Positions 1-64,000 of a stretch of 64,000 nt of DNA are shown one piece after another (the stretch's first letter is position 1; each line of letters starts with the position of its first letter). Both the position numbers and the translations under genes were made by a program. Source of the stretch: Sphingopyxis sp. L1A2A (GTDB lineage: Bacteria; Pseudomonadota; Alphaproteobacteria; Sphingomonadales; Sphingomonadaceae); contig NZ_SCOT01000015.1 of assembly GCF_005502465.1 (NCBI RefSeq), forward strand, positions 1 through 64,000, written 5' to 3'. The notes under the pieces were generated by a model. The model made no database searches. It was not told the DNA's origin and saw nothing but the letters and a program-made list of their open reading frames with translations.

Positions 1-77
1 TTTTTTTAGTGGTACGTCGCCCGCCCACATCAACACGTAAGGAGTCGTCGGCAGAGTCAGATGGTTATAAGAGACAG
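1..77 (+). other. Illumina Nextera adapter left in the assembly
   Basis: Positions 45-77 follow the Nextera read-1 transposase adapter (tcgtcggcag... ending ataagagacag) with one substitution and a local swap. Positions 37-44 read gtaaggag, which is the Nextera i5 index S505. Positions 1-36 are a degraded copy of the P5 flow-cell sequence. This is library-construction sequence, not genome, so real sequence begins at about 78. Confidence 0.95.
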
Positions 78-320
78 CACCAGCCCCGCCCCCGCCATCC
101 AGACCAGCGCGGGCCACCAGAAGGCGGGGGTCAGCGGGCGTAACAGCGCGGTGCGCTGCGACACCAGCCAGCCGATCATCGGCACCATCAACAGGCAGTG
201 CGTAAAGGTCGAGCTATGCCACCAGATGCCCGCCATATCGGCAGCATCGCGCCAGAAGATCGTCACGATCGCCGCTGACAGCAGCGCGAGCCCCCCCAGA
301 TGGCGTTGCCATAACGTCAC
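78..320 (-). CDS. xrtA: Exosortase A, N-terminal fragment cut by the contig end
   Basis: Exosortase A is a polytopic inner-membrane transpeptidase-like enzyme that processes PEP-CTERM proteins. Only the first 81 codons are present. They hold hydrophobic segments and the family-like stretch STFTHCLLMVPMIGWL; the Cys/Arg/His catalytic residues would lie in the missing part. The start is GTG at 318-320, overlapping the stop of the upstream glycosyltransferase as GTGA, so the two are translationally coupled. A reading frame can be followed into the adapter, but its last residues (LSLITI) are adapter-encoded. Identity rests on the transmembrane pattern plus the surrounding exosortase-A locus; the truncation is an assembly end, not a pseudogene. 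Confidence 0.8.
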
Positions 321-1528
321 GTGGACAACCCCAGCAGCTCGCCAAGCGGCGCCAGCCGGGCGTCCCAGCCATAGCGCGCGATCATCTGCGCGCGCGCCGC
401 CTGCCCCATCGCCGCGGCGGCGGTGGGGTCGTCGAACAGCGCACCGACCGCATCGGCCATCGCCGCGGTGCCGTCGGCGACCAGCAGATGCTCGCCGGGG
501 GTCGCATCAATGCCGGTAGCCGCGGCGGCACTCGCCACCACCGGTCGCGCCATCGCCATCGCCTCGAGCAATTTATTCTGCACTCCGCGCGCCAGCAGCA
601 GCGGCGCAACCACAGCATCGGCGGCGGCAAGCCACGGCCGCACATCGGGAACCTCGCCGGTCACGATCACGCCCGGCAGCTTCGCGAGCGCGCGTACCTC
701 ATCGCTCGGCGCCCGCCCGACGATCGCGAAACGCGCCGCCGGGTGCTGCTGACGGATCAGCGGCAGGATGTCGGCAGCGAACCAGCGCACCGCGTCGATG
801 TTGGGCCGATAGTCCATCTGCCCGGTGAATACCGCCAGCGGCCCCGCGCCCGCATCGACCGGGTCGAAGATCAGCGACGGATCGAACCGGTCGGTGTCGA
901 TGCCATTTTCGACCGCGCGCGCCTTGTCGGCGCCCAGCCCGCTGCGACCGCGGAACAGCGTCGCCTCGGCCTCACTGACGAACAGGCTGGCGTCGACGCG
1001 CGCCGCCACCGCGGCCTCATAGGCGCCAAGCACCCGCGCCTCGCGCTGATGCACCCAATGCAGCGGCTGGCGCTGGTCCTGCTCGGCATAGGTCGCAAAT
1101 TTGGCCGAATCGACATCGACAAAATCCATCAGCACCAGCCCGGAAAAATGGCTGCGCAGCGGCAGATATTGCGCCATCTGCCCCGAAAAAGCGACGATAT
1201 GGCTGACATGGCCGTGGCGGATCAGGCCGCCGACATGGCGCGCCAGCGCGGCGCTCCTGAACAGCCGGTTCGATACCGGGTCGCCGGTCAGCACCGCCTG
1301 CGCCAACGCCTGCGGCCGCGACGCCTTGCGCACTTCGATCACCAGGCTCTTGCAAAGCGGCGCCATTTTCGCGCGCGCCGCGGCGGCATCGTCCGCATTG
1401 TCAGCGAGCGCTGCAACATGTACCGGCGCCAGCTTCGCCAGCGCCTCGAACATATGCCAGCTGCGAATCCGGTCGCCGCGGTCGGGCGGCCAAGGTGCGC
1501 GGTGAACGAGGAACAGGATTTCGGGCAT
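317..1528 (-). CDS. Exosortase A-associated glycosyltransferase (TIGR03087 family)
   Basis: A 403-residue GT4/GT-B glycosyltransferase, expected to add sugars to the lipid-linked exopolysaccharide repeat at the cytoplasmic face. The N-terminus shows the family signature FLVHRAPWPPDRGDRIRS, typical of sugar transferases found only in PEP-CTERM/EpsH loci. The C-terminal half has the GT-B donor-binding pattern, including GVQNKLLEAMAMARPVVAS (residues about 310-330). ATG at 1528 is preferred over the GTG one codon upstream because GGAG lies 7 nt before it. It overlaps xrtA by 4 nt. A palindromic repeat separates it from the FemAB-like gene upstream. The sugar specificity cannot be read from sequence. 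Confidence 0.9.
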   Translation of the reverse strand: MPEILFLVHRAPWPPDRGDRIRSWHMFEALAKLAPVHVAALADNADDAAAARAKMAPLCKSLVIEVRKASRPQALAQAVLTGDPVSNRLFRSAALARHVGGLIRHGHVSHIVAFSGQMAQYLPLRSHFSGLVLMDFVDVDSAKFATYAEQDQRQPLHWVHQREARVLGAYEAAVAARVDASLFVSEAEATLFRGRSGLGADKARAVENGIDTDRFDPSLIFDPVDAGAGPLAVFTGQMDYRPNIDAVRWFAADILPLIRQQHPAARFAIVGRAPSDEVRALAKLPGVIVTGEVPDVRPWLAAADAVVAPLLLARGVQNKLLEAMAMARPVVASAAAATGIDATPGEHLLVADGTAAMADAVGALFDDPTAAAAMGQAARAQMIARYGWDARLAPLGELLGLST

Positions 1529-1540
1529 CACCGCTCTCCG

Positions 1541-1608
1541 TCATTGCGAGCGAAGCGAAGCAATCCAGAGCGACGCCACTCTGGATTGCTTCGCTTCGCT
1601 CGCAATGA
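1541..1608. repeat. Palindromic intergenic repeat, family A
   Basis: Perfect 30-bp arms (1541-1570 and 1579-1608) around an 8-bp centre; the arms begin tcattgcgagcgaagcgaag. Related copies lie at 20070-20165 and 34741-34834. It sits between two co-oriented exopolysaccharide genes, so any transcript would form a long hairpin just before the glycosyltransferase ribosome binding site. Confidence 0.9.
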
Positions 1609-1632
1609 CGATGGGACTGGTAACAACCGCCT

Positions 1633-2700
1633 CTACCCCAATCCGCGCGCGATCAGCGGCCCGATCCGGTTCGCCGCCCACAGCGGCAGCTTTTTCCACA
1701 GATCGACCTGCAGCCGATATTTGGCGCTGTTCGGATTGGTATCGCGCGGCGCCTCGCCCGGCGCCAGCCAGCGCGCATAGACGAGCGGCTGCGGCTCGAA
1801 GCCCCAATTCTTCTTATAGGAGAACGGTCCCGTACCGACCTTCGACCGGCCGAAATCGAACCGCGTGCAACCCTTCGCCCGCGCATGGCGCATCAGCGCA
1901 AAGTACATCAGCTCGTTGGCGCGCAGCCGCCGCGCGTCGGCGATCCCGCCGCCCCAATAGGGCATCACGGTGCCGCGCCAAGTGAGGCTGAGTACGCTCG
2001 CGACCGCGCGTCCGTCCTGCCGCACGGTCAATATGTCGGCATCGTCGCCGAACGCATCGAGCGCCGCATCGAACAGCGCCTTGGGGAAAACCGGCGTCCC
2101 GAGATTGCGGACGCTGGTCGCATAGACATGATAATGATCGCGCCGCTCGCCCGCATCACGCCCGGTGGTCACGGTCAATCCGCTTTCCAGCACCTTGCGA
2201 ACTTCGGCGCGCTGCTTGCGCGGGATCGCGAGCAGTTCGGCGTCGTCGTCGCTGGCAAGGTCGCGCACAAAACCGGCGTAAACCCCCTCCTCGCCGCGCC
2301 AGCCATCGCCTTCGGGCTGCGGACCGCCGCGCAGTTCGACCGACGCGACGCCGAGCGATTTCGCCATGGCGGCGGCGCCTTCAGCGAGCATGGCCGCGAC
2401 CGCCGGATCATCCGCCAGGATGCCGCCATCGACGGCAAAACCGCTGCCGACCAGCGCCTGCCCGAACAACGGTGAGCGGACATGGTGGAGCGGCAGCAGC
2501 CCGGTCAGCGCCCCGTCCGCATCGCGCGCGGTGACCAGATGGCAAAGATGCCCGGTCGCTTGGGTGATCGCCTCGCACCAGGCGCGGCTATGGAATGGCG
2601 TCGCGTGCGGGTGCGCCGCGACATAGGCGTCCCATGCCGCCGCGTCGGACAGCGGCGCGCCGGAAAAGCTATCCCTCATCGGACGCGTCGGCGCATTCAC
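1633..2700 (-). CDS. FemAB-like protein of the exosortase A system (TIGR03019 family)
   Basis: A 355-residue GNAT-fold protein related to FemAB aminoacyl transferases, a family that co-occurs with exosortase and is presumed to modify cell-surface or exopolysaccharide components. The C-terminal half carries the family pattern around RANELMYFALMRHARAKG (about residues 265-282) followed by FDFGRSKVGTGPFSYKKNWG. The GTG start at 2698-2700 overlaps the TGA of the upstream deacetylase (GTGA); a longer frame to 2766 would overlap that gene by 70 nt and is less likely. ATG at 2679 is an alternative. The acceptor and donor are unknown. Confidence 0.85.
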   Translation of the reverse strand: MNAPTRPMRDSFSGAPLSDAAAWDAYVAAHPHATPFHSRAWCEAITQATGHLCHLVTARDADGALTGLLPLHHVRSPLFGQALVGSGFAVDGGILADDPAVAAMLAEGAAAMAKSLGVASVELRGGPQPEGDGWRGEEGVYAGFVRDLASDDDAELLAIPRKQRAEVRKVLESGLTVTTGRDAGERRDHYHVYATSVRNLGTPVFPKALFDAALDAFGDDADILTVRQDGRAVASVLSLTWRGTVMPYWGGGIADARRLRANELMYFALMRHARAKGCTRFDFGRSKVGTGPFSYKKNWGFEPQPLVYARWLAPGEAPRDTNPNSAKYRLQVDLWKKLPLWAANRIGPLIARGLG

Positions 2701-3557
2701 GCCGCGGTGCGCCACGGCTGCGCGCGCTGCTGCTGCGCCGGCAGCAAGGCGTCGGCGCGGGTCCATTCAAAATCGGCGAGCAGCTTCTTCAGCTTGCCCG
2801 CCATGGCCGCCAGGCCGCTGTAATGGCGTATTTTCGATTTGATCGGCGCTTCGGCAACACGCGGCTGGCCGGGGTCGATCTCCCACGGGTGGAAATACAG
2901 GATCGCCGGATGCCCTTCTTCGTTCATCCGCGCGATCGCCCAGCGCGTAAAGCCATAGGGCAGCATCCGCATAAAGCCGCCGCCGCCCGCCGCCAGCGTC
3001 CGTCCGGCAAAGCGGGCCGTCGTCACCGGCCATTCGACCAATTCGCTGTCGGGCAACGGCCGCCAGGCATGGCGCGGGCTTTGCGGCCAGCCATAATGGT
3101 CGTGGACCACCGGCGCGACGCTCGACGAATAGGCATAGCCCTGTTCGGCGAGCACCACATGCGCCCATGGCGTGCGCGTATCGACCGAAAAGCTGGGCGC
3201 GCGATAGCCGCGCACCGCGACCCCGCCCAGATCCTGCAGGATCGCCTGCGTCTTTTTGAGGTCCGCGGCGAATTCATCGGCGGTCAGGTTGAACACGCGC
3301 TGATGGTCATAGCCGTGGCTGGCCAGTTCGTGCCCCGCCGCGACGATGCGCTTGATCAATGCCGGATAGCGTTCGGCAACCCAGCCGAGGGTGAAGAAGG
3401 TGCCGGTCGCGCCCGCATCGGCAAAAATCTGCAGCACCGCGTCACAATTTGCCTCGACCCGGCATTCGAGGTTCGGCCAGTCGGCGCGGTCGATCGTGCG
3501 CTCAAAGGCGCCGACCTGGAACCAGTCCTCGACATCGACCGACAGGCCGTTCTGCAT
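2697..3557 (-). CDS. Polysaccharide deacetylase, exosortase A locus type (TIGR03006 family)
   Basis: A 286-residue NodB-family carbohydrate esterase predicted to remove N-acetyl groups from exopolysaccharide. It opens with LSVDVEDWFQV, the first metal-binding Asp motif of the PEP-CTERM subfamily, then GTFFTLGWVAERYP and the histidine metal motif HELASHGYDHQ (about residues 91-101). The ending includes ILYFHPWEIDPGQP, another family signature. No signal peptide is visible, as usual for this subfamily. ATG at 3557 has AGGTGAG 5 nt upstream. It is followed directly, with a 4-nt overlap, by the FemAB-like gene. Confidence 0.92.
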   Translation of the reverse strand: MQNGLSVDVEDWFQVGAFERTIDRADWPNLECRVEANCDAVLQIFADAGATGTFFTLGWVAERYPALIKRIVAAGHELASHGYDHQRVFNLTADEFAADLKKTQAILQDLGGVAVRGYRAPSFSVDTRTPWAHVVLAEQGYAYSSSVAPVVHDHYGWPQSPRHAWRPLPDSELVEWPVTTARFAGRTLAAGGGGFMRMLPYGFTRWAIARMNEEGHPAILYFHPWEIDPGQPRVAEAPIKSKIRHYSGLAAMAGKLKKLLADFEWTRADALLPAQQQRAQPWRTAA

Positions 3558-3602
3558 CTTTTCTCACCTTCATCGACCGGATAGCCGATTTCGCGTCCGC
3601 TG

Positions 3603-4874
3603 TCAGGCTGCCCAGGTCCGCGACGTGGCCGGGTTCGGCGCATTCGCGGGATCGCGCTCGACCCATTCGATCAGCAGGTCGAGCACGCGGCGCAGCGCGG
3701 CGTCCTGTTCGACCAGCCGCGTTTCGAGCGAGGCGATCTGCGCTTCGAGCGCGGCGAGATGTTCGGGATCGATCGCAGGTGCTGCCGGGGTGTCCACCAC
3801 CGCGGCGGGCATCAGTTCCAACAGCTCGTCGGCGGTCGGATCGGGCGGGGTCAGCGTCACGACCGGCGCCGGTTCGTCGGGGACGGCAAACGGGCCGCGG
3901 CCATCGGCGACCGGCGCGGCGGCGCGCTGCGGCCATTCGAGCGCGGTTTCGTTGGCGGGGGTCGGCGCGGCGAAGGGTGCCGGCGTCGGCGCAACCGCGG
4001 CGGCGGCGGCGGCAACCACCTCCTCGACCGGCAGCGGCGCCAGCGTCGACGCATCGATGCCGCGATCGGCCTCGATCTCGGCGACCACCGAGCGGACATT
4101 CTGCGCCGTGATCCGGTGCATCTGTTCGACCGCGCCATAGAGCAACAGGCGGCTGACCAGCACGTTCAGCTTGCGTGGCACGCCCTCGCTATAATCAAAG
4201 ATTTCCTCGAACGCGTCGGGGCTGAAGCTGGGGTTGCCCGTCCAGCCGACCTTGCCAAGGCGGTGAAGAATATAAGGCTCGACCTCCTCGGGCTCCATCG
4301 GGTCCAGGTGATGCGTCGCAATTACCCGCTGGCGCAATTGCTCCAGCGTCGGCGAATGGAACAGGGTCTGGCGAAATTCGGGCTGGCCGAGCAGGAAAAT
4401 CTGCAGCAGCGAATGGCCGCCAAGCTGGAAGTTCGACAGCATCCGCAGCTCTTCGAGCGCCGAGATCGCCAGATTCTGCCCTTCGTCGACGATCAGCAGC
4501 GTCCGTTTTCCGGCGCGCGCCTGTTCGCGCAGATACTGCTCCATCGACCGCAGCAGTTCGGCCTTGCTTTGCTCTTCCCACTCGATGCCGAACTGTTCGG
4601 CGACCAGGCGCAGCAGATCGTCGCCCTCGACCTGCGTCGACACCAGCTTGACCGCGGTCAGGCGGTTGGGGTCGATGGTGTTCATCAGATGGCCGACCAG
4701 CGTCGTCTTGCCCGCGCCGACGTCGCCGGTGATGACGATAAAGCCCTCGCCCTGCGCCAGGCCATAGCCCAGATAGGACATCGCCTTGCGGTGGGTGCCG
4801 CTTTCAAAATAGAAATGCGGGTCTGGCGTCAGCTGAAACGGACGCCCGGTGAAACCATAGAACTGATCGTACAT
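3603..4874 (-). CDS. Exosortase A-associated ExeA-like ATPase (TIGR03015 family)
   Basis: A 423-residue AAA ATPase of the ExeA/GspA type found in PEP-CTERM loci. It starts MYDQFYGFTGRPFQLTPDP; Walker A is GDVGAGKT (about residues 50-57) and Walker B is LLIVDEGQNL (about 120-130). The last 140 residues are Ala/Pro/Val-rich and probably disordered, ending in a short coiled segment. I chose ATG 4874 because family members begin at this motif, although the frame stays open to 4964. It lies between the outer-membrane protein gene and the deacetylase and may power assembly or secretion of the polysaccharide; that role is inferred. Confidence 0.9.
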   Translation of the reverse strand: MYDQFYGFTGRPFQLTPDPHFYFESGTHRKAMSYLGYGLAQGEGFIVITGDVGAGKTTLVGHLMNTIDPNRLTAVKLVSTQVEGDDLLRLVAEQFGIEWEEQSKAELLRSMEQYLREQARAGKRTLLIVDEGQNLAISALEELRMLSNFQLGGHSLLQIFLLGQPEFRQTLFHSPTLEQLRQRVIATHHLDPMEPEEVEPYILHRLGKVGWTGNPSFSPDAFEEIFDYSEGVPRKLNVLVSRLLLYGAVEQMHRITAQNVRSVVAEIEADRGIDASTLAPLPVEEVVAAAAAAVAPTPAPFAAPTPANETALEWPQRAAAPVADGRGPFAVPDEPAPVVTLTPPDPTADELLELMPAAVVDTPAAPAIDPEHLAALEAQIASLETRLVEQDAALRRVLDLLIEWVERDPANAPNPATSRTWAA

Positions 4875-4896
4875 CGCTGTTATTCCCGTTGCTTGG

Positions 4897-6612
4897 TCAG
4901 AAGTTGTAACGCAGTCCCACCAAAGCTGAACCAATAAGCTGGCTGTTGAAGCCGTCCTGATCAAAGGCGTTGAGGCTGGCCGCCGCGGTGCCGGTCAGCC
5001 CGCGCCAGAAGCGCCGCGCATAGGCCGCCGACAGCCCCGCCGACTGGACATCCCCCGCCCCCGGTGCCCCATTGTCGAAATAATTGACATACCCCGAAAG
5101 GCTGAGGTCCGAATCGACGTCGAGCTGGCGCCCCGCCGACAGGAACAGATAATAGCTTTCGTCCTTGATCCCGTTCAGGCTGGCGATCGGCGACAGCAGC
5201 GGCGCCAGCAGCTTGCGCTGGTCATAACCGATCCCGACGCCATAGCTCCAGCCCGCAAAGCGCGAGGCGATCGTCGCTTGGACCCCGCGGCTGCGATATT
5301 GCGCCGAGGTCGCGTTGCCGAGTTGGTTGCTCAGGCACCCGCCGCCCTCCTGCCCGAACACGCACGGGTTGATATTGCCGCCAATCGGGTTGCGCGTCGG
5401 GTCGAACTGCGTCGGCAGCGCCGCCAGCCCGCCCGACAGCCCGCGGCCCAGGCTCGACAGCCCGTCATAAACGCCGACCTGGATCGTCGTCGCATGGTCG
5501 GCGCGATAGGCAAAGCTGCCGGTATAGATGGTGTCGCCATAACGGCGGCCGACGCGCGCCGTCGCCGAAGTACGGCGGCTCGGCTGCCACATCACCCCGG
5601 CGTCCCAGATCAGCCCGTCGGTGTCGAACGACAGCTGGCGCGGGGTCGATTTATCAGTGATGAAGCGACCGTTCGCGTCGCGGACGGGTACGCCGTTCGC
5701 ATCAACCACCGGATCGCGCTGGCCGATTTCGATATCCTCATAGCCAACGCCGCCCAGCAGCGCGACAGTCGGCCCGATCGGCATCGTCACGTCGGCGCGG
5801 GCATATTTGCCCTCGAACCTTTGGTCGAGCTGGCTCGCATCCTCGCGCTCATAACCGCCCGACAGCTGCCAACCGAACGGCAGGTCGCCCGGCCGCGCCC
5901 CGACGCTGGCCCATGCGACATGGTTGGTCGAGCTGTCGAAAATATCCTGCGGCTGGCTGCCGGGCGCCAGGATCGCCGGCTCGTCGACATCGACCTTGGT
6001 ATAGCCAAAGCGATAGCCGGCGCCGACATCAAGCCCGCCGATGCGGCGCGCAAAAGTCGGCCCGGCGTAAACCGAGTAGAGGTTCGCGACATTGCTGGCG
6101 TCGCCAATGAACAGGCCGCTATCGGCACCCTGGCCGTCGGCGCGGGTGCGGGTGGCGAGCGCGCCGCCCTCCAGATTAAGCCCGCGCGCCACCTCGATCC
6201 GGCCGCGCGCCAGCCCGCTGATCGTGTCCGAATCGCCGCTGTCGCCGCCCCAGCCGAAACGATGTTCATAACGCAGCGTCGCCGCCAGTTCGGCGCGGTT
6301 GGTGACGATCGCGGCATCGATGCCGACCGCGACATTGGTATAGGTCAGGACGTCGCCGCCGTTCTTCAGATCGGCGGTGAGCACCTGGCCGACCTCCAGA
6401 TAGGGGCTGACATCGACCTGGCGCTGGCTGCGGCGCGCTTCGGCGCGCTTTGCCGAACGGCCCGGTTCGGATGCCGGGGCACTGGTTGACGGCGCATCGC
6501 CGCCGCTCGATCCCGGATCGCCCGAAAATTGGGCCTGCGCGCCCGTCGCGGTTCCGGCGAGCAGCAACGCGGCGAGCGCGCTCGCCGGTCGCAAGATTGT
6601 GGTGGTGCGCAT
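4897..6612 (-). CDS. Exosortase A-associated outer-membrane barrel protein (TIGR03016 family)
   Basis: A 571-residue exported protein: a signal peptide (about residues 1-29, ending GTATGAQAQ) is followed by a low-complexity Ser/Pro segment and then long runs of alternating polar/aromatic beta strands. It ends in ...ALVGLRYNF with C-terminal Phe, the BAM-recognised signature of outer-membrane barrels. Proteins of this size and position in PEP-CTERM loci are the TIGR03016 group, presumed to form the outer-membrane part of polysaccharide export. The ATG at 6612 shares one base with the stop of the tyrosine kinase gene (TGATG), so translation is coupled. The frame extends to 6702, but the signal peptide fixes the start. 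Confidence 0.82.
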   Translation of the reverse strand: MRTTTILRPASALAALLLAGTATGAQAQFSGDPGSSGGDAPSTSAPASEPGRSAKRAEARRSQRQVDVSPYLEVGQVLTADLKNGGDVLTYTNVAVGIDAAIVTNRAELAATLRYEHRFGWGGDSGDSDTISGLARGRIEVARGLNLEGGALATRTRADGQGADSGLFIGDASNVANLYSVYAGPTFARRIGGLDVGAGYRFGYTKVDVDEPAILAPGSQPQDIFDSSTNHVAWASVGARPGDLPFGWQLSGGYEREDASQLDQRFEGKYARADVTMPIGPTVALLGGVGYEDIEIGQRDPVVDANGVPVRDANGRFITDKSTPRQLSFDTDGLIWDAGVMWQPSRRTSATARVGRRYGDTIYTGSFAYRADHATTIQVGVYDGLSSLGRGLSGGLAALPTQFDPTRNPIGGNINPCVFGQEGGGCLSNQLGNATSAQYRSRGVQATIASRFAGWSYGVGIGYDQRKLLAPLLSPIASLNGIKDESYYLFLSAGRQLDVDSDLSLSGYVNYFDNGAPGAGDVQSAGLSAAYARRFWRGLTGTAAASLNAFDQDGFNSQLIGSALVGLRYNF

Positions 6613-7634
6613 CACGCGCCTCCCTGTCCGTAATAGGTGCCGAAGCGGCGGCCGCCCGGCGAATATTTCACCCCGTTGAGGAGCAGCTGGATATGCGGAC
6701 ACGCGCCCATCAGGCCGATCGCGTCGCGCAGCGCAGATTCCAGTGTTTCGTCGGCGCGCACGACCATGATCGTCTGCCCGACATGCCCGGCCAAAACGGC
6801 AGCAGGCGACGCCGCCAGCACCGGCGGCGAATCGATGATCAGGATGCGGCCCGGCACGCCCTGCTCAAGCTGCGCGAGCAGCGTCTCGGTCCGCGCCGAA
6901 GCGAGGAGTTCGGTGTCGTGCATATGGCCGGTGCCCGCGGGCATGACCTTCAGCCCCGGAATATCGGTCTGGATCAGGCAATCGCCAAGCGGCAGGTGCG
7001 GATCGGCAAGCGCGTCCATCAGGCCGGGCCCGTCGTCCAGCCCCAGCGTTTCGAGCACGCTCGGCTTGGCGATATCGGCGTCGATCAGCAGCACGTCATG
7101 ATCGGCCTCGACCGCCAGGCTGAGCGCCAGGTTGACGGCAGAGAAGGTCTTGCCTTCGCCCGGATTGGCCGATGCGATCAGCACGCGGTGCCCGCGCGGC
7201 AGGATCGGACGATTGCCGACGCCGCCGAAATTGCGGATCAGTTCGCGCTTCACAATCCGATATTCTTCGGAAATGCCGGTGACCGGGGTGCCGGGCACGA
7301 TCATCCCGCGCGCTGCGAGCCGCGCCCGCTCGATGGTGCCCTGACGCGCCGGGACGACCGCAGGCGCCGCCTTGGCAACGTCCTTGCGCGGCGAAGGCTT
7401 TGGCGTCGGCGCGGTTTCGACAACCGGTGCGGCCTCCACGACCGGATCCAGGATTTCGGCGTGCGGCGCTTCGATTATCGGTTCAGCCTTGGCCCGCCGC
7501 GCCTTTTTGGGCGGTTCGGGGGGCAGGTTCGATACGTCGATCGTCGGCGCATTGGCGGCGGGATCGAGGCCGAACATATCGGCCGCGCGTTCGAGGAGCG
7601 AGGGCGGGCGCTTGACTTTGCGTTGGTCGTTCAT
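6612..7634 (-). CDS. Exosortase A-associated tyrosine autokinase (TIGR03018 family)
   Basis: A BY-kinase-like protein of about 340 residues controlling exopolysaccharide polymerisation together with the chain-length protein upstream. It has a basic N-terminus, a Pro/Ala-rich linker (about residues 45-110), Walker A ANPGEGKT near 160, Walker A' LLIDADIAKP near 190, and a short tyrosine-containing tail (RRFGTYYGQ). Start: ATG 7634 has GGGGGA 7 nt upstream; a GTG at 7652, overlapping the upstream stop as GTGA, would add six residues and cannot be excluded. It lacks the transmembrane part found in Wzc, which here is a separate protein. Confidence 0.88.
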   Translation of the reverse strand: MNDQRKVKRPPSLLERAADMFGLDPAANAPTIDVSNLPPEPPKKARRAKAEPIIEAPHAEILDPVVEAAPVVETAPTPKPSPRKDVAKAAPAVVPARQGTIERARLAARGMIVPGTPVTGISEEYRIVKRELIRNFGGVGNRPILPRGHRVLIASANPGEGKTFSAVNLALSLAVEADHDVLLIDADIAKPSVLETLGLDDGPGLMDALADPHLPLGDCLIQTDIPGLKVMPAGTGHMHDTELLASARTETLLAQLEQGVPGRILIIDSPPVLAASPAAVLAGHVGQTIMVVRADETLESALRDAIGLMGACPHIQLLLNGVKYSPGGRRFGTYYGQGGA

Positions 7635-7648
7635 GTCATCGTCCCCCG

Positions 7649-9196
7649 TCACGCAACCATGCCGCGCTGGATGAATTCGGCGACCAGCAACAGGGCGTAG
7701 AGGCCAACCAGCGCGCCACCGCCGCTCGCCAGCCAGACGAGCCGCTTGCGCCGTTCGACATGGCGTTCGGGGGTCACCACTTCAGTGATCGATCCGATCA
7801 CCGGCAAGCCGCTGGCGCGCTCCAGCTTGCCCGCGGTCGCATAGCTGGTGCGAACCTGGCCAAGGCCAAAGGCGACACCGACGCCGCCGCCGATCCCGGC
7901 GAGCAGGACCAGGGTCAGGAACAGCGGCCGGTTGGGTGCCGCAGGGCTGGTCGGCTTCGATGGCGGATCGAGCAGCTCGATCTTGATCGCGTCGGTTTCG
8001 GTCTGCACGTCGCCGCGCATCCGCACCTGTTCCCGCTGGCCGAGCAGCTTGTCATATTGCGCCTTGAACGCGGTATATTCGCCGTTGATCCGGTCATATT
8101 CGGCGGCGATGCCGGGGTTCTGAATCTGTTGGCTGGTGATCCGCGCGATGTCGCCGCTAAGCTGCGCCTTGCGCGCATTCAGCGCACTGACCGTCGCCTG
8201 CCGTTCGGCGCGCATCCCGGCGAGCGAGGCATAGGCCGGGTTCTGCGAATTGCCGGCGCCACCGCCGCCCGTGCCTTCGCGGTCGGCCATGGCCTTCAGC
8301 GATGCAATCTGGCTTTTCAGCGCCATGACGTCAGGGTGCGCGTCGGTCAGCCCGCGGGCGCGCATCGACGACAATTCATTCTGCGCCCCGGCCAGCTGCT
8401 GCCGCGCGACGCCGCCGCCGACGCTGCCCATGCCGGGGACATTGATCGTCGCGGGGGTCGAGGCAAGCTGGCCGTTGGCGGCCGCCAGTTGGGCCTGCGC
8501 CGCCACCAGCTGCGAATCGATCTGGCCGAGTTCGGCGCGCGCCGCCTCGACCCGCTGCGCCGGCGATCCGGCGCCGCCGGGGATCAGGCCGATATTCTGC
8601 GCCTCGAACGTCGCGCGGCGGGCTTCGACTTCGCGCAGCGCCTTTTCGCGGTCGGCGATCTGCGAATCGAGGAATTTCAATCCCTCGCGGGCGTTCATCC
8701 GGCCACCACGCAGTTGATCGTCGCGGAACACGGTGATCAGGCTGTCGAGCACCCCGGACGCCAGCTTGGCATTGTCGGCGTCCGACAGGCTGCCGACCCC
8801 GACCGCCGAGGTGATTTCAAAAATATTGTCCTGCTGCGGGATGACCTTGATGCTCTTTTGCAGCATCGCGACCGCGCCGGCCTTTTCGCGCTCGCCCGCC
8901 CCGGCGGGCAGCAGGCCGGTGGTCGCCGCAACCTTTTCCAGATTGCGCGCGCTGGTCAGCGTTTCGCGGATCTGGTCGATCTGCTGGCGCCCGCCATAGG
9001 AACCGCCCTGGGCGTCGTCGGGCAGGATTTCGTTGACGTCGACCAGCAATCGGGCGCGCGAGTCATAGCGGTTGGGGATCGACGCAATCGCCAGCCAGCC
9101 GAGGATGCAGATTCCCCACGCCACCGCCAGCACGAGCCACCGGCGCGTCCAGACGCTGTGCAGCGCCACCCGGAATTCGTCGTAAAGGCTGTTCAT
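7649..9196 (-). CDS. Exosortase A-associated chain-length determinant protein (TIGR03007 family)
   Basis: A 515-residue Wzz/Wzc-type polysaccharide co-polymerase of the inner membrane. A transmembrane helix lies at about residues 19-38 (LVLAVAWGICILGWLAIA), then a long periplasmic region rich in Ala/Gln coiled coil (about 160-400), then two hydrophobic segments near the C-terminus (about 425-447 and 485-505). It regulates chain length and works with the cytoplasmic kinase encoded immediately downstream. The start ATG 9196 is 50 nt from the export gene, so the two are probably one operon. Confidence 0.88.
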   Translation of the reverse strand: MNSLYDEFRVALHSVWTRRWLVLAVAWGICILGWLAIASIPNRYDSRARLLVDVNEILPDDAQGGSYGGRQQIDQIRETLTSARNLEKVAATTGLLPAGAGEREKAGAVAMLQKSIKVIPQQDNIFEITSAVGVGSLSDADNAKLASGVLDSLITVFRDDQLRGGRMNAREGLKFLDSQIADREKALREVEARRATFEAQNIGLIPGGAGSPAQRVEAARAELGQIDSQLVAAQAQLAAANGQLASTPATINVPGMGSVGGGVARQQLAGAQNELSSMRARGLTDAHPDVMALKSQIASLKAMADREGTGGGGAGNSQNPAYASLAGMRAERQATVSALNARKAQLSGDIARITSQQIQNPGIAAEYDRINGEYTAFKAQYDKLLGQREQVRMRGDVQTETDAIKIELLDPPSKPTSPAAPNRPLFLTLVLLAGIGGGVGVAFGLGQVRTSYATAGKLERASGLPVIGSITEVVTPERHVERRKRLVWLASGGGALVGLYALLLVAEFIQRGMVA

Positions 9197-9246
9197 CGGT
9201 TGCGATCAATCCTTGGGAGATGGGTTTAACGGGCGGTCGGTCTGGG

Positions 9247-9903
9247 TCAGAACATGCTTTCGGGGATGATGATGACATCGCCGGGCTGCAACCGCACATT
9301 GGCCTTGATATCGCCGCGCTTGATCAGGTCGTTCAGCCGCAGGCCAAATTCCTGCTGCTTGCCACTGCCTTTGTCGAAACGGACGAGTCGTGCCTTGTTT
9401 CCAGCGGCATATTCGCCCAGCCCGCCGACTGCAATCATTGCGTCGAGCACGGTCATGTTGGCGCGGAACGGAATCGAGGCGGGTTTTTCGGTCGCGCCGA
9501 CGACGCGCACCTGCTGCGAAAAGGTGCTGTTGAACGTCGTCACGATCACGCTGACAATCGGATCGGTGATATATTGGCTCAGCTGGAGCTTGATGTCCTG
9601 CTGCAACATCGTCGGGGTTTTGCCGACCGCGGGCATGTCGGTGATCAGCGGGGTGGTGATCCGGCCATCGGGCCGCACCTGCACCTTGCCGCCGAGTTCG
9701 GGGTTGCGCCACACAAAGATCTGCAGCTCGTCGAGCGGGCCGATGATATATTCCTCGCCCGGTCCCTCCTGATTTTGCACGAAATTCGCGCTGGGCAGCT
9801 GCGGCGCGCTGCTGCCGGCGCCGACGCAGCCTGCCAGCGCGGTCGCCGCGATACCGGAAACGAGCGCGGCGCGGGCGACGCGAAGCGAGGAGAACGAAGC
9901 CAT
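9247..9903 (-). CDS. Exosortase A-associated polysaccharide export lipoprotein (TIGR03027 family)
   Basis: A 218-residue Wza/OtnA-type periplasmic export protein. The lipobox LAGC (about residues 22-25) marks a lipoprotein signal peptide. It is followed by a Poly_export domain (EEYIIGPLDELQIFVWRNPEL) and a SLBB-like region ending in QPGDVIIIPESMF. ATG 9903 is chosen over TTG 9909: AAAGG lies 10 nt upstream and the lipoprotein signal begins normally. It is the first gene of the leftward exopolysaccharide operon; the 172-bp gap upstream should hold the promoter. Confidence 0.9.
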   Translation of the reverse strand: MASFSSLRVARAALVSGIAATALAGCVGAGSSAPQLPSANFVQNQEGPGEEYIIGPLDELQIFVWRNPELGGKVQVRPDGRITTPLITDMPAVGKTPTMLQQDIKLQLSQYITDPIVSVIVTTFNSTFSQQVRVVGATEKPASIPFRANMTVLDAMIAVGGLGEYAAGNKARLVRFDKGSGKQQEFGLRLNDLIKRGDIKANVRLQPGDVIIIPESMF

Positions 9904-10023
9904 AATCAATCAACCTTTCGAGCCGCCGCCGATCGCCGCAGGCCCATTCGCCGCGACGACAGACTTTGCGTCAGCTTCGTCCTTGCGCGAAAAGGGTGAA
10001 CATAGGGTTAGTCTTGCGGTAAG

Positions 10024-10066
10024 TTTGCCCCGCACCCGGGCAAAGCTGTCCCGATAAGGAACAGCT
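10024..10066 (-). terminator. Tandem hairpins between decarboxylase and export genes
   Basis: Two adjacent inverted repeats: tttgccc/gggcaaa (10024-10030, 10038-10044) and agctgt/acagct (10044-10049, 10061-10066). They lie just after the stop of the PLP decarboxylase. No U-run follows on the minus strand, so a factor-independent terminator is only possible. Confidence 0.35.
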
Positions 10067-10075
10067 TTTGCGCGA

Positions 10076-11305
10076 TCAGACGAGCATTTCGCCTGCTGGC
10101 CCCTGCCCCAGAAACGCTGCGGGGCTCGCGCTCGCCCCATAGGCCCCCGCCTGAAAGATCGCGATCAGATCGCCGACATCGGCGCGCGGCAGCGCGACCT
10201 GATCGCCCAGCCGGTCAAGCGGGGTGCAGAGGCAGCCGACCACCGAGACGGTCTCGGCGGCCGCGTCGCCGAACCGTCCGGCGACCGCGATCGGATAGTT
10301 GCGGCGGATCACCGTCCCGAAATTGCCGCTCGCCGCCAGCTGGTGGTGCAGCCCGCCGTCGGTGACCAGAAACGTCTCGCCGTGGCTGGTCTTGCGGTCG
10401 ACGACGCGGGTCAGATAGACCCCGGCCTCGGCAACCAGCCAGCGCCCCAGCTCCATCGCAAAGCGGCTGCCCGCCAGCGCCGCGGCCCGCCCGGCAAGCG
10501 TCTCGCCCAGCGCCGCCCCGACCGCCGCGGCATCGACCGCGGTATCACCGGGGAAATAGGGAACCCCCATCCCGCCGCCCAGATTGACCAGCGGCGGCGC
10601 CTGACCAATGGCCTCCGCCAGCCTTGCCGCGAGCGCGACCGTCTGCGCCTGCGTATCGGCGATCGCCGCGGCATCAAGCGCCTGCGATCCCGCGAAAATA
10701 TGGAAACCCTGCCAGTCGGCGCCCGCCGCGATCAGGCGCCGGACCAGCGCCGGAACCTCGGCAGCATCGACCCCGAACGGCTTGGCACCGCCGCCCATCT
10801 TCATCCCCGATCCTTTGAGGTCGAAGTCAGGATTGACCCGCACCGCAAGGCTCGGCGTCAGGCCAAGGCGGCTGGCAATCGACAGCGCGCGGTCCGCCTC
10901 GCCCGCCGATTCCAGATTGAGCGTCGCGCCCGCGCTGATCGTCGCTTCGAGTTCACGGTCGCGCTTGCCGGGGCCGGCAAAGCTGATGTCGCCCGCCGGC
11001 ATCCCGCTCGCGAGTGCGGCCTTAAGCTCGCCGCCCGATGCGACGTCGAACCCGTCGACCAGCCGCGCCATATACGCCAGCAACGGCGCATAGGGGTTCG
11101 CCTTCATCGCATAATGAAGCTGCACCGCGGCGGGCATCGCGGCACGCCACTGGGCTACCCGCGCGGTCAGCAGCGCGCTGTCATAAACGAACAGCGGCGT
11201 ATCGCCCGCCATGTCGGCCAGCGTATCGGCGCGATCGCCGCCGATCAACAACATGCCATCCTCGTCGGCGGCATAGCCGGGCGGGATCGGACCATGCGGC
11301 TTCAT
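10076..11305 (-). CDS. PLP-dependent decarboxylase, exosortase A system-associated (TIGR03099 family)
   Basis: A 409-residue fold-type III PLP enzyme (alanine racemase/DapDC-like barrel plus beta domain). The PLP lysine is in LHYAMKANPYAPLL (about residue 60); the phosphate-binding glycine run is NLGGGMGVPYF; the second catalytic Cys motif appears as VVGCLCTPLD; the ending has FQAGAYGASASPAAFLGQ. Homologues decarboxylate diaminopimelate, ornithine, lysine or arginine; the substrate here is unknown. ATG 11305 overlaps the ligase stop as ATGA, so ligase and decarboxylase are coupled. Together with the ACP and hydrolases on the other side it belongs to the conserved exosortase-associated accessory cluster. 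Confidence 0.9.
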   Translation of the reverse strand: MKPHGPIPPGYAADEDGMLLIGGDRADTLADMAGDTPLFVYDSALLTARVAQWRAAMPAAVQLHYAMKANPYAPLLAYMARLVDGFDVASGGELKAALASGMPAGDISFAGPGKRDRELEATISAGATLNLESAGEADRALSIASRLGLTPSLAVRVNPDFDLKGSGMKMGGGAKPFGVDAAEVPALVRRLIAAGADWQGFHIFAGSQALDAAAIADTQAQTVALAARLAEAIGQAPPLVNLGGGMGVPYFPGDTAVDAAAVGAALGETLAGRAAALAGSRFAMELGRWLVAEAGVYLTRVVDRKTSHGETFLVTDGGLHHQLAASGNFGTVIRRNYPIAVAGRFGDAAAETVSVVGCLCTPLDRLGDQVALPRADVGDLIAIFQAGAYGASASPAAFLGQGPAGEMLV

Positions 11306-12834
11306 GCCGCCACCGCCCGCGCCCAATCGGCGGCGATCGCCACCCGATCGAGCTTGCCATTGGGATTGCGCGGCAGCGCATCGCGCCATTCGATCGCCTG
11401 CGGCTGCATGAAATTGGGCAGGTTCTGGCGCAGCCAGGCGCTCAGCCCCGCTTCGTCGGCGACCCCGCCCTTGCCGCGCACGATCAATATGATCGCCGCG
11501 CCCAATCGCGCATCGGGGACCCCGAACGCGACGGCTTCAAAAATGAGCCCCGACGCGACCGCGACATCTTCGACCTCGGTCGGGCTAACGCGGTTGCCCG
11601 CGGTCTTGATCATCGCATCGTCGCGCCCGACGAAATAGAGCAGGCCATTGGCGTCACGGCGCACCGTATCGCCCGACCACACCGCCATCCCGCCATATTC
11701 CGACGCGCGCGGCGCCGGTCGGAACCGCTCCGCCGTCCGCTCCGCATCTTGCCAGTAGCCCTGCGCCACCAGCGGCCCGCAATGCACCAGCTCGCCCGGC
11801 TCCTCGTCGGCGGTGATCGTCCCGTCGCGGCGGCACACCAAAATTTCGGCATGCGGGATCGCGCGGCCCATCGAGGTCGGATGGTCGGCGACATATTTTG
11901 GCTCAAGATAGGTCGAGCGAAACGCCTCGGTCAGCCCGTACATCGGATAGATGTCGGCGTTCGGAAAGGTCGCAGCCATCGCGTCGATCAGCGACGGCGT
12001 CAGCGCCCCGCCGCTGTTGGTCAGCCGCCGCAAATGCGCCGCCGCCTCTGCGGGCCAGTCGCTTTCGACCAGTTGCACCCAGAGCGGCGGCACCCCGGCG
12101 AGCGTCGTCGCCTGGTGCCGCGCCACCGCCTTCACGACGTCGCGCGGGGTCAGATAATCGAGCGGCGCGACCGCGGCGCCCGCAAACCAGCTCGAAAACA
12201 GCTGGTTCTGCCCATAGTCGAAACTCAGCGGCAGCACCGCCAGCACCCGGTCATCGGGCGTAATCTTCAGATAGGAAGCGACGCTCTCGGCCCCCAGCCA
12301 CAGATTGGCGTGGCTCAGCATCACCCCCTTCGGCCGCCCGGTCGATCCGCTAGTGTAGAGGATCGCCGCCAGATCGTCGGGGTCAGCCGATGACGGCGGC
12401 AGTTCCCGCCCGCCCGAATCGATCGCTACCTCGGCCACCGTCAGATCCTGCACCGCGCAATCCTGGGGCCGCCCCTCGCCCAGCATATCCGCCCGCGCGC
12501 TATTGGTGATCAGCAATTTCGCGCCGCTATCGGCCAGGATATGCGCGACCTGTGGCCCTTTCAGCAACGGATTGACCGGCACATGGACCAGCCCCGCGCG
12601 CGCCGCCGCCAGTGGCATCAGGCACGCCAGCCGCGTCTTCGCGCTCCAGTTCGCCACCCGCTCGCCCGGCGCGCCCGCCTGCGCCAGCAGCCACGCCGCC
12701 AGCCGCCCGACCCCCGCGTCAAGTTCAGCAAAAGTCAGCCCTGCCTCACCGATCAGCAAGGCAGCCGCCTCCGGCGCGCCAGAGCGGGCGAGATGATCGA
12801 TCGGTCGCGAAGATGGCTTTTCGGGCGTGGTCAT
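11302..12834 (-). CDS. AMP-forming acyl-CoA ligase, exosortase A system-associated (TIGR03098 family)
   Basis: A 510-residue adenylate-forming enzyme of the ANL superfamily, which activates a carboxylic acid as acyl-AMP and passes it to CoA or a carrier protein. The AMP-binding motif is YTSGSTGRPKGVMLSH (about residues 160-175); the A5 motif is MYGLTEAF; the hinge A8 region is YFVGRDDAMIKTAGNRVSPTEVE; the catalytic Lys is in NPNGKLDR near the end. With an ACP gene 1 kb away, loading onto that ACP in the manner of DltA/DltC is an attractive inference. No clear Shine-Dalgarno sequence precedes the ATG, and only 35 bp separates it from the divergent acetyltransferase gene. Confidence 0.9.
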   Translation of the reverse strand: MTTPEKPSSRPIDHLARSGAPEAAALLIGEAGLTFAELDAGVGRLAAWLLAQAGAPGERVANWSAKTRLACLMPLAAARAGLVHVPVNPLLKGPQVAHILADSGAKLLITNSARADMLGEGRPQDCAVQDLTVAEVAIDSGGRELPPSSADPDDLAAILYTSGSTGRPKGVMLSHANLWLGAESVASYLKITPDDRVLAVLPLSFDYGQNQLFSSWFAGAAVAPLDYLTPRDVVKAVARHQATTLAGVPPLWVQLVESDWPAEAAAHLRRLTNSGGALTPSLIDAMAATFPNADIYPMYGLTEAFRSTYLEPKYVADHPTSMGRAIPHAEILVCRRDGTITADEEPGELVHCGPLVAQGYWQDAERTAERFRPAPRASEYGGMAVWSGDTVRRDANGLLYFVGRDDAMIKTAGNRVSPTEVEDVAVASGLIFEAVAFGVPDARLGAAIILIVRGKGGVADEAGLSAWLRQNLPNFMQPQAIEWRDALPRNPNGKLDRVAIAADWARAVAA

Positions 12835-12869
12835 CGGCTGTTAGGAGTGCAGTGATAGAGGGCGGCATC

Positions 12870-13865
12870 ATGCAAGGGAACGGTGAACATCACGCTAATG
12901 ATGAGCGGTTACCCGCCGCAGCGCGCGCGGCGGGCTTTGCCTCGCCCTTCGACCGCGCGGCGTGGTTCGACCTGCTCGAGGCGCATGGCTTTGCTCGGCA
13001 AGGCCGCATCGACGCGCGTGGCCGTGCAGGCGGCGTCACCGCGTGGCTGCCGCTGCGCACCGAAAAGCCGGGCGAGGTCGCAGGCCTCACCAACTGGTAC
13101 AGCTTTGCAATCCGTCCGCTCTACGCCGGTGACGGCGACCGCGGCGCCGCCTTACAAGCGCTGTTCCGGGGTCTCCGCCGCTCCGCCGCGCGGCTAACGC
13201 TCTGCCCCGTCAGCGACCCCAACGACCTCACCGCGGCGCTCCGCGCCGCAGGCTGGTGGGTCAAAGCCACCCCCGCTGGCGACCGCCACTGGCTCGACCT
13301 CGGCGACATGGATCATGACGCCTGGTGGGCCAGCCGCCCCGGCGCGCTGCGCAATACGGTCCAGCGCAAAGCCAAAAAGGGCATCGTCGACATCCAGTTG
13401 CTCACCGAATTCGACCCTGGCAGCTGGGCCGCGTACGAACGCATCTACGCCGCGAGCTGGAAGCCCGAGGAAGGCCATCCCGCTTTGCTCCGCGCCTTTG
13501 CCGAGGCCGAAGCGGCGGGCGGCCGCCTGCGGATGGGCATCGCGCGTATCGACGGCATCCCTGTCGCCGCGCAATATTGGACCGTCGAGGACGGCACCGC
13601 CTTCATACACAAGCTCGCGCATGTCGAGGACAGCCTAAAAGCCTCGCCCGGCACACTGTTGTCGGCAGCTTTGTTCCGCCATGTCATCGAAGTAGACGGG
13701 GTCAAGCGCGCCGATTTCGGCACCGGCAACGACGGTTACAAACGCGACTGGATGAACCGCCACGACCCGCTGTGGCGGATCGAGGCTTTCAATCCGTCGC
13801 GCCCCGCGGCATGGGGACCGGCACTAAAGGCCTTTGCCCGCGCCCTGCTGAGGAAAGAATCGTGA
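12870..13865 (+). CDS. GNAT/FemAB-fold acyltransferase of the exosortase A accessory cluster
   Basis: A 331-residue protein resembling the Acetyltransf_6 (CelD/BcsL-like) group. Its middle contains WWASRPGALRNTVQRKAKKG and its C-terminal half AAQYWTVEDGTAFIHKLAHV followed by FGTGNDGYKRDWM, the usual pattern of this fold (acyl-donor loop and closing strand). ATG 12870 is supported by GAGGG 7 nt upstream; a GTG at 12852 is less well placed. The stop overlaps the GTG of the ACP gene (GTGA). A role transferring a carrier-bound acyl or aminoacyl group is inferred from this coupling. Confidence 0.75.
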   Translation: MQGNGEHHANDERLPAAARAAGFASPFDRAAWFDLLEAHGFARQGRIDARGRAGGVTAWLPLRTEKPGEVAGLTNWYSFAIRPLYAGDGDRGAALQALFRGLRRSAARLTLCPVSDPNDLTAALRAAGWWVKATPAGDRHWLDLGDMDHDAWWASRPGALRNTVQRKAKKGIVDIQLLTEFDPGSWAAYERIYAASWKPEEGHPALLRAFAEAEAAGGRLRMGIARIDGIPVAAQYWTVEDGTAFIHKLAHVEDSLKASPGTLLSAALFRHVIEVDGVKRADFGTGNDGYKRDWMNRHDPLWRIEAFNPSRPAAWGPALKAFARALLRKES

Positions 13866-14128
13866 CCGAACCCGATACCGTCGACGCCACCCTCCGCGCC
13901 CTGCTCGCCGACGTCCTCGGCCTCGGTGAAGACCGCGCCGCCGCGCTGACCGACAACAGCGGCCTGTTCGGCGCGCTGCCCGAATTTGACTCGATGGCGG
14001 TCGCGACGGTGCTGACCGAAATGGAGGATCGCCTCGGCATCCTCATCGACGATGACGAGATCGATGGTGAAATCTTTGAAACCTACGGCAATTTGCTCGC
14101 CTTCTCGCTGCGCAAGGTGACCGATTGA
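13862..14128 (+). CDS. Acyl carrier protein of the exosortase A accessory cluster
   Basis: An 88-residue acidic four-helix carrier protein. The phosphopantetheine serine is in LPEFDSMAVATVL (about residue 42), matching the DS[LM] motif. The GTG start at 13862 overlaps the acetyltransferase stop, with AGGA a few bases upstream; the TTG/ATG-started longer frame is a shadow. It would carry the acyl group made by the ligase on the opposite strand and be handled by the acetyltransferase or hydrolases. It is distinct from the fatty-acid ACP because of sequence and context. Confidence 0.88.
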   Translation: MTEPDTVDATLRALLADVLGLGEDRAAALTDNSGLFGALPEFDSMAVATVLTEMEDRLGILIDDDEIDGEIFETYGNLLAFSLRKVTD

Positions 14129-14150
14129 AGGCCGCACCTTCCTCTCTATA

Positions 14151-14229
14151 TCGTCATCCCGGCGAAGGCCGGGGTCTCGCCGTCGCGAATTACGCCACGA
14201 TGGGATCCCGGCCTTCGCCGGGATGACGA
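14151..14229. repeat. Palindromic intergenic repeat, family B
   Basis: Imperfect long inverted repeat; left arm starts tcgtcatcccggcgaaggcc and right arm ends with its complement at 14229. It lies between the ACP and hydrolase 2 genes and would form a stem close to the hydrolase 2 ribosome binding site. A relative is at 22578-22651. Confidence 0.85.
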
Positions 14230-14243
14230 CAGAGGGCAGGTGC

Positions 14244-14930
14244 ATGGCAATGCCCACCCCTGAACATATCCTCCGCATCACCCCCACGCGCACCCCGCGC
14301 GCCACGATCCTGTTCGTCCCGCCGCTGTTCGAGGAAGCGAATCGCAGCCGCCGCACGCTTGTCCTCGCGATGCGCGCGCTCGCCGCCGATGGTTTCGCGG
14401 CGCAGCTCCCCGACCTCCCGGGCCAGAACGAAAGCCTCGTGCCGCTCGCCGAGGTCGATCTTGCCCGCTGGCAAGATGCGCTCACCAAGACTGCCGCAGC
14501 CATCGACGGCCCGCTGATCGTCGCCTCGCTGCGTGGCGGCACGCTGATCGACCATAGCGCGAACGCCGCGGCACGGTGGCGCCTCGCTCCCGTCAGCGGC
14601 GCCTCGCTGCTCCGCACCCTGATGCGCGCGCGGGTCGCCGCCGATCGCGAAGCCCGGCTGACCTCGTCGCTCGACAGCCTGCAAGCCAACGCCGTTACCG
14701 CGCCACTGCTCATCGCGGGCAATCTACTCTCGCCCGCGATGATGGCGCAGCTCGGCAGCGCCGAGGCCCGACCCGTCGCCCCGCTCCGCACCGTCACCCT
14801 TGGCAGCGGCGCCGAGGCCATCGCCGGCACGCCGCTATGGCTGCGCGCCGAACCCGGCGAGGACGCCGCAATGGCCGCAGCGATCGCCGCCGACATCGCC
14901 GCCTGGAGCCAGACATGCGGCATCAGCTGA
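14244..14930 (+). CDS. Hydrolase 2, exosortase A system-associated (TIGR03101 family)
   Basis: A 228-residue alpha/beta-hydrolase-like protein. The N-terminal FVPPLFEEANRSRR and the strand-turn LPDLPGQNES are characteristic of this exosortase-linked group; the nucleophile-elbow position reads VASLRGGTL, so it departs from the usual GxSxG. ATG 14244 has GAGGG 7 nt upstream. The first frame start at 14223 would lie in the palindromic repeat. It overlaps hydrolase 1 by 16 nt. The substrate is unknown; acyl-ACP or thioester handling is plausible from neighbours. Confidence 0.85.
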   Translation: MAMPTPEHILRITPTRTPRATILFVPPLFEEANRSRRTLVLAMRALAADGFAAQLPDLPGQNESLVPLAEVDLARWQDALTKTAAAIDGPLIVASLRGGTLIDHSANAAARWRLAPVSGASLLRTLMRARVAADREARLTSSLDSLQANAVTAPLLIAGNLLSPAMMAQLGSAEARPVAPLRTVTLGSGAEAIAGTPLWLRAEPGEDAAMAAAIAADIAAWSQTCGIS

Positions 14931-15688
14931 GCTTTCCCTGCGAAGGCGCCGCGCTTGCCGCAACCCTCGACGAAGCGCCCGGCACCACCGGCCTGCTGAT
15001 CGTCTCGGGCGGCAATGAGATCCGCAGCGGCGCGCATCGCGGCATGGCGATGCTGGCCGCGCGCATTGCCGCAGGCGGTCACCCCGTGTTCCGCTTCGAC
15101 CGCCGCGGCATCGGCGACAGCGAGGGCGACAACGGCGGTTACGAAAGCAGCGCCCCCGACATCGCCGCCGCGATCGCTGCCTTCCGCAGCACCGCGCCGC
15201 AGCTTACCCGCATCATCGCCTTCGGCAATTGCGACGCCGCCAGCGCGCTGCTGCTCCACCAGCCGCGGGCGCTGGACGCGCTGATCCTCGCCAATCCGTG
15301 GACTTACGAAAGCGACGACAGCGACGAAACCGACGAACCCGCGCTGCCCCCCGCCGCCGCCATCCGCGCACGCTATCTGTCGCGGCTGACCGATCCCAAA
15401 AGCCTGCTCCGGCTGCTCAAGGGCGAGATCGACGTCCGGAAGCTGGTCCGCGGCCTATCGGCGCTCGGGCGCAAACCCCCCGCCACGGCCCCCGGCAGCC
15501 TACCCTGTCCGGCAACGATCCTGCTCGCCACCGGCGACCGGACGGCGCAGGCATTTATCGAGAATTGCGATCCGGGCGCGGTGCCAGTCGAACGCCTCGC
15601 CAGCGCGTCGCACAGCTTCGCGGGCGACGATGCCGAGTGGCTCGCCCGGACGATCCTGAAAGCGTTGGGTCGGGGAAGCACAGCCTAG
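14915..15688 (+). CDS. Hydrolase 1, exosortase A system-associated (TIGR03100 family)
   Basis: A 257-residue alpha/beta hydrolase. Family features are LIVSGGNEIRSGAHRGM near residue 30, FRFDRRGIGDSEG (about 60-72), and an elbow IAFGNCDAAS, where Cys replaces the usual Ser nucleophile. Near the end it has the histidine region SASHSFAGDD. The start at 14915 lies inside hydrolase 2 (16-nt overlap), so both are co-translated. A Cys nucleophile suggests a thioesterase/acyltransferase-like mechanism, an inference. The gene ends in a 4-nt convergent overlap with the next gene. Confidence 0.85.
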   Translation: MRHQLSFPCEGAALAATLDEAPGTTGLLIVSGGNEIRSGAHRGMAMLAARIAAGGHPVFRFDRRGIGDSEGDNGGYESSAPDIAAAIAAFRSTAPQLTRIIAFGNCDAASALLLHQPRALDALILANPWTYESDDSDETDEPALPPAAAIRARYLSRLTDPKSLLRLLKGEIDVRKLVRGLSALGRKPPATAPGSLPCPATILLATGDRTAQAFIENCDPGAVPVERLASASHSFAGDDAEWLARTILKALGRGSTA

Positions 15689-16152
15689 TTTGCATCATCC
15701 CGATGCGCCAGGAAGGTCGCGGGATCGAGATCGATCCGGGTGATCTGCCGGTCCTGAACCCCAAAGCCGATCCGCGCGACCGGCTCTTCGGTTTCGCCGT
15801 CGCGGCAGACGAAGCTGCCGACGACGTAATAGAGATCGCCCATGCTTGCAATTTCGCGAACCCCGTCGACCAGCGTCGCATCGGTTATCGACACCAGCGC
15901 GCATTGGCTGAAATAGGTCACGAAATCGGCATGCTCATAGGGTGTGCCCACCCCGATTACACCCACGCTGGCATATCGGGAAACCAGGCCGCCGGCGTCC
16001 TGCCCTTGCCGCGCGCGGTCGACATAATCCCGCACGACGCGCACCGAACGGGCGGCGCTGTCCTTGGCCATCGCGACCGTCGGCGAAGCAATCAGAGCGA
16101 GGGCGCACCACATATGCGCCATTGCATATCGCACCGATCGCCCTCGTCTCAT
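15685..16152 (-). CDS. Hypothetical exported protein
   Basis: A 155-residue protein I do not recognise. Starting at ATG 16152 gives a basic N-terminus followed by a hydrophobic core (MWCALALIASPTVAMA) with an AMA cleavage site, so it is probably periplasmic. The mature part is about 125 residues with two cysteines (FSQCALV and SFVCRDG) that could form a disulfide. The open frame reaches 16218, but the extra segment is Arg/Trp-rich and unlikely. It stands just downstream of trxB, possibly in the same transcript (13 bp gap). Confidence 0.6.
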   Translation of the reverse strand: MRRGRSVRYAMAHMWCALALIASPTVAMAKDSAARSVRVVRDYVDRARQGQDAGGLVSRYASVGVIGVGTPYEHADFVTYFSQCALVSITDATLVDGVREIASMGDLYYVVGSFVCRDGETEEPVARIGFGVQDRQITRIDLDPATFLAHRDDAN

Positions 16153-16165
16153 CCCAGTCGTCCCC

Positions 16166-17131
16166 CTACGCCTCCACCAGCGCCTTATACTCCGCCTCGG
16201 CCAGAAACCGCTCGGCATCGAGCGCCGCCATGCAGCCCATGCCCGCCGCGGTCACCGCCTGGCGATAGACCTTGTCGGTCACATCGCCCGCCGCGAACAC
16301 CCCCGGGATCGACGTCAACGACGTCCCCGGCGTGACCTCCAGATACCCGTCGCTATCCAGCGGCAGCTTGCCCTTGAACAGCTCGGTCGACGGGCTGTGG
16401 CCGATCGCCACAAAGCCGCCATCGGTCGGCTCGTGGCTCGCCTCGCCGGTCACCGTATCGATCAGGTCGACCCCGACCAGCCCCGAAACGCCCTCGCCCG
16501 CGACAAACCGCTCGACCTTTTTGTTCCACAAGACCTTGATCTTGGGATTGGCATGCAGCCGGTCCTGCAAGATTTTTTCGGCGCGCAAATGGTCGCGGCG
16601 GTGAATCAGCGTCACATCGTCGCTGTGGTTGGTCAGATACAGCGCCTCCTCGACCGCGGTGTTGCCGCCGCCGATCACCACGACCTTCTTGCCGCGATAG
16701 AAGAACCCGTCGCACGTCGCGCACGCCGACACGCCCTTGCCGCCCAGCTCCTGCTCGCCCGGAACGCCCAGCCATTTCGCCTGCGCCCCGGTCGCGATCA
16801 CCAGCGTGTCGGCCATATAAACGTCGCCGCCATCACCGGTGATCTTGAACGGGCGCTGCGACAAATCGACGTCGACGATCGTGTCCCAGATCATCGACGT
16901 GCCGACATGCGTCGCCTGCGCGGTCATCTGCTCCATCAGCCACGGCCCCTGCACCACCTCGGCAAAGCCGGGGTAGTTTTCGACATCGGTGGTAATCGTC
17001 AGCTGGCCGCCGGGTTGCAGCCCCTGCACCACGATCGGCATCATGCCGGCGCGCGCCGCATAAATGGCGGCCGACAGGCCCGCGGGGCCGGAACCGAGGA
17101 TGAGCATCTTGGTGTGGTGAACGCTGGGCAT
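16166..17131 (-). CDS. trxB: Thioredoxin-disulfide reductase
   Basis: A 321-residue FAD/NADPH flavoenzyme that reduces thioredoxin in the cytoplasm. The FAD-binding GSGPAGLSAAIYAARAG is at the N-terminus (about residues 12-28), the redox-active CATCDG near residue 135, the NADPH-binding VIGGGNTAVEEALYL at about 152-166, and the C-terminal FAAGDVTDKVYRQAVTAAG closes the FAD domain. Length and motifs are complete. It diverges from the methyltransferase gene across about 95 bp. Confidence 0.97.
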   Translation of the reverse strand: MPSVHHTKMLILGSGPAGLSAAIYAARAGMMPIVVQGLQPGGQLTITTDVENYPGFAEVVQGPWLMEQMTAQATHVGTSMIWDTIVDVDLSQRPFKITGDGGDVYMADTLVIATGAQAKWLGVPGEQELGGKGVSACATCDGFFYRGKKVVVIGGGNTAVEEALYLTNHSDDVTLIHRRDHLRAEKILQDRLHANPKIKVLWNKKVERFVAGEGVSGLVGVDLIDTVTGEASHEPTDGGFVAIGHSPSTELFKGKLPLDSDGYLEVTPGTSLTSIPGVFAAGDVTDKVYRQAVTAAGMGCMAALDAERFLAEAEYKALVEA

Positions 17132-17225
17132 GATGGTCTTTCAAAGGCTGTGCGGACACGCACAGATGGGTGTTGCCAACCGCGCTAGCAAGGGTCACCT
17201 TCCGCGCCAAGGGGAGTTCAGACAA

Positions 17226-17849
17226 ATGGCAAGCTGGTGGGAACGTCATGGGGTGCCGCGGCTGATCAAATGCGCCTGTTCGCAGGGGCAGATCATGAAG
17301 GTGCGCAGCCAGGTCGTCCCCAACGCAAGCGGCGACGTACTCGAGCTCGGCTGCGGCGGCGGCATCAACATGGAATTCTATAATCCGGCACGGGTCACCA
17401 GCTTCACCGGCCTCGATCCCTCGCCCGAACTGCTGGCGATGAGCCGCGCCGCGGCGCTGGCGCGCGGCATGGCGGCCGATATTCAGGGCGGCGTGGGCGA
17501 AGCGATGCCGTTCGACGATGCGCGGTTCGACACCGTGGTCACCACCTTCACCCTCTGCTCGGTCGCCGATCAGGCGGCGGTGCTCGCCGAAATCCGCCGC
17601 GTGCTGAAACCCGGCGGGACCGCGCTGTTCCTCGAACATGGCGCCGCCCCCGATGCCGGGGTCGCGAAATGGCAGCGGCGGATCGAGCCGCTGTGGAAAC
17701 GCATCGGCGGCAATTGCCACCTGACCCGCCCGATTTCGGCCGCTTATGAGCAGGCGGGCTTTGCCGTCGACCGGCAGGCCGCCGCCTATATGCCCAAAAC
17801 CCCGCGCCCGTTCGGCTGGGTCGAATATGGCGCGGCGCGTGCCGTCTGA
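17226..17849 (+). CDS. Class I SAM-dependent methyltransferase
   Basis: A 207-residue methyltransferase of the UbiE-like Methyltransf_11 group. Motif I is VLELGCGGGINMEFY (about residues 39-53), motif II EAMPFDDARFDTVV, and motif III LAEIRRVLKPGGTALFLEHG. ATG 17226 has GGGGAG 8 nt upstream; the frame extends to 17130 but overlaps the trxB start. A phospholipid or small-molecule substrate is possible, but the sequence does not decide it. The caspase-like gene follows 18 nt later. Confidence 0.88.
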   Translation: MASWWERHGVPRLIKCACSQGQIMKVRSQVVPNASGDVLELGCGGGINMEFYNPARVTSFTGLDPSPELLAMSRAAALARGMAADIQGGVGEAMPFDDARFDTVVTTFTLCSVADQAAVLAEIRRVLKPGGTALFLEHGAAPDAGVAKWQRRIEPLWKRIGGNCHLTRPISAAYEQAGFAVDRQAAAYMPKTPRPFGWVEYGAARAV

Positions 17850-17867
17850 CACAGAGAGGTTTGCGAG

Positions 17868-19202
17868 ATGATGCGATTCTGGCTGATCACCCTCACCGTG
17901 CTGATCCTGTTCGCGCCGACCGCGGCCGAAGCGCGCAAGGTCGCGCTGGTCATCGGCAACAGCGATTATGCCAACACCAGCCGCCTCGCCAATCCGGTCA
18001 ACGACATCAGGATCATCGCAGCCTCGGCGCGGCAAGCCGGGTTTGACGATGTCACCATCGCCGCCGACCTGTCGGTCAACGACTTCCAGAAAGCGATGCG
18101 CGATTTTCGCGCCAAGGCCGACGGCGCCGATGTCGCGATGGTCTATTTCGCCGGGCACGGGATCGAGGCGCAGGGCAAGAACTGGCTCATCCCCACCGAC
18201 GCGCAGCTGAAATCGGACCTCGACCTCCCTTATGAGGCGATCAACCTCGACCGGCTGATGGAATCGGTGTCGGGGGCGCAGATCCGCATGGTCGTGCTCG
18301 ATTCGTGCCGCAACAATCCGTTCGGCCGCTCGTGGCGATCGGGGACGCGCGCGGTGGTCAACGGGCTGGCGGCGGTCGAGGCCGACGATGTCCTCGTCAT
18401 CTTCGCCGCAGCACCAGGCCAGACCGCCGCCGACGGCACGACGGGCAATTCGCCCTTCGCAACCTCGCTCGCCAAGCGCCTGCCGCAGCCCGACGTCCCG
18501 GTGCAGCTGCTCGGCGGGCTGATCCGCGACGATGTCCTCGCGGCGACGGGCGGCAGCCAGCGGCCGTTTGTCAGCGCCAGCATCACCGGCACCCCGGTCT
18601 ATCTCGTCCCGCGCGCTGTGCCGACCGCGCCCAAGCCATCGGGCGACCGCAGCGGGCTCGAGGAGCTGCTGTGGAAGGGCGCGCTCGCCGAAAACAACGT
18701 CCGCGGCTTCAGCGCCTATCTCGCCGAATTTCCGGCGGGCAAATATGCCGGGCAGGCGGGCGACAATATCAGCCGGCTACAAAAAACGCCCGGTGCCGTG
18801 ACCGCACCCGTCACGATGACCGCGATGACCGAACCGGCCGCCGCCGCCCGCCCCGCGGCGCGCAAGTTCATCCTGACCAACGTCCGCGTCGACTGCGTCA
18901 AACTGACCGGCCGCCTCGGCCTCGGCCTGCCCGACCAGCTGTTCCTGCGCTTCAACACCGGCCAGCGCTTTCCCGAGGGCAAGAGCGACATTTATTCGAT
19001 CAAGAAGGGCGAAAGCTGGGCGGTGAACCAGAGCTTCGCGTTCGATCAGCCGGTCAGCCTGCAACTGCGCGAATTCGACGACATCGGCGGCAGCGACAAT
19101 ATCGGAACGATCGACCTGGGCGAAACGCCGGGGACGTTCACCCGCACGCTCGACGGCGATGCGAGCGATTATCGGGTGACCTATACGCTGACGGTGGGGT
19201 GA
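17868..19202 (+). CDS. Exported caspase-like (peptidase C14) protein with C-terminal beta domain
   Basis: A 444-residue protein with a signal peptide (about residues 1-22) and a caspase p20-like domain: KVALVIGNSDY at 24-34, the catalytic His in YFAGHG (His97) and catalytic Cys in VLDSCRNNPF (Cys147). After the catalytic domain (to about 245) comes a linker and a C-terminal part (about 325-444) predicted all-beta, starting RKFILTNVRVDC. Bacterial orthocaspases of this type are exported; the targets are unknown. AGAGAGG lies 8 nt before the first ATG. It probably shares a transcript with the methyltransferase. Confidence 0.88.
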   Translation: MMRFWLITLTVLILFAPTAAEARKVALVIGNSDYANTSRLANPVNDIRIIAASARQAGFDDVTIAADLSVNDFQKAMRDFRAKADGADVAMVYFAGHGIEAQGKNWLIPTDAQLKSDLDLPYEAINLDRLMESVSGAQIRMVVLDSCRNNPFGRSWRSGTRAVVNGLAAVEADDVLVIFAAAPGQTAADGTTGNSPFATSLAKRLPQPDVPVQLLGGLIRDDVLAATGGSQRPFVSASITGTPVYLVPRAVPTAPKPSGDRSGLEELLWKGALAENNVRGFSAYLAEFPAGKYAGQAGDNISRLQKTPGAVTAPVTMTAMTEPAAAARPAARKFILTNVRVDCVKLTGRLGLGLPDQLFLRFNTGQRFPEGKSDIYSIKKGESWAVNQSFAFDQPVSLQLREFDDIGGSDNIGTIDLGETPGTFTRTLDGDASDYRVTYTLTVG

Positions 19203-19213
19203 CGACTAAAAAG

Positions 19214-19307
19214 CCGTCGCCCCCGCGCAGGCGGGGGGCCGCTGTTGGCCTTTTTCCTGCTTTGCTGCGTAAACCGATTGCGGCCCCCGCCTTCGCGGGG
19301 GCGACGG
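19214..19307. repeat. Palindromic intergenic repeat, family D
   Basis: Inverted repeat with GC-rich arms starting ccgtcgcccccgcgcaggcg (left) and ending gcgggggcgacgg (right), separated by about 40 bp. It lies between the convergent caspase-like gene and trhO, so it may act as a bidirectional terminator-like structure. Confidence 0.8.
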
Positions 19308-19312
19308 TTAGA

Positions 19313-20041
19313 TTATTCCTTCTCCCCCACCTCGACCAGCCCATGTCCCACACTCACCCGCTCGTCGAAAACGAAACAGCTCCCGTGCCAGCGGCTCTCG
19401 GCCGCCGGAACCTGCTCCAGATACGCCAATATGCCGCCCTTCAGATGCACGACATCCTCGAAGCCTTCGTGGCGCAGGAATGCGGTCGATTTTTCGCAGC
19501 GGATGCCGCCGGTACAGAACATCGCGACGCGCTTGCCCGCAAACCGCCCGGCATTGGCGCGCCACCAGTCGGGGAACTCGCCAAAGCTCCTGGTCGCAGG
19601 ATCGACCGCGCCGTCGAAACTCCCATAACCGACCTCGAACCCGTTGCGCGTGTCGATCAGCACCGTATCGGGATCGTCGACCAGCGCGTTCCAGTCGGCA
19701 GGATCGACATAAGGCGCGGCGTCGCGCGCGGGGTCGAGCCCCGCGACCTTCAGCGTCACGATTTCCTTCTTCAAGCGTATCTTCAGCCGCTGGAACGGCA
19801 TTCCAGCGGCTGTCGAATATTTGACATCGAGCTCGGTGCAACCGGGTAGCGCGCGGATATGCGCGATCACCGCGGCAACGCTCTCGGCGCGGCCCGCGAT
19901 CGTCCCGTTGACCCCCTCGCGCGCCAGGAGCAACGTCCCCTTCACCCCCTGCGCGGCGCACAGGTCGATCAGCGGCTGGCGCAGCGCGGCGGGATCGCCG
20001 AACGGCGCGAAACGGTAGAGGGCAGCAACGGTGAAGGTCAT
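19313..20041 (-). CDS. trhO: tRNA uridine(34) hydroxylase TrhO (rhodanese family)
   Basis: A 242-residue protein of the UPF0176/YceA family, which hydroxylates U34 of tRNA with oxygen as the first step toward 5-carboxymethoxyuridine-type modification. It has the family N-terminal domain (GTLLLAREGVNGTIAG) and a rhodanese domain with the characteristic loop CTGGIRCEKS (Cys near residue 178). Length is slightly short of E. coli TrhO (about 350) but normal for alphaproteobacteria. Only a palindromic repeat separates it from the genes on each side. Confidence 0.92.
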   Translation of the reverse strand: MTFTVAALYRFAPFGDPAALRQPLIDLCAAQGVKGTLLLAREGVNGTIAGRAESVAAVIAHIRALPGCTELDVKYSTAAGMPFQRLKIRLKKEIVTLKVAGLDPARDAAPYVDPADWNALVDDPDTVLIDTRNGFEVGYGSFDGAVDPATRSFGEFPDWWRANAGRFAGKRVAMFCTGGIRCEKSTAFLRHEGFEDVVHLKGGILAYLEQVPAAESRWHGSCFVFDERVSVGHGLVEVGEKE

Positions 20042-20069
20042 AGCGCCGCCGCCTTAGACAAAAGCAGCC

Positions 20070-20165
20070 GTCATTGCGAGGAGCCGAAGGCGACGCGGCA
20101 ATCTCCAGCTATCGGCCTTGGGCAAGGCCGATAGCTGGAGATTGCTTCGCTCCGCTCGCAACGAC
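20070..20165. repeat. Palindromic intergenic repeat, family A
   Basis: Long inverted repeat; the inner arms caatctccagctatcggcctt and their complement are perfect around a 4-bp loop, and the outer parts match gtcattgcgag / ctcgcaacgac with mismatches. It lies between the GMC oxidoreductase gene end and the trhO start region. Confidence 0.88.
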
Positions 20166-20172
20166 GAACCGC

Positions 20173-22188
20173 CTATCGGAAAGGATCTCCCCGCCCCGTC
20201 GCATAATGCGCCATCGCCATCGTCGTCCATTGCGCGTTGACGCGGATGCAGCTGGGGAAAACGCTGGCGTCGGTGACCAGCACATTGGTCGTCCCATGCA
20301 CCCTGCAATCGAGGTCGACGATGCCGTGCGCCGGGTCTTCGTTGATCGCATTGCCGCCATGCGGGTGGCTGCTCGACAGCGTGACATCATCCTGTTCGCG
20401 GATCGCGCCCGCGAAAAACGCATCGACGTCCATGTCGGGGGTCACCACCTGCCCCTGCGCCAGCGCCGGATAACATTCGATCGCCCCCGCTGCGAAATGC
20501 ACCTTGGTCAGCGTCGCCATCGCATCGCGCAGCACCGGCAAATCGTCGGTCGCATCGAGCTGGAACTGTAATTTGTCATCGACCACTCGCCCACGCCGGT
20601 CGGCGGGGAACAAGATGCCCGCCGAATGCACCCGCCCGAAATTCTTCATCCGGTCGGCATGGTCAGCGAACCAGCCGGGCATCAGCGACGCCATCGACAT
20701 CGGCGGCTGGAAATGGCTTTCGAGCAGATAATCGCCGACATCGACATAGCTCGACATCTGGTCCTCGTCCCACGCATCGCCGCCGACCCCATCGGGCATC
20801 AGCGCCACCACCGGCGAAGCGACGTTGAGCGACACCTGATAGCCGGTGCCGTCGATGTCGCTGCGGTCGAGCAGTTTCGACGACGCGATCGTGCCCCCCG
20901 CGACGACCACGCCGACCCGCGCGCGCACCATCACGCGCACGTCGCCGGGCAACACCAGCACCACCGCCTCGGCCTCGCGCCGCCCGTCATAGGCGGTTTG
21001 CCAGACGATCTGTTCGGCCTTGGTCCCCGGCAGGATGCGCGCGCCATGGTCGCGGCACGCTGCGGGCAGATAGGTCTGCGCCACCCCCAAGCGGCGGCCA
21101 TAGGGACAACCCGAATTGCAGTAACCGCAATAGGCACAGGCATTGGGGGTGTTCGGCGGCCCGAAATTCTTGGCGAACCAGTCGGTGACCGCGCGCGCAT
21201 CGCGCGGGTTACCCGACGCCGCGGCAAAGCTGCGCCACCCCTCGATCAAATGCGGCCCGTTGTGCCGCCCGCTGCGCGGCTCGATCCGCGCGATGCCCAG
21301 CTTGGCCTGGACCGCGTCATAGCTCGCGTGGAACGCCGCGGCGTCGATCGGCGCGCCGATACTCGCCCATTTCGCCAGCACATCCCGCGCGTCGGGGTGC
21401 GTGCGCCCCGCCTCGTTGACGCGCAAACAGATGCCGTTGTTGATCGTCGACGATCCGCCGACACAGCGCCCTTGGAACACCACAAAATCGCGGTTGGTCG
21501 ATGTCTGCAGCGCGCCATGTTTGTACAGCTGCGCGATCATCTCCAGCTCGTGGTGGTGGATCTTGTGCGACGGGAAAAACGGCCCCGCCTCGACGATCAG
21601 CACCTTATACCCCTGCGCCGCGATGTTATGCGCCGCGACCGCTCCGCCCGCGCCCGACCCGATCACCACGACGTCATATTCGTCGCCCAGCGTGGTGGCA
21701 TCAAGGATATGTGCGGGATCGATCTCGCGGCCGACGACGGGCTTGATCTCCACCTCGTCGTCGCCGCGCACGCGGTGCTTGGGCAGCTTGAACCCGATCT
21801 GGCGGTGCACCGGATTGGCGGCGTTGGCGTCCTGATCGCCCGGTTCCAATCCCGGCTGCCAATGCCCGTAATAGCAGGCGTAAACGATGCCGCGCAGCCG
21901 CGCCATGTCCTGAAACAGGTCGATCTGGCTGTCCTGGAGCCGGTCCTTCAGCTTTTCGGCGCGCCCGGCGACGTCATCCTCGGTAAAAAACGGCCCGCCC
22001 AGCACCAGTTCGGTCGCGGTCAGCGACAGCCGGATCTCGTCGAGCTTGGTCCCGCCGACCTTCGCGAACAGCTCGCTGATATTGTCGACGACCTGATCGG
22101 CGGTGATCGCCATGTCGGCCCCGAAAAACAGCGCCTCGGTCAGCGCCTTCAGAAATTTGCGTTGCCCCGATCCAAATGGTGCCGTCAT
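20173..22188 (-). CDS. GMC-family oxidoreductase with cysteine cluster
   Basis: A 671-residue FAD-dependent oxidoreductase of the glucose-methanol-choline family. The N-terminal 190 residues form a helical extension; the FAD-binding VVIGSGAGGAVAAHNIA is at about 205-221; GGSSTINNGICLR marks the GMC flavin region; the C-terminus has SSSHPHGGNAINEDP and TDASVFPSCIRVNAQWTTMA with the catalytic histidine area. A Cys cluster CAYCGYCNSGCPYG (near residue 355) is as in long-chain alcohol oxidase-like members. ATG 22188 follows GGGGG; the frame open to 22473 is not supported. The substrate (alcohol, sugar or steroid) cannot be fixed. Confidence 0.85.
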   Translation of the reverse strand: MTAPFGSGQRKFLKALTEALFFGADMAITADQVVDNISELFAKVGGTKLDEIRLSLTATELVLGGPFFTEDDVAGRAEKLKDRLQDSQIDLFQDMARLRGIVYACYYGHWQPGLEPGDQDANAANPVHRQIGFKLPKHRVRGDDEVEIKPVVGREIDPAHILDATTLGDEYDVVVIGSGAGGAVAAHNIAAQGYKVLIVEAGPFFPSHKIHHHELEMIAQLYKHGALQTSTNRDFVVFQGRCVGGSSTINNGICLRVNEAGRTHPDARDVLAKWASIGAPIDAAAFHASYDAVQAKLGIARIEPRSGRHNGPHLIEGWRSFAAASGNPRDARAVTDWFAKNFGPPNTPNACAYCGYCNSGCPYGRRLGVAQTYLPAACRDHGARILPGTKAEQIVWQTAYDGRREAEAVVLVLPGDVRVMVRARVGVVVAGGTIASSKLLDRSDIDGTGYQVSLNVASPVVALMPDGVGGDAWDEDQMSSYVDVGDYLLESHFQPPMSMASLMPGWFADHADRMKNFGRVHSAGILFPADRRGRVVDDKLQFQLDATDDLPVLRDAMATLTKVHFAAGAIECYPALAQGQVVTPDMDVDAFFAGAIREQDDVTLSSSHPHGGNAINEDPAHGIVDLDCRVHGTTNVLVTDASVFPSCIRVNAQWTTMAMAHYATGRGDPFR

Positions 22189-22540
22189 CGCCCTGCCCCC
22201 TGCTTGCCCCGCTTGGCAATTTGCCGGGTTATAGAGGGTGATGGCAAGGCGTATTGTATCGAAGCGGCGGCAATGGGGGAGCGAGCCGACATTGCCGTGT
22301 TTGCTTATCCCGGGCAGGGGCTGCGATCCGGTCGGCGCGTGCACCGGGCCATCATGCCAAAGTTCAGGAAAGTTCAGCCTCGTGCAGCGCCCGATTTGTC
22401 GTGTTCGGTGGACAGAGGGCGGCCGGATCCTGGCCGCATCCGGAATCCGGACGGCGACCGCTTTTGCCGACAAATTGAAAGAGCTGCGATGAAGGCTGGC
22501 ACAGCGGAATAATGTAGGACAGCGTTTTTTTTGAGCGGCG
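22189..22540. other. Gene-free stretch upstream of the GMC oxidoreductase
   Basis: No coding region with a plausible start and codon pattern is visible here on either strand. It should hold the promoter of the leftward GMC gene. Less GC-rich than the neighbouring genes in places (for example a tttttttt run at about 22525), it passes into two palindromic repeats at its right end. Confidence 0.5.
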
Positions 22541-22571
22541 GATGTCCGCTTTGGGGTGGAGAGCGGACATC
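22541..22571. repeat. Short palindrome, family F
   Basis: Perfect arms gatgtccgct (22541-22550) and agcggacatc (22562-22571) around an 11-bp loop (ttggggtggag). It sits 6 bp from the next palindrome. The gtccgc...gcggac pattern resembles a dispersed sphingomonad repeat; that family link is from memory and not verified. Confidence 0.65.
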
Positions 22572-22577
22572 ACCCAC

Positions 22578-22651
22578 CTTCGTCATTCCCGCGAAAGCGG
22601 GAACCGGCAGCAACGTCGGACTGGGTTCCCGCTTTCGCGGGAATGACGAAG
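22578..22651. repeat. Palindromic intergenic repeat, family B
   Basis: Perfect 28-bp arms: 22578-22605 (starting cttcgtcattcccgcgaaag) and 22624-22651, with an 18-bp loop. It sits about 110 bp upstream of the acyltransferase gene. Confidence 0.9.
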
Positions 22652-22759
22652 TGATGGGGAATCCAATGTCGTCTGCCGATCGCCAGCCGTCATTCGCGAT
22701 CGTCGGCGAAGGCCAGTGGACAGCACGCAATCGCGCTGGACCTATTCGATCGACCCCCG

Positions 22760-23788
22760 ATGCGGCGTATCAATTGGATCGAAATCATTTCGCGATACCA
22801 GCGGCCAATGGCGGTGCATCGACTATCGGGGCTGGATATGTTGCGTGGCATCGCCGCGATCGTCGTGGCGTTCAACCACGCCGCCGATCTGGCAGGCCTG
22901 CCCAGTTTTGTCAGTCGCAGCTATCTTGCCGTCGACTTCTTTTTCCTGCTCTCCGGATTTGTGATCGCGGCGACCTTTGAAACCAGAATGTCCGCAATGG
23001 GGGTCGTGCGGTTTCTGCACGCGCGCTGGTTCCGGCTCTTGCCCATGATAGCGATGGGTGTGGCAATTTCGGCCGCCATCTATTTGGGCTCGGGCGCCAA
23101 CCCCTATCTGACGGCCGCATGCGCGGCACTGGCTTTGGCATTTCTTCCGATGTCGAACGGCATATTCTATATGAACAACCCGATGTGGTCGGTCCATTTT
23201 GAACTGGTTGCCAACGCCGCGCACACCATTTTCCTGCGCCGGATATCATCGGCAGGACTGGCCCTGGTTGCGATCGGCTGTTTGACCACCATTGTCTTTG
23301 CACATGGCTGGCGAGATATGGATGTCGGCCAGGGCGATCGCTATCTCTTGGGGATCCCGCGCGTCCTGATGTCCTATTCGCTGGGGATCCTGCTGTGGCG
23401 GGTCAATGCCGCCACAGCGCGCGGCCCGGCTTGGCTGGCCTTCATTCTGTTGCCGCTGGCCATTTTGATCGCTTCGCAGCTGGGTTGGGCGGACTATATT
23501 GTCGTCTTGCTGCTCAACCCGATCATCCTGCTGTGCGGGTTGGGGTTCGACGAAGACAGCAGCTATCGGCCGATTGCGAGTTTTATCGGGGCGTGGTCCT
23601 TCCCGTTATATGCTCTCCATTGGCCGGTTCAGGACATCGCGCTGGGGAGCGGCCAAAGCTGGCTTGCCGCTTTTGCATGGTCGATTGGCGTCTCCCTTGC
23701 CGTCGGGCTCCTGCTCGATCGCCGGGTCCGCGCTGCATCGCTGGCGTCGTCCGGATTGAAATTGGCTTTCCTCCGGCGGCGATCCTGA
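22760..23788 (+). CDS. Acyltransferase family 3 membrane protein (OafA/YrhL-like)
   Basis: A 342-residue polytopic membrane acyltransferase, expected to O-acetylate or succinylate a surface glycan. It shows the family N-terminal LSGLDMLRGIAAIVVAFNHAADL (first half quoted; catalytic His in FNH), followed by FFFLLSGFVIA and about ten hydrophobic helices, ending with YALHWPVQDI. No clear Shine-Dalgarno sequence supports ATG 22760; ATG 22808 is an alternative. Its third-codon GC looks lower than in neighbouring genes and it is flanked by palindromic repeats, so a later insertion is possible. Confidence 0.85.
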   Translation: MRRINWIEIISRYQRPMAVHRLSGLDMLRGIAAIVVAFNHAADLAGLPSFVSRSYLAVDFFFLLSGFVIAATFETRMSAMGVVRFLHARWFRLLPMIAMGVAISAAIYLGSGANPYLTAACAALALAFLPMSNGIFYMNNPMWSVHFELVANAAHTIFLRRISSAGLALVAIGCLTTIVFAHGWRDMDVGQGDRYLLGIPRVLMSYSLGILLWRVNAATARGPAWLAFILLPLAILIASQLGWADYIVVLLLNPIILLCGLGFDEDSSYRPIASFIGAWSFPLYALHWPVQDIALGSGQSWLAAFAWSIGVSLAVGLLLDRRVRAASLASSGLKLAFLRRRS

Positions 23789-23827
23789 GGTCAGGATCCG
23801 CACGGACCCGGCCGTGCGGCGCTGCCC

Positions 23828-25930
23828 CTATCCCGCCGCCTTTTTCGCCTGCCGGAACTTGTGGAGCAGCGGTTCGGTATAACCCGACGGCTGCGTCACC
23901 CCGTCAAAGATCAGCGCGCGCGCGGCCCGGTAGGCGATGCCGTCGGGGGTCAGCTTCTCGTACAGCGGGTCGCCCGCATTCTGCCCATCGACCTTCGCCG
24001 CCATCCGCACCAGCGCCGCGTCGACTTGGGTCTCCGAGCACACGCCATGCAACAACCAGTTCGCCAGCGCCTGTGACGCAATCCGCAGCGTCGCGCGGTC
24101 CTCCATCAGGCCGACGTCGTCGATGTCGGGCACCTTCGAGCAACCGACGCCCTGATCGATCCAGCGCACGACATAGCCCAAAATGCCCTGGCAATTATTA
24201 TCGAGCTCGCGCGCAATTTCGGCCTCGCTCCAGTTGCGACCCGCGGCGACCGGGATATTCAGCAACCGGTCGAGCGACGGCACCGCCTCGCCCGCGATCT
24301 CCTGCTGCCGCGCGAACACATCGACCGCATGATAATGCAGCGCATGCAGCGTCGCCGCGGTCGGCGACGGCACCCAGGCGGTGTTTGCACCCGATTTGGG
24401 ATGGCCGATCTTGGCTTCCAGCATCCCCTTCATCAGGTCGGGCATCGCCCACATGCCCTTGCCGATCTGCGCCTTGCCCGACAGCCCGCAGGCAAGGCCG
24501 ATGCGGACGTTGCGATCCTCGTAGGACGCGATCCAGTCGCTCGCCTTCATCTCGCCCTTGGGGATCATCGGGCCCGCGCGCATCGAAGTGTGGATTTCGT
24601 CGCCGGTGCGGTCGAGGAAGCCGGTGTTGATGAAGACGATGCGGTCCTTCACCGCGTGGATGCACGCGGCCAGATTGGCGCTCGTCCGCCGTTCCTCGTC
24701 CATCACCCCGACCTTCATCGTATGGCGCGGCAGGCCCAGCATATCCTCGACCGCGTCGAACAATCGGTCGGTGAAGCCGCATTCCTCGGGGCCATGCTGC
24801 TTGGGCTTGACGATATAGATGCTGCCCGCGCGGCTGTTGGTGAGGGCGCCGAGACCTTTGAGGTCGTGGAGCGAGCATAGCGCGGTGATCACCGCATCGC
24901 ACAGCCCCTCGGGGGCTTCGCTGCCATCGGGTAGCCGGATCATCGGCGTCGTCATCAGATGCCCGACGTTGCGCACGAACATCACGCTGCGGCCGTGGAG
25001 CACGAAGGCTTCGCCCGCCGGCGATGTCCATTCGCGGTCGGCCGCCATCGCGCGCGTCACGGTTGCCCCGCCTTTGGCGAAACTTTCGGTCAGATCGCCG
25101 CGCATCAGGCCCAGCCAGTTGCTGTAGCCGAGCACTTTGTCTTCACCGTCGACCGCCGCGACGCTGTCCTCCAGGTCGATGATCGTCGTCAGCGCCGCTT
25201 CGAGCACAACATCGGCGATGCCGGCCGGATCGGTTCTACCGATCGGATGGCCGCGATCGAAGATTACTTCAACATGCAACCCATTGTGCCGGAATAGCAG
25301 CGAGCGTTCGGTCGATCCCACGGGCTGTCCGTCTTCGCATATAAATAGCTCAACCTCAGCCCGATCTTTCACATCTTCCCATGGAATCGCCAGAGGTGCG
25401 ACCTCATTCAGAAACGCCTTGGCGCGCGCGATCACCGCTGCGCCGCGTGCCGCGTCATAACCGCCCGGAATTGCGGGCGGCGCGTCGAGTGCGTCGGTGC
25501 CATAGAGCGCATCATAGAGGCTGCCCCAGCGCGCATTGGCGGCATTGAGCGCGAAGCGCGCGTTGAGCGCGGGGACGACGAGCTGCGGTCCCGCCATCGT
25601 CGCGATTTCGGGATCGACATTCTGGGTGCCAATTTTGAACGGCGCGGGTTCGGGGACAAGATAGCCGATTTTGCGCAAGAACGCCTGATAGGCGGCAGCG
25701 TCATGCGCCTGGCCCACACGCCCGTGGTGCCATGCGTCGATCTGGACCTGCAAATCCTCGCGCTTGATGAGCAAAGCGGCATTTTCAGGCGTGAATTTGC
25801 CCAACAGGCCCGCGAAATCGGCCCAGAACTTGGCTGCATCCAGCCCCGTCCCCGGCAGCGCGCGCGCCTCGATAAACTCCGCCAGTCGCGAATCGACGGA
25901 CAGGCCTGCACGGTCGAGAAATTCGGTCAT
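23828..25930 (-). CDS. glcB: Malate synthase G
   Basis: A 700-residue cytoplasmic enzyme condensing glyoxylate with acetyl-CoA to malate. Full length for the G isoform (about 720). Recognisable blocks include TTIIDLEDSVAAVDGEDK (catalytic Asp/Glu area near residue 265), FVRNVGHLMT, YIVKPKQHGPEE, KVGVMDEERRTS and the C-terminal Cys-containing AWLHGVCSE-type region (LANWLLHGVCSETQV). It stands alone on the minus strand; a small WYL-like gene diverges upstream. Isocitrate lyase is not in the window, so its glyoxylate source is unknown here. Confidence 0.95.
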   Translation of the reverse strand: MTEFLDRAGLSVDSRLAEFIEARALPGTGLDAAKFWADFAGLLGKFTPENAALLIKREDLQVQIDAWHHGRVGQAHDAAAYQAFLRKIGYLVPEPAPFKIGTQNVDPEIATMAGPQLVVPALNARFALNAANARWGSLYDALYGTDALDAPPAIPGGYDAARGAAVIARAKAFLNEVAPLAIPWEDVKDRAEVELFICEDGQPVGSTERSLLFRHNGLHVEVIFDRGHPIGRTDPAGIADVVLEAALTTIIDLEDSVAAVDGEDKVLGYSNWLGLMRGDLTESFAKGGATVTRAMAADREWTSPAGEAFVLHGRSVMFVRNVGHLMTTPMIRLPDGSEAPEGLCDAVITALCSLHDLKGLGALTNSRAGSIYIVKPKQHGPEECGFTDRLFDAVEDMLGLPRHTMKVGVMDEERRTSANLAACIHAVKDRIVFINTGFLDRTGDEIHTSMRAGPMIPKGEMKASDWIASYEDRNVRIGLACGLSGKAQIGKGMWAMPDLMKGMLEAKIGHPKSGANTAWVPSPTAATLHALHYHAVDVFARQQEIAGEAVPSLDRLLNIPVAAGRNWSEAEIARELDNNCQGILGYVVRWIDQGVGCSKVPDIDDVGLMEDRATLRIASQALANWLLHGVCSETQVDAALVRMAAKVDGQNAGDPLYEKLTPDGIAYRAARALIFDGVTQPSGYTEPLLHKFRQAKKAAG

Positions 25931-26089
25931 TTAAGCACCCTCTGGTCGGCGCGGCTGCGCCCGTGGACCCGGGGAGGAAAGGGCCGCCGCCCTATGCCGC
26001 GATTGTCCCGCAATGGCAATGGCGGCGATTTCACGCATAGGATTTCACGCGATCGGTTGCGTTTCGGCACTTGCCGGGAACGTTAGCAT

Positions 26090-26110
26090 GTGCATTATGT
26101 TGCAATGCAC
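26090..26110. promoter_or_regulatory. Operator-like palindrome upstream of the WYL-like gene
   Basis: Inverted repeat gtgcatt (26090-26096), 7-bp spacer, aatgcac (26104-26110), in an AT-rich island of the 215-bp gap between divergent glcB and the 26146 gene, 36 bp before the latter's start. A second, nearly symmetrical frame (attatgttg...caacgtaat) overlaps it. The binding protein is unknown. Confidence 0.4.
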
Positions 26111-26145
26111 AACGTAATCTCCCCCCTCCTCCCCAAGGCCAGATC

Positions 26146-26445
26146 ATGAGCGAAACCCGGTTGACGCTGATGGAAGCGATCGCGCGCAAGCGCGTCGTGA
26201 CCGCCCAGTATAATGGCCAGTTGATGAAACTCGCGCCGCACCAGATGTTCGAACGCCGCGGCGACCTGTTCGTCAGCGCGCTCAACCTCGACAAGAGCTG
26301 GCGGTCCGACGACGAACGGCGGCTCGGCCAATTCAAGCTCGACGGCCTCGTCGCACCGGCGCTGATCGACGCCAGTTTCGACCCCTTGCCCTCGTTCGAA
26401 GCCGCACCGCCGCAAAGCGACGACACACTGCTGCTCGCGGTCTGA
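26146..26445 (+). CDS. Small protein resembling a WYL domain
   Basis: A 99-residue cytoplasmic protein. It starts with TLMEAIARKRVVTAQYNG, then LAPHQMFERRGDLFVSALN and RRLGQFKLDGL, the order and spacing of a stand-alone WYL-type beta domain (Sm-like fold), a ligand or nucleic-acid sensing module. No DNA-binding domain is attached. ATG 26146 has AAGG 7 nt upstream. The last 25 residues are Asp/Pro-rich. The domain call is by eye and the function is unknown; an HMM search would settle it. Confidence 0.6.
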   Translation: MSETRLTLMEAIARKRVVTAQYNGQLMKLAPHQMFERRGDLFVSALNLDKSWRSDDERRLGQFKLDGLVAPALIDASFDPLPSFEAAPPQSDDTLLLAV

Positions 26446-26534
26446 CCGCCGTACCATAACCGCGGGTCATGGTCGGCCGATGATTCATCCTCGGCGGGGG
26501 TGGCAAGCCCCGCGCCGCTCGCTATAGCCGTGCG

Positions 26535-27746
26535 ATGACCACGCTCACCGCATCCGAAACTGCGACGCTCGAACGCGCCGCCGACGCGCCGATGCTCGCG
26601 CAGGTCGAACGCTGGGCCGCGGTCAACAGCGGCACCGGCAACCTCGCGGGTCTGAAAAACGTCGCCGGGCAACTCGCCGATGCGTTTGCCACGCTGCCGG
26701 GCGAGCTTCGCCTCGTCGCCGCCGATCCGGTCGAGAGCGTCGATGCCGCGGGCCGGGTCAATCCCATCCAGCGCGGCGACCATCTGCATCTGCGCGTTCG
26801 TCCCGACGCGCCAGTCCAGCTATTGCTCACCGGCCATATGGACACCGTGTTCGCCGCCGATCATCCGTTCCAGAGCTTGAAATGGCTGGAGCCCGGCGTG
26901 CTTAATGGCCCCGGCACCGCCGATATGAAGGCAGGCATTTCGGTGATCCTGGCCGCGCTCTCCGCGCTCGAAGCCTCGCCGTTCGCGACACGTGTCGGTT
27001 ATGACGTGATGATCAACAGCGACGAGGAAACCGGCAGCCACGCCTCGGCGCGGCTGATTGCCGAACTTGCCGCCGGAAAAACCGCCGCCCTGACCTACGA
27101 ACCCGCGCTGCCCGACGGCACGCTGGCGGGGGCAAGGCCGGGCAGCGGCAACTTCTCGGTGATCGTCCACGGCCTGTCAGCGCACGCCGGGCGCAACCCC
27201 GATGACGGACGTAACGCCCTGCTCGCCGCCGCCGATCTGGCATTGCGGCTCGCAGCGCTCAAATCGCCGACGCTGAAGGTCAATCCCGCAAAAATCGACG
27301 GCGGCGGCCCGAACAATGTCGTCCCCGACAGCGCGATCCTGCGCGTCAACATGCGGCCGTCGACCCCCGCAGCGATGACCGAGGCCGAGGCGGCGTTGCG
27401 CGCCGCGGTCGCCGCGGTATCGCGCGAACATGATGTGCATTGCCACATCCACGGCAATTTCAACCGCCCGCCCAAACCGCTCGATGCCGCGGCGACGCGT
27501 TTGTTCGAACTGGTGCAGAGCTGCGGCGCCGCGCTCGGCCTGCCGCCGATCCGCTGGAATGCGACAGGGGGCGTCTGCGACGGCAATAATATCGCCGCCT
27601 GCGGCATTCCGGTCGTCGATACGATGGGGCCGCGCGGCGGCGCGATTCATTCAGCGGACGAATTTCTGGTCGTCGATAGCCTCGCCGAACGCGCGCAGCT
27701 TTCGGCGCTCACCATGATACGCATAGCGGAACGGGGGACAGTGTGA
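26535..27746 (+). CDS. M20-family metallohydrolase linked to the arginine succinyltransferase genes
   Basis: A 403-residue zinc hydrolase of the M20/ArgE/carboxypeptidase G2 type. Metal motifs: LLTGHMDTVF (His and catalytic Asp near residue 97), GPGTADMKAG (bridging Asp near 131), NSDEETGSH (catalytic and metal Glu near 165), and a C-terminal GGAIHSADEF (His). It has the lid domain with GLSAHAGRNPDDGRNA. Its TGA overlaps the astA GTG by 4 nt, so it is co-translated with the succinyltransferase pathway. A role in removing succinate from succinylglutamate (the AstE step) is a hypothesis. Confidence 0.85.
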   Translation: MTTLTASETATLERAADAPMLAQVERWAAVNSGTGNLAGLKNVAGQLADAFATLPGELRLVAADPVESVDAAGRVNPIQRGDHLHLRVRPDAPVQLLLTGHMDTVFAADHPFQSLKWLEPGVLNGPGTADMKAGISVILAALSALEASPFATRVGYDVMINSDEETGSHASARLIAELAAGKTAALTYEPALPDGTLAGARPGSGNFSVIVHGLSAHAGRNPDDGRNALLAAADLALRLAALKSPTLKVNPAKIDGGGPNNVVPDSAILRVNMRPSTPAAMTEAEAALRAAVAAVSREHDVHCHIHGNFNRPPKPLDAAATRLFELVQSCGAALGLPPIRWNATGGVCDGNNIAACGIPVVDTMGPRGGAIHSADEFLVVDSLAERAQLSALTMIRIAERGTV

Positions 27747-28756
27747 ATTACGTGATCCGGGCAGCCAAGCCGGGCGATTTGCAGAGCATTTACGAGATGG
27801 CGAAGCTGACCGGCGGCGGCTTCACCAACCTGCCTCCCGACAAAAAGGCCTTGCGCGCGAAACTCGAACGCACCGAAGCGTCGTTCGCCAGCGACAAGGA
27901 ATATCCGTCGGACGAACTGTATCTGCTCGTGCTCGAAGACCTCGACAGCGGCGAAGTGCGCGGCACCTGTCAGGTGTTCGGGCAGGTCGGTCAGCGCTGG
28001 CCGTTCTACTCCTATCGCATCGGCACCGACAGCAAGCATAGCGAGCAGCTCGGCCGGACCTTTCAGGCGCAGATCCTGATGCTCAGCAACGACCTCAACG
28101 GGTCGAGCGAAGTCGGCGGGCTGTTCCTGCACCCCGCGGCGCGCGCCGGCGGGCTCGGGCTGCTGCTCGCGCGCTCGCGCTATCTGTTCATCGCCCGCCA
28201 CCGCGCGCGCTTTGGCGACCGCATCCTCGCCGAACTGCGCGGGGTGATCGACGAGGCGGGCGGATCGCCGTTCTGGGACGGGGTCGCGGGCAAATTTTTC
28301 GGCATGAGTTTTCAGGAAGCCGACCAGTTCAACGCGGTCAACGGCAACCAGTTCATCGCCGATCTGATGCCCAAACATCCGGTCTATATCGCGATGCTGA
28401 GCGAGCATGCGCGCAGCGTCATCGGCGTCCCGCATCCCAGCGGCCGCGCCGCGATGCGGATGCTGGAGAATGAGAATTTCGCGTTCGAAAATTATGTCGA
28501 CATCTTCGACGGCGGCCCGACGATGACCGCGCGCACCGATCAGGTGGCGAGCGTTGCGGGCGCCAAGAATGTCGAGATTTCGGCGATAGCCGGCGCCGAT
28601 GACATGGGGGGCGACGACGCGCTAGTCGCCACCGGTCACCTCGCCGATTTCCGTTGCTGTTTCGGCAAGATCGGCGACGGATCGACGCTCGACGGCGCTG
28701 CCGCGAAGCTGCTTGGCGTGACGGCGGGCGACGAGATCAGCTGGATCGGCCGCTGA
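27743..28756 (+). CDS. astA: Arginine N-succinyltransferase
   Basis: A 337-residue GNAT-fold enzyme that transfers succinyl from succinyl-CoA to arginine, step 1 of ammonia-producing arginine catabolism. Family motifs are IRAAKPGDLQSIYEMAKLTG at the N-terminus, the Arg/Asn core GLFLHPAARAGGLGLLLARSR (first 20 residues given), AELRGVIDEAGGSPFWDGV and the C-terminal ENYVDIFDGGPTMTA. Length matches the family (about 340). GTG at 27743 overlaps the upstream stop, with GGGGGA before it. astB follows after a single base. Confidence 0.96.
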   Translation: MNYVIRAAKPGDLQSIYEMAKLTGGGFTNLPPDKKALRAKLERTEASFASDKEYPSDELYLLVLEDLDSGEVRGTCQVFGQVGQRWPFYSYRIGTDSKHSEQLGRTFQAQILMLSNDLNGSSEVGGLFLHPAARAGGLGLLLARSRYLFIARHRARFGDRILAELRGVIDEAGGSPFWDGVAGKFFGMSFQEADQFNAVNGNQFIADLMPKHPVYIAMLSEHARSVIGVPHPSGRAAMRMLENENFAFENYVDIFDGGPTMTARTDQVASVAGAKNVEISAIAGADDMGGDDALVATGHLADFRCCFGKIGDGSTLDGAAAKLLGVTAGDEISWIGR

Positions 28757-28757
28757 C

Positions 28758-30008
28758 ATGCTGACCGAAATCAATTTCGACGGGATCATCGGCCCCAGCC
28801 ATAATTATGCGGGGCTGAGCCGCGGCAATATCGCTTCGGCATCGAACGCGGGCGACGTGTCGCAGCCGCGCGCTGCGGCGCTCCAGGGCATCGACAAGAT
28901 GCGGCACAATCTGGCGCTGGGCCTGCCGCAGGGCTTTTTCATGCCGCTCGACCGACCCGACGCGCCGTGGCTCGCGGCGCTCGGCACGACGCTGGCCGAT
29001 GCCGAGGGGCATTTGCGCGCGCAGGCGTGGTCGGCATCGTCGATGTGGGCGGCGAACGCCGCGACCGTCTCGCCCGCCCCCGACAGCGCCGACGGCAAAT
29101 GCCATCTGACCGTCGCCAACCTGGTCACCATGCCGCACCGCAGCCATGAATGGCCGGGTACGCTGGCGCAGCTGCGCCTCGCCTTTGCCGATCCCGCCTT
29201 TGCCGTGCACGCGCCGATTCCCGCGCCGTTCGGTGACGAAGGCGCGGCGAACCATATGCGGCTGTGCAGCGGACACGACGGCGCGGGCGTCGAAATCTTC
29301 GTCTATGGCGTCGGCGGCGGCCGCTTTCCGGCGCGCCAGCATCTCGACGCGTCCAAGGCGATCGCGCGTCATCACAACCTTGACCCGAAGCGCACCCTCT
29401 TCATCCGCCAGTCGGACACCGCGATCCAGGGCGGTGCCTTTCACAACGATGTCGTCGCGGTGGCGAACGAGCATGTGCTGTTCACCCACGAAACCGCGTT
29501 CGAGGACCGCGAAGCCGCGCACGCCGAAATCCGCGCCGCCTTTCCCGCGGTCGAGATCGTCGAGGTGCCGGCGAGCGCAGTGACGCTGCCCGACGCGATC
29601 AAATCCTATCTGTTCAACGCCCAACTCGTCAGCCTGCCGGGCGGCGGCGGCATGGGGCTGGTGCTGCCGACCGAGGCGCAGGCGATCCCCGCGGTGTGGA
29701 ACTGGCTGGAGGCGCATGTCGCGGGTAACGGCCCGATCCGCCGCCTGCTGCCGGTCAATGTCCGCCAGTCGATGGCGAACGGCGGCGGCCCCGCGTGCCT
29801 GCGGCTGCGCGTCGTCGCCGACCCGGCGACGGTCGATCCGCGCTTCATCGCCGACGAGGCGAAGCTCGACCGGATCGCCGCGGTGGTGGCACAGCATTGG
29901 CCCGAAGCGATCGCGCCGGGTGACCTGGCATCGGCGACGCTAGCCGCGGATGTGCGGCGCGCGCGAGCGACGCTGCTGGACGCAGCGGGGTTGAGCGAAC
30001 TGGCGTAG
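28758..30008 (+). CDS. astB: N-succinylarginine dihydrolase
   Basis: A 416-residue amidinotransferase-superfamily (guanidine-hydrolysing) enzyme turning succinylarginine into succinylornithine, two ammonia and CO2. The start has NFDGIIGPSHNYAGLSRGN; the catalytic His is in GGAFHNDVVAVAN-type context and the C-terminal Cys region is NGGGPACLRLRVV. Length is slightly under the usual 440. It follows astA after one base. astC, astD and astE are not adjacent in this window. Confidence 0.95.
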   Translation: MLTEINFDGIIGPSHNYAGLSRGNIASASNAGDVSQPRAAALQGIDKMRHNLALGLPQGFFMPLDRPDAPWLAALGTTLADAEGHLRAQAWSASSMWAANAATVSPAPDSADGKCHLTVANLVTMPHRSHEWPGTLAQLRLAFADPAFAVHAPIPAPFGDEGAANHMRLCSGHDGAGVEIFVYGVGGGRFPARQHLDASKAIARHHNLDPKRTLFIRQSDTAIQGGAFHNDVVAVANEHVLFTHETAFEDREAAHAEIRAAFPAVEIVEVPASAVTLPDAIKSYLFNAQLVSLPGGGGMGLVLPTEAQAIPAVWNWLEAHVAGNGPIRRLLPVNVRQSMANGGGPACLRLRVVADPATVDPRFIADEAKLDRIAAVVAQHWPEAIAPGDLASATLAADVRRARATLLDAAGLSELA

Positions 30009-30184
30009 CCCGAAGCCCCTTGCGGCAGATTTTGACATAGGCGTCATGCGCATCACCGCGAGGGATGCTCCGGATCGCCAGAACATCGGACGCGCCAAGC
30101 GCCGCATCGATCTTTGAAGTCGCCGCCCAGCGGCGACTGCAGGCGCTCTTGTGCGAGCTGGACGATCACGATACGCCTGCCGCC

Positions 30185-30694
30185 ATGTCGATCCTGATAC
30201 CTGCTCTGCTGCTGACGATGCAATCCGCGACACCCGGCGACTGCGTTTACAACGCCGTGGCACCCGCTGCCCGATCCTCCATCGGTGCGGCGATTGTTGC
30301 GAAACGCCCGCGCTCCGACGGCGATATCGAAGCCTTGAAAGATGCCGTTGATCAGTGCGCGCGACCAAACCGCTGGTCGATTGACAGCGCGCTGCACGCC
30401 AATGGCTCGGCCGCCATGCGCTTTGCCGCAGACACGCTGGCCAACCAGCTCGGCCATCCTAAATGGAGCGCGAATGCGCTCGCCGTCCTGCGCAACCGGC
30501 CGCGCGACCAGGTTCAGAATCTGGCCAAGACCGGGTCGGGCAATGCGGAATTCGAAATCGTGCTGACCCATATGCTGCATAGCGACCCCGCGATCGAAGC
30601 GGCACTAAAGGGCGCGAGCGACGAGGCCGTCGAAAAATTCATCCTGATGGTCAAGCTGACCGCCTTGTCAGAGGTCGAGCGGCTCGCGATCTGA
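30185..30694 (+). CDS. Hypothetical protein
   Basis: A 169-residue protein I do not recognise. From ATG 30185 it begins with a short hydrophobic stretch (SILIPALLLTMQSATPGD), perhaps a signal peptide, then a helical domain ending in VEKFILMVKLTALSEVERL. One Cys pair is present (GDCVYN and DQCARP). No good Shine-Dalgarno sequence supports this start, and an ATG at 30065 in the same frame is an alternative. It is likely real because its codon pattern persists to the stop and nothing opposes it. Confidence 0.5.
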   Translation: MSILIPALLLTMQSATPGDCVYNAVAPAARSSIGAAIVAKRPRSDGDIEALKDAVDQCARPNRWSIDSALHANGSAAMRFAADTLANQLGHPKWSANALAVLRNRPRDQVQNLAKTGSGNAEFEIVLTHMLHSDPAIEAALKGASDEAVEKFILMVKLTALSEVERLAI

Positions 30695-30716
30695 ATGGCT
30701 TGTCCGCGCTGGAAGC

Positions 30717-30749
30717 GTCATGGGTCCCGGATCAAGTCCGGGATGACGA
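30717..30749. repeat. Palindromic intergenic repeat, family C
   Basis: Short imperfect hairpin with core tcccggatcaagtccggga, beginning gcgtcatggg and ending ggatgacga. The same core reappears at the right arm of the repeat at 41345-41417. Confidence 0.75.
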
Positions 30750-30838
30750 AAATGGAGCTGGCCGCTTCCCACCCCAAAGCCAACCTGTCCCTTCCCTCAT
30801 CTGTCGGATTAACTTACAGTTTACCATAACCGCCGCGC

Positions 30839-30857
30839 CGCAAATCCCCGATTTGCG
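30839..30857. promoter_or_regulatory. Inverted repeat upstream of the sigma-54 site
   Basis: Perfect arms cgcaaat (30839-30845) and atttgcg (30851-30857) around ccccg, immediately upstream of the sigma-54 promoter. It could be a DNA-binding site of a repressor or enhancer protein. Before it, 30809-30827 reads ttaacttacagtttaccat, close to a CtrA box (TTAA-N7-TTAA). Confidence 0.4.
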
Positions 30858-30861
30858 CCAG

Positions 30862-30877
30862 TGGCACGGCTCTTGCT
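30862..30877 (+). promoter_or_regulatory. Sigma-54 (RpoN) promoter
   Basis: tggcacggctcttgct matches the -24/-12 consensus TGGCACG-N4-TTGC exactly. The expected start of transcription is about 12 nt after the GC element, near 30888, that is, almost at the ATG at 30890. Exosortase loci are often under sigma-54 control through PrsK/PrsR (known from the family), but those regulators are not in this window. Confidence 0.75.
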
Positions 30878-30889
30878 GGATAAACTGCG

Positions 30890-31129
30890 ATGTTGAAAAA
30901 AATCGGACGCCTGTTCGTCATCAAGACCCGCTTTGAAGCGTGCCTGATCATCTATGCCCTCGCGGTGGGCGCCATGGCGCGCGGCGCCGCTTATCTCCAT
31001 GAATATCCGGGCCTTGGCGGCCAGCTTTTGCTCGTCGCGTGCAGCGGCGCGGTGTTCCTGGCGGGGGCGAAGATTTTCGATTGCCTGCGCTACGAACAGG
31101 CGGCGGCAGCAGCAAAACAGCCGGACTAA
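30890..31129 (+). CDS. Small inner-membrane protein behind a sigma-54 promoter
   Basis: A 79-residue protein with a basic start (LKKIGRLFVIKTRF), two predicted transmembrane helices (about 18-30 and 44-60) and a short Ala/Gln-rich C-terminal tail. No ribosome binding site is visible, and the sigma-54 start point would make the transcript leaderless or nearly so. A depolymerase-like gene follows on the same strand after about 50 bp and could share the transcript. I do not recognise the family. Confidence 0.7.
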   Translation: MLKKIGRLFVIKTRFEACLIIYALAVGAMARGAAYLHEYPGLGGQLLLVACSGAVFLAGAKIFDCLRYEQAAAAAKQPD

Positions 31130-31177
31130 GCGCCTGCGGCCTTTCGGATGTCACCCGGATATGCCAAGGCCCGGGGC

Positions 31178-31945
31178 ATGAGCAGGATCAGCGGCCGTCC
31201 GGCCATCAGCACCCAGCACGTCTATGGCCTGACGCTGCGCGTGGCGCGCTGGCGCGCCGGTCAATCCGGGTCCGCGTCCGCCACCCCGCTGTTGTTCCTG
31301 AACGGCATCGGCGCCGATCTGGCCGCCGCCGCGCCGCTGCTCGCGCAGCTGCACGGGCGCGAGGTGTGGACGCTCGATATGCCGGGGGTCGGCGGCTCGC
31401 CCGACGCGCTGCTGCCTTATGGCGCGCCGACGATCGCCGCGGTGGTGATGGAAATTGCCGACCGCCTTGGTCACCAGATCATCGACATTGCCGGGTTCAG
31501 CTGGGGCGGCGCGCTGGCGCAGCAAATCGCGATCCAGTTTCCGGGGCGCGTCCGCCGCCTGGTGCTGATGGCGACGACGCCGGTCATGGGCGCGCCGGGG
31601 ATCGGCTGGGGGGCGCTGTTCGACGACGACATGCAGGCCAGCGGGCTGAAAATCCAGACCGCGACGCCGCTTGGTATTGCCTATCAGACCGCGGCGATGG
31701 CGGGGTGGACCAGCGCGGCGTATCTGCCGGGGCTGAAGGCGTTGCCGACGCTGGTGCTGATCGGCGAGCGGGATGGCGTCATGCCCGCCTGCTATGGCCA
31801 GATGCTCGCCAGCCTGATCGACGGCGCGGTGCTGGAAGTGGTGCCGGGATCGCACCTCTTCCCCTTCACCCATGCCGCCGCGATTGCGGCGCGGATCAGC
31901 GCGTTTCTGGACCAGCCTGCGGCGGAGCAACAAGCCGCCGCGTAA
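31178..31945 (+). CDS. Alpha/beta hydrolase resembling PhaZ-type poly(3-hydroxyalkanoate) depolymerase
   Basis: A 255-residue hydrolase. NGIGADLAAAAPLLAQL and DMPGVGGSPDALLPYG near the N-terminus, the nucleophile elbow GFSWGGALAQQ (Ser near residue 106), and the His region GSHLFPFTH parallel intracellular PHA depolymerase and related lipase-like proteins. ATG 31178 fits the family N-terminus better than ATG 31148; neither has a strong ribosome binding site. The 3' end overlaps the convergent hydrolase by 50 nt. Substrate assignment is by family resemblance only. Confidence 0.7.
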   Translation: MSRISGRPAISTQHVYGLTLRVARWRAGQSGSASATPLLFLNGIGADLAAAAPLLAQLHGREVWTLDMPGVGGSPDALLPYGAPTIAAVVMEIADRLGHQIIDIAGFSWGGALAQQIAIQFPGRVRRLVLMATTPVMGAPGIGWGALFDDDMQASGLKIQTATPLGIAYQTAAMAGWTSAAYLPGLKALPTLVLIGERDGVMPACYGQMLASLIDGAVLEVVPGSHLFPFTHAAAIAARISAFLDQPAAEQQAAA

Positions 31946-32939
31946 GGAAATCGGCGATCGCCGCCGCGGTCGCGTCGGGGTCTTCCTCCATCGGCAAATG
32001 GCCGATATTCTTGAGCAATACGACTTCGGACCCCGCCATCCGTTCGTGGAAGGTCTGCGCCGCGCTGGGATTGATGATCCGGTCCTTGTCGCCGAACAGG
32101 ATCAGCGTCGGCGCCTTGATCTCTCCGACACGCGCCGCCATTGCGGGTTCGCGGTTCAGCCGCGCGCGCAGCACCGTCGCCTCGCGGTTGCCGGGAAAGC
32201 GGAGCAATTCCCAATAACGATCGATCGTCGCGTCATCGATGATCGTCTGCTTCTCCACCGAACCGCGCAGCGACTGTTCGACCAGCGCCCGCGGGGTGAT
32301 CTGGGTCGCGAGCCAGCGCCCGAGCGGATATTTCAGGATCCGGAAGCCGACATTCGATTCGGGGGCTTTCTCTCCCTTGCGGAGCGGCATACCGGCGGCG
32401 TCGAGCAGCAACAGCGCATCGACGCGCGCAGGCTGCGCGAGCGCGTAACGCCACGCGACCCAGCCGCCCATCGAATTGCCGCCGAGGATGAAATGGTCGA
32501 GCCCGAGCTTTGCCGCGACGACATCGACCGCCGCCGCCATACCGTCGGCGCCATAATCCTTGTCGGGGGTGCCGCCGGTCAAGCCATGGCCGGGCAGGTC
32601 GAGCGTGACGATGCGGTAGTCGGCGCCCAGTCGCTGCACCAGCGGTTCCCAGGTATGCAGGCTGCTGTTCGACCCGTGCAGCAGGATGATCGCAGCGCCG
32701 TCGCGCTTGCCCCGATCGCGGTAATGGATGCGCTGCCCGGCCGGCCCCGCGGCAAACGCCGCGTTCGGGCCGCCATATTTGGCGATCATCGCGTCGCGAT
32801 CGGTATCGGACGTGCGGAGCGCGAGAAAGATCGCGAGGATCGCGACGAGCAGCCCGAGCGGGATAAGCACCCGCTTGCGCCGGAGCAATGGACGCCGCGG
32901 CGGCGGTGGCCGGTCAAAATCTTCGTCGTCGATCGTCAT
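31896..32939 (-). CDS. Membrane-anchored alpha/beta hydrolase
   Basis: A 347-residue protein: cytoplasmic Pro/Arg-rich start, one transmembrane anchor (about 25-43, ending ILAIFLAL), then a periplasmic alpha/beta-hydrolase domain. Motifs: oxyanion HGSNSSLHTW, elbow GGNSMGGWVAW (Ser near residue 150), acid in LFGDKDRIINP and His in IGHLPMEEDP. ATG 32939 is used; a GTG at 32942 would add one residue. GAGGGG precedes it. The substrate is unknown; epoxide hydrolase or C-C hydrolase-like proteins share the layout. Confidence 0.82.
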   Translation of the reverse strand: MTIDDEDFDRPPPPRRPLLRRKRVLIPLGLLVAILAIFLALRTSDTDRDAMIAKYGGPNAAFAAGPAGQRIHYRDRGKRDGAAIILLHGSNSSLHTWEPLVQRLGADYRIVTLDLPGHGLTGGTPDKDYGADGMAAAVDVVAAKLGLDHFILGGNSMGGWVAWRYALAQPARVDALLLLDAAGMPLRKGEKAPESNVGFRILKYPLGRWLATQITPRALVEQSLRGSVEKQTIIDDATIDRYWELLRFPGNREATVLRARLNREPAMAARVGEIKAPTLILFGDKDRIINPSAAQTFHERMAGSEVVLLKNIGHLPMEEDPDATAAAIADFLTRRLVAPPQAGPETR

Positions 32940-32999
32940 CACGCGCCCCCCTCAAGGCCGGGGCGAACCTAGCGCCCCAACGCGGCGCGTCAATCCGCG

Positions 33000-34667
33000 C
33001 TATTCGTGGATCGGGCGGCGAAAGGTTTCAGGCAGGAAGAACAGCCCGATCACGACGGTCAGCGCCGCGACGACGACCGGATACCACAGGCCGTAATGGA
33101 TATTGCCCGTCGCGGCGACCATCGCGAACGCCGTCGTCGGCAGGAAGCCGCCGAACCAGCCGTTGCCGATATGATAGGGCAGCGACATCGCGGTGTAGCG
33201 GATGCGGCTGGGGAAGAGCTCAACGAGCAGCGCGGCGATCGGACCGTAGACCATCGTCACCAGCAGCACGAGGTAGAAGAGGATGGCGACGACCAGCGGC
33301 TTGTTCATCGCGTCCAGGTCGGCCCTGGCCGGATAGCCCGCGGCCGCGGTCGCGGCGGCCAGCTCCTTGCGGAACGCTTCGGCGGCGGCGGCGCGGTCTT
33401 CCTCGGCCAAGCGCCACGGTTCGGGCGCGATCAGCACGCGGTCACCGATCCACACATCGGCGGCCTCACCCGTGCGCCGCGCGCGCGTCACGCTGGTGTA
33501 GCTGACGCCCGCCTTTGCTAGCGCCGATTTGGCGATATCGCAGCCGGTACTTTCGAATTTCTCCTTACCCACCGGATCGAACTGGAACGCGCAGGCCCCC
33601 GGGTCGGCGTTGACCCGCACAGCCGCGCTGGCCTGCGCTTTCGCCATCGCCGGGTTGGCGGCGGCGGTCAGCATCTGGAACGCCGGAAAATAGGTGAGCG
33701 CGGCGAGCGCGCAGCCGGCGAGGATGATCGGCTTACGCCCGATCTTGTCGCTGAGCCAGCCGAACAGGATGAAGAAAGGGGTACCGAGCGCGAGCGCGAT
33801 GGCGATCAGGATGTTCGCCGTCGCGCCGTCGACCTTCAGCGTCTTTTCGAGGAAGAACAGCGCATAAAATTGCCCCGAATACCAGACGACCGCCTGCCCC
33901 GCGACCGCGCCGAACAGCGCGATGATCACCCATTTGAGGTTGCCCCAGCGGCCGAAGGCTTCGGTCAGCGGCGCCTTTGACGTCGTGCCCTCTTCCTTCA
34001 TTTGTTTGAAGACCGGGCTTTCCTCGAGCTGGAGGCGGATCCACAGCGAGACGCCGAGCAGGAGGATCGAGATCAGGAACGGGATACGCCAGCCCCAGTC
34101 GGCGAACGCCGCCTCGCCGATCAGCGTCCGGATGGTGATGACGACCCCCAGCGCCGCGAACAGGCCGAGCGTCGCAGTGGTCTGGATGAAGCTGGTGAAC
34201 AGGCCGCGTTTGCCCTCGGGCGCATGTTCGGCCACGTAAGTGGCGGCGCCGCCATATTCGCCGCCAAGGGCCAGCCCCTGCACCAACCGCAGGACAACAA
34301 GCAGGATCGGCGCGGCGACGCCGATCGACGCGTAGCTGGGCAGGATGCCGACAAGGAAGGTCGACGCGCCCATCAGACCCATGGTGACGAGGAAGGTGTT
34401 CTTGCGCCCGACGAGATCGCCGATGCGCCCGAACACGAGCGCCCCGAAAGGCCGCACCGCAAAGCCCGCGGCAAAGGCCGCGAGCGCGAAGATGAAGCCG
34501 GTGGTTTCGTTGACGCCCGAAAAAAACTGCGCCGATATGACGGTCGCTAGCAGGCCGTAGAGGTAGAAATCATACCATTCGAACACGGTGCCGAGCGAGG
34601 AGGCGAGGATGACCTTGCGCTCGCTCTGGCGCGTATCGATGGGTGATTTTGCCCCTGCGTCAGTCAT
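33000..34667 (-). CDS. MFS transporter, metabolite:H+ symporter (MHS) family, with large loop insert
   Basis: A 555-residue transporter in the inner membrane. MHS signatures include GTVFEWYDFYLYG, FGRIGDLVGRK and RLVQGLALGGEYGGAATYVAEHAP (first 20 shown in part). Typical MHS members are 430-480 residues; here about 115 extra residues (about 336-452) interrupt the C-terminal half, rich in Ala and charged residues, with two cysteines, between two membrane helices. The loop probably faces the periplasm. A long perfect hairpin lies directly before the start codon and contains its likely ribosome binding site. The substrate is unknown (proline, shikimate or osmolyte-type families). Confidence 0.88.
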   Translation of the reverse strand: MTDAGAKSPIDTRQSERKVILASSLGTVFEWYDFYLYGLLATVISAQFFSGVNETTGFIFALAAFAAGFAVRPFGALVFGRIGDLVGRKNTFLVTMGLMGASTFLVGILPSYASIGVAAPILLVVLRLVQGLALGGEYGGAATYVAEHAPEGKRGLFTSFIQTTATLGLFAALGVVITIRTLIGEAAFADWGWRIPFLISILLLGVSLWIRLQLEESPVFKQMKEEGTTSKAPLTEAFGRWGNLKWVIIALFGAVAGQAVVWYSGQFYALFFLEKTLKVDGATANILIAIALALGTPFFILFGWLSDKIGRKPIILAGCALAALTYFPAFQMLTAAANPAMAKAQASAAVRVNADPGACAFQFDPVGKEKFESTGCDIAKSALAKAGVSYTSVTRARRTGEAADVWIGDRVLIAPEPWRLAEEDRAAAAEAFRKELAAATAAAGYPARADLDAMNKPLVVAILFYLVLLVTMVYGPIAALLVELFPSRIRYTAMSLPYHIGNGWFGGFLPTTAFAMVAATGNIHYGLWYPVVVAALTVVIGLFFLPETFRRPIHE

Positions 34668-34670
34668 CCA

Positions 34671-34708
34671 CTAGACCCTTTGCCCTTGTCGTCAGGCAAA
34701 GGGTCTAG
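34671..34708 (-). promoter_or_regulatory. 14-bp perfect inverted repeat at the MHS transporter ribosome binding site
   Basis: Arms ctagaccctttgcc (34671-34684) and ggcaaagggtctag (34695-34708) with a 10-bp loop. It ends 4 bp from the start codon (34665-34667). On the transcript, AAAGGG in the stem is the only likely Shine-Dalgarno sequence. It could be a translational switch or a repressor operator. Confidence 0.6.
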
Positions 34709-34740
34709 CGGGTGTCAGCTTGGCGTCAACGGCAGCCATC

Positions 34741-34834
34741 CGTCATTGCGAGGAGCGAAGCGACGCGGCAATCTCCAGCTATCGGCAAATGCTGCCCGAT
34801 GGCTGGAGATTGCTTCGCTTCGCTCGCAATGACG
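34741..34834. repeat. Palindromic intergenic repeat, family A
   Basis: Long imperfect inverted repeat beginning cgtcattgcgaggagcgaag and ending cgctcgcaatgacg, with inner arms caatctccagctatcg / ggctggagattg. It lies between the MHS transporter and helicase genes, sharing its sequence with 1541-1608 and 20070-20165. Confidence 0.88.
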
Positions 34835-34847
34835 GCCGTTGCGGGCA

Positions 34848-36227
34848 TCAACCGACGCGCGTCACCGCACCCTTATGCGCGCCGACGCTCTTGTTGCGCG
34901 GGCGGAAGCGGCGCTTGCGCTGGCCTTCAGCGCCTTCACCGGCCACACCATCGCGGCGCGGGCCACGTTCGCCTTGCGGCTTACCGCTATTGCGCCCGCG
35001 ATTGGCGTCCTGACGCTGGCGGCTCGGGTCGCGGCCCTGGCTGCCAGTGTCGCGCGGACCTGCAACGGGCTTGGGCAAATTACGCACCAGCTCGTTGAAA
35101 TTCTCGGGCAGCGGCATCGGTTCGGACTTGCTGCGCGTGACGCGCTCGATGTCCTTCATATAGGGCCGCTCATCGGGCGCGATGAAGCTGATCGCCATGC
35201 CCTCGGCGCCGGCGCGCGCGGTGCGGCCGATGCGGTGGACATATTGTTCGGGCACATTCGGGATTTCAAAGTTGATCACATGGCTGACCCCCGACACGTC
35301 GATGCCGCGCGCGGCGATGTCGGTGGCGACGAGCAGCTTGATGTCGCCCGAACGGAACGCCTGCAGCGCGTGGGTGCGCTGCGACTGGCTCTTGTTGCCA
35401 TGGATCGCCATCGCCTTGATCCCGGCGCCCGCGAGATGACGCACGACGCGGTCAGCGCCATGCTTGGTGCGGGTGAAGATCAGCGCGCGATCGATGTCCT
35501 GGGTCGCGACCACCGAGTGCAGCAGCGCCTGCTTTTCCTTTTGTTCGACGAAGGTCGCGAACTGGCGGATCTTTTCGACCGTGGTCGCCTGTGGGGTGAC
35601 CGACACGGTGACGGGATCGTTGAGGAACTGTTCAGCCAGATGGGCGATTTCCTTCGGCATCGTTGCCGAGAAGAACAGGTTCTGGCGGCGCGACGGCAGC
35701 AGCTTCGCAACGCGGCGCAGCGAGTGGATGAAGCCCATGTCCATCATCTGGTCGGCTTCGTCGAGGACGAAGATTTCGACATCGTCGAGGCGCAGCGCGC
35801 GCTGATCGATCAGGTCGAGCAGGCGGCCCGGGGTGGCGACGAGGATGTCGACGCCGCCCGACAGGTCGCGGATCTGCTTGTTGATCGGCACGCCGCCGAA
35901 CACCGTCGAAACCGACAGCTTGGTGAAACGGCCATAGTCGCGGCAGCTCTGCGCGATCTGCGCCGCTAGCTCGCGCGTCGGCGCGAGGACGAGCATCCGG
36001 CAGCCGCGCGGGGTCGGGCGATGCGGATAGGTCAAAAGATGATGGATCGATGGCAGCGAGAAACCGGCAGTCTTGCCAGTACCGGTCTGCGCGATACCGC
36101 ACAGGTCGCGGCCCTTCATCAGCGGCGGAATCGCCTGCATCTGGATCGGGGTCGGGACGGTATAATCCTTGGCGGCAAGCGCGCGATTGATGTCGGCGTG
36201 CAGGCCAAAGTCGTTAAAAGTCGTCAT
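34848..36227 (-). CDS. DEAD-box ATP-dependent RNA helicase (RhlE-like)
   Basis: A 459-residue helicase that unwinds RNA duplexes, probably in ribosome assembly or mRNA decay. Motifs: Q-motif PTPIQMQAIPPL, Walker A AQTGTGKTAGF, PTRELA, DEAD box VLDEADQMMDMGF, SAT (FFSATMP), and C-terminal HRIGRTARAG. The final 80 residues are Arg/Gly/Gln-rich and disordered, fitting RhlE-type RNA-binding tails. ATG 36227 gives the standard N-terminus TTFNDFGL; the frame reaches 36260. A 230-bp leader with four perfect hairpins precedes it. Confidence 0.93.
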   Translation of the reverse strand: MTTFNDFGLHADINRALAAKDYTVPTPIQMQAIPPLMKGRDLCGIAQTGTGKTAGFSLPSIHHLLTYPHRPTPRGCRMLVLAPTRELAAQIAQSCRDYGRFTKLSVSTVFGGVPINKQIRDLSGGVDILVATPGRLLDLIDQRALRLDDVEIFVLDEADQMMDMGFIHSLRRVAKLLPSRRQNLFFSATMPKEIAHLAEQFLNDPVTVSVTPQATTVEKIRQFATFVEQKEKQALLHSVVATQDIDRALIFTRTKHGADRVVRHLAGAGIKAMAIHGNKSQSQRTHALQAFRSGDIKLLVATDIAARGIDVSGVSHVINFEIPNVPEQYVHRIGRTARAGAEGMAISFIAPDERPYMKDIERVTRSKSEPMPLPENFNELVRNLPKPVAGPRDTGSQGRDPSRQRQDANRGRNSGKPQGERGPRRDGVAGEGAEGQRKRRFRPRNKSVGAHKGAVTRVG

Positions 36228-36260
36228 AAAATACTCACTATGGGCGACGCGCAGGCGCAT

Positions 36261-36412
36261 CCGTTCGCATCGAACGGACGGCGCACGGCCGCGGGTTCGA
36301 AACGACCCGCGTGAAAGGGTGCCTCTGGGGACAAAGCGCTGGTCCGGCTCGTCCCGCCCTGAGTTTGGGCGGGAAAATCACGCTGCCGGTGGTTACGGCG
36401 GGTCATCCCGCC
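36261..36412 (-). promoter_or_regulatory. Hairpin-rich 5' leader of the helicase gene
   Basis: Four perfect inverted repeats follow one another: 36261-36277 (7-bp arms, 3-nt loop), 36290-36311 (7-bp arms, 8-nt loop), 36352-36374 (8-bp arms, 7-nt loop) and 36397-36412 (6-bp arms, tcat loop). They lie between the TauE-like gene stop and the helicase start. This is compatible with an untranslated leader controlling a cold- or RNA-dependent helicase; the nearest one to the TauE-like gene could also terminate that operon. Confidence 0.5.
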
Positions 36413-36461
36413 ATGCTGCGCTGCACAATATATCGCATAGAGATGGTGATTTGGCAAGCGT

Positions 36462-37220
36462 TTAGCGAAAGATGATAAACAGTCCGACCGCGATCACCAG
36501 CAGCGCGAAGCCATGGCGCAGCAGTTTTGCGTTCGTTTCGATGCGGCGGAGCAGCGGCATCGCGGCCAAAGTTCCAACCGCCCCGCCAGCGACGAGCGCC
36601 GCGAACAGCGGCCAGAGGAGCTGGCCGTGCAGCGCGTAAGTGGCGCTGGTCGCGCCGCCGAACAAGGTCACCGACACGAGCGACGACGCCGAAGCGTTGG
36701 CGAGCGTCATACCGGTTGCGGCCATCAGCCCCGGCGCGATCAGAAAGCCGCCGCCGATGCCGAAGAAACCGGCCGCCAAACCCGCGACCAGCCCGACCGG
36801 CGCCAATTTCCATACCATTGTCGGGGTCAGACGGACCGCGGGGTCGCCTTCATTCTTGCGCGGGATGAGCATCGACAGCGCGATGGCGATCATCGCGACG
36901 CCGAAAGCACGGATCAGGAAATCGCCGTCGATCTGCATCGCCAGCCGGGCGCCCACGACCGATCCAATCAACCCCGCGGTGGCAAACACGCTGGCGCACG
37001 GCCATTTGACCCGCCCAGCCTTGGCCTGCGCGATCAGTCCTGTCGCGGCGTTCACCGCCACCGCGGCAGCAGAGGTCGCGATCGCGGCGTGGGTATCGAC
37101 CACTCCGACGACATAGATCAGCCAAGGCGTCGCGAGCACCGATCCGCCGCCGCCGAACAACGTCAGCAGCAGCCCGATGAGAACGCCGCCAAGCGCCGCG
37201 AGGAGCAGCGTTTCGATCAA
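36462..37220 (-). CDS. TauE/SafE family sulfite exporter-like membrane protein
   Basis: A 252-residue polytopic transporter, putatively exporting sulfite or other sulfur anions. It has two repeats beginning GVLIGLLLTLFGGGGSVLATP and LVAGLAAGFFGIGGGFLIAPGL (first 20 quoted in part), the conserved GGGG/GIGGG pair of the family. The start is TTG at 37220, overlapping the DoxX-like stop (TTGA); the ORF frame to 37472 has no better start and would overlap the neighbour. It is the last gene of the repressor-led operon, where it would remove sulfite formed by persulfide oxidation. Confidence 0.85.
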   Translation of the reverse strand: MIETLLLAALGGVLIGLLLTLFGGGGSVLATPWLIYVVGVVDTHAAIATSAAAVAVNAATGLIAQAKAGRVKWPCASVFATAGLIGSVVGARLAMQIDGDFLIRAFGVAMIAIALSMLIPRKNEGDPAVRLTPTMVWKLAPVGLVAGLAAGFFGIGGGFLIAPGLMAATGMTLANASASSLVSVTLFGGATSATYALHGQLLWPLFAALVAGGAVGTLAAMPLLRRIETNAKLLRHGFALLVIAVGLFIIFR

Positions 37221-37648
37221 CGCACGCGGCCGCGCTGTGCATAGATGAAGAGCAACGCGCCAAGGATCGCGACATTTTTGAGCAGTGGCCCGACATGGCC
37301 GGGCGCGATGTGGACCGACACAGTAATCGGCACCAGCGTGATGAACAGCAGGAGGGCCGACAAGCGTTGTAGGAGCCCCAATGCCAGCAGCAGCCCGAAC
37401 AGGATGAACACCCCGCCGCTGAGCCACAGCAGCATCGCCGGATCGCCAATGGCCACAACCTGATCGCGCCACGGCGATTCATCGATGCGTTGCAGCATTT
37501 CGTCCAACTGGACGAAATGGCCAAGCCCGCCGACGATGAAGATCAGGCTGAGCGCGATACGAAAAATCGCCTCGGCGCGGTGCGAAAGCCAGCGCGGTGA
37601 CCATAACCCACGATCAAGGTCGCGAAGCCAAGCCCATGTCGCGCGCAT
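37217..37648 (-). CDS. DoxX-like integral membrane protein
   Basis: A 143-residue membrane protein with four predicted helices in the DoxX/SURF4-like pattern (FRIALSLIFIVGGLGHF, FILFGLLLALGLL, LLLFITLVPITVSV and LLKNVAILGALLFIY). DoxX relatives associate with thiol/thiosulfate redox chemistry. The ATG at 37648 shares bases with the stop of the rhodanese gene (TGATG); the TauE-like gene follows. The longer frame to 37957 is a shadow of the rhodanese gene. Confidence 0.78.
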   Translation of the reverse strand: MRATWAWLRDLDRGLWSPRWLSHRAEAIFRIALSLIFIVGGLGHFVQLDEMLQRIDESPWRDQVVAIGDPAMLLWLSGGVFILFGLLLALGLLQRLSALLLFITLVPITVSVHIAPGHVGPLLKNVAILGALLFIYAQRGRVR

Positions 37649-38181
37649 CAAAGCGCCGTCCGGCGGTTCCACGGCGCCAGCATCAGCAGCCGCGCCATGC
37701 CGCAAAAGCCGCTGATCCCCGCGAACAATAGTCCGGCGCCAACGAACGCCGACAGCCCGAACCAGGCGGGCGCGACAAAGGTGCCGAGCAATGCTCCGAT
37801 CAGGATGAGCGTGCCGGCCGCAATCTGGACCTGGCGCATGATTTCCAGCGGCGCCGAGGCGTCGGTCGCCACCGGCAAGCCCGCCTTTTTCCAGGCGTCG
37901 AGACCGCCGTCGAGGACGAAAGCATCGCCCGAAATGCGCGCCGCCAGTCGGTCGCACGCACCCGCGGTGCGCGCGCCCGAACGGCAGGTGAAAATGACGT
38001 CAGCGGCAGGATCGATGCCGAGGTGCGACTGTTCCCACCCCGACAAGGGCTGCGAGTGCGCGCCCGCAATGTGCGAGCGGGCAAATTCGTCGGCCTCGCG
38101 AATATCGACCAGGATCGCGCGGCCGCTGTCGAGCCGGGCGCGGACATCGAGCGGCGCGAGGCTGTTGATGGTGGCCGTCAT
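37648..38181 (-). CDS. Rhodanese-like sulfurtransferase with membrane tail
   Basis: A 177-residue protein: an N-terminal rhodanese domain with active-site Cys in FTCRSGARTAG (about residue 65) and a C-terminal part with two hydrophobic segments (about 115-150) of the DUF2892 type. Rhodanese would transfer sulfane sulfur from persulfides. ATG 38181 has GAGG 8 nt upstream; ATG 38187, overlapping the repressor stop as ATGA, is an alternative. It is co-translated with the ArsR gene upstream. Confidence 0.85.
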   Translation of the reverse strand: MTATINSLAPLDVRARLDSGRAILVDIREADEFARSHIAGAHSQPLSGWEQSHLGIDPAADVIFTCRSGARTAGACDRLAARISGDAFVLDGGLDAWKKAGLPVATDASAPLEIMRQVQIAAGTLILIGALLGTFVAPAWFGLSAFVGAGLLFAGISGFCGMARLLMLAPWNRRTAL

Positions 38182-38183
38182 GG

Positions 38184-38510
38184 TCATTTCCTCATTTCGG
38201 GGGGACAGAAAAGTTCGGCGAGCGTCTCGATCACGCGCATCGCGGCGGGATCGTCGAGACGGTAAAAAATCGCCTGCCCCTCGCGCCGCGTCGCGACGAT
38301 GCCTTCGGTGCGCAGCAATGCGAGATGCTGTGACAGCGCCGATTGCGACAGGCTGACGTGCGACTGGATATCGCCCACAGCCATTTCGCCGTCGGCAAGC
38401 TGGCAGAGGATCATCAGCCGTTTTTCGTTGGCAAGGAGGCGGAGGAGCGTCGCAGCGCGCCCGGCGCTTTCTTCGAACAGGCGGAGGTCAAAGCGGGTTA
38501 GATCGAACAT
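38184..38510 (-). CDS. BigR/SqrR-type ArsR repressor
   Basis: A 108-residue winged-helix repressor. ANEKRLMILCQLADGEM and LSQSALSQHLALLRTEGIVATRREGQ (DNA-recognition helix; first part quoted) match BigR/SqrR, the sulfide/persulfide sensors. It has cysteines in ILCQL (Cys36) and in ELFCPPE (Cys102), positions equivalent to the two BigR cysteines that form a disulfide/tetrasulfide on persulfide exposure. It likely represses its own operon and the divergent hydrolase through the AT-rich palindrome region 38518-38556. Confidence 0.88.
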   Translation of the reverse strand: MFDLTRFDLRLFEESAGRAATLLRLLANEKRLMILCQLADGEMAVGDIQSHVSLSQSALSQHLALLRTEGIVATRREGQAIFYRLDDPAAMRVIETLAELFCPPEMRK

Positions 38511-38517
38511 AGCACCA

Positions 38518-38556
38518 ATATATTAGTTGATTCTAATTTAGCAATTCCTAATATAT
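38518..38556. promoter_or_regulatory. AT-rich operator/promoter between repressor and persulfide dioxygenase genes
   Basis: Exact inverted repeats: atatattag (38518-38526) with ctaatatat (38548-38556), and nested attag-ttgatt-ctaat (38522-38537). This 64-bp gap is strikingly AT-rich for the window. Position and symmetry fit binding by the divergently encoded ArsR repressor to both promoters. Confidence 0.65.
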
Positions 38557-38574
38557 ATGCAAAGGAGATTTCTC

Positions 38575-39450
38575 ATGACCGCCGCTTCCCCTCGCCCCGA
38601 CGTCGCCGGCTTTTTCGACGCCGCGACCAATACGATCAGCTATATCGTTGCCGATCCCGCCACCGGCACAGCGGCGATCGTCGATCCGGTGCTCGATTTC
38701 AGCCAGCGCGACGGTCGCACCTCGACCGCCGGGGCTGACCGGTTGCTCGCGGAAATCGAAGCGCGCGGGCTGCATCTTGCCTATGTGCTCGAAACCCACG
38801 CCCATGCCGACCATCTGACCGCGGCGCATCACATCCACGAACGCACCGGCGCGCCGATCGTCATTGGCCGCCATATCGGCGACGTGCAGCGCATCTTTGC
38901 GCCGCTGTTCGGCGCCAACGATGTTGTACCCGATGGCAGCGCCTTTTCGCGGCTGGTCGATGAAGACGACACGCTGCCGCTAGGCGAGCTGACGATCGGC
39001 GTCATCCACACGCCGGGCCACACGCCCGCCTGCGTGACCTACACGATCGGCGATGCCGCCTTTGTCGGCGATACGCTGTTCCAGCCCGACTATGGCACCG
39101 CGCGCGCCGACTTTCCCGGCGGCGACGCCGCGACGCTTTATCGGTCGGTCCGCAAGATTTTCGCCCTGCCCGCGAACACCCGCGTCTTTACCTGTCACGA
39201 TTACCCGACCCAGGATCGTAGCGAACCCGAATGGGAATCGACCGTCGCCGAGCAGCGCGCTGGCAACGTCCATGTCCATGACGGGGTCAGCGAAGCCGAT
39301 TTCGTCGCGATGCGCAGCGCGCGCGACAAGGGTTTGGCGGCGCCGCAGCTAATCCTGCCGTCATTGCAGGTCAATATTCGCGCGGGCGCGCTGCCGCCGG
39401 TTGAAGCCGATGGACGCCGCTATTTGCGGATTCCGCTCGATACGATCTGA
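38575..39450 (+). CDS. MBL-fold persulfide dioxygenase-like hydrolase (Blh-like)
   Basis: A 291-residue metallo-beta-lactamase-fold protein. Metal ligands appear in THAHADHLTAAHHI (about residues 67-80), TPGHTPACV (His near 153) and DTLFQPDYG (Asp near 170). It resembles the Blh/ETHE1/SdoA group, oxidising glutathione persulfide to sulfite. ATG 38575 has AAAGGAG 6 nt upstream; the frame start at 38557 is inside the operator. The sulfite made would be exported by the TauE-like protein at the far end of the divergent operon. Confidence 0.85.
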   Translation: MTAASPRPDVAGFFDAATNTISYIVADPATGTAAIVDPVLDFSQRDGRTSTAGADRLLAEIEARGLHLAYVLETHAHADHLTAAHHIHERTGAPIVIGRHIGDVQRIFAPLFGANDVVPDGSAFSRLVDEDDTLPLGELTIGVIHTPGHTPACVTYTIGDAAFVGDTLFQPDYGTARADFPGGDAATLYRSVRKIFALPANTRVFTCHDYPTQDRSEPEWESTVAEQRAGNVHVHDGVSEADFVAMRSARDKGLAAPQLILPSLQVNIRAGALPPVEADGRRYLRIPLDTI

Positions 39451-39519
39451 TCCGCGCCAACGCGCTTGAGTCGCCCGCGGTGCTGCGCCAAGGTTGCGCG
39501 TAAAGCGGGAGAGCGCGGC

Positions 39520-40992
39520 ATGGCGGAAAAAATCATCGTTATCGACGAGGGGACGACCTCGACCCGGACGATGCTGTTTGCCGCCGATGGGGTACCGCTC
39601 GGCAGCGCGCAGCGTGAGTTTCAGCAGCACTATCCCGGTCCCGGGCTGGTCGAGCATGATGCCGCCGAAATCTGGGAAGCCACCCTCGCCTGTACCCGCG
39701 CAATGATCAAGAAGGCGGGCGGTGCGGACAAAATCGCGGCGATCGGGATCACCAACCAGCGCGAAACGATCGTATTCTGGGATCGCACCACCGGCGAACC
39801 GCTGGCGCCCGCGATCGTGTGGCAGGACCGCCGCACCGCCGGCGACTGCGCGGCGCTGAAGGAGGCGGGGCATGAGGCGGCGGTGCAGGCGACGACCGGG
39901 CTGCTGCTCGACCCCTATTTTTCGGGGAGCAAGATCGGCTGGGCGCTGAAGAATTGGCCGCAGCTTCGCGAAGCGGGCGAGCGGCTCGCGGTCGGGACGA
40001 TCGAATCCTATCTGATTTTCCGCCTGACCGGCGGTGTCCATGTCAGCGATGCGACCAATGCGTCGCGCACCTTGCTGATGGATATCAATGGTGCGGGCGG
40101 CTGGGATGCCGGCCTGTGCGACCTGCTCGGCGTGCCGATGGGTCTACTCCCCGAAATCACCGGCTGCACGACCACCGTCGGCACGACCGATCCATCGCTG
40201 TTCGGCGCCGCGATCGCAATCTGCGGCATGGCGGGCGATCAGCAGGCGGCAACGATCGGGCAGGCGTGTCTGTCGCCGGGGCAAACGAAGGCGACCTTCG
40301 GCACCGGCGCCTTCATCCTGTCGGCGAGCGGGACGGTGCGCCCGCACTCCAAAAACCGCCTGCTCGCCACGGTGCTGGTCCAGGAGGGCGACACCCGCTC
40401 CTACGCGCTCGAGGGATCGGTGTTCGTTGCGGGCAGCCTGATCAAATGGCTGCGTGATGGGCTGGGGCTGCTGTCCAATGCGGCCGAAAGTGAAGGGCTG
40501 GCGCGGTCGATCGAGGACAATGGCGGCGTCTATCTGGTCCCTGCCCTCACCGGACTCGGCGCGCCGCACTGGCGCCCCGACGCGCTCGCTGCGCTGTCGG
40601 GGCTCAGCTTTGCGAGCAGCAAGGCGCATGTGGCGCGCGCCGCACTGGAGGCGCAGGCGTATCAAGCGCACGACCTGAAATCCGCCTTCGCCGCGGACGG
40701 CGTCGATTGGGCCGACCTGCGCATCGACGGCGGCATGGCCGCGAACGACTGGATGGCGCAGGACCTCGCCGACATGCTCGACCTGACCGTCGAGCGGCCC
40801 GACTTTGTCGAAAGTACTGCACTGGGCGCGGCCATGCTCGCCGCCACTGGCGCGGGCCTGTATCCCGATCTGGCGAGCGCGGCCAACGCGATGCGCGGCA
40901 CCGCGACGCGCTTCACGTCGGCGCTGGATACCGACAAACGCAAAACGCGCCTCGCCGGGTGGCAAAGCGCGCTTGCAAAGGTTTTAGGCTAA
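39520..40992 (+). CDS. glpK: Glycerol kinase
   Basis: A 490-residue FGGY kinase making glycerol 3-phosphate. Signatures: IDEGTTSTRTMLF (phosphate loop, about residues 8-20), ITNQRETIVFWDR and VWQDRRTA, plus the second FGGY motif near the C-terminus (DLRIDGGMAANDWMAQDLADM; first 20 given in part). ATG 39520 is preceded by GGGAG; the frame opens at 39466. No glpF or glpD is adjacent, so it appears as a single gene. Confidence 0.95.
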   Translation: MAEKIIVIDEGTTSTRTMLFAADGVPLGSAQREFQQHYPGPGLVEHDAAEIWEATLACTRAMIKKAGGADKIAAIGITNQRETIVFWDRTTGEPLAPAIVWQDRRTAGDCAALKEAGHEAAVQATTGLLLDPYFSGSKIGWALKNWPQLREAGERLAVGTIESYLIFRLTGGVHVSDATNASRTLLMDINGAGGWDAGLCDLLGVPMGLLPEITGCTTTVGTTDPSLFGAAIAICGMAGDQQAATIGQACLSPGQTKATFGTGAFILSASGTVRPHSKNRLLATVLVQEGDTRSYALEGSVFVAGSLIKWLRDGLGLLSNAAESEGLARSIEDNGGVYLVPALTGLGAPHWRPDALAALSGLSFASSKAHVARAALEAQAYQAHDLKSAFAADGVDWADLRIDGGMAANDWMAQDLADMLDLTVERPDFVESTALGAAMLAATGAGLYPDLASAANAMRGTATRFTSALDTDKRKTRLAGWQSALAKVLG

Positions 40993-41006
40993 AGTGCCGA
41001 AGCGGC

Positions 41007-41234
41007 TTAGCGCTTGAGGGTGAGACCACCGAAGCGCTTGTTGAACTTGGCAACCTGACCCGCAGCGTCAAGCATGCGGCCGTTGCCGCCGGTCCAGGCC
41101 GGGTGCGCCGTCGGGTCGATTTCGAGCGTCATCGTGTCGCCCTCTTTGCCCCAGGTCGAGCGCGTCTGATATTCGGTGCCATCGGTCATCTTGACGGTGA
41201 TCATGTGATAGGCGGGGTGAATGTCTTGTTTCAT
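41007..41234 (-). CDS. rpmE: 50S ribosomal protein L31
   Basis: A 75-residue L31 beginning [19 protein letters not shown] and ending [12 protein letters not shown]. It lacks the CXXC zinc-binding cysteines, as is normal for the alphaproteobacterial C-minus form. AGGAG lies 8 nt before ATG 41234. It ends 15 bp after (downstream of) the glpK stop, so both are convergent. Confidence 0.95.
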
Positions 41235-41344
41235 GTCTTTGGCTCCTGTGCCGCTGGTTACCGACCAGCGGGCGCGAGTCTGTGCGTCCGGGGACGCGAA
41301 GGTGCGGCCTTTAGTGGCCAATGGGGTAAAATGCAACACCCCCT

Positions 41345-41417
41345 CGTCATGCCGGACTTGATCCGGCATCCATTGCTGCGAGGGCGTCATGGACCCCGGA
41401 TCAAGTCCGGGGTGACG
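41345..41417. repeat. Palindromic intergenic repeat, family C
   Basis: Imperfect palindrome: left arm 41345-41371 starts cgtcatgccggacttgatcc; right arm 41391-41417 ends tcaagtccggggtgacg. It lies between fabZ and rpmE. The core is shared with 30717-30749. Confidence 0.85.
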
Positions 41418-41436
41418 AAAAAAACAGCGTCCGTTA

Positions 41437-41916
41437 CTAGTCGCTCGGCGGGTCGGCGATCATCGCGGTGAACTGACATTCTGCTGCCAGCACGCCGTCC
41501 AGCATCGCCTTGCCTTCAAACCGGCAGACGCTGCGCTTGGCCTGGATGATCGTGGCGTGCAGGTCGAGCAGACAGCCGGGTTCGACCGGCTTGCGGAACT
41601 TCGCCCCGTCGATCGCCATGAAATAGACGAGCTTGCCGGTGCCGGCGAGCCCCATCGATTCGATCGCGAGGACGCCGGCGGCCTGCGCCAGCGCCTCGAC
41701 GATCAAAACGCCCGGCATGATCGGCCGACCGGGGAAATGCCCCTGGAAAAAGGGCTCGTTCATCGTCACCGCTTTGACCGCGTGGATCGACGTGTCGGGC
41801 ACGATCGAGACCACCCGGTCGACGAGCAGCATCGGATAACGGTGCGGCAGCAGGGTCAGGATCCGGCGGATGTCCACCGGTCCCATTGCTCCCGCCACAT
41901 TTTCCCCGTCGGCCAT
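41437..41916 (-). CDS. fabZ: 3-hydroxyacyl-ACP dehydratase FabZ
   Basis: A 159-residue hot-dog-fold dehydratase of type II fatty-acid synthesis. Signature: [20 protein letters not shown] (catalytic His near residue 62 and following active-site stretch). It normally stands in bamA-(skp)-lpxD-fabZ-lpxA; here lpxD and lpxA are missing on both sides. The gap to skp is 5 bp, so it is in the same operon. The weak ribosome binding site suggests coupling. Confidence 0.95.
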
Positions 41917-41921
41917 GACGC

Positions 41922-42614
41922 TTATCGGGTCGTCGGTGCGGTGCCGGTCGGCGCCGGCGCCGCGGGGGTGGCACCCGGCTGCGCTGCACGGGCGGCGTCC
42001 ATCAGCTGCTGGTTGCGCTGCTGGACCAGCTGGCCCGGCTGGTAACCGGCCGGAACCGCGATCGACACATTCGGCAGCAGACGGTTGAGCTCGGTCACCA
42101 CGGCATCGGTGATATCGACGTTGTTTTCACGCGCCAGCACCGCATCGGGGTTGAGCAAAAGGTCGATCTTTTTCGCGGTCATCGCAGCGCGGATCGCCTC
42201 GTTCATGCGGACGCTGATCTGGTCTTCGACATACGCGATGGCGAGCTCGACCGGGCGACCGATCTGGCCGAGTTCGGCCTGCGCTGCCTGACGCTTGTTC
42301 TGGACTGCTTGGCCGGCAGCCTGCAGGGTGGCCTGGTTCTGCGGCGTCTTTTTCAGCTCTTCATTATATTTGGCGATCAGGACGTTGATTTCGGCCTGCA
42401 GCGTCTGGCCGCGCGACTGCTGCTGATCGATTTGCGCCTTGTAGGTGGTTTCGATCTGCTGCGACGCGACCGAAAATGCGTTCGAGCGCGCGGCGGCGAC
42501 GCGAACATCGGCGACAGCGACGGCTTTCGCCTGGGCGATCGCGGGGACGGCCATGATCGGCGAAACCGACAGCGTGGCGACGGCGAGCGCCGAAGCGACA
42601 AGAATTTTCTTCAT
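41922..42614 (-). CDS. OmpH/Skp-family periplasmic chaperone
   Basis: A 230-residue exported protein: a signal peptide (about residues 1-27, core [11 protein letters not shown]), then a long helical, Gln/Ala-rich coiled-coil region (about 40-190) as in Skp, which holds unfolded outer-membrane proteins, and a short Pro/Ala tail. ATG 42614 shares bases with the bamA stop (TGATG). Chaperone and BamA function together in outer-membrane assembly. Confidence 0.9.
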
Positions 42615-45310
42615 CAGAATTGGGTTCCTACGTTGAATGAGAAGCGTTTGGTATCATCACCCTCTTCTTTGCGAAGGGCGTAAGCGAAATCGATCCGGAA
42701 GGGGCCGAAAGGCGAATTCCAGTTGACCCCGGCCCCGATCGAAACACGCGGCATCCAGGTGTCGCCAAAGAAGCGTTCCTCGAACGGCGGCAGCTGAGAA
42801 AAGCCGGCCGGACAAGTCGTGTATTGCCCGGTACCCGTCGTGACGCCGTTGGTGGTCGTGGTCGTTTCCGATGCGAACTGGCTGACGCCCGTCGTCGCGT
42901 TGCGGCAGAGAAACTTGGTCAGACCAAAACCCGGGGCGGTCGGATCGGTTTCCCTGAAGTCGGCGAGCGTCGTCAGCGTCGGACGCTTGACGCTGAACAC
43001 CGAACCGACATCGAGGAAGATCGACGGCCGCAGCCCCAGTTCCTTGGCGCCGGTACCGAGCGGAATATCGAGCTCGATACGGCCCTGATAATAAGCGCGG
43101 CCGCCGAGCGCGTCGTCGATCTGGGCGTCGCTGCTCGTATCAAGGATCGGGTTGGCCGGATTGGTCAGATCGACCGTCGCATAGCGGACGACGCGGGGAC
43201 CGATACCGCGAATGTCGAACCCGCGCATTTGCGGTTCGCCCAGGAAGAAACGGTCGGTCAGGCGGACCTTGTCGCTGGTCGGGGTCGGCGCGCTGCCGAA
43301 CGGATAGATGTAGCCGCCCTCAGCCGATAGGTTGAGAATGAAGCGGCTGCCGAGGTTGAAATGCTTGCTGCCCGAGGCGCGGGTGCGGACATATTTCACG
43401 CTGCCGCCCAGGCCGGCAAAATCCTGGCTGAGCGACAGTGACTGGCCCCGCGTGGGACGCAGGCGATTGTCGCGATCGTCATAGGCGAGCGTATAGCCGA
43501 CCAGCGAGGTCGTGCGCTTACCGATTGCATCGCACAGATAACGACCGGCAACGAGCGGATCGCACTGGTCGCCAAAGAAATAGATGCCGCGATCGAGCGT
43601 CACATCATCATAGTTCAGGCTGTAACGCCCAAAGAAGGACATGAATTCGGTCAGCGGCACACCGGCGTTGAGCTGGAACCCGGTGGTCACCTGCTGGAAC
43701 GTCGTCTGGCGATCATTGTTGATGAAGTTGAACGAGTTCAAATCGCGGCGATAGACGCTGCCGCCGACCGAGATATTGCGGTCGAACAGATAGGGTTCGG
43801 TAAAGCCGAGTTCGATCGACTTCGAATAGCTCGAATAATTGACCGACGCCTGAAGCTGCTGGCCCAGGCCGCGGAAGTTGCGCTGGCGGATCGACGCCTG
43901 AAGCAGAAAATTCTCGATCGACGAGAAACCGGCCGACAGCGACAATTCGCCGGTCGGCTTTTCCTCGACATTGGTTTCCAGGATGATGCGGTCGGGGGCG
44001 CTGCCCTCCTTGCGCTCGATCTCCAGATTTTCCTGGAAATAACCCAGGCTGTTCAAGCGGTTTTCGGTGCGCTTGATGCCAAAGCTGTTGAACGCATCGC
44101 CTTCGTTCAAACGGAATTCGCGGCGCACGACCTTGTCGTGGGTCAGCGTGTTGCCGTTGACGTCGATCCGCTCCACGTAAGTTCGCGGACTTTCGGCGAC
44201 GTTGAAGGTGATCGCCATCGTCCGGTCTTCGGCGTTGCGGCGGAATTCGGGGTTGATGTCGGCAAAGGCATAGCCGAACAGCCCGGCGGTCTCGCTCAGG
44301 CTTTCAACCGTATCCTCGACCAGCTTGGCATCATACCAATCGTCGGTTTTCATCGGCAGCAGCGTCTTCAGCATTTCGGGCTGGAAATCGCGCAGCTCGC
44401 TTTTCACATCGACGGCGCCGAATTTATAGCGTTCACCTTCCTCGACGACATAGGTGATGATGAAATCTTGCTTGTTGCTCGTCAGTTCGGCCACCGCCGA
44501 AATGACGCGGAAATCGGCGTAGCCGTTAGCGAGATAAAACAGGCGCAGCTTCTGCTGGTCATAGGCCAGGCGATCGGGATCATAGCTGGTATTCGACGAC
44601 AGGATCGTCAGCAGGCTCGACTCCTTAGTCGCCATCTCGTCCTTCAGATCGCCGTCGCTGAACTTGTCGTTGCCCAGGATGTTGATCTGGCGAACCTTTG
44701 ACTTCGGCCCTTCGTTGATTTCGAACACGACATCGACGCGGTTCTGGTCGAGTGAGACCATCTTCGGTTCGACCGTCGCGGCAAAGCGGCCCTGGCGTTT
44801 GTAAAGCTCGATGATCCGCGCCACGTCGGCGCGCACTTTCGAGCGGGTAAAGATCTGGCGCGGCGCCAGTTTGATCTCGGGCCGGATCTTGTCTTCCTTC
44901 AGGCGCTTGTTGCCTTCCAGAATAACGCGGTTGATCACCGGATTTTCGGCGACCTGGATCGTCAGCGCACCATTGTTGTCGGTGATCTGGAAATCCTTGA
45001 ACAACTCGGTCGCGGCCAGGTCTTTCAAGGCCTGGTCAAGGATCGATCGGTCGTAGCGCTGGCCGACGCGCAGCCGCAGATACGACAGGATCGTCTGGGC
45101 CTCGAGCCGCTGGTTGCCGACGACGGTGATCGACTGGACCGTCGTCGCGGCGGGCGCCGCTTCGGGGGCAGGCGCCGGAACAGTGGGAGCAGCGACGGGC
45201 GGCGGCGCGACTTCCTGCGCCATCAGCGGCGGTGCCAGCATCGTGCCGGCCAAAAGAAGTGCCGACAGCTGTGTCCGGCCCAAATATTTATGTGAAGCCA
45301 CGCTGTTCAT
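42614..45310 (-). CDS. bamA: Outer-membrane protein assembly factor BamA
   Basis: An 898-residue Omp85 protein. It has a signal peptide (about 1-31), a Pro/Ala linker, five POTRA domains (about residues 65-410; for example IDVNGNTLTHDKVVRREFRL) and a 16-strand barrel ending VGTQF with C-terminal Phe. ATG 45310 is chosen; an in-frame TTG at 45337 would add nine residues. It follows rseP after about 70 bp. Function: core of the BAM complex, folding barrels in the outer membrane. Confidence 0.96.
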   Translation of the reverse strand: MNSVASHKYLGRTQLSALLLAGTMLAPPLMAQEVAPPPVAAPTVPAPAPEAAPAATTVQSITVVGNQRLEAQTILSYLRLRVGQRYDRSILDQALKDLAATELFKDFQITDNNGALTIQVAENPVINRVILEGNKRLKEDKIRPEIKLAPRQIFTRSKVRADVARIIELYKRQGRFAATVEPKMVSLDQNRVDVVFEINEGPKSKVRQINILGNDKFSDGDLKDEMATKESSLLTILSSNTSYDPDRLAYDQQKLRLFYLANGYADFRVISAVAELTSNKQDFIITYVVEEGERYKFGAVDVKSELRDFQPEMLKTLLPMKTDDWYDAKLVEDTVESLSETAGLFGYAFADINPEFRRNAEDRTMAITFNVAESPRTYVERIDVNGNTLTHDKVVRREFRLNEGDAFNSFGIKRTENRLNSLGYFQENLEIERKEGSAPDRIILETNVEEKPTGELSLSAGFSSIENFLLQASIRQRNFRGLGQQLQASVNYSSYSKSIELGFTEPYLFDRNISVGGSVYRRDLNSFNFINNDRQTTFQQVTTGFQLNAGVPLTEFMSFFGRYSLNYDDVTLDRGIYFFGDQCDPLVAGRYLCDAIGKRTTSLVGYTLAYDDRDNRLRPTRGQSLSLSQDFAGLGGSVKYVRTRASGSKHFNLGSRFILNLSAEGGYIYPFGSAPTPTSDKVRLTDRFFLGEPQMRGFDIRGIGPRVVRYATVDLTNPANPILDTSSDAQIDDALGGRAYYQGRIELDIPLGTGAKELGLRPSIFLDVGSVFSVKRPTLTTLADFRETDPTAPGFGLTKFLCRNATTGVSQFASETTTTTNGVTTGTGQYTTCPAGFSQLPPFEERFFGDTWMPRVSIGAGVNWNSPFGPFRIDFAYALRKEEGDDTKRFSFNVGTQF

Positions 45311-45382
45311 CCCGAAAAAATAACTCAAAAGCGCCAAACCCGCCTGACCGCCGGTTCGCGCGCACTCCCTGCCCCAGACTCG

Positions 45383-46522
45383 CTAGCCAATCAAGCGCGC
45401 GATCCCGTCCCACAGGCCCAATGAGCCCAAATCGTTGAAAGTCACGACCAGCATCAGGGTAACGACCGCCGCAAAGCCGAATCGGAACGCCCATTCCTGC
45501 ACCCGGGGCGGAGCAGGACGTCGCCGGACCGCTTCATAAGCGTAGAATAGCAAATGACCACCATCGAGCATGGGCAATGGCAAGAGGTTGATGAACCCCA
45601 GATTGATGGAAATCAGGGCAATGAAGAATATCAGCGACGCCAGGCCCAACGTCGCCGCCTGCCCGGAAATTTCGGCGATCTTGACCGGACCGTTCATGTC
45701 CTTGATCGACCGGCGCCCGGTCAGAAACTGTCCTAGCACCTCGCCCGTCTGGCGGACGATCTGCCAGGTCTGGTGAAGGCCGACCATCGGTGCTTCGAGC
45801 AGCGTGACCGGCTGTAGTTGCGGCGGCGGCGGCGCCAGGCCGATGATCGCCCGCTCATAGTCTTTGCCGAAAGGGTCTTTTTCTTTGACCAGCTGCGGGG
45901 TCAGCTCAACCATCCGCTCGCTGCCCCCGCTGACCACGCGGACCTGCATCGCCTCGCCCGGACGGTGCGCCACCGCCATCGAGATATCGCCAAAGACCGC
46001 TATCGGTCGGCCGTCAATTTCAACAATTCGGTCACCGGTCCGCAGACCCGCGGTTGCGGCGGCCGATCCCACCGAAATCCCGCCCGCGACCGGCGGTGTC
46101 ACCAGCTTTCCACCCGCCCACGCGAAGCCGGCGAGGATCAGGATCGCGAACAGGAAATTGGTCACCGGCCCCGCGGCCACGATCAACGACCGTTTCCACA
46201 CCGGCTGGGCCGGAAAAGTGTGCGATTTCTGTTCGGCCGGCAGGTGCTGCCATTCGGCGTCGGGCTGGCTGACGGCGTCGCGGTCGCCCGCGAACTGGAC
46301 ATAGCCGCCCAGCGGCAGCCAGCCGATTTTCCATTCGGTGCCGCGCTTGTCGGTCCAGCCGAGAATCTTGCGACCAAAGCCGATCGAGAAGGTATCCGCT
46401 TTCACCCCGCACCAGCGACCGACGATATAATGGCCATATTCGTGCACAAACACGAGCGGCCCCAGCACCAGCAGAAACGCGAGCACGGTAAAGGCAAAAC
46501 CAGGGGTCTCAAGCATGTTCAT
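45383..46522 (-). CDS. rseP: Site-2 membrane metalloprotease RseP
   Basis: A 379-residue M50 intramembrane protease. Zinc motif HEYGHYIVG (about residues 24-32), PDZ domain in the middle (around GLRTGDRIVEIDGRPIAVFG), and the C-terminal LLPLPMLDGGHLLFY with the third ligand Asp. Four membrane segments fit the family. Starts: ATG 46522 or 46516; the upstream part overlaps dxr by 14 nt. It cleaves anti-sigma factor or signal-peptide substrates in envelope stress. Confidence 0.95.
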   Translation of the reverse strand: MNMLETPGFAFTVLAFLLVLGPLVFVHEYGHYIVGRWCGVKADTFSIGFGRKILGWTDKRGTEWKIGWLPLGGYVQFAGDRDAVSQPDAEWQHLPAEQKSHTFPAQPVWKRSLIVAAGPVTNFLFAILILAGFAWAGGKLVTPPVAGGISVGSAAATAGLRTGDRIVEIDGRPIAVFGDISMAVAHRPGEAMQVRVVSGGSERMVELTPQLVKEKDPFGKDYERAIIGLAPPPPQLQPVTLLEAPMVGLHQTWQIVRQTGEVLGQFLTGRRSIKDMNGPVKIAEISGQAATLGLASLIFFIALISINLGFINLLPLPMLDGGHLLFYAYEAVRRRPAPPRVQEWAFRFGFAAVVTLMLVVTFNDLGSLGLWDGIARLIG

Positions 46523-47672
46523 ATAGGTCCACAAAGCGCTGGGCAGCCGCGCGGGATGCGGCATCGACGCTGAATATGTCGTGAAGCGACGTGGGTGCTG
46601 CCAGCGCCTCGGCATCGATCACCCGGCGCACCGTATCGACGATCGCGGGAAAGGATATGCGCCCCGCCAGGAACGCGGCGACCGCCACCTCGTTGGCAGC
46701 GTTGAGCTGCGCCGGGCGGGCGCCGCCCGCGGCAATCGCGGCGCGGCACAGCGCCGTAGCCGGGAAACGGACCTCGTCGGGCGCCTCGAAGTCGAGCCGC
46801 GCGATGGTCGCGAGGTCAAGCGGCGCGCATGGCGTCGCCATCCGCTGCGGCCAGGCGAGCGCACTCGCGATCGGGATCCGCATGTCAGGCGAGCCGAGCT
46901 GCGCCAGCGTCGAGCAGTCGATATATTCGACCAGGCTATGGATCACCGATTGCGGGTGAACGAGAATTTCGATGCGGTCGAGCCCGACCGGGAACAGATG
47001 ATGCGCCTCGATCAGCTCCAGACCCTTGTTCATCATGGTTGCCGAATCGACGCTGATCTTGGCGCCCATCGACCAGTTCGGATGCGCCACCGCCTGCGCC
47101 GGGGTGACGCGCGCCATGTCGGCGGCGCTCATCGTGCGGAACGGACCGCCGCTGGCGGTCAGGATGATGCGGCGGACCTGATCGATGCGGCCGCCCGCGA
47201 GACATTGAAAAATGGCATTATGTTCGCTGTCGACCGGCAGGATGGTGGCACCCGATGCCTGCGCCGCCGCCATCATCAGCGCCCCCGCCGAAACCAGCGC
47301 CTCCTTGTTGGCGAGCGCCACATCGGTGCCGGCTTCCAGCGCCGCCATCGTCGGCGCCAGCCCCGCGGTACCGACGATCGCCGCCATCACCAGATCGGTC
47401 GGCCGCTGCGCCGCTTCGACCAGCGCGGCGGCGCCGGCGGCGACACCGATGTCGGTATCGGCGAGCGCCTCGCGCAATTCGGCGTAGCGCGCCGTATCGG
47501 CGATGACCGCCACATCGGGACGGAATTCGCGCGCCAGCTTTGCCAGTTCGGCAACGTCGCTGTTCGCGGTCAGCACGCTCACCTGCCACCCGTCACCATC
47601 GCGGCGGACGAGGTCGAGGGTCGATTGCCCCACCGACCCTGTGGCGCCGAACAGCGAGAGGCGGCGGGTCAT
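46509..47672 (-). CDS. dxr: 1-deoxy-D-xylulose 5-phosphate reductoisomerase
   Basis: A 387-residue NADPH enzyme making 2-C-methyl-D-erythritol 4-phosphate, the second step of the MEP isoprenoid pathway. It has LFGATGSVGQSTLDLV (NADPH), the ALANKEALVSAG active-site block, PVDSEHNAIFQCL and ILTASGGPFR (Mg/DXP loop), and HPNWSMGAKISVDSATMMNKGLE (first part quoted). ATG 47672 follows the cdsA stop by one base. Its isoprenoid output feeds UppS in the same operon. Confidence 0.97.
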   Translation of the reverse strand: MTRRLSLFGATGSVGQSTLDLVRRDGDGWQVSVLTANSDVAELAKLAREFRPDVAVIADTARYAELREALADTDIGVAAGAAALVEAAQRPTDLVMAAIVGTAGLAPTMAALEAGTDVALANKEALVSAGALMMAAAQASGATILPVDSEHNAIFQCLAGGRIDQVRRIILTASGGPFRTMSAADMARVTPAQAVAHPNWSMGAKISVDSATMMNKGLELIEAHHLFPVGLDRIEILVHPQSVIHSLVEYIDCSTLAQLGSPDMRIPIASALAWPQRMATPCAPLDLATIARLDFEAPDEVRFPATALCRAAIAAGGARPAQLNAANEVAVAAFLAGRISFPAIVDTVRRVIDAEALAAPTSLHDIFSVDAASRAAAQRFVDLYEHA

Positions 47673-47673
47673 G

Positions 47674-48348
47674 TCAGCCGCCCGCCCGGATCGTAATCTG
47701 CCCGACGAACGCGAGCCCGCCGAGCAGCAGCGCCACCGGCAGCACCCCGTCGACGCGGTCGAACAGGCCGCCATGCCCGGGAATGAGCTTGCCCGAATCC
47801 TTGACCCCGGCGCGGCGCTTCATCCAGCTTTGCGCGAGGTCGCCCAGCTGGGCGAGCAGCCCCATGAACAGGCCGATCCACAGCGGCACCCCGATGATAC
47901 CGGCACGGTCGCCGATGGTGGCGCTGGCAATCAGCGCGGCGATCATACCGCCGATCAGCCCCGACCAGGTTTTCGACGGGCTGATCGTCGGTGCCAGGCG
48001 CGCACCACCAAAGGCACGGCCCGCGAAATAGGCACCGATGTCGGTCGCCCACACCATGCCGAAGACCCAGAGTGCCGCCGTCATGCCCAGCTGGTCGCGG
48101 ATGAACCAAAGCCCTGCCACGGCGCCAAGGGTAAGGACCGGCCCAAGCGCGATCAGCGCCCCTTTCGCGCCGCGGCTCAAGGTCATGGTGCGGACCAGCG
48201 CGAGCCATTCGGCGATGACCAGCGCCCCGCCGACCAACAGCAACAGGCCGAACGCAAGCCCGCCGAACCACAAAGCGGTGCCCGCGATCGCAAACAAGAT
48301 GATCGCCGATCCGATCCGCACCCACAGGTCCGATTTGCCCGCCGTCAT
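47674..48348 (-). CDS. cdsA: Phosphatidate cytidylyltransferase
   Basis: A 224-residue polytopic enzyme making CDP-diacylglycerol from phosphatidate and CTP. The PROSITE signature is complete at the C-terminus: SWMKRRAGVKDSGKLIPGHGG followed by LFDRVDG (about 180-205). Six or seven membrane helices precede it. It is shorter than E. coli CdsA (285), normal for alphaproteobacteria. Product goes to PssA and others further right. Confidence 0.95.
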   Translation of the reverse strand: MTAGKSDLWVRIGSAIILFAIAGTALWFGGLAFGLLLLVGGALVIAEWLALVRTMTLSRGAKGALIALGPVLTLGAVAGLWFIRDQLGMTAALWVFGMVWATDIGAYFAGRAFGGARLAPTISPSKTWSGLIGGMIAALIASATIGDRAGIIGVPLWIGLFMGLLAQLGDLAQSWMKRRAGVKDSGKLIPGHGGLFDRVDGVLPVALLLGGLAFVGQITIRAGG

Positions 48349-48351
48349 TAT

Positions 48352-49032
48352 CTAAAGTCCCCCGTAACGACGATCGCGGCGCGCAAAATGGTCGAGCGCC
48401 GCCTTCAGGTCAGCCGGTTTGAAATCCGGCCACAAAATGTCGGTGAAATAGAGTTCTGCATAAGCCGATTGCCACAGCAGGAAATTCGACAGCCGCACTT
48501 CGCCCGAGGTGCGGATGAGCAGGTCGAGCGGGGGCATGTCGGCGGTGTCGAGGTGCGCCGCGATCGCCGCCTCGCTGATCTCGCCCGCCGCGGCGGCGGC
48601 CTGGGCAGCACGAACCAGTTCGTCCTGCGCGCCATAGTTGAGCGCGACCGCCAGCGTCGTGCGTTTGTTGCCCGACGTCCGCTCAAGGGCATTTTCGATC
48701 AGCTTGACCACATCAGGGGCCAGCGCGCGCCAATTGCCGATGACCTTCAGCTTGACGTCATTGGCAGCGAATTCGTCGAGGTCGGAGAGGATGAAGCGCT
48801 TCATCAGCCCCATCAGGTCGCTGACCTCTTCCTCGGGCCGTTTCCAGTTTTCGGAGCTGAAGGCATAGAGCGTCATCGCCTCGATGCCCAGGTCACCCGC
48901 CGCGCGGACAATCGTGCGCACCGCCTCGACCCCGGCCTTGTGACCGGCGACGCGGGGCAGCAGGCGTTTCTTGGCCCAGCGGCCATTGCCATCCATGATG
49001 ATGGCGACATGGCGCGCGGCGTGGTTTGGCAT
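48352..49032 (-). CDS. uppS: Undecaprenyl diphosphate synthase (isoprenyl transferase)
   Basis: A 226-residue cis-prenyltransferase supplying the lipid carrier for peptidoglycan and exopolysaccharide. IIMDGNGRWAKKR carries the catalytic Asp; YAFSSENWKRPEEEV and LLIRTSGEVRLSNFLLWQSAYAELYF (first 20 in part) are the substrate-binding motifs. ATG 49032 is chosen; a GTG at 49038 is in frame. It follows a long palindromic repeat after frr. Confidence 0.95.
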   Translation of the reverse strand: MPNHAARHVAIIMDGNGRWAKKRLLPRVAGHKAGVEAVRTIVRAAGDLGIEAMTLYAFSSENWKRPEEEVSDLMGLMKRFILSDLDEFAANDVKLKVIGNWRALAPDVVKLIENALERTSGNKRTTLAVALNYGAQDELVRAAQAAAAAGEISEAAIAAHLDTADMPPLDLLIRTSGEVRLSNFLLWQSAYAELYFTDILWPDFKPADLKAALDHFARRDRRYGGL

Positions 49033-49052
49033 CGTCACAACAGCCTCAGAAC

Positions 49053-49131
49053 CCGTTCGTGTCGAGCGAAGTCAAGACACGTGAGGTCGCGCGCGAACGC
49101 AGCGTGTCTCGACTTCGCTCGACACGAACGG
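49053..49131. repeat. Palindromic intergenic repeat, family E
   Basis: Left arm 49053-49081 (ccgttcgtgtcgagcgaagtc...) and right arm 49103-49131 are near-perfect complements with a 21-bp loop. It sits inside the translation/lipid operon between frr and uppS, where a hairpin would interrupt the polycistronic mRNA. Confidence 0.9.
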
Positions 49132-49155
49132 AAGAGAGGATGGTGCCCAAAAGCA

Positions 49156-49710
49156 CTAGCCCAGGATTTCCTTTTCCTTCGCCGCCGCGGCGGCGTCGAG
49201 TTCGGCGATTGTCGCGTCGGTCAGCTTTTGCACCTCAGTCTCGTGGCGCTTGCGCTCGTCCTCGCTGATTTCCTTTTTATTCTCATCGGCCTTCAGATTG
49301 TCCATCCCGTCGCGGCGAACATTGCGCACCGCGATACGCGCCGCCTCGGCATATTTTCCGGCGAGCTTGGACAATTCCTTGCGGCGTTCCTGCGTCATTT
49401 CGGGGATCGGCAGGCGCAGCATCTGACCGTCGACGATCGGGTTGAGGCCCAGGCCCGCCGAGCGGATCGCCTTGTCGACCGGACCGACGTTCGATTTGTC
49501 CCACACCTGCACCGTCAGCATCCGCGCTTCGGGCGCGCTGACCGAGGCGACCTGGTTGAGTGGCATATGCGACCCATAGACTTCGACCGTCACCGGGTCG
49601 AGCAGCGCGGTGTGCGCGCGCCCGGTGCGCAGGCCCGAGAGGTCGCTTTTGAGCGCCTCGACCGCGCCGTGCATCCGGCGTTCGAGGTCGGCCTTGTCAT
49701 ATTTCGCCAT
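49156..49710 (-). CDS. frr: Ribosome recycling factor
   Basis: A 184-residue factor releasing ribosomes after termination with EF-G. Family features: [60 protein letters not shown] and [14 protein letters not shown]. Length matches (about 185). It lies 47 bp from pyrH in the usual order. Confidence 0.97.
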
Positions 49711-49757
49711 CGTCTTGTCCTCTCTTATTTTGTCAGGCGTCGCCGAGCGTGCTTCCC

Positions 49758-50480
49758 TCAGTCGGCATCGCCGACGATCGTCGAAATACCCTCACCCGCC
49801 AATACCCGCGCCAGGTTTCCGGCTTCGCGAATGTTGAACACGACGATCGGGATATGGTTGTCGCGGCACAGCGCGACCGCGCTCGCGTCCATCACCTTCA
49901 GATTGTCGGCGAGTACGCGGTCATAGCTCAATGTATCGTAACGGACCGCCGATTTATCCTTTTTGGGATCAGCGTTATAGACGCCATCGACACTGGTACC
50001 CTTCAGCAGCGCATCGCACTTCATTTCGGCGGCGCGCAGCGCGGCGCCGCTGTCGGTGGTGAAATAGGGCGCGCCAACCCCCGCGGCAAAGATCACCACC
50101 CGGCCCTTTTCGAGATGGCGTTCGGCGCGGCGGCGGATCACCGGCTCGCACACTTTGTCCATCTCGATCGCCGACTGGACGCGCGTCTCGACGCCGATCT
50201 GCTCAAGCGCGTTCTGCATGGCGAGGGCGTTCATCACCGTCGCCAGCATGCCCATGTAATCGGCCTGCGCGCGGTCCATGCCCTTGGCGGCGCCCGCCAT
50301 GCCGCGAAAGATGTTGCCGCCGCCGATGACGAGGCAGATTTCGAGCCCGCGTCCCTTGGCTGCCTTGACCTCGGCCGCCATGCTGGCGACCGTCTCTGGG
50401 TCGATGCCGAACGGCGTCGATCCCATCAACGCCTCGCCCGACAGTTTCAGCAAGATGCGTTTCATGCCGGGCAGTGCCAT
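49758..50480 (-). CDS. pyrH: UMP kinase
   Basis: A 240-residue uridylate kinase of the amino-acid-kinase fold. [12 protein letters not shown] (phosphate loop near residues 9-20), [23 protein letters not shown] and [17 protein letters not shown]-like [17 protein letters not shown] identify it. ATG 50480 has AAGAGG 10 nt upstream; ATG 50465 is possible. It follows the tsf gene across a 12-bp-stem hairpin. Confidence 0.96.
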
Positions 50481-50514
50481 GGTGGGGGAACCTCTTGTAA
50501 GCAATGAATATGCG

Positions 50515-50548
50515 AATGGCGCGCACCCTAGTCAGAGTGCGCGCCATT
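50515..50548 (-). terminator. Hairpin between tsf and pyrH
   Basis: Perfect 12-bp arms aatggcgcgcac (50515-50526) and gtgcgcgccatt (50537-50548) with a 10-bp loop, in the leader of pyrH. No U-run follows, so it may be an attenuator or mRNA-processing site rather than a full terminator. Confidence 0.5.
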
Positions 50549-50595
50549 GCCAAGCGGACTGCCGCGCCGTGGCGCCGCAATCCCGCGTTTCTTAT

Positions 50596-51522
50596 TTAGA
50601 CGCCGGCGACCGCCGCGACTTCCGCCGCGAAATCGCTTTCTTCCTTCTCGATGCCTTCGCCGAGCTGGAAGCGGGTGAAGCCCTTCAGCGTGATCGTCGC
50701 GCCAACGTCCTTGCCGGCAGCGGCGACGACTTCGGCGACCGGGGTCTTGCCGTCCATCACGAACAGCTGCGACAGCAGCGCGTTTTCCTTGCGGAACTTG
50801 GCGATGCCGCCGTCGACCATCTTCGCCGCGATGTCGGCGGGCTTGCCCGACTGGGCAGCCTTTTCCTCGGCGATCGCGCGTTCGCGCGCCACGAGTTCGG
50901 GGTCGAGATCGTCGCCGTTCAGCGCCAGCGGGTTCGCGGCGGCGACGTGCATCGCCAGCTGCTTGCCCAGCGGTTCGAGGACATCGGCGCCGGCGGTCGA
51001 TTCGAGCGCGACGAGCACGCCGATCTTGCCCATGCCGGGAGCCGCCGCGTTATGGACATAAGCGGTGACGACGCCCGAATTCACCGTCATGATCGCGCTG
51101 CGGCGCAGCGACTGGTTTTCACCGATCGTGGCGATATTCTGGGTCAGCGCTTCAGTGACGGTGCCGCCGGCCGGATAGGCCGACGCGCCCAGCGCGTCGA
51201 TGTCGGTGATGCTGCCGGCGAGCGCAACATTGGTCACGTCGCGGACGAAACCCTGGAACTGTTCGTTCTTGGCAACGAAATCGGTTTCGCTGTTCACTTC
51301 GACCATCGCGCCGCGAGTGCCATCGGTGGCGACGCCAACCAGACCCTCGGCAGCAACGCGGCCGGCCTTTTTGGCGGCGGCGGCGAGGCCCTTGGTGCGC
51401 AGCCAGTCGATCGACGCTTCGATGTCGCCGCCATTTTCGGCGAGCGCCCTTTTGCAGTCCATCATCCCTGCGCCCGTGCGGTCGCGCAGTTCCTTGACGA
51501 GAGCGGCCGTAATTTCAGCCAT
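50596..51522 (-). CDS. tsf: Elongation factor Ts
   Basis: A 308-residue GDP/GTP exchange factor for EF-Tu. It begins [26 protein letters not shown] (first 20 in part), the classic UBA-like N-terminus, with the [11 protein letters not shown] contact motif near residue 80 and a C-terminal coiled region ending [14 protein letters not shown] 51522 (MAEITAAL) is chosen over 51561. It is preceded by rpsB across a strong hairpin. Confidence 0.97.
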
Positions 51523-51605
51523 GGGTGATCCTTTCCAAGTGGGGGCAATCGGCTCTGCCAAATTGCCGATACGCCGCGCGGATGGCGGCGTGATAAGTCA
51601 GAACG

Positions 51606-51651
51606 ATGACCGCGGCGACGTTTGCCCCAGGGCAAAGCGCCGCCGCGTCAT
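51606..51651 (-). terminator. Long hairpin between rpsB and tsf
   Basis: An imperfect stem of about 21 bp (51606-51628 with 51630-51651; core tttgccc/gggcaaa) directly after the rpsB stop. It can reduce read-through or stabilise rpsB mRNA relative to tsf. Confidence 0.55.
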
Positions 51652-51663
51652 GCGAGCTACGGC

Positions 51664-52569
51664 TTAGGCGTCGCTCTGGCGTTCGGTTTCGGCTGCGGCT
51701 TCGGCCGGAACCTGTTCGTCCTCGGTTACAGGGGCAGCATCAGCGGCCGGAGCGGCTTCGACGACCGGTGCGGTTTCAACAGCCGGGGTTTCTTCGGCCA
51801 CCGGGGCGGCAGCCTCTTCGACCAGCGCCGGTTCGGCAACGGGTTCGACCGCTGCACCCAGATCTTCGCCGCGGTTGGCGCGGGCTTGCTGGCCGCCACG
51901 CGTTGCCGCCTGGGCAATCGCATCGCAGTAGAGGCGGATCGCGCGCGCTGCGTCGTCGTTCGCCGGAACCGGGAACGCGATGCCGTCGGGCGAAACGTTC
52001 GAGTCGAGGATCGCCACGACCGGGATGCCAAGGACGTTGGCTTCCTTGATCGCCAGCTCTTCCTTGTTCGCGTCGACGACGAACATCACATCGGGAATAC
52101 CGCCCATGTCGCGGATACCGCCGAGCGACATTTCGAGCTTGTCGCGTTCACGGGTGCGGTTGAGCACTTCCTTCTTGGTCAGGCCCGAGGTGTCGCCCGA
52201 AAGCTGTTCCTCAAGGGTCTTGAGACGCTTGATCGAACCCGAAATCGTCTTCCAGTTGGTGAGCATGCCGCCCAGCCAGCGATGGTTGACGAAGTGCTGA
52301 CCCGAAGCGCGCGCGGCATCGGCAATCGGGCCCTGCGCCTGGCGCTTGGTACCGACGAACAGGACCTTGCCACCCGAAGCGGCCGACGAGGCGACGAATT
52401 CGAGCGCGCGCGCAAAAAGCGGCACGGTCTGCGACAGGTCGAGAATGTGGATGCCGTTGCGCGCACCGAAGATATACGGCTTCATGCGCGGGTTCCAGCG
52501 GTGGGTCTGGTGGCCGAAGTGGGCGCCAGCCTCGATAAGATTCTGCATCGTGACGACAGGTGCCGCCAT
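51664..52569 (-). CDS. rpsB: 30S ribosomal protein S2 with long acidic C-terminal tail
   Basis: A 301-residue S2. Core signatures: [22 protein letters not shown], then [17 protein letters not shown] and [14 protein letters not shown]. The core ends near residue 225; residues about 227-301 are an Ala/Glu/Pro/Val-rich acidic tail absent from most S2 proteins (usually about 240 residues). ATG 52569 (MAAPVVTMQ) is the family start. It leads the operon rpsB-tsf-pyrH-frr-uppS-cdsA-dxr-rseP-bamA. Confidence 0.96.
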
Positions 52570-52880
52570 AGTCTTTCTCCTTCCGGTTGGTCCTCTGGAA
52601 AGCAAGAACCGGGTTCCGCAAGCGGATGGTCCCGGCACCGGTTTATGTGCGCTTTCCATGTGGAATGGGCGGCCCGTTAGCGGGCTTGGCCGTCAAAAGC
52701 AAGCACCGAGAGCGCGTTTAAAGCGGGTGGCGGCGGCGCACCGTCATTCGGTTGGACGACAATCTGACTCGGTTCGTCGCAAAACTGTTGAGAACAAATC
52801 AGGAACATGGAACGAAAAGTCCAGCGAAACCATCCTTTGCTCGAAAAGGTTACGTCAACGAAAACCCGGAAGGACAAATC
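52570..52880. promoter_or_regulatory. Divergent promoter region between rpsB and the small membrane protein gene
   Basis: This 311-bp gene-free stretch should hold the rpsB promoter (left part, with AGGAG-type ribosome binding site near 52577) and that of the rightward small gene. A gcccgttagcgggc hairpin lies at about 52670-52683. A LexA-like box at 52792-52806 is listed separately. Confidence 0.5.
52792..52806. promoter_or_regulatory. LexA (SOS) box candidate, alphaproteobacterial type
   Basis: gaacaaatcaggaac is a direct repeat GAAC-N7-GAAC, which is the reverse of the alphaproteobacterial SOS box GTTC-N7-GTTC. A further gaac occurs at 52810-52813. It lies 75 bp upstream of the ATG of the small membrane protein. 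Chance matches are expected about twice per 64 kb, so position and A-rich context carry the argument. Confidence 0.55.
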
Positions 52881-53141
52881 ATGGTTCAGGTCGCAGCCGC
52901 ACTCCTCTTTGCCCTCGCCGCCGGACTCGGCATCACGGTGATCCTGGCGATGTTGAAATCGAACGAGTCGGCGATTCTGTCGGCGCTGCTTGGCGAAGGC
53001 GCTTTCGCGGCCGATACCGCACCGCAGCCCGGACCTGCGACGGTCATCAAGCTCCGCCCGTCAGCACCGCGTCGCCACATTGCGCGCGCCATCGTCGCTC
53101 GCCCTCAGTTCGGCCAGCCGCAATTCAGCCGCGCCGCCTGA
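52881..53141 (+). CDS. Small single-pass membrane protein, possibly SOS-induced
   Basis: An 86-residue protein of unknown family. A transmembrane helix at about residues 4-24 (AAALLFALAAGLGITVILAM) is followed by an Ala/Pro segment and an Arg-rich tail with ARAIVARPQFGQPQF. GGAAGGAC lies 6 nt before ATG 52881. The frame opens at 52752, before the LexA-like box, but the ribosome binding site selects the later start. The 3' end overlaps pssA by 17 nt (convergent). SOS-linked small division inhibitors in Caulobacter are of similar type; any such role here is speculation. Confidence 0.68.
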   Translation: MVQVAAALLFALAAGLGITVILAMLKSNESAILSALLGEGAFAADTAPQPGPATVIKLRPSAPRRHIARAIVARPQFGQPQFSRAA

Positions 53142-53898
53142 CCTTCGCATAACTGGCGAGGCCGAACGGCAGTGTCGCGGCATAGATGGCGCATACGGCG
53201 AGCAAGGTCAGCCAAGGTGCAGTGACCAGCGCAGCGCCGAGCAATCCGACCCCCGCCAGCGCGAACAATCGCCACGACCGGCGCAGACGGATCGATGCCC
53301 AGCTGTAGGTCGGGATCGCCGAGATCATCAGCATCGCGACACCGAGCGCCCAAGGCATTACCAGATACCATTCGCGGAACAGTTCATTGCCCGTCGTCAG
53401 CCACAGATAGACCGGCACGAACGCCAAGCCTGCCCCGGCAGGCGCGGGAATGCCGGTGTTGAAGCCAGCTGATTTATGCGGCTGAAAATCGGCGTCCATG
53501 CGCGAGTTGAAGCGCGCCAGACGCAGCGCGCAGCAGACGGCCAGCGCGAGCGCGGCGGTCCAGCCGAATTTCGGCGCATCCTGAAGCGACCACAGGAACA
53601 GGATCATCGCCGGAGCCACGCCAAAGGCAATGACGTCCGACAACGAATCGAGCTCGGCGCCGAATTTGCTCTGCGCGCGCAGCAGGCGGGCGATACGCCC
53701 GTCCATGCCGTCGAGCACCCCGGCAAAGATCACCGCGGCGATCGCCAGTTCAAACTGCCCGCCGATCGCAAAGCGTACCCCGGTCAAACCGAAACACAGC
53801 GCCAGCACGGTAATCGCATTGGGCGCAAAAGCGCGCAGGCCAATGCCGCCGATCCGGCGTCCCGCGGCGTCGGCCGGCAACTGATTGTCGTCCGCCAC
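53125..53898 (-). CDS. pssA: CDP-diacylglycerol-serine O-phosphatidyltransferase
   Basis: A 257-residue polytopic membrane enzyme making phosphatidylserine. The CDP-alcohol phosphatidyltransferase motif is complete: DGMDGRIARLLRAQSKFGAELD followed by SLSD (about residues 62-88; first part quoted). Eight hydrophobic helices fit the family. It lies 5 bp after psd in the same transcript; CdsA makes its substrate. Confidence 0.95.
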   Translation of the reverse strand: MADDNQLPADAAGRRIGGIGLRAFAPNAITVLALCFGLTGVRFAIGGQFELAIAAVIFAGVLDGMDGRIARLLRAQSKFGAELDSLSDVIAFGVAPAMILFLWSLQDAPKFGWTAALALAVCCALRLARFNSRMDADFQPHKSAGFNTGIPAPAGAGLAFVPVYLWLTTGNELFREWYLVMPWALGVAMLMISAIPTYSWASIRLRRSWRLFALAGVGLLGAALVTAPWLTLLAVCAIYAATLPFGLASYAKVRRRG

Positions 53899-53903
53899 CC
53901 TGC

Positions 53904-54638
53904 CTATTGCCCGATGCCGTCGATCATGTCGGCCTTTCCGATCCGCGCGACGACGGTTTCACCCGCCAAGGTCCGCTGACCCAGCAGGATCTCCGGCGTC
54001 GTTCCGGCGGGCAGATACACATCAACGCGGCTACCGAAACGGATCAGCCCGACGCGCTGGCCGGTAGCGAGCTCGTTGCCCATGGTGACGAACGGCATGA
54101 TCCGCCGCGCGACCAAGCCCGCGATCTGGGTAAAGCCGATCCGCACCCCGTCGGCGCGTTCGACCACAAAATGCTGGCGTTCATTCTCTTCGCTCGCCTT
54201 GTCGAGGTCGGCGTTGAGGAACTTGCCGGGAATATAAACGAGCTTGCGCAGCGTTCCCGCGACGGGGGTGCGGTTGATGTGGACGTCGAAGACGCTCATG
54301 AAAATCGATACGCGCAGCATCGGCGCGTCGCCCAGCCCGTCGGGTCCGGCGATCTCGGGCGGCGGCGGCACTTCGGCGATCTGGGTCACCAGCCCGTCGG
54401 CGGGGGCGATAACGACATCGCTGCCGGTCGGGGTGATGCGAACCGGGTCGCGAAAAAAGGCGCCGACCCACAATGTCACGCCCAGCATGAGCCACGGCAG
54501 GATCGGCCAGCCGAGCAGGAAGAAACAGAGGGTGATGATGCCGGCGATCAGAAGGAACTTGCGACCTTCGGGATGGATCGATGGCCATTGCCATTTGATG
54601 CCGCCACCGGGGCGGTTGGAAGAGATGATGTTGGACAT
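53904..54638 (-). CDS. psd: Phosphatidylserine decarboxylase
   Basis: A 244-residue short-type decarboxylase converting phosphatidylserine to phosphatidylethanolamine. A membrane helix at about 35-55, motif [12 protein letters not shown], and the self-cleavage site [11 protein letters not shown] near residue 205: Gly-Ser is the point of pyruvoyl formation. ATG 54638 (MSNIISS) is preferred to 54686. It pairs with pssA. The divergent icd start is 137 bp away. Confidence 0.94.
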
Positions 54639-54775
54639 GGCCGTTCTTCTAGGGTGCACACCTGATACTGACAATGGATAAGGCACCGGCGGGTTCCACC
54701 ACGCCCATTGATCAATCGCGCCGCTTTGCCTAAGGCCCGCTGCAACTCCGACTCCCCAAGGATAAAGGCAGCAGC

Positions 54776-55990
54776 ATGGGCAAGATCAAGGTAGCCAACC
54801 CGGTCGTCGAACTCGACGGCGACGAAATGACCCGGATCATCTGGCAGTGGATCCGCGAGCGGCTGATCCTTCCCTATCTCGACATCGACCTGCATTATTA
54901 CGACCTCAGCATCGAAATGCGTGACCAGACCGATGACAAGATCACGGTCGATGCCGCCAACGCGATCGCCAAATATGGCGTCGGCGTGAAGTGCGCGACG
55001 ATCACCCCCGACGAACAGCGGGTCGAGGAATTCGGTCTCAAGAAGATGTGGAAATCGCCGAACGGCACGATCCGCAACATCCTGGGCGGCGTGGTGTTCC
55101 GCGAACCCATCGTGATGAAGAATGTCCCCCGCCTCGTCCCCGGCTGGACCGACCCGATCGTCGTCGGCCGTCATGCGTTCGGCGACCAGTATAAGGCGAC
55201 CGATTTCCGCGTCCCCGGCCCCGGCAAGCTGCGCCTGGTGTTCGAGGGCGAAGACGGCAAGGTCATCGACGAAGAGGTGTTCCTGTTCCCCTCATCAGGC
55301 GTCGCGATGGCGATGTACAATCTCGACGATTCGATCCGCGACTTCGCGCGCGCCAGTCTGAACTATGGCCTCGCGCGCCAATGGCCGGTGTATCTGTCGA
55401 CCAAGAACACGATCCTGAAGGCCTATGACGGCCGCTTCAAGGATCTGTTCGAAGAAGTGTTCAACGCCGAATTCAAGGCGCAGTTCGACGCCGCGGGCAT
55501 CGTGTACGAGCACCGCCTGATCGACGACATGGTCGCATCGGCGCTGAAATGGTCGGGCAAATTCGTCTGGGCCTGCAAGAATTACGACGGCGACGTCCAG
55601 TCGGACACCGTCGCGCAGGGCTTTGGCTCGCTCGGCCTGATGACCAGCGTGCTGATGACCCCCGACGGCCAGACGGTGGAATCCGAAGCTGCACACGGTA
55701 CCGTCACCCGCCATTATCGCATGCACCAGCAGGGCAAGGCGACCTCGACCAACCCGATCGCGTCGATCTTTGCGTGGACCGGCGGCCTCAAGCACCGCGG
55801 CAAGCTCGACGACAACGCCGAACTGATCAAATTCGCCGACGACCTCGAAAAGGTCTGCGTCGCGACGGTCGAAAGCGGCAAGATGACCAAGGATCTGGCG
55901 CTGCTGATCGGCCCCGACCAGAATTGGCTGACCACCGAAGGGTTCTTCGAGGCGATCGTCGAAAATCTCGAAAAGAAGATGGGCGCTTAA
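54776..55990 (+). CDS. icd: NADP-dependent isocitrate dehydrogenase
   Basis: A 404-residue eukaryotic-type (homodimeric, subfamily II) enzyme of the TCA cycle. Begins [20 protein letters not shown], then [47 protein letters not shown] (first 20) and the NADP region [22 protein letters not shown]. Length fits the class (about 405). It ends ...NLEKKMGA. A hairpin lies between it and the antiporter gene. Confidence 0.97.
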
Positions 55991-56030
55991 AAAACAACCG
56001 AAAAGGTTGGGATAGCTATCTAGCCAATCG

Positions 56031-56055
56031 GGGCCGGCCTGCATAAGGTCGGCCC
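56031..56055 (+). promoter_or_regulatory. Hairpin adjoining the antiporter start codon
   Basis: Arms gggccggcct (56031-56040) and aggtcggccc (56046-56055) with one mismatch and a 5-bp loop; the ATG is at 56058. The likely Shine-Dalgarno sequence aagg lies inside the right arm. It could be the icd terminator or a translational control element. Confidence 0.5.
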
Positions 56056-56057
56056 TT

Positions 56058-57839
56058 ATGGTATCGGAAACAGAAACCTCGGCTATCGGCAACGCGCTGG
56101 TGGTGCTCGGCGCCGCGGGCATCGTCATCCCGGCGTTCGCGCGCTTTCGCCTGCCGCCCGTCATCGGGTTCATCCTCGTCGGCCTGCTTGTCGGACCGTC
56201 GGGGCTGGGCTCGCTGGCCGGCGATTATCCGTGGTTGAAGCATGTCACCATTGCCTCGGCCGACGACATCGCGCTGTTCGCCGAATTCGGCATCATCCTG
56301 CTGCTCTTCTCGATCGGCCTTGAACTGTCGTTCCGCCGCCTGTGGTCGCTCAGGAAACTGGTGTTCGGGGTCGGCGCCGCCGAACTGCTGCTCAGCGGTG
56401 CGATCCTCGGCGGCGGCCTGTGGCTGCTTGGCGGTCTTTCGACCCCGGCCGCCTTCGGCCTTGGCATCGCGCTGGCGCTGTCCTCGACCGCGCTGGTGCT
56501 GCCGATGGTGGGCACCAAGTCGGCGGTCGGCCGCGCCTCTTTTTCGATGCTGCTGTTCGAGGATCTGGCCATTGTGCCGATCATCTTCATCCTCGGCGCG
56601 TTCGCGCCCAATGCCGCGGGCGATAGCACCGAACTGCTCCTCACGACCCTGTGGCAAGGGGTGCTGGTCGTTGCCGTTCTGGCGGTCGCGGGCTGGTTTC
56701 TGCTGCCGCGCATTTTCGCTCAGGCGGCGCGCGCCAAGGATCCCGAACTGTTCCTCGCCGCCAGCCTGCTGGTGGTCATCGTCGCCGCGCTCGCGACCGC
56801 CACCGTCGGCCTGTCACCGATCGTCGGCGCGCTGCTCGCCGGGCTGATGATCGCCGAAACCGAATATCATGGCGAGGTCGAGGCGATCACCGCCCCGTTC
56901 AAAGGCCTCGCGCTCGGGGTGTTCCTGATCAGCGTCGGCATGGGCCTCAACCTCAAGACGATCGCCGAGCAATGGCCGATGCTCGTCGCGGCCGTCGTCG
57001 GGGTGGTGGTCGTCAAGGCGGTGGTCACCGCGCTGCTGCTGCGCTTTTCGGGCGCCCGCCGCGGCACCGCCGCCGAAGTTGGCCTGTTGATGTCCAGCCC
57101 GTCGGAAACCACGTTGATCGTGCTGACCGCCGCATTGGCGGCGGGGATCATCGACCCTGACACCGCCAGTTTCTGGCAATTGGTCACCGCGATCGGCCTT
57201 ACCATCACGCCGCTGCTCGCGCGCGTCGGCCATGATATTGCGCGGCGGATCGAGATGCGCAGTGGCGACACGCCCGACGAAGAACCCGCGACAGCGCGCA
57301 CCGTGATCGTCGGCTTTGGCCGCGTCGGGCGCACCGTCGCCGAATTGCTGCGCGAGCATGGCCGGTCCTATGTCGCGGTCGATGCCGATATCGACACCGT
57401 GGCGGCGGCGCGCCGCGACGGTTTTGCGGTGCGTTTCGCCGATGTCGCGCGGCCCGGCAGCCTCGACAAGCTGGGGATCGAGAGCGCCGACGCGATCGTG
57501 CTGACGATGGACGACCCGGTTCAGCAACTGCGGATGACCAAGCAGATGCGGCTGAAATATCCCGGCCTGCCGATCATCAGCCGCGCGCGCGACGCCGACC
57601 ACGCCGCCGCACTCTATCAGGCGGGGGCAAGCGATGCGGTGCCCGAAACCCTCGAAAGTTCGTTGCAGCTTGCCGAGGCGGTGCTGATCGACCTGGGCGT
57701 CGCGATGGGGCCGGTGATCGCATCGATCCACGACGTTCGCGCCAGGATGCGGCGCGACATCATGACCAAGGGCGAGCTGGAGCGCGAACCCCGCATCCGC
57801 AAAGTGCGCCGCCCCGATGCCGGCAGCGAAACCGTTTAG
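56058..57839 (+). CDS. Cation:proton antiporter with TrkA-N domain (KefB/YbaL-like, CPA2)
   Basis: A 593-residue transporter: about 12 membrane helices (residues 1-390), including the CPA2 motif GFILVGLLVGPSGLGSLAG and the FLISVGMGLNLKTI region, then a cytoplasmic TrkA-N/Rossmann domain (about 410-530) with TVIVGFGRVGRTVAELLREHG binding NAD(H) or a nucleotide. It probably exchanges K+ or Na+ for H+. The stop overlaps the convergent peptidase stop by 4 nt. No ancillary KefF/KefG is seen nearby. Confidence 0.9.
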   Translation: MVSETETSAIGNALVVLGAAGIVIPAFARFRLPPVIGFILVGLLVGPSGLGSLAGDYPWLKHVTIASADDIALFAEFGIILLLFSIGLELSFRRLWSLRKLVFGVGAAELLLSGAILGGGLWLLGGLSTPAAFGLGIALALSSTALVLPMVGTKSAVGRASFSMLLFEDLAIVPIIFILGAFAPNAAGDSTELLLTTLWQGVLVVAVLAVAGWFLLPRIFAQAARAKDPELFLAASLLVVIVAALATATVGLSPIVGALLAGLMIAETEYHGEVEAITAPFKGLALGVFLISVGMGLNLKTIAEQWPMLVAAVVGVVVVKAVVTALLLRFSGARRGTAAEVGLLMSSPSETTLIVLTAALAAGIIDPDTASFWQLVTAIGLTITPLLARVGHDIARRIEMRSGDTPDEEPATARTVIVGFGRVGRTVAELLREHGRSYVAVDADIDTVAAARRDGFAVRFADVARPGSLDKLGIESADAIVLTMDDPVQQLRMTKQMRLKYPGLPIISRARDADHAAALYQAGASDAVPETLESSLQLAEAVLIDLGVAMGPVIASIHDVRARMRRDIMTKGELEREPRIRKVRRPDAGSETV

Positions 57840-60781
57840 CGGCCACCCGCCGTCGGCGCCGCCGTTGCGGTTGCAGCGCCCAGTGCCGACGCGTCGGCCA
57901 GCGTCATGCCCTTGGGCAGGATCGCCAGCGACCATTGGCGCGCGGGGGTCAGATATTGCTGCGCCAGCCGCTGAACATCGGCGGCGGTGACCGCCGAAAT
58001 ATCGTCCTGGATCGACAGCGCCGCGGCGGTGATCCGCGGATCGCGCGTCGCGCCTTCGAGCAGGAACATCCAATAGACATTGCCCGTCGACGCGCGCGCG
58101 ACCTGCTCGCGGATCGGCACCGCGTTGCGCGTCAATTCGTCGGCGCTGACCGGTTTTGCGACCAAGTCGGCGGCAATGTCGCGCGCGATGCCATAGAAGC
58201 GGTCGAGATCCTTGGGCGCAAGCAGGCTGCCAACGAGCAGATAGCCGCCGCTGTCAAATCCGGTCGGCCAATGGCTGTCGACCACCGGGCCGTAACTCGC
58301 CCCCTGTTCGGCGCGCAGGCGGTCGAACAGGCGGTCATTGAACACCGCCGCCAGCACCTCAAGTCCGCGCGCATCACGCGGATTGGCCAAGCCGCCGCCG
58401 GTGGGCCACGCGGTCATCGCCGCCGCCTGCCCCTGTTCGCCGCGATGATAGGCGATTTCGGGTACCGTCACATGTTTGGCAAAATCGACCCGCTGGCCGC
58501 TGGCCGGCGCCAAGGTCGGCCGCGGCGACAGCGCACCGACCGTTTCACTCAGGATCTTGCGATAGTCGATCGATTCAAGGTCGCCGAAAATCTGCACCTC
58601 AATCGGACCGCTGGCGAGCCGCGGTTCCCAGAAGGCGCGGAACGCCGCGGGCGTCAGCGCCTCGATCTGCGCTTTGTCGGGCGCGGCCCAACGTGCGTCA
58701 TTGTTGGTCAACCAGCCGCGCAGATTGCGGTCGAGCACCGCATTGGGGGTGGCGTCGTTGAGGTCGTAGCCGGTGAGATACCCGATGCGGAGCCGCTCGA
58801 TCGGCGCCGCGTCCCAGCGTGGCTGGGCCAGCTTGCCCGCGATCAATCGCATCTGGTCGGCCAGATCCGCGGGTTTGCTTTCCGCCGACAGTTCGAACGC
58901 ATCGTCGTCGATCGCAAAGTTCAGCTGGATTTGACGCCCGTTGGTCAGCTGGTCGATCTCATTCTGCCCCCACGGCCCGATCCCACTCGCGACCAGCGCA
59001 TAGTCGCCGGTCCACAACAGGTTGGGCGCGTCGGCGGCAACGCTGCGGTTGCCGGTACCGAACCGCACATTGACGCGAACCTTGCCCGGTTCGACCTTGT
59101 TGTTCGACACCAGCGCGGTCACGCCATTGGCAAATTCAATCCGCTCGGCGCGCAGGCCGAGAATATTCGTCGTCGACGCGATCGTTCCCGGCTGACCGAA
59201 CGCGGGCAGCTGTTTGAAATCGGCCTCGACCGTCGCCAGCCGATCGTCGCGCGCGGTCACCGGCGCTTTCAGCGCGGCGAGGACAGCAGAATTACCGCCC
59301 GCCGCAGTCGGGGTGGTCAGCACGGCCCGCGTCACCGGCGCCGCAAAAATCGCCTTGCTGATCTCCAGCATCACCTTCGGCGTCGCCGAGGCACGGATCG
59401 CCGCGAACATGTCGACCTGTCCCTGCGGACTGGTGACCGTCTCGCCGATGTCGACCGCGCGGACCATATCGTCGGCCAGCCGCGCGCCCGGCTCGTTGCG
59501 CGCATTTTCCAGTTCCTTGCGCAGGAACGCTTCGATTTCGTTTGCTTCGCGGTCGATGTCGGCCTGCGACGGCGGGGTGCTGACGGCATCGGCAATCACG
59601 CCGCGCACGTCGGCGAGCGCGGCCTTCCAGTCGCTGAGCGGAACGATCGACGCCATCGTCACGTCGGCGCTGCGACTGACATACTGCTGTTCGACCGTCG
59701 CGACCAGATAGCTGCCGCCGCTGCGCGCGCGGTTCTCCAGCCGCCGGTTGACCAGCGCTTGAGCGATGAATTCCAGATAGAGCCGTCGCGTGTTTTCGAC
59801 GGTGTCGATGCGTTTCTGCCACGGGCGGACCATCGCCAGCGTCAGTGCGAGCGGCTGATTTGCCTCGACGATCTCGAGTGCTGCGGGCGCCTTGGGATCG
59901 GGTTTGCCGAAATCGGGGGCCGCCGGATTCGCCCCGTTACCCCGCCAGTCACCGTAATATTTGGCGACCAGCCGCGCCAATTCTGCCGGGTCAGCGTCGC
60001 CGACGATGACCACCACCGCGCGCTCGGGGCGGTACCAGCGATCGTGAAACGCGGTGACCGACGTCGCGCTGGCCTTGCCCAACGACGCTGTCGTACCGAT
60101 CGGCGAGCGATCGCCGAGGAGCTGGCCCGCGAACAGATGCGCGTTGGTCGCATCGCCGATCCGTTTTTGCGGTCCGTCCGATTCGCGCAGTTCGGACATC
60201 ACAACGCCGCGTTCGGCGGCGACCGCCAGTTCCGAGATCCGCGGTTCGCGAACCATGCCCGACAGCAATTTCATGCTTTCGTCGAGGTTGGCCGGGGTCA
60301 CGCTCGGCAGGTCGAGCTGGTACACGGTCTGGGTCGGAGTGGTTTGCGCGTTCGAATCGCTGCCAAAGGTAACCCCGAATCGCTGCCAGATGCGTTTGGC
60401 TTCGCCGTCGGGAATATGCTCCGAGCCGCGAAAGGTGAGATGTTCGAGCAGATGGGCGTAACCCCGCTCTTGCTCGGTTTCGAACATCGATCCGACGTCC
60501 ATCCGTACCCGGATCGACACCTGCCCCGGCGGCACCCCGTTGTTGCGCACCGCATAGCGCACGCCATTGGGCAGGACGCCGAACTGCCAGGCGGTGTCGC
60601 GCGGAATGTCGCTGCCGGCATAGAGCCAGTCGCCGCTGGGTGCCTGGCGGCTCGCCGTCGTCTTTGCCGTGCTGTCTTGGGCAATGACGGCCGCTGGCAA
60701 CAGCAACAGCGCAGCGGCGGTGCTGGCACACAGGAAGGACCGGGTAAAACGAAGCGACATGCGCACGGGGGAACTGGACAT
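57836..60781 (-). CDS. Exported M16-family metallopeptidase
   Basis: A 981-residue zinc peptidase of the insulinase/pitrilysin family. Signal peptide at about residues 1-34 (LLLLPAAVIA); the inverted zinc motif HLLEH in YAHLLEHLTFRGSEH (near 107), with the downstream Glu; four homologous M16 domains fill the rest, including a second inactive half. Typical periplasmic members cleave short peptides or signal peptides. ATG 60781 is the first start; ATG 60760 is an alternative. No neighbour suggests a particular substrate. Confidence 0.9.
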   Translation of the reverse strand: MSSSPVRMSLRFTRSFLCASTAAALLLLPAAVIAQDSTAKTTASRQAPSGDWLYAGSDIPRDTAWQFGVLPNGVRYAVRNNGVPPGQVSIRVRMDVGSMFETEQERGYAHLLEHLTFRGSEHIPDGEAKRIWQRFGVTFGSDSNAQTTPTQTVYQLDLPSVTPANLDESMKLLSGMVREPRISELAVAAERGVVMSELRESDGPQKRIGDATNAHLFAGQLLGDRSPIGTTASLGKASATSVTAFHDRWYRPERAVVVIVGDADPAELARLVAKYYGDWRGNGANPAAPDFGKPDPKAPAALEIVEANQPLALTLAMVRPWQKRIDTVENTRRLYLEFIAQALVNRRLENRARSGGSYLVATVEQQYVSRSADVTMASIVPLSDWKAALADVRGVIADAVSTPPSQADIDREANEIEAFLRKELENARNEPGARLADDMVRAVDIGETVTSPQGQVDMFAAIRASATPKVMLEISKAIFAAPVTRAVLTTPTAAGGNSAVLAALKAPVTARDDRLATVEADFKQLPAFGQPGTIASTTNILGLRAERIEFANGVTALVSNNKVEPGKVRVNVRFGTGNRSVAADAPNLLWTGDYALVASGIGPWGQNEIDQLTNGRQIQLNFAIDDDAFELSAESKPADLADQMRLIAGKLAQPRWDAAPIERLRIGYLTGYDLNDATPNAVLDRNLRGWLTNNDARWAAPDKAQIEALTPAAFRAFWEPRLASGPIEVQIFGDLESIDYRKILSETVGALSPRPTLAPASGQRVDFAKHVTVPEIAYHRGEQGQAAAMTAWPTGGGLANPRDARGLEVLAAVFNDRLFDRLRAEQGASYGPVVDSHWPTGFDSGGYLLVGSLLAPKDLDRFYGIARDIAADLVAKPVSADELTRNAVPIREQVARASTGNVYWMFLLEGATRDPRITAAALSIQDDISAVTAADVQRLAQQYLTPARQWSLAILPKGMTLADASALGAATATAAPTAGGR

Positions 60782-60868
60782 CAGGCCATCTTATCGCCTT
60801 CGAACCTTGCTGGCCACTGAACTATCGCGGCGCTTGTCCTGCCTGCCGCATCGGCTTAGCCAGATGGG

Positions 60869-61738
60869 ATGACCGTAACGCCCCCTCCCTCGCCCGCCGT
60901 CCCGATCGCCGCCCTGGTCCAGATGACGACCGGAATCGATCCGGCGGCCAACCTTGCAACGATCGATCGCGCAATGGCAGAGGCAGCGGCGGCCGGCGCG
61001 GCGATGGCATTCTTACCCGAAATGTCGCTGCTCCTGGATCGCGACCGGGCACGATCGGCGCCGCACATTGTCCGCGAAGCCGACAGCCCGTGGCCCGCGG
61101 CCTTACAGCGAATGGCGCAGAAGCATGGCCTCTGGCTCCATACGGGATCGATCCCGGTGCTGGCCGACGATGGCGAACGGCGCGTCAACCGCAGCCATGT
61201 CATCGCCGCCGATGGCACCATCCGTGCGACCTATGACAAGGTTCACATGTTCGACGTAACCCTGCCTTCGGGCGAGAATTGGACCGAATCATCGGCCTAT
61301 GTGGGCGGCGACAAAATCGTCGTCGTCGATACGCCGCTCGGCCGATTGGGGCTGAGCATCTGTTATGATTTGCGGTTTCCCGAACTTTACGGCGCATTGG
61401 TCGATCGGGGCGCAGCGCTGATCGCGATCCCCGCCGCTTTCACCGTATCAACCGGCGAAGCGCATTGGCATGTGCTGATGCGCGCCCGCGCGATCGAAAC
61501 CGGCTGCCATATCCTGGCGGCGGCGCAATGCGGTGATCATCAGGATGGCCGATCGACCTATGGCCACAGCCTGGCCGTCGACCCGTGGGGCGCGGTGCTC
61601 GCCGATGCCGGGGCGGCGGCGGCAAGCGAGGGGGGCTATCAAACGGTTCTGGCGCCGATCGACGCGGCTGCGGCAGAGCGCGCGCGCACGGCGATCCCTT
61701 TGGCACGCTCGCGGGCGATGCGGAACATTAGGCTGTAG
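60869..61738 (+). CDS. Carbon-nitrogen hydrolase (nitrilase superfamily, Nit-like)
   Basis: A 289-residue C-N hydrolase. The Glu-Lys-Cys triad is visible: FLPEMSLLLD (Glu near 51), YDKVHMFDVTLP (Lys near 123) and LSICYDLRFPELYG (Cys near 166). The last motif is shared with mammalian Nit1/YbeM deaminated-glutathione amidases, the best-fitting role. It starts with a Pro/Ala stretch, TPPPSPAVPIAALVQ. It diverges from the M16 gene. Confidence 0.88.
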   Translation: MTVTPPPSPAVPIAALVQMTTGIDPAANLATIDRAMAEAAAAGAAMAFLPEMSLLLDRDRARSAPHIVREADSPWPAALQRMAQKHGLWLHTGSIPVLADDGERRVNRSHVIAADGTIRATYDKVHMFDVTLPSGENWTESSAYVGGDKIVVVDTPLGRLGLSICYDLRFPELYGALVDRGAALIAIPAAFTVSTGEAHWHVLMRARAIETGCHILAAAQCGDHQDGRSTYGHSLAVDPWGAVLADAGAAAASEGGYQTVLAPIDAAAAERARTAIPLARSRAMRNIRL

Positions 61739-61818
61739 CGCCTGTCGACGGACGTCTATCCGGCGCGCGAGCCGCGACGGCACGCCTTAACCCGCGCAAA
61801 CAAATATCATAGACGCGC

Positions 61819-61849
61819 AAAAGGCCCCGAGCGGAGCTCGGAGCCTTTT
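61819..61849. terminator. Bidirectional intrinsic terminator
   Basis: aaaaggccccgag...ctcggagcctttt: a GC-rich stem flanked by A on one side and T on the other, so it can terminate both the nitrilase-family gene (plus) and the small exported-protein gene (minus). Confidence 0.8.
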
Positions 61850-61873
61850 GGTATCAATATCGATCAGCCGTAA

Positions 61874-62101
61874 TTACGGGCTGGTCGGCGAGTCGTCGTT
61901 GTTGTCCGACGCGATGATGATGCCACCGATGATCGCAGCGAGCGCGACGATAGCGATGATCCAGCTCGTGCTGCCTTCGAGTTCGCTCTGGCCATCAACG
62001 GCCGAAGCTGCACGTGCTGCGGGAGCGGCCGACGCGGCAACCGGGGCTGCAATCATCGAGGTCGCTGCGAGGGAGATCGCAGCCTTCTTAAGCAGGTTCA
62101 T
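61874..62101 (-). CDS. Small exported membrane protein
   Basis: A 75-residue protein of unknown family: a signal-like start (LLKKAAISLAATSMIAAPVAASA), an Ala-rich linker, one strong transmembrane helix (about 47-65, IIAIVALAAIIGGIIIA) and a tail SDNNDDSPTSP. GGAG lies 6 nt before ATG 62101 (an earlier ATG is three bases upstream). The 5' region contains a perfect accggggg...cccccggt hairpin (62140-62157). It looks like a small abundant envelope protein; no PEP-CTERM sorting motif is present. Confidence 0.75.
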   Translation of the reverse strand: MNLLKKAAISLAATSMIAAPVAASAAPAARAASAVDGQSELEGSTSWIIAIVALAAIIGGIIIASDNNDDSPTSP

Positions 62102-62139
62102 CATATTCTCCGTCCACTGGATTAGTTTTGTCGAATCAC

Positions 62140-62157
62140 ACCGGGGGGACCCCCGGT
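62140..62157 (-). promoter_or_regulatory. GC palindrome in the leader of the small exported protein gene
   Basis: Perfect inverted repeat accgggggg/acccccggt region (18 bp) about 40 bp upstream of the start codon at 62101. It may be a leader hairpin or protein-binding site. Confidence 0.4.
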
Positions 62158-62273
62158 CTGCTTCTGCAGCGCCGTCTTAGGCACAGCGTTCAGCAAATGC
62201 AACGACGATTTGCCCTAGCTCGCCAATTCTTACCAAATTGCTAAATAGAGAGAAAGTTGTTGCATCGAAGCCA

Positions 62274-63071
62274 CTATCCGCGGCGAACATGGTCAAAGGA
62301 TTCGCTGGTCACGGGATAGCCCAAATGCCCCGGAATGCACAAAAACGCCTGCCCGTCGCGATCTTCGATCCACGGTGTGATCAATTCGACCGGAAACTGG
62401 TCCGAATGCACCGAAAACCCCGTAAAATCCGTAACCTGCGCCAGGCGTTCGAGGTTGCGGCGGGTCGGAAAAATGACCGACACCTCGCCGCGGTCGGCCA
62501 TGGCCAGCGTTTCGGCCGCGCTGGCCCAGAAAATATGGCTGTGCTCGGCCTCTTCGACCGTCAGTTCATGACTGTGCGGCGGCGCGGCGACGGCATAAAA
62601 TCGTGTGTCGAAGGTCCGCGCTTCTTTGAAATTGGGGCACCAGCGCGCGAAAGGCACCAGTGATTCCAGCGCGATTCGATCCCCCCGCGCCGCGAGGATG
62701 TCGGAAAGCAGCGTGCCGGCCAGCAACGCCTGGCGCACCGCGGCGACATCACCCTCGGCCAATGCCGGCCAGCCGACCGCCAGCCCGGTTTCTTCCAGCG
62801 TCTCGCGGAGCGCCGCGACCCGCGCCGCACCGTCGGCCTCGGCAAGGTCGGGCGCGTGCTGGCGGGCGACCAGATAATCGTCCGGATCGACCCGGCCGCC
62901 GGGAAAGACGACGGCGCCGGCAGCAAAGGCCATCGTCGTCGATCGCTTGACCATGAGGATGTCATCGGCCCCGCCGCCGTCCGACGGGCGCATGATGACC
63001 AGCGTGGCGGCGGGAATGGCGCCTTCGGGCAAAATTTCGGGCTGGGCGGATGGCGGCGCAATATTGCTCAT
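62274..63071 (-). CDS. NUDIX hydrolase
   Basis: A 265-residue NUDIX protein hydrolysing nucleoside diphosphate-linked compounds, possibly CoA derivatives. The Nudix helix region is GGRVDPDDYLVARQHA... RVAALRETLEETGL; an insertion of about 20 residues splits the box after the glycines, as in NUDT7/NUDT19-like enzymes. The catalytic Glu pair is in RETLEETG. ATG 63071 (MSNIAPPSA) is preferred because the frame to 63149 overlaps the divergent gene region. The C-terminus ends FDHVRRG. Confidence 0.85.
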   Translation of the reverse strand: MSNIAPPSAQPEILPEGAIPAATLVIMRPSDGGGADDILMVKRSTTMAFAAGAVVFPGGRVDPDDYLVARQHAPDLAEADGAARVAALRETLEETGLAVGWPALAEGDVAAVRQALLAGTLLSDILAARGDRIALESLVPFARWCPNFKEARTFDTRFYAVAAPPHSHELTVEEAEHSHIFWASAAETLAMADRGEVSVIFPTRRNLERLAQVTDFTGFSVHSDQFPVELITPWIEDRDGQAFLCIPGHLGYPVTSESFDHVRRG

Positions 63072-63165
63072 GGCCGATGCGATAACCCTGCGCCGCGCGC
63101 TTGTCATCCTTGTCATCTCGGCATTGCGGGCCCGCGAGTGCGGGTGCAAGATGGGGGCCGGCCAT

Positions 63166-63816
63166 ATGGGGAGCAGGATATTGGGAATCGTCGAGATTTT
63201 GGGCGTCGCCGGCAGTCTCAGCCTCCTCGCCGGGTGGCGGCTCTACCTCACCATATTGGCCACCGGCACCGCGATGCATTTCGGCTGGCTGCCGCTGCCC
63301 GAACATCTGGCAGCATTGCAGGTGCTGGCCAATCCGTGGGTGCTGGGGGTCGCGGCGGTCGGCACCCTGGCCGAATTCCTGGCCGACAAAATCGCCTGGG
63401 TCGATTCGATCTGGGACATGATTCACAGCGTCATCCGCCCGCTCGGCGGCGCGCTGCTCGCCCTCGCGCTCGTCGATGCGTCGGATCCGACCTGGCAGGT
63501 GATCGCCTTTCTGCTCGGCGGCGGCGGCGCCTTGCTCAGCCACGGCGCCAAGGCGACGACGCGCGCCGTCGTCAATGCCAGCCCCGAACCGTTCAGCAAT
63601 GCGGTGGTATCGACCGGCGAAGATGTCGCGACCGGCGGCCTGCTGGCGCTGGCGATCGCCTATCCGCCGGTCGCGATCGTCATCGCCATCGTGATGGCGG
63701 TCGCCGCGGTCGTGGTGATCATCGCGCTGCGCCGCCTGCTCCGCAACATCAAGGCGACACTGAAGCGCGCGCTGGGCGACGAGCCGCCCCCAGCCGACGC
63801 GCTTCCGCCCGCCTAG
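63166..63816 (+). CDS. DUF4126 family membrane protein
   Basis: A 216-residue protein with five or so membrane helices, starting ILGIVEILGVAGSLSLLAGWR and containing LYLTILATGTAMHFGWLPLP, the conserved DUF4126 start, then WVLGVAAVGTLAEFLADKIAWVDS (first 20 in part). A basic C-terminal tail follows the last helix. GGGGG is 7-10 nt before ATG 63166; the frame opens at 62947. The function is unknown. Confidence 0.82.
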   Translation: MGSRILGIVEILGVAGSLSLLAGWRLYLTILATGTAMHFGWLPLPEHLAALQVLANPWVLGVAAVGTLAEFLADKIAWVDSIWDMIHSVIRPLGGALLALALVDASDPTWQVIAFLLGGGGALLSHGAKATTRAVVNASPEPFSNAVVSTGEDVATGGLLALAIAYPPVAIVIAIVMAVAAVVVIIALRRLLRNIKATLKRALGDEPPPADALPPA

Positions 63817-63818
63817 CG

Positions 63819-64000
63819 TCAGGCCGGGAGCAGCGCTTTCAGCGGCATTTCGGTGTCGGCGAGCTGCTCGGCGCTGGCCATCAGCCCGGCGGTGACGATC
63901 ATCCGGCCTTGGACATAATCCTTGGTGGCGTTGACGCAGTCGATCGCGATCACCTTCCCCGCCTTGAGATATACGACCGAGAAGCTGCGTGTCGCCGGAT
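63819..64000 (-). CDS. Ferredoxin reductase, C-terminal fragment (partial)
   Basis: Only the last 60 codons are in the window. The sequence [26 protein letters not shown] (first part; near its C-terminus) is typical of the reductase C-terminal domain of rubredoxin/ferredoxin-type NAD(P)/FAD oxidoreductases (ThcD/ArhA-like), which pass electrons to ferredoxin in aromatic-hydroxylase or P450 systems. It ends ...MPLKALLPA. The rest lies outside the window. Confidence 0.82.

Follow-up and report, generated by a model that had tools for sequence, protein, structure and literature searches.

Our comparisons of sequence, predicted structure and gene neighbourhood suggest, with a probability of about 0.75, that the core of a six-gene cluster adjoining the XrtA exopolysaccharide locus of Sphingopyxis sp. 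L1A2A (positions 10076-15688 of the window, the whole 64,000-nucleotide stretch of DNA that was analysed) consists of three proteins that together convert L-aspartate into a beta-aminoacyl-ACP, beta-alanyl-S-ACP being the likeliest product. Judging by pocket residues and characterised relatives, the TIGR03098 ligase would activate the beta-carboxyl of aspartate and load it onto the ACP, and the TIGR03099 decarboxylase would then strip the alpha-carboxyl on the carrier to leave beta-alanyl-ACP. We consider this outcome probable because the ligase pocket is VinN-like and the decarboxylase is nearest to BtrK. The chemistry would thus be known and its setting new, with the product and the acceptor put forward as proposals.

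Table 1. Features of the cluster and its flank, in window coordinates
Feature	Coordinates	Strand	Profile evidence
Exosortase A fragment (context)	69..290	-	profile positions 3-77; cut by contig end
XrtA exopolysaccharide locus (context)	317..9909	-	NCBIfam profile matches
Decarboxylase, TIGR03099 fold-III PLP, BtrK-like	10076..11305	-	TIGR03099 566 bits (cut-off 478)
Ligase, TIGR03098 AMP-forming, VinN-type	11302..12834	-	TIGR03098 654 bits (cut-off 592)
GNAT/FemX-fold protein	12870..13865	+	Pfam PF13480 (Acetyltransf_6)
ACP, free-standing, 88 aa	13862..14128	+	Pfam PF00550 (PP-binding)
Hydrolase 2, TIGR03101-like	14223..14930	+	TIGR03101 57 bits, below cut-off 203
Hydrolase 1, TIGR03100	14915..15688	+	TIGR03100 191 bits (cut-off 168)

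All six genes that the first-pass annotation had placed here were recovered (Table 1), as were the two overlaps it had named, each of 4 nt (ATGA at ligase/decarboxylase, GTGA at GNAT/ACP), and the ATGA forms the end of the ligase gene in 66/77 related loci. Membership of the TIGR03098-TIGR03101 families held over cut-off for the ligase, the decarboxylase and hydrolase 1, and only weakly for hydrolase 2, while neither the ACP nor the GNAT protein matched any NCBIfam family over cut-off. That these families have no assigned product agrees with the open-licence literature, in which we found none. The adjoining XrtA locus encodes a glycosyltransferase (TIGR03087), a FemAB protein (TIGR03019), a deacetylase (TIGR03006), an ATPase (TIGR03015), chain length (TIGR03007) and export (TIGR03027) proteins, and an outer-membrane protein (TIGR03016) and tyrosine kinase (TIGR03018) that score below their cut-offs; the remainder of exosortase A lies on contig C20. 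The six-gene order recurs in named Sphingomonadales loci and, less completely, across the phylum, so the cluster is far beyond chance.

In a set of 80 Sphingomonadales loci, each count being taken only over loci with room, the ligase is accompanied by the decarboxylase in 77/77 and by the ACP in 73/73. The FemX-fold transferase is present in 62/73 and missing from 11, hydrolases 1 and 2 occur in exactly the same 59/73, and the polysaccharide export gene is found in 65/74. The invariant core in this order is therefore three genes (ligase, decarboxylase and ACP) and not the six that had been proposed as one pathway unit, and a carrier-based pathway, as originally suggested, is very likely. Outside Sphingomonadales the trio is not always clustered: the 20-kb stretch at locus L069 yielded neither decarboxylase nor ACP, and that at L072 no ACP. 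TIGR03099 is over cut-off in 85/147 genomes of the order, and in a phylum set of 398 genomes 30 carry TIGR03099, 35 carry XrtA and 27 carry both. The reported co-occurrence with exosortase A thus stands for 27/30 TIGR03099 genomes, but four genomes without an XrtA match (of which L129 and L135 are MAGs) keep the trio, with no transferase, hydrolases or export gene beside it and no hydrolase 1 over cut-off. Since it is present in genomes without detectable exosortase A, the core cannot strictly be called an accessory of the exosortase.

For the pocket segment of the ligase, residues 195-340, VinN was the only PDB match at E<1e-8; VinN takes an aspartate-type substrate and loads it by the beta-carboxyl (pocket passages of PMC11253843). 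Equivalents of VinN Asp230, which binds the amino group, and of Arg331, which with Ser299 binds the alpha-carboxylate, are present in 36/36 TIGR03098 family rows (35 distinct genes), Arg331 corresponding to Arg306 of the window ligase, and in 0/7 paralogous ligases of this genome. Position 299 is Ser in 29/36 rows, including the window ligase, and Thr in 7/36, and the beta13-beta14 loop is shortened as in VinN, this stretch aligning gap-free. At position 231 the window ligase has a bulky Tyr (Phe in VinN, Ala in 5/36 family rows), and at 330 it has Phe where VinN has Lys. When the whole ligase is compared with the PDB, linear gramicidin synthetase comes first through its second A domain (280 bits), followed by another peptide synthetase (189 bits) and then VinN (175 bits). 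From these residues we predict that an aspartate-like amino acid is activated by the ligase at its side-chain (beta) carboxyl and then loaded onto the ACP; the substrate may be 3-methylaspartate or another beta-carboxylated amino acid instead of Asp. The analogy to DltA/DltC drawn in the first-pass annotation, by which an alpha-amino acid would be loaded through its alpha-carboxyl and then passed on, with the decarboxylase separately producing a free amine, appears highly improbable. It can draw on the shared ligase superfamily and on an Asp at the amino-binding position that is common to many A domains, but the ligase reaches only 153 bits with the DltA model, whose cut-off is 476, the Arg331 and Ser/Thr299 equivalents and the VinN alignment mark a beta-amino acid pocket, and the decarboxylase is nearest to BtrK; VinN/VinL/VinO, AfcQ/AfcK/AfcP and BtrK/BtrI are closer working analogues.

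The best PDB match of the decarboxylase is BtrK at 224 bits, with the best LysA at 130 bits, and the enzyme shares with BtrK an LCTP motif where LysA has CET, the Glu of which is Thr in 22/22 TIGR03099-type alignment rows. This CT motif also occurs in 6knh, a chain named probable diaminopimelate decarboxylase. In our tree the decarboxylase is nearer BtrK than LysA (support 94/97), although the branch of BtrK is long and adjoins another long one, which makes its place unsure. We suggest that the enzyme probably acts on a carrier-bound aminoacyl group, and not on a free amino acid to make an amine as had been supposed. That it has nothing to do with the ACP and instead decarboxylates diaminopimelate, ornithine or lysine is barely plausible: LysA is indeed its second-best NCBIfam model, but at 231 bits it falls under the TIGR01048 cut-off of 298, CTP replaces CET, and a housekeeping LysA (428 bits) is encoded elsewhere in the genome, on contig C23.

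The ACP carries Ser44 within a DSM motif, and D43 and S44 are kept in 88/88 aligned rows. An AlphaFold model of the GNAT protein (pLDDT 91) has the double-GNAT fold of the FemABX/MprF group, as had been claimed, with FemX nearest (Z 20.0, rmsd 4.0 over 289 residues), then streptothricin Sba18 (Z 19.0) and MprF (about 16). We predict from this model that it is an aminoacyl transferase using an ACP-bound group, an extrapolation in that FemX-fold relatives use aminoacyl-tRNA. Hydrolase 1 has a complete nucleophile-Asp-His triad, in which the Cys seen earlier at the nucleophile site is real (C106 in 70/70 rows; D208 and H233 each in 69/70, the exception being a frame truncated where its locus ends), making it a candidate thioesterase or acyltransferase. 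The absence of a canonical GxSxG from hydrolase 2 was likewise borne out, because an invariant Arg (R104, 70/70 rows) occupies its nucleophile elbow, leaving neither Ser nor Cys there. Although its model has the alpha/beta hydrolase fold (pLDDT 92, Z 17.8) it is probably not a hydrolase, and despite its low TIGR03101 score both operon position and Arg elbow agree with its relatives. The ATG at 14244 may be its true start. More tentatively than for loading and decarboxylation, we suggest that the FemX-fold protein, where present, might hand beta-alanyl to an acceptor bearing an amine or hydroxyl, and that hydrolase 1, together with the Arg-elbow hydrolase 2, might hydrolyse or edit the thioester, which could free beta-alanine.

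What such a product would serve is less certain. We think it possible, at rather less than even odds, that the FemX-fold transferase puts beta-alanyl on an XrtA-linked exopolysaccharide, lipid or protein, altering surface charge or even supplying the amine acceptor of exosortase A. The shared occurrence of TIGR03099 and XrtA, the overlap of the FemX-fold and ACP genes, and the presence of a FemAB protein and a polysaccharide deacetylase in the same locus all point this way; against it, the transferase is not found in every locus, the four genomes without XrtA keep the trio with neither transferase nor hydrolases beside it, and TIGR03099 is not required for XrtA as such, since 8/35 XrtA genomes are without it over cut-off. 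An improbable alternative is that the trio starts a small secreted metabolite, e.g. a lipopeptide of the N-acyl-(beta-alanine)n kind represented by AFC-BC11 and the bolagladins. The (beta-Ala)3 chains of AFC-BC11 are built by iterative loading with the same enzyme logic, according to the relevant passages of PMC12186527, but the 15 window proteins that were scanned (to about 16.2 kb) include no second ligase, KAS III or desaturase, and a module kept with its gene order in so many genomes of the order is unlike a typical metabolite cluster.

A rather unlikely reading is that the trio supplies beta-alanine independently of PanD, serving pantothenate and coenzyme A synthesis in lineages that have no aspartate 1-decarboxylase, with hydrolase 1 or another thioesterase releasing the beta-alanine from the carrier. 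In a profile search of the 398 phylum genomes (TIGR00223, E<=0.001) that found the gene in 8/14 control genomes, panD was present in 0/30 genomes with TIGR03099 over cut-off vs 197/368 others (0/11 of the former outside family f1). It was also found in 0/85 such genomes of Sphingomonadales and 0/32 named ligase-bearing genomes (of which at least one, G527, seems to duplicate the genome G030), and the search gave no PanD match in Sphingopyxis sp. L1A2A. This contrast is confounded by lineage, however: XrtA likewise avoids panD (1/35 XrtA genomes), and all 20 panD hits in Sphingomonadales are confined to family f5. The panC gene accompanies the module in 14/15 examined genomes (G468 has the module and no panC), and in genus g42 of family f8 8/9 genomes without TIGR03099 are also without panC, whereas G008 and G063 of that family have both. 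Yet other sources of beta-alanine must be common, because panC is matched in 19/28 tested genomes with neither panD nor TIGR03099 over cut-off (f1 4/4, f5 5/5, f45 3/3, f2 4/4 with G022 a partial hit, G021 and G041 of f8, and G158 of f9). Table A2 of PMC7142369 lists ADC in 0/22 Sphingomonadales or Erythrobacter rows though pantothenate synthetase in 21/22, but also the aminotransferase AAM in 13/22. The lone trio of the four genomes without XrtA fits a housekeeping role, although these genomes show no hydrolase 1 over cut-off; G107 combines panD with a near-cut-off TIGR03099 hit (468 bits), and diverged homologues coexist with panD in 6/16 genomes. We would hold only as a doubtful synthesis that the trio replaces PanD as the missing beta-alanine source in Sphingomonadales and several other proteobacterial lineages, while in XrtA genomes the FemX-fold transferase also diverts this activated beta-alanyl to decorate the surface and possibly gives exosortase A its amine acceptor.

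The VinN/BtrK-type reading of the core as a route to beta-alanyl-ACP gives TIGR03098-TIGR03101 a pathway open to testing, for which substrate, intermediate and product are all predicted, and if true would place reactions familiar from antibiotic clusters in a chromosomal locus that is widespread. Should the trio feed pantothenate synthesis, it would fill a published gap: several Sphingomonadales rows of PMC7142369 have pantothenate genes but no known origin of beta-alanine. It would then be a second route, this one carrier-bound, to the precursor of a universal cofactor, supplying beta-alanine for vitamin B5 without the usual enzyme. Should it serve the surface instead, it would offer a candidate for the group attached in the XrtA system.

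Compared with known systems, the TIGR03098-TIGR03101 names (exosortase A system-associated) give neither substrate nor product. The pyruvoyl enzyme PanD would have the same end product, beta-alanine, but is an unrelated protein with an unrelated cofactor and acts on free Asp. BtrK of butirosin is the nearest solved decarboxylase; its partner BtrJ is an ATP-grasp ligase, whereas the window ligase is of the AMP-forming A-domain type with Asp as predicted substrate. In the passages of PMC7857480 that describe it, BtrK acts on the carrier-bound glutamate Glu-S-BtrI. VinN/VinL/VinO of vicenistatin comprise the same three parts (beta-amino acid ligase, ACP and PLP decarboxylase), in which carrier loading comes first and then decarboxylation, as outlined in part of PMC11284099. 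VinO is likened to the window decarboxylase by predicted role, and the Vin genes feed a polyketide synthase, whereas the scan of 15 window proteins turned up no such synthase. In AfcQ/AfcK/AfcP of Burkholderia, similar by description, passages of PMC12186527 report that the VinN-type A domain AfcQ activates L-Asp, not beta-Ala, and loads the single carrier AfcK, that the PLP decarboxylase AfcP decarboxylates AfcK-bound Asp, and that conversion of L-Asp to beta-Ala was reconstituted in vitro. That system belongs to a metabolite cluster of 25 genes that also encodes a fatty acyl-AMP ligase and enzymes resembling KAS III, whereas here a minimal trio adjoins an exosortase locus.

All six genes that the first-pass annotation had placed at 10076-15688 were found there (see table), together with the overlaps it had described between the ligase and decarboxylase genes and between the GNAT and ACP genes, each of 4 nt. 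The window forms the start of contig C6 in a genome of 3.7 Mb, and among the matches listed the named sequences closest to the ligase come mostly from Sphingopyxis, at 82-90% identity. A family search of the window proteins placed TIGR03098, TIGR03099 and TIGR03100 each above cut-off and TIGR03101 far under its own, and identified the ACP by PF00550 and the GNAT protein by PF13480. An exosortase A (XrtA) exopolysaccharide locus flanks the cluster on one side, with XrtA itself split by the contig end and its other part located on contig C20. An inverted pair of perfectly matching 18-base repeats (CGTCATCCCGGCGAAGGC), perhaps a REP-like element, separates the ACP gene from that of hydrolase 2; the window holds 8 copies of the repeat with at most 3 mismatches, against 0.3 expected. 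Elsewhere in the window, a 444-aa reading frame has an N-terminus that, judged by eye, resembles a caspase.

Positions of the cluster genes and neighbouring features in the window
Feature	Position	Strand
XrtA, piece	69-290	
Decarboxylase (TIGR03099)	10076-11305	-
Ligase (TIGR03098)	11302-12834	-
GNAT/FemX-fold protein	12870-13865	+
ACP	13862-14128	+
Repeat pair, whole	14152-14228	
CGTCATCCCGGCGAAGGC, one arm	14152-14169	
CGTCATCCCGGCGAAGGC, other arm	14211-14228	
Hydrolase 2	14223-14930	+
Hydrolase 1	14915-15688	+
444-aa reading frame	17868-19202	+

The top PDB match of the decarboxylase is BtrK (224 bits, with the best diaminopimelate decarboxylase at 130 bits), an enzyme that, in the excerpted text of PMC7857480, decarboxylates glutamate held on BtrI. 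As in BtrK, the CET of LysA is replaced by CT(P/S/T) in 22/22 rows comprising the window protein and its relatives, and CTP is also found in 6knh, a chain named probable diaminopimelate decarboxylase. BtrK groups in our tree with the TIGR03099 rows and away from LysA (support 94/97), a placement weakened by its long branch. A separate LysA scores above cut-off on contig C23, and taken together the family search, this second gene and the motif and tree argue against a housekeeping LysA or a polyamine decarboxylase.

Compared with the PDB at full length, the ligase comes closest to the second A domain of linear gramicidin synthetase (280 bits), followed by another peptide synthetase (189 bits) and then VinN (175 bits); for the pocket (residues 195-340), two VinN sequences are the sole PDB matches under 1e-8. 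The alignment with VinN is gap-free around the loop, and Asp230, Ser299 and Arg331 (VinN numbering, used throughout) are kept, Asp230 corresponding to Asp206 of the window ligase and Arg331 to its Arg306. In excerpts of the published work it is proposed that Asp230 recognises the amino group of beta-methyl-aspartate activated at the beta-carboxyl, and that Ser299/Arg331 recognise its alpha-carboxyl group (PMC7756342), while beta-amino acid pockets are described as marked by a shorter loop and bulkier residues (PMC11253843). We found Asp230 and Arg331 to be invariant in 36 TIGR03098 family rows (35 distinct genes, a single gene being counted as both L067 and L082), which cover 35 of the 39 genomes matching at E<=1e-150, with G053, G044, G039 and G160 omitted as having no locus. 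Position 299 in these rows is Ser in 29 and Thr in 7, position 231 is Tyr in 31 and Ala in 5, and an equivalent of Asp230 or Arg331 was found in 0/7 other AMP ligases from the window's genome. An analogy to DltA/DltC had been drawn for the ligase and ACP, and it is weakened by the family search and by these pocket residues. Ala231 and Thr299 together mark a subgroup of ligases (loci L039, L041, L042, L046 and L047) that perhaps uses a different substrate. A Sphingomonadaceae MAG locus (L121) carries a second TIGR03098-like ligase (491 bits) at about 3479, ~6.5 kb from the first.

The Asp-Ser of the ACP is invariant in 88/88 aligned rows. Structure prediction bore out the suggested FemAB fold: the GNAT protein model (pLDDT 91) folds like FemX (Z 20.0, rmsd 4.0, 289 residues), like Sba18, a peptide synthase for streptothricin (Z 19.0), and like MprF (Z about 16), and so has the build of an aminoacyl transferase. 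The Cys nucleophile noted in hydrolase 1 proved to be part of a complete Cys-Asp-His triad, in a protein whose PDB sequence matches are weak (E 0.004 to 0.009). Hydrolase 2 has an alpha/beta hydrolase fold (model pLDDT 92, Z 17.8) and indeed lacks a canonical GxSxG; since Arg occupies the nucleophile position in 70/70 rows, it is probably a non-catalytic partner. Loci without hydrolase 1 are exactly those without hydrolase 2, and their absence from these 14/73 loci speaks against the hydrolases as obligatory pathway thioesterases. TIGR03100 gave no match above cut-off in genomes G523-G527 and G532.

Genes were assigned in 80 named, Sphingomonadales-like loci that ranked best among at least 593, with counts restricted to loci with room. 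Here the ligase is accompanied by the decarboxylase in 77/77 and by the ACP in 73/73 loci, by the FemX-fold transferase in 62/73, by hydrolase 2 and by hydrolase 1 in 59/73 each, and by a polysaccharide export gene in 65/74. In the wider phylum, ligase, ACP and both hydrolases are again together in L068, L070, L073, L074, L076 and L077, in all of which but L068 the decarboxylase adjoins the ligase. The cluster is looser there: no ACP was found in locus L072, and L069 has neither decarboxylase nor ACP within 20 kb, its decarboxylase being located far away. The ligase and decarboxylase homologues of a diverged group, L079-L087, are outer branches of their families, mostly under cut-offs (L081 excepted), and a recognisable ACP was mostly not found in these loci. 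The trio of ligase, decarboxylase and ACP stands without other cluster genes in L129, L135, L157 and L158 (L129 and L135 being MAGs, possibly incomplete), in whose genomes exosortase A was not matched at E<=0.001, and it is retained in L169 and L145 where parts of the polysaccharide locus are lost. Strict exosortase dependence of the module is disfavoured by the genomes that carry the trio with no exosortase A match.

Two roles can be weighed for the beta-alanyl group that the trio is predicted to make, and these are compatible and may both hold. Decoration of the cell surface by the FemX-fold transferase is a tentative possibility, in that its gene is coupled to that of the ACP and TIGR03099 and XrtA occur together in 27 genomes (TIGR03099 being in 30 and XrtA in 35), although 8/35 XrtA genomes have no above-cut-off decarboxylase and the trio is kept in genomes with neither an XrtA match nor an adjoining transferase. 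It is rather unlikely that the trio supplies free beta-alanine for pantothenate independently of the aspartate decarboxylase PanD. Using a model that detected panD in 8/14 control genomes, we found the gene in 0/30 TIGR03099 genomes versus 197/368 others, in 0/11 TIGR03099 genomes outside the window's own family, in 0/85 TIGR03099 genomes of the order and in 0/32 named ligase-bearing genomes, a set that overlaps the earlier ones, as is seen from the exosortase match shared by G527 and G030. However, lineage confounds this contrast, as XrtA genomes avoid panD just as strongly (1/35) and the panD matches of the order all fall in one family. One genome (G107) also has panD together with a near-cut-off TIGR03099 match, and diverged TIGR03099 homologues occur with panD in 6/16 genomes, because of which the L079-L087 homologues may serve metabolite pathways.

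The pantothenate synthetase gene panC, sought in 49 hand-picked, non-random genomes, is present in 14/15 that carry the module, G468 being the exception; in family f8 it is also missing from 8/9 genomes of a genus without TIGR03099 (g42), and G008 and G063, members with TIGR03099, have it. Yet panC was matched in 19/28 tested genomes with neither panD nor above-cut-off TIGR03099 (by family, f1 4/4, f5 5/5, f45 3/3, f2 4/4 with one partial, f8 2/10 and f9 1/2), so that other beta-alanine sources are common and panC without panD does not alone indicate the trio. In the window's family, G083, G121, G131 and G133 have panC and lack panD and above-cut-off TIGR03099. We take PYD3 to be beta-ureidopropionase. 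Among the 22 Sphingomonadales or Erythrobacter rows excerpted from PMC7142369, aspartate decarboxylase is listed in 0, pantothenate synthetase in 21 and PYD3 in only 2, but the aminotransferase AAM in 13. Hydrolase 1 above cut-off is also absent from the trio-only genomes, which counts against a supply of free beta-alanine. The minimal media of a gap-filling paper include vitamin mixes in the part excerpted (PMC5764234), so a beta-alanine need is not demonstrable there. The reading that unites both roles, in which the trio replaces PanD as beta-alanine source and the FemX-fold transferase of XrtA genomes also diverts the beta-alanyl group to the surface, has in our estimate a probability of about one in four.

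No paper with the phrase 'exosortase A system-associated' was found among the open-licence papers searched, which is not proof of absence, nor one that mentions any two of TIGR03098, TIGR03099, TIGR03101, 'exosortase A' and 'beta-alanyl'; the setting, distribution and possible coenzyme A link of the trio were likewise not found there. Its chemistry is already known. L-Asp is preferred over 3-methylaspartate as the substrate only because a scan of 15 window proteins revealed no dedicated substrate gene and Asp is common; the ligase and ACP would turn Asp into isoaspartyl-S-ACP, which the decarboxylase would convert to beta-alanyl-S-ACP. As described in excerpts of the two reports, VinN loads VinL with 3-methylaspartate and VinO decarboxylates after loading (PMC11284099), and AfcQ loads AfcK with L-Asp, which AfcP converts on the carrier to beta-alanine in an in vitro reconstitution (PMC12186527). 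It is from the part-for-part match of the trio to VinN/VinL/VinO and AfcQ/AfcK/AfcP, systems with demonstrated chemistry, that we predict at the sequence level its route from Asp to beta-alanyl-S-ACP.
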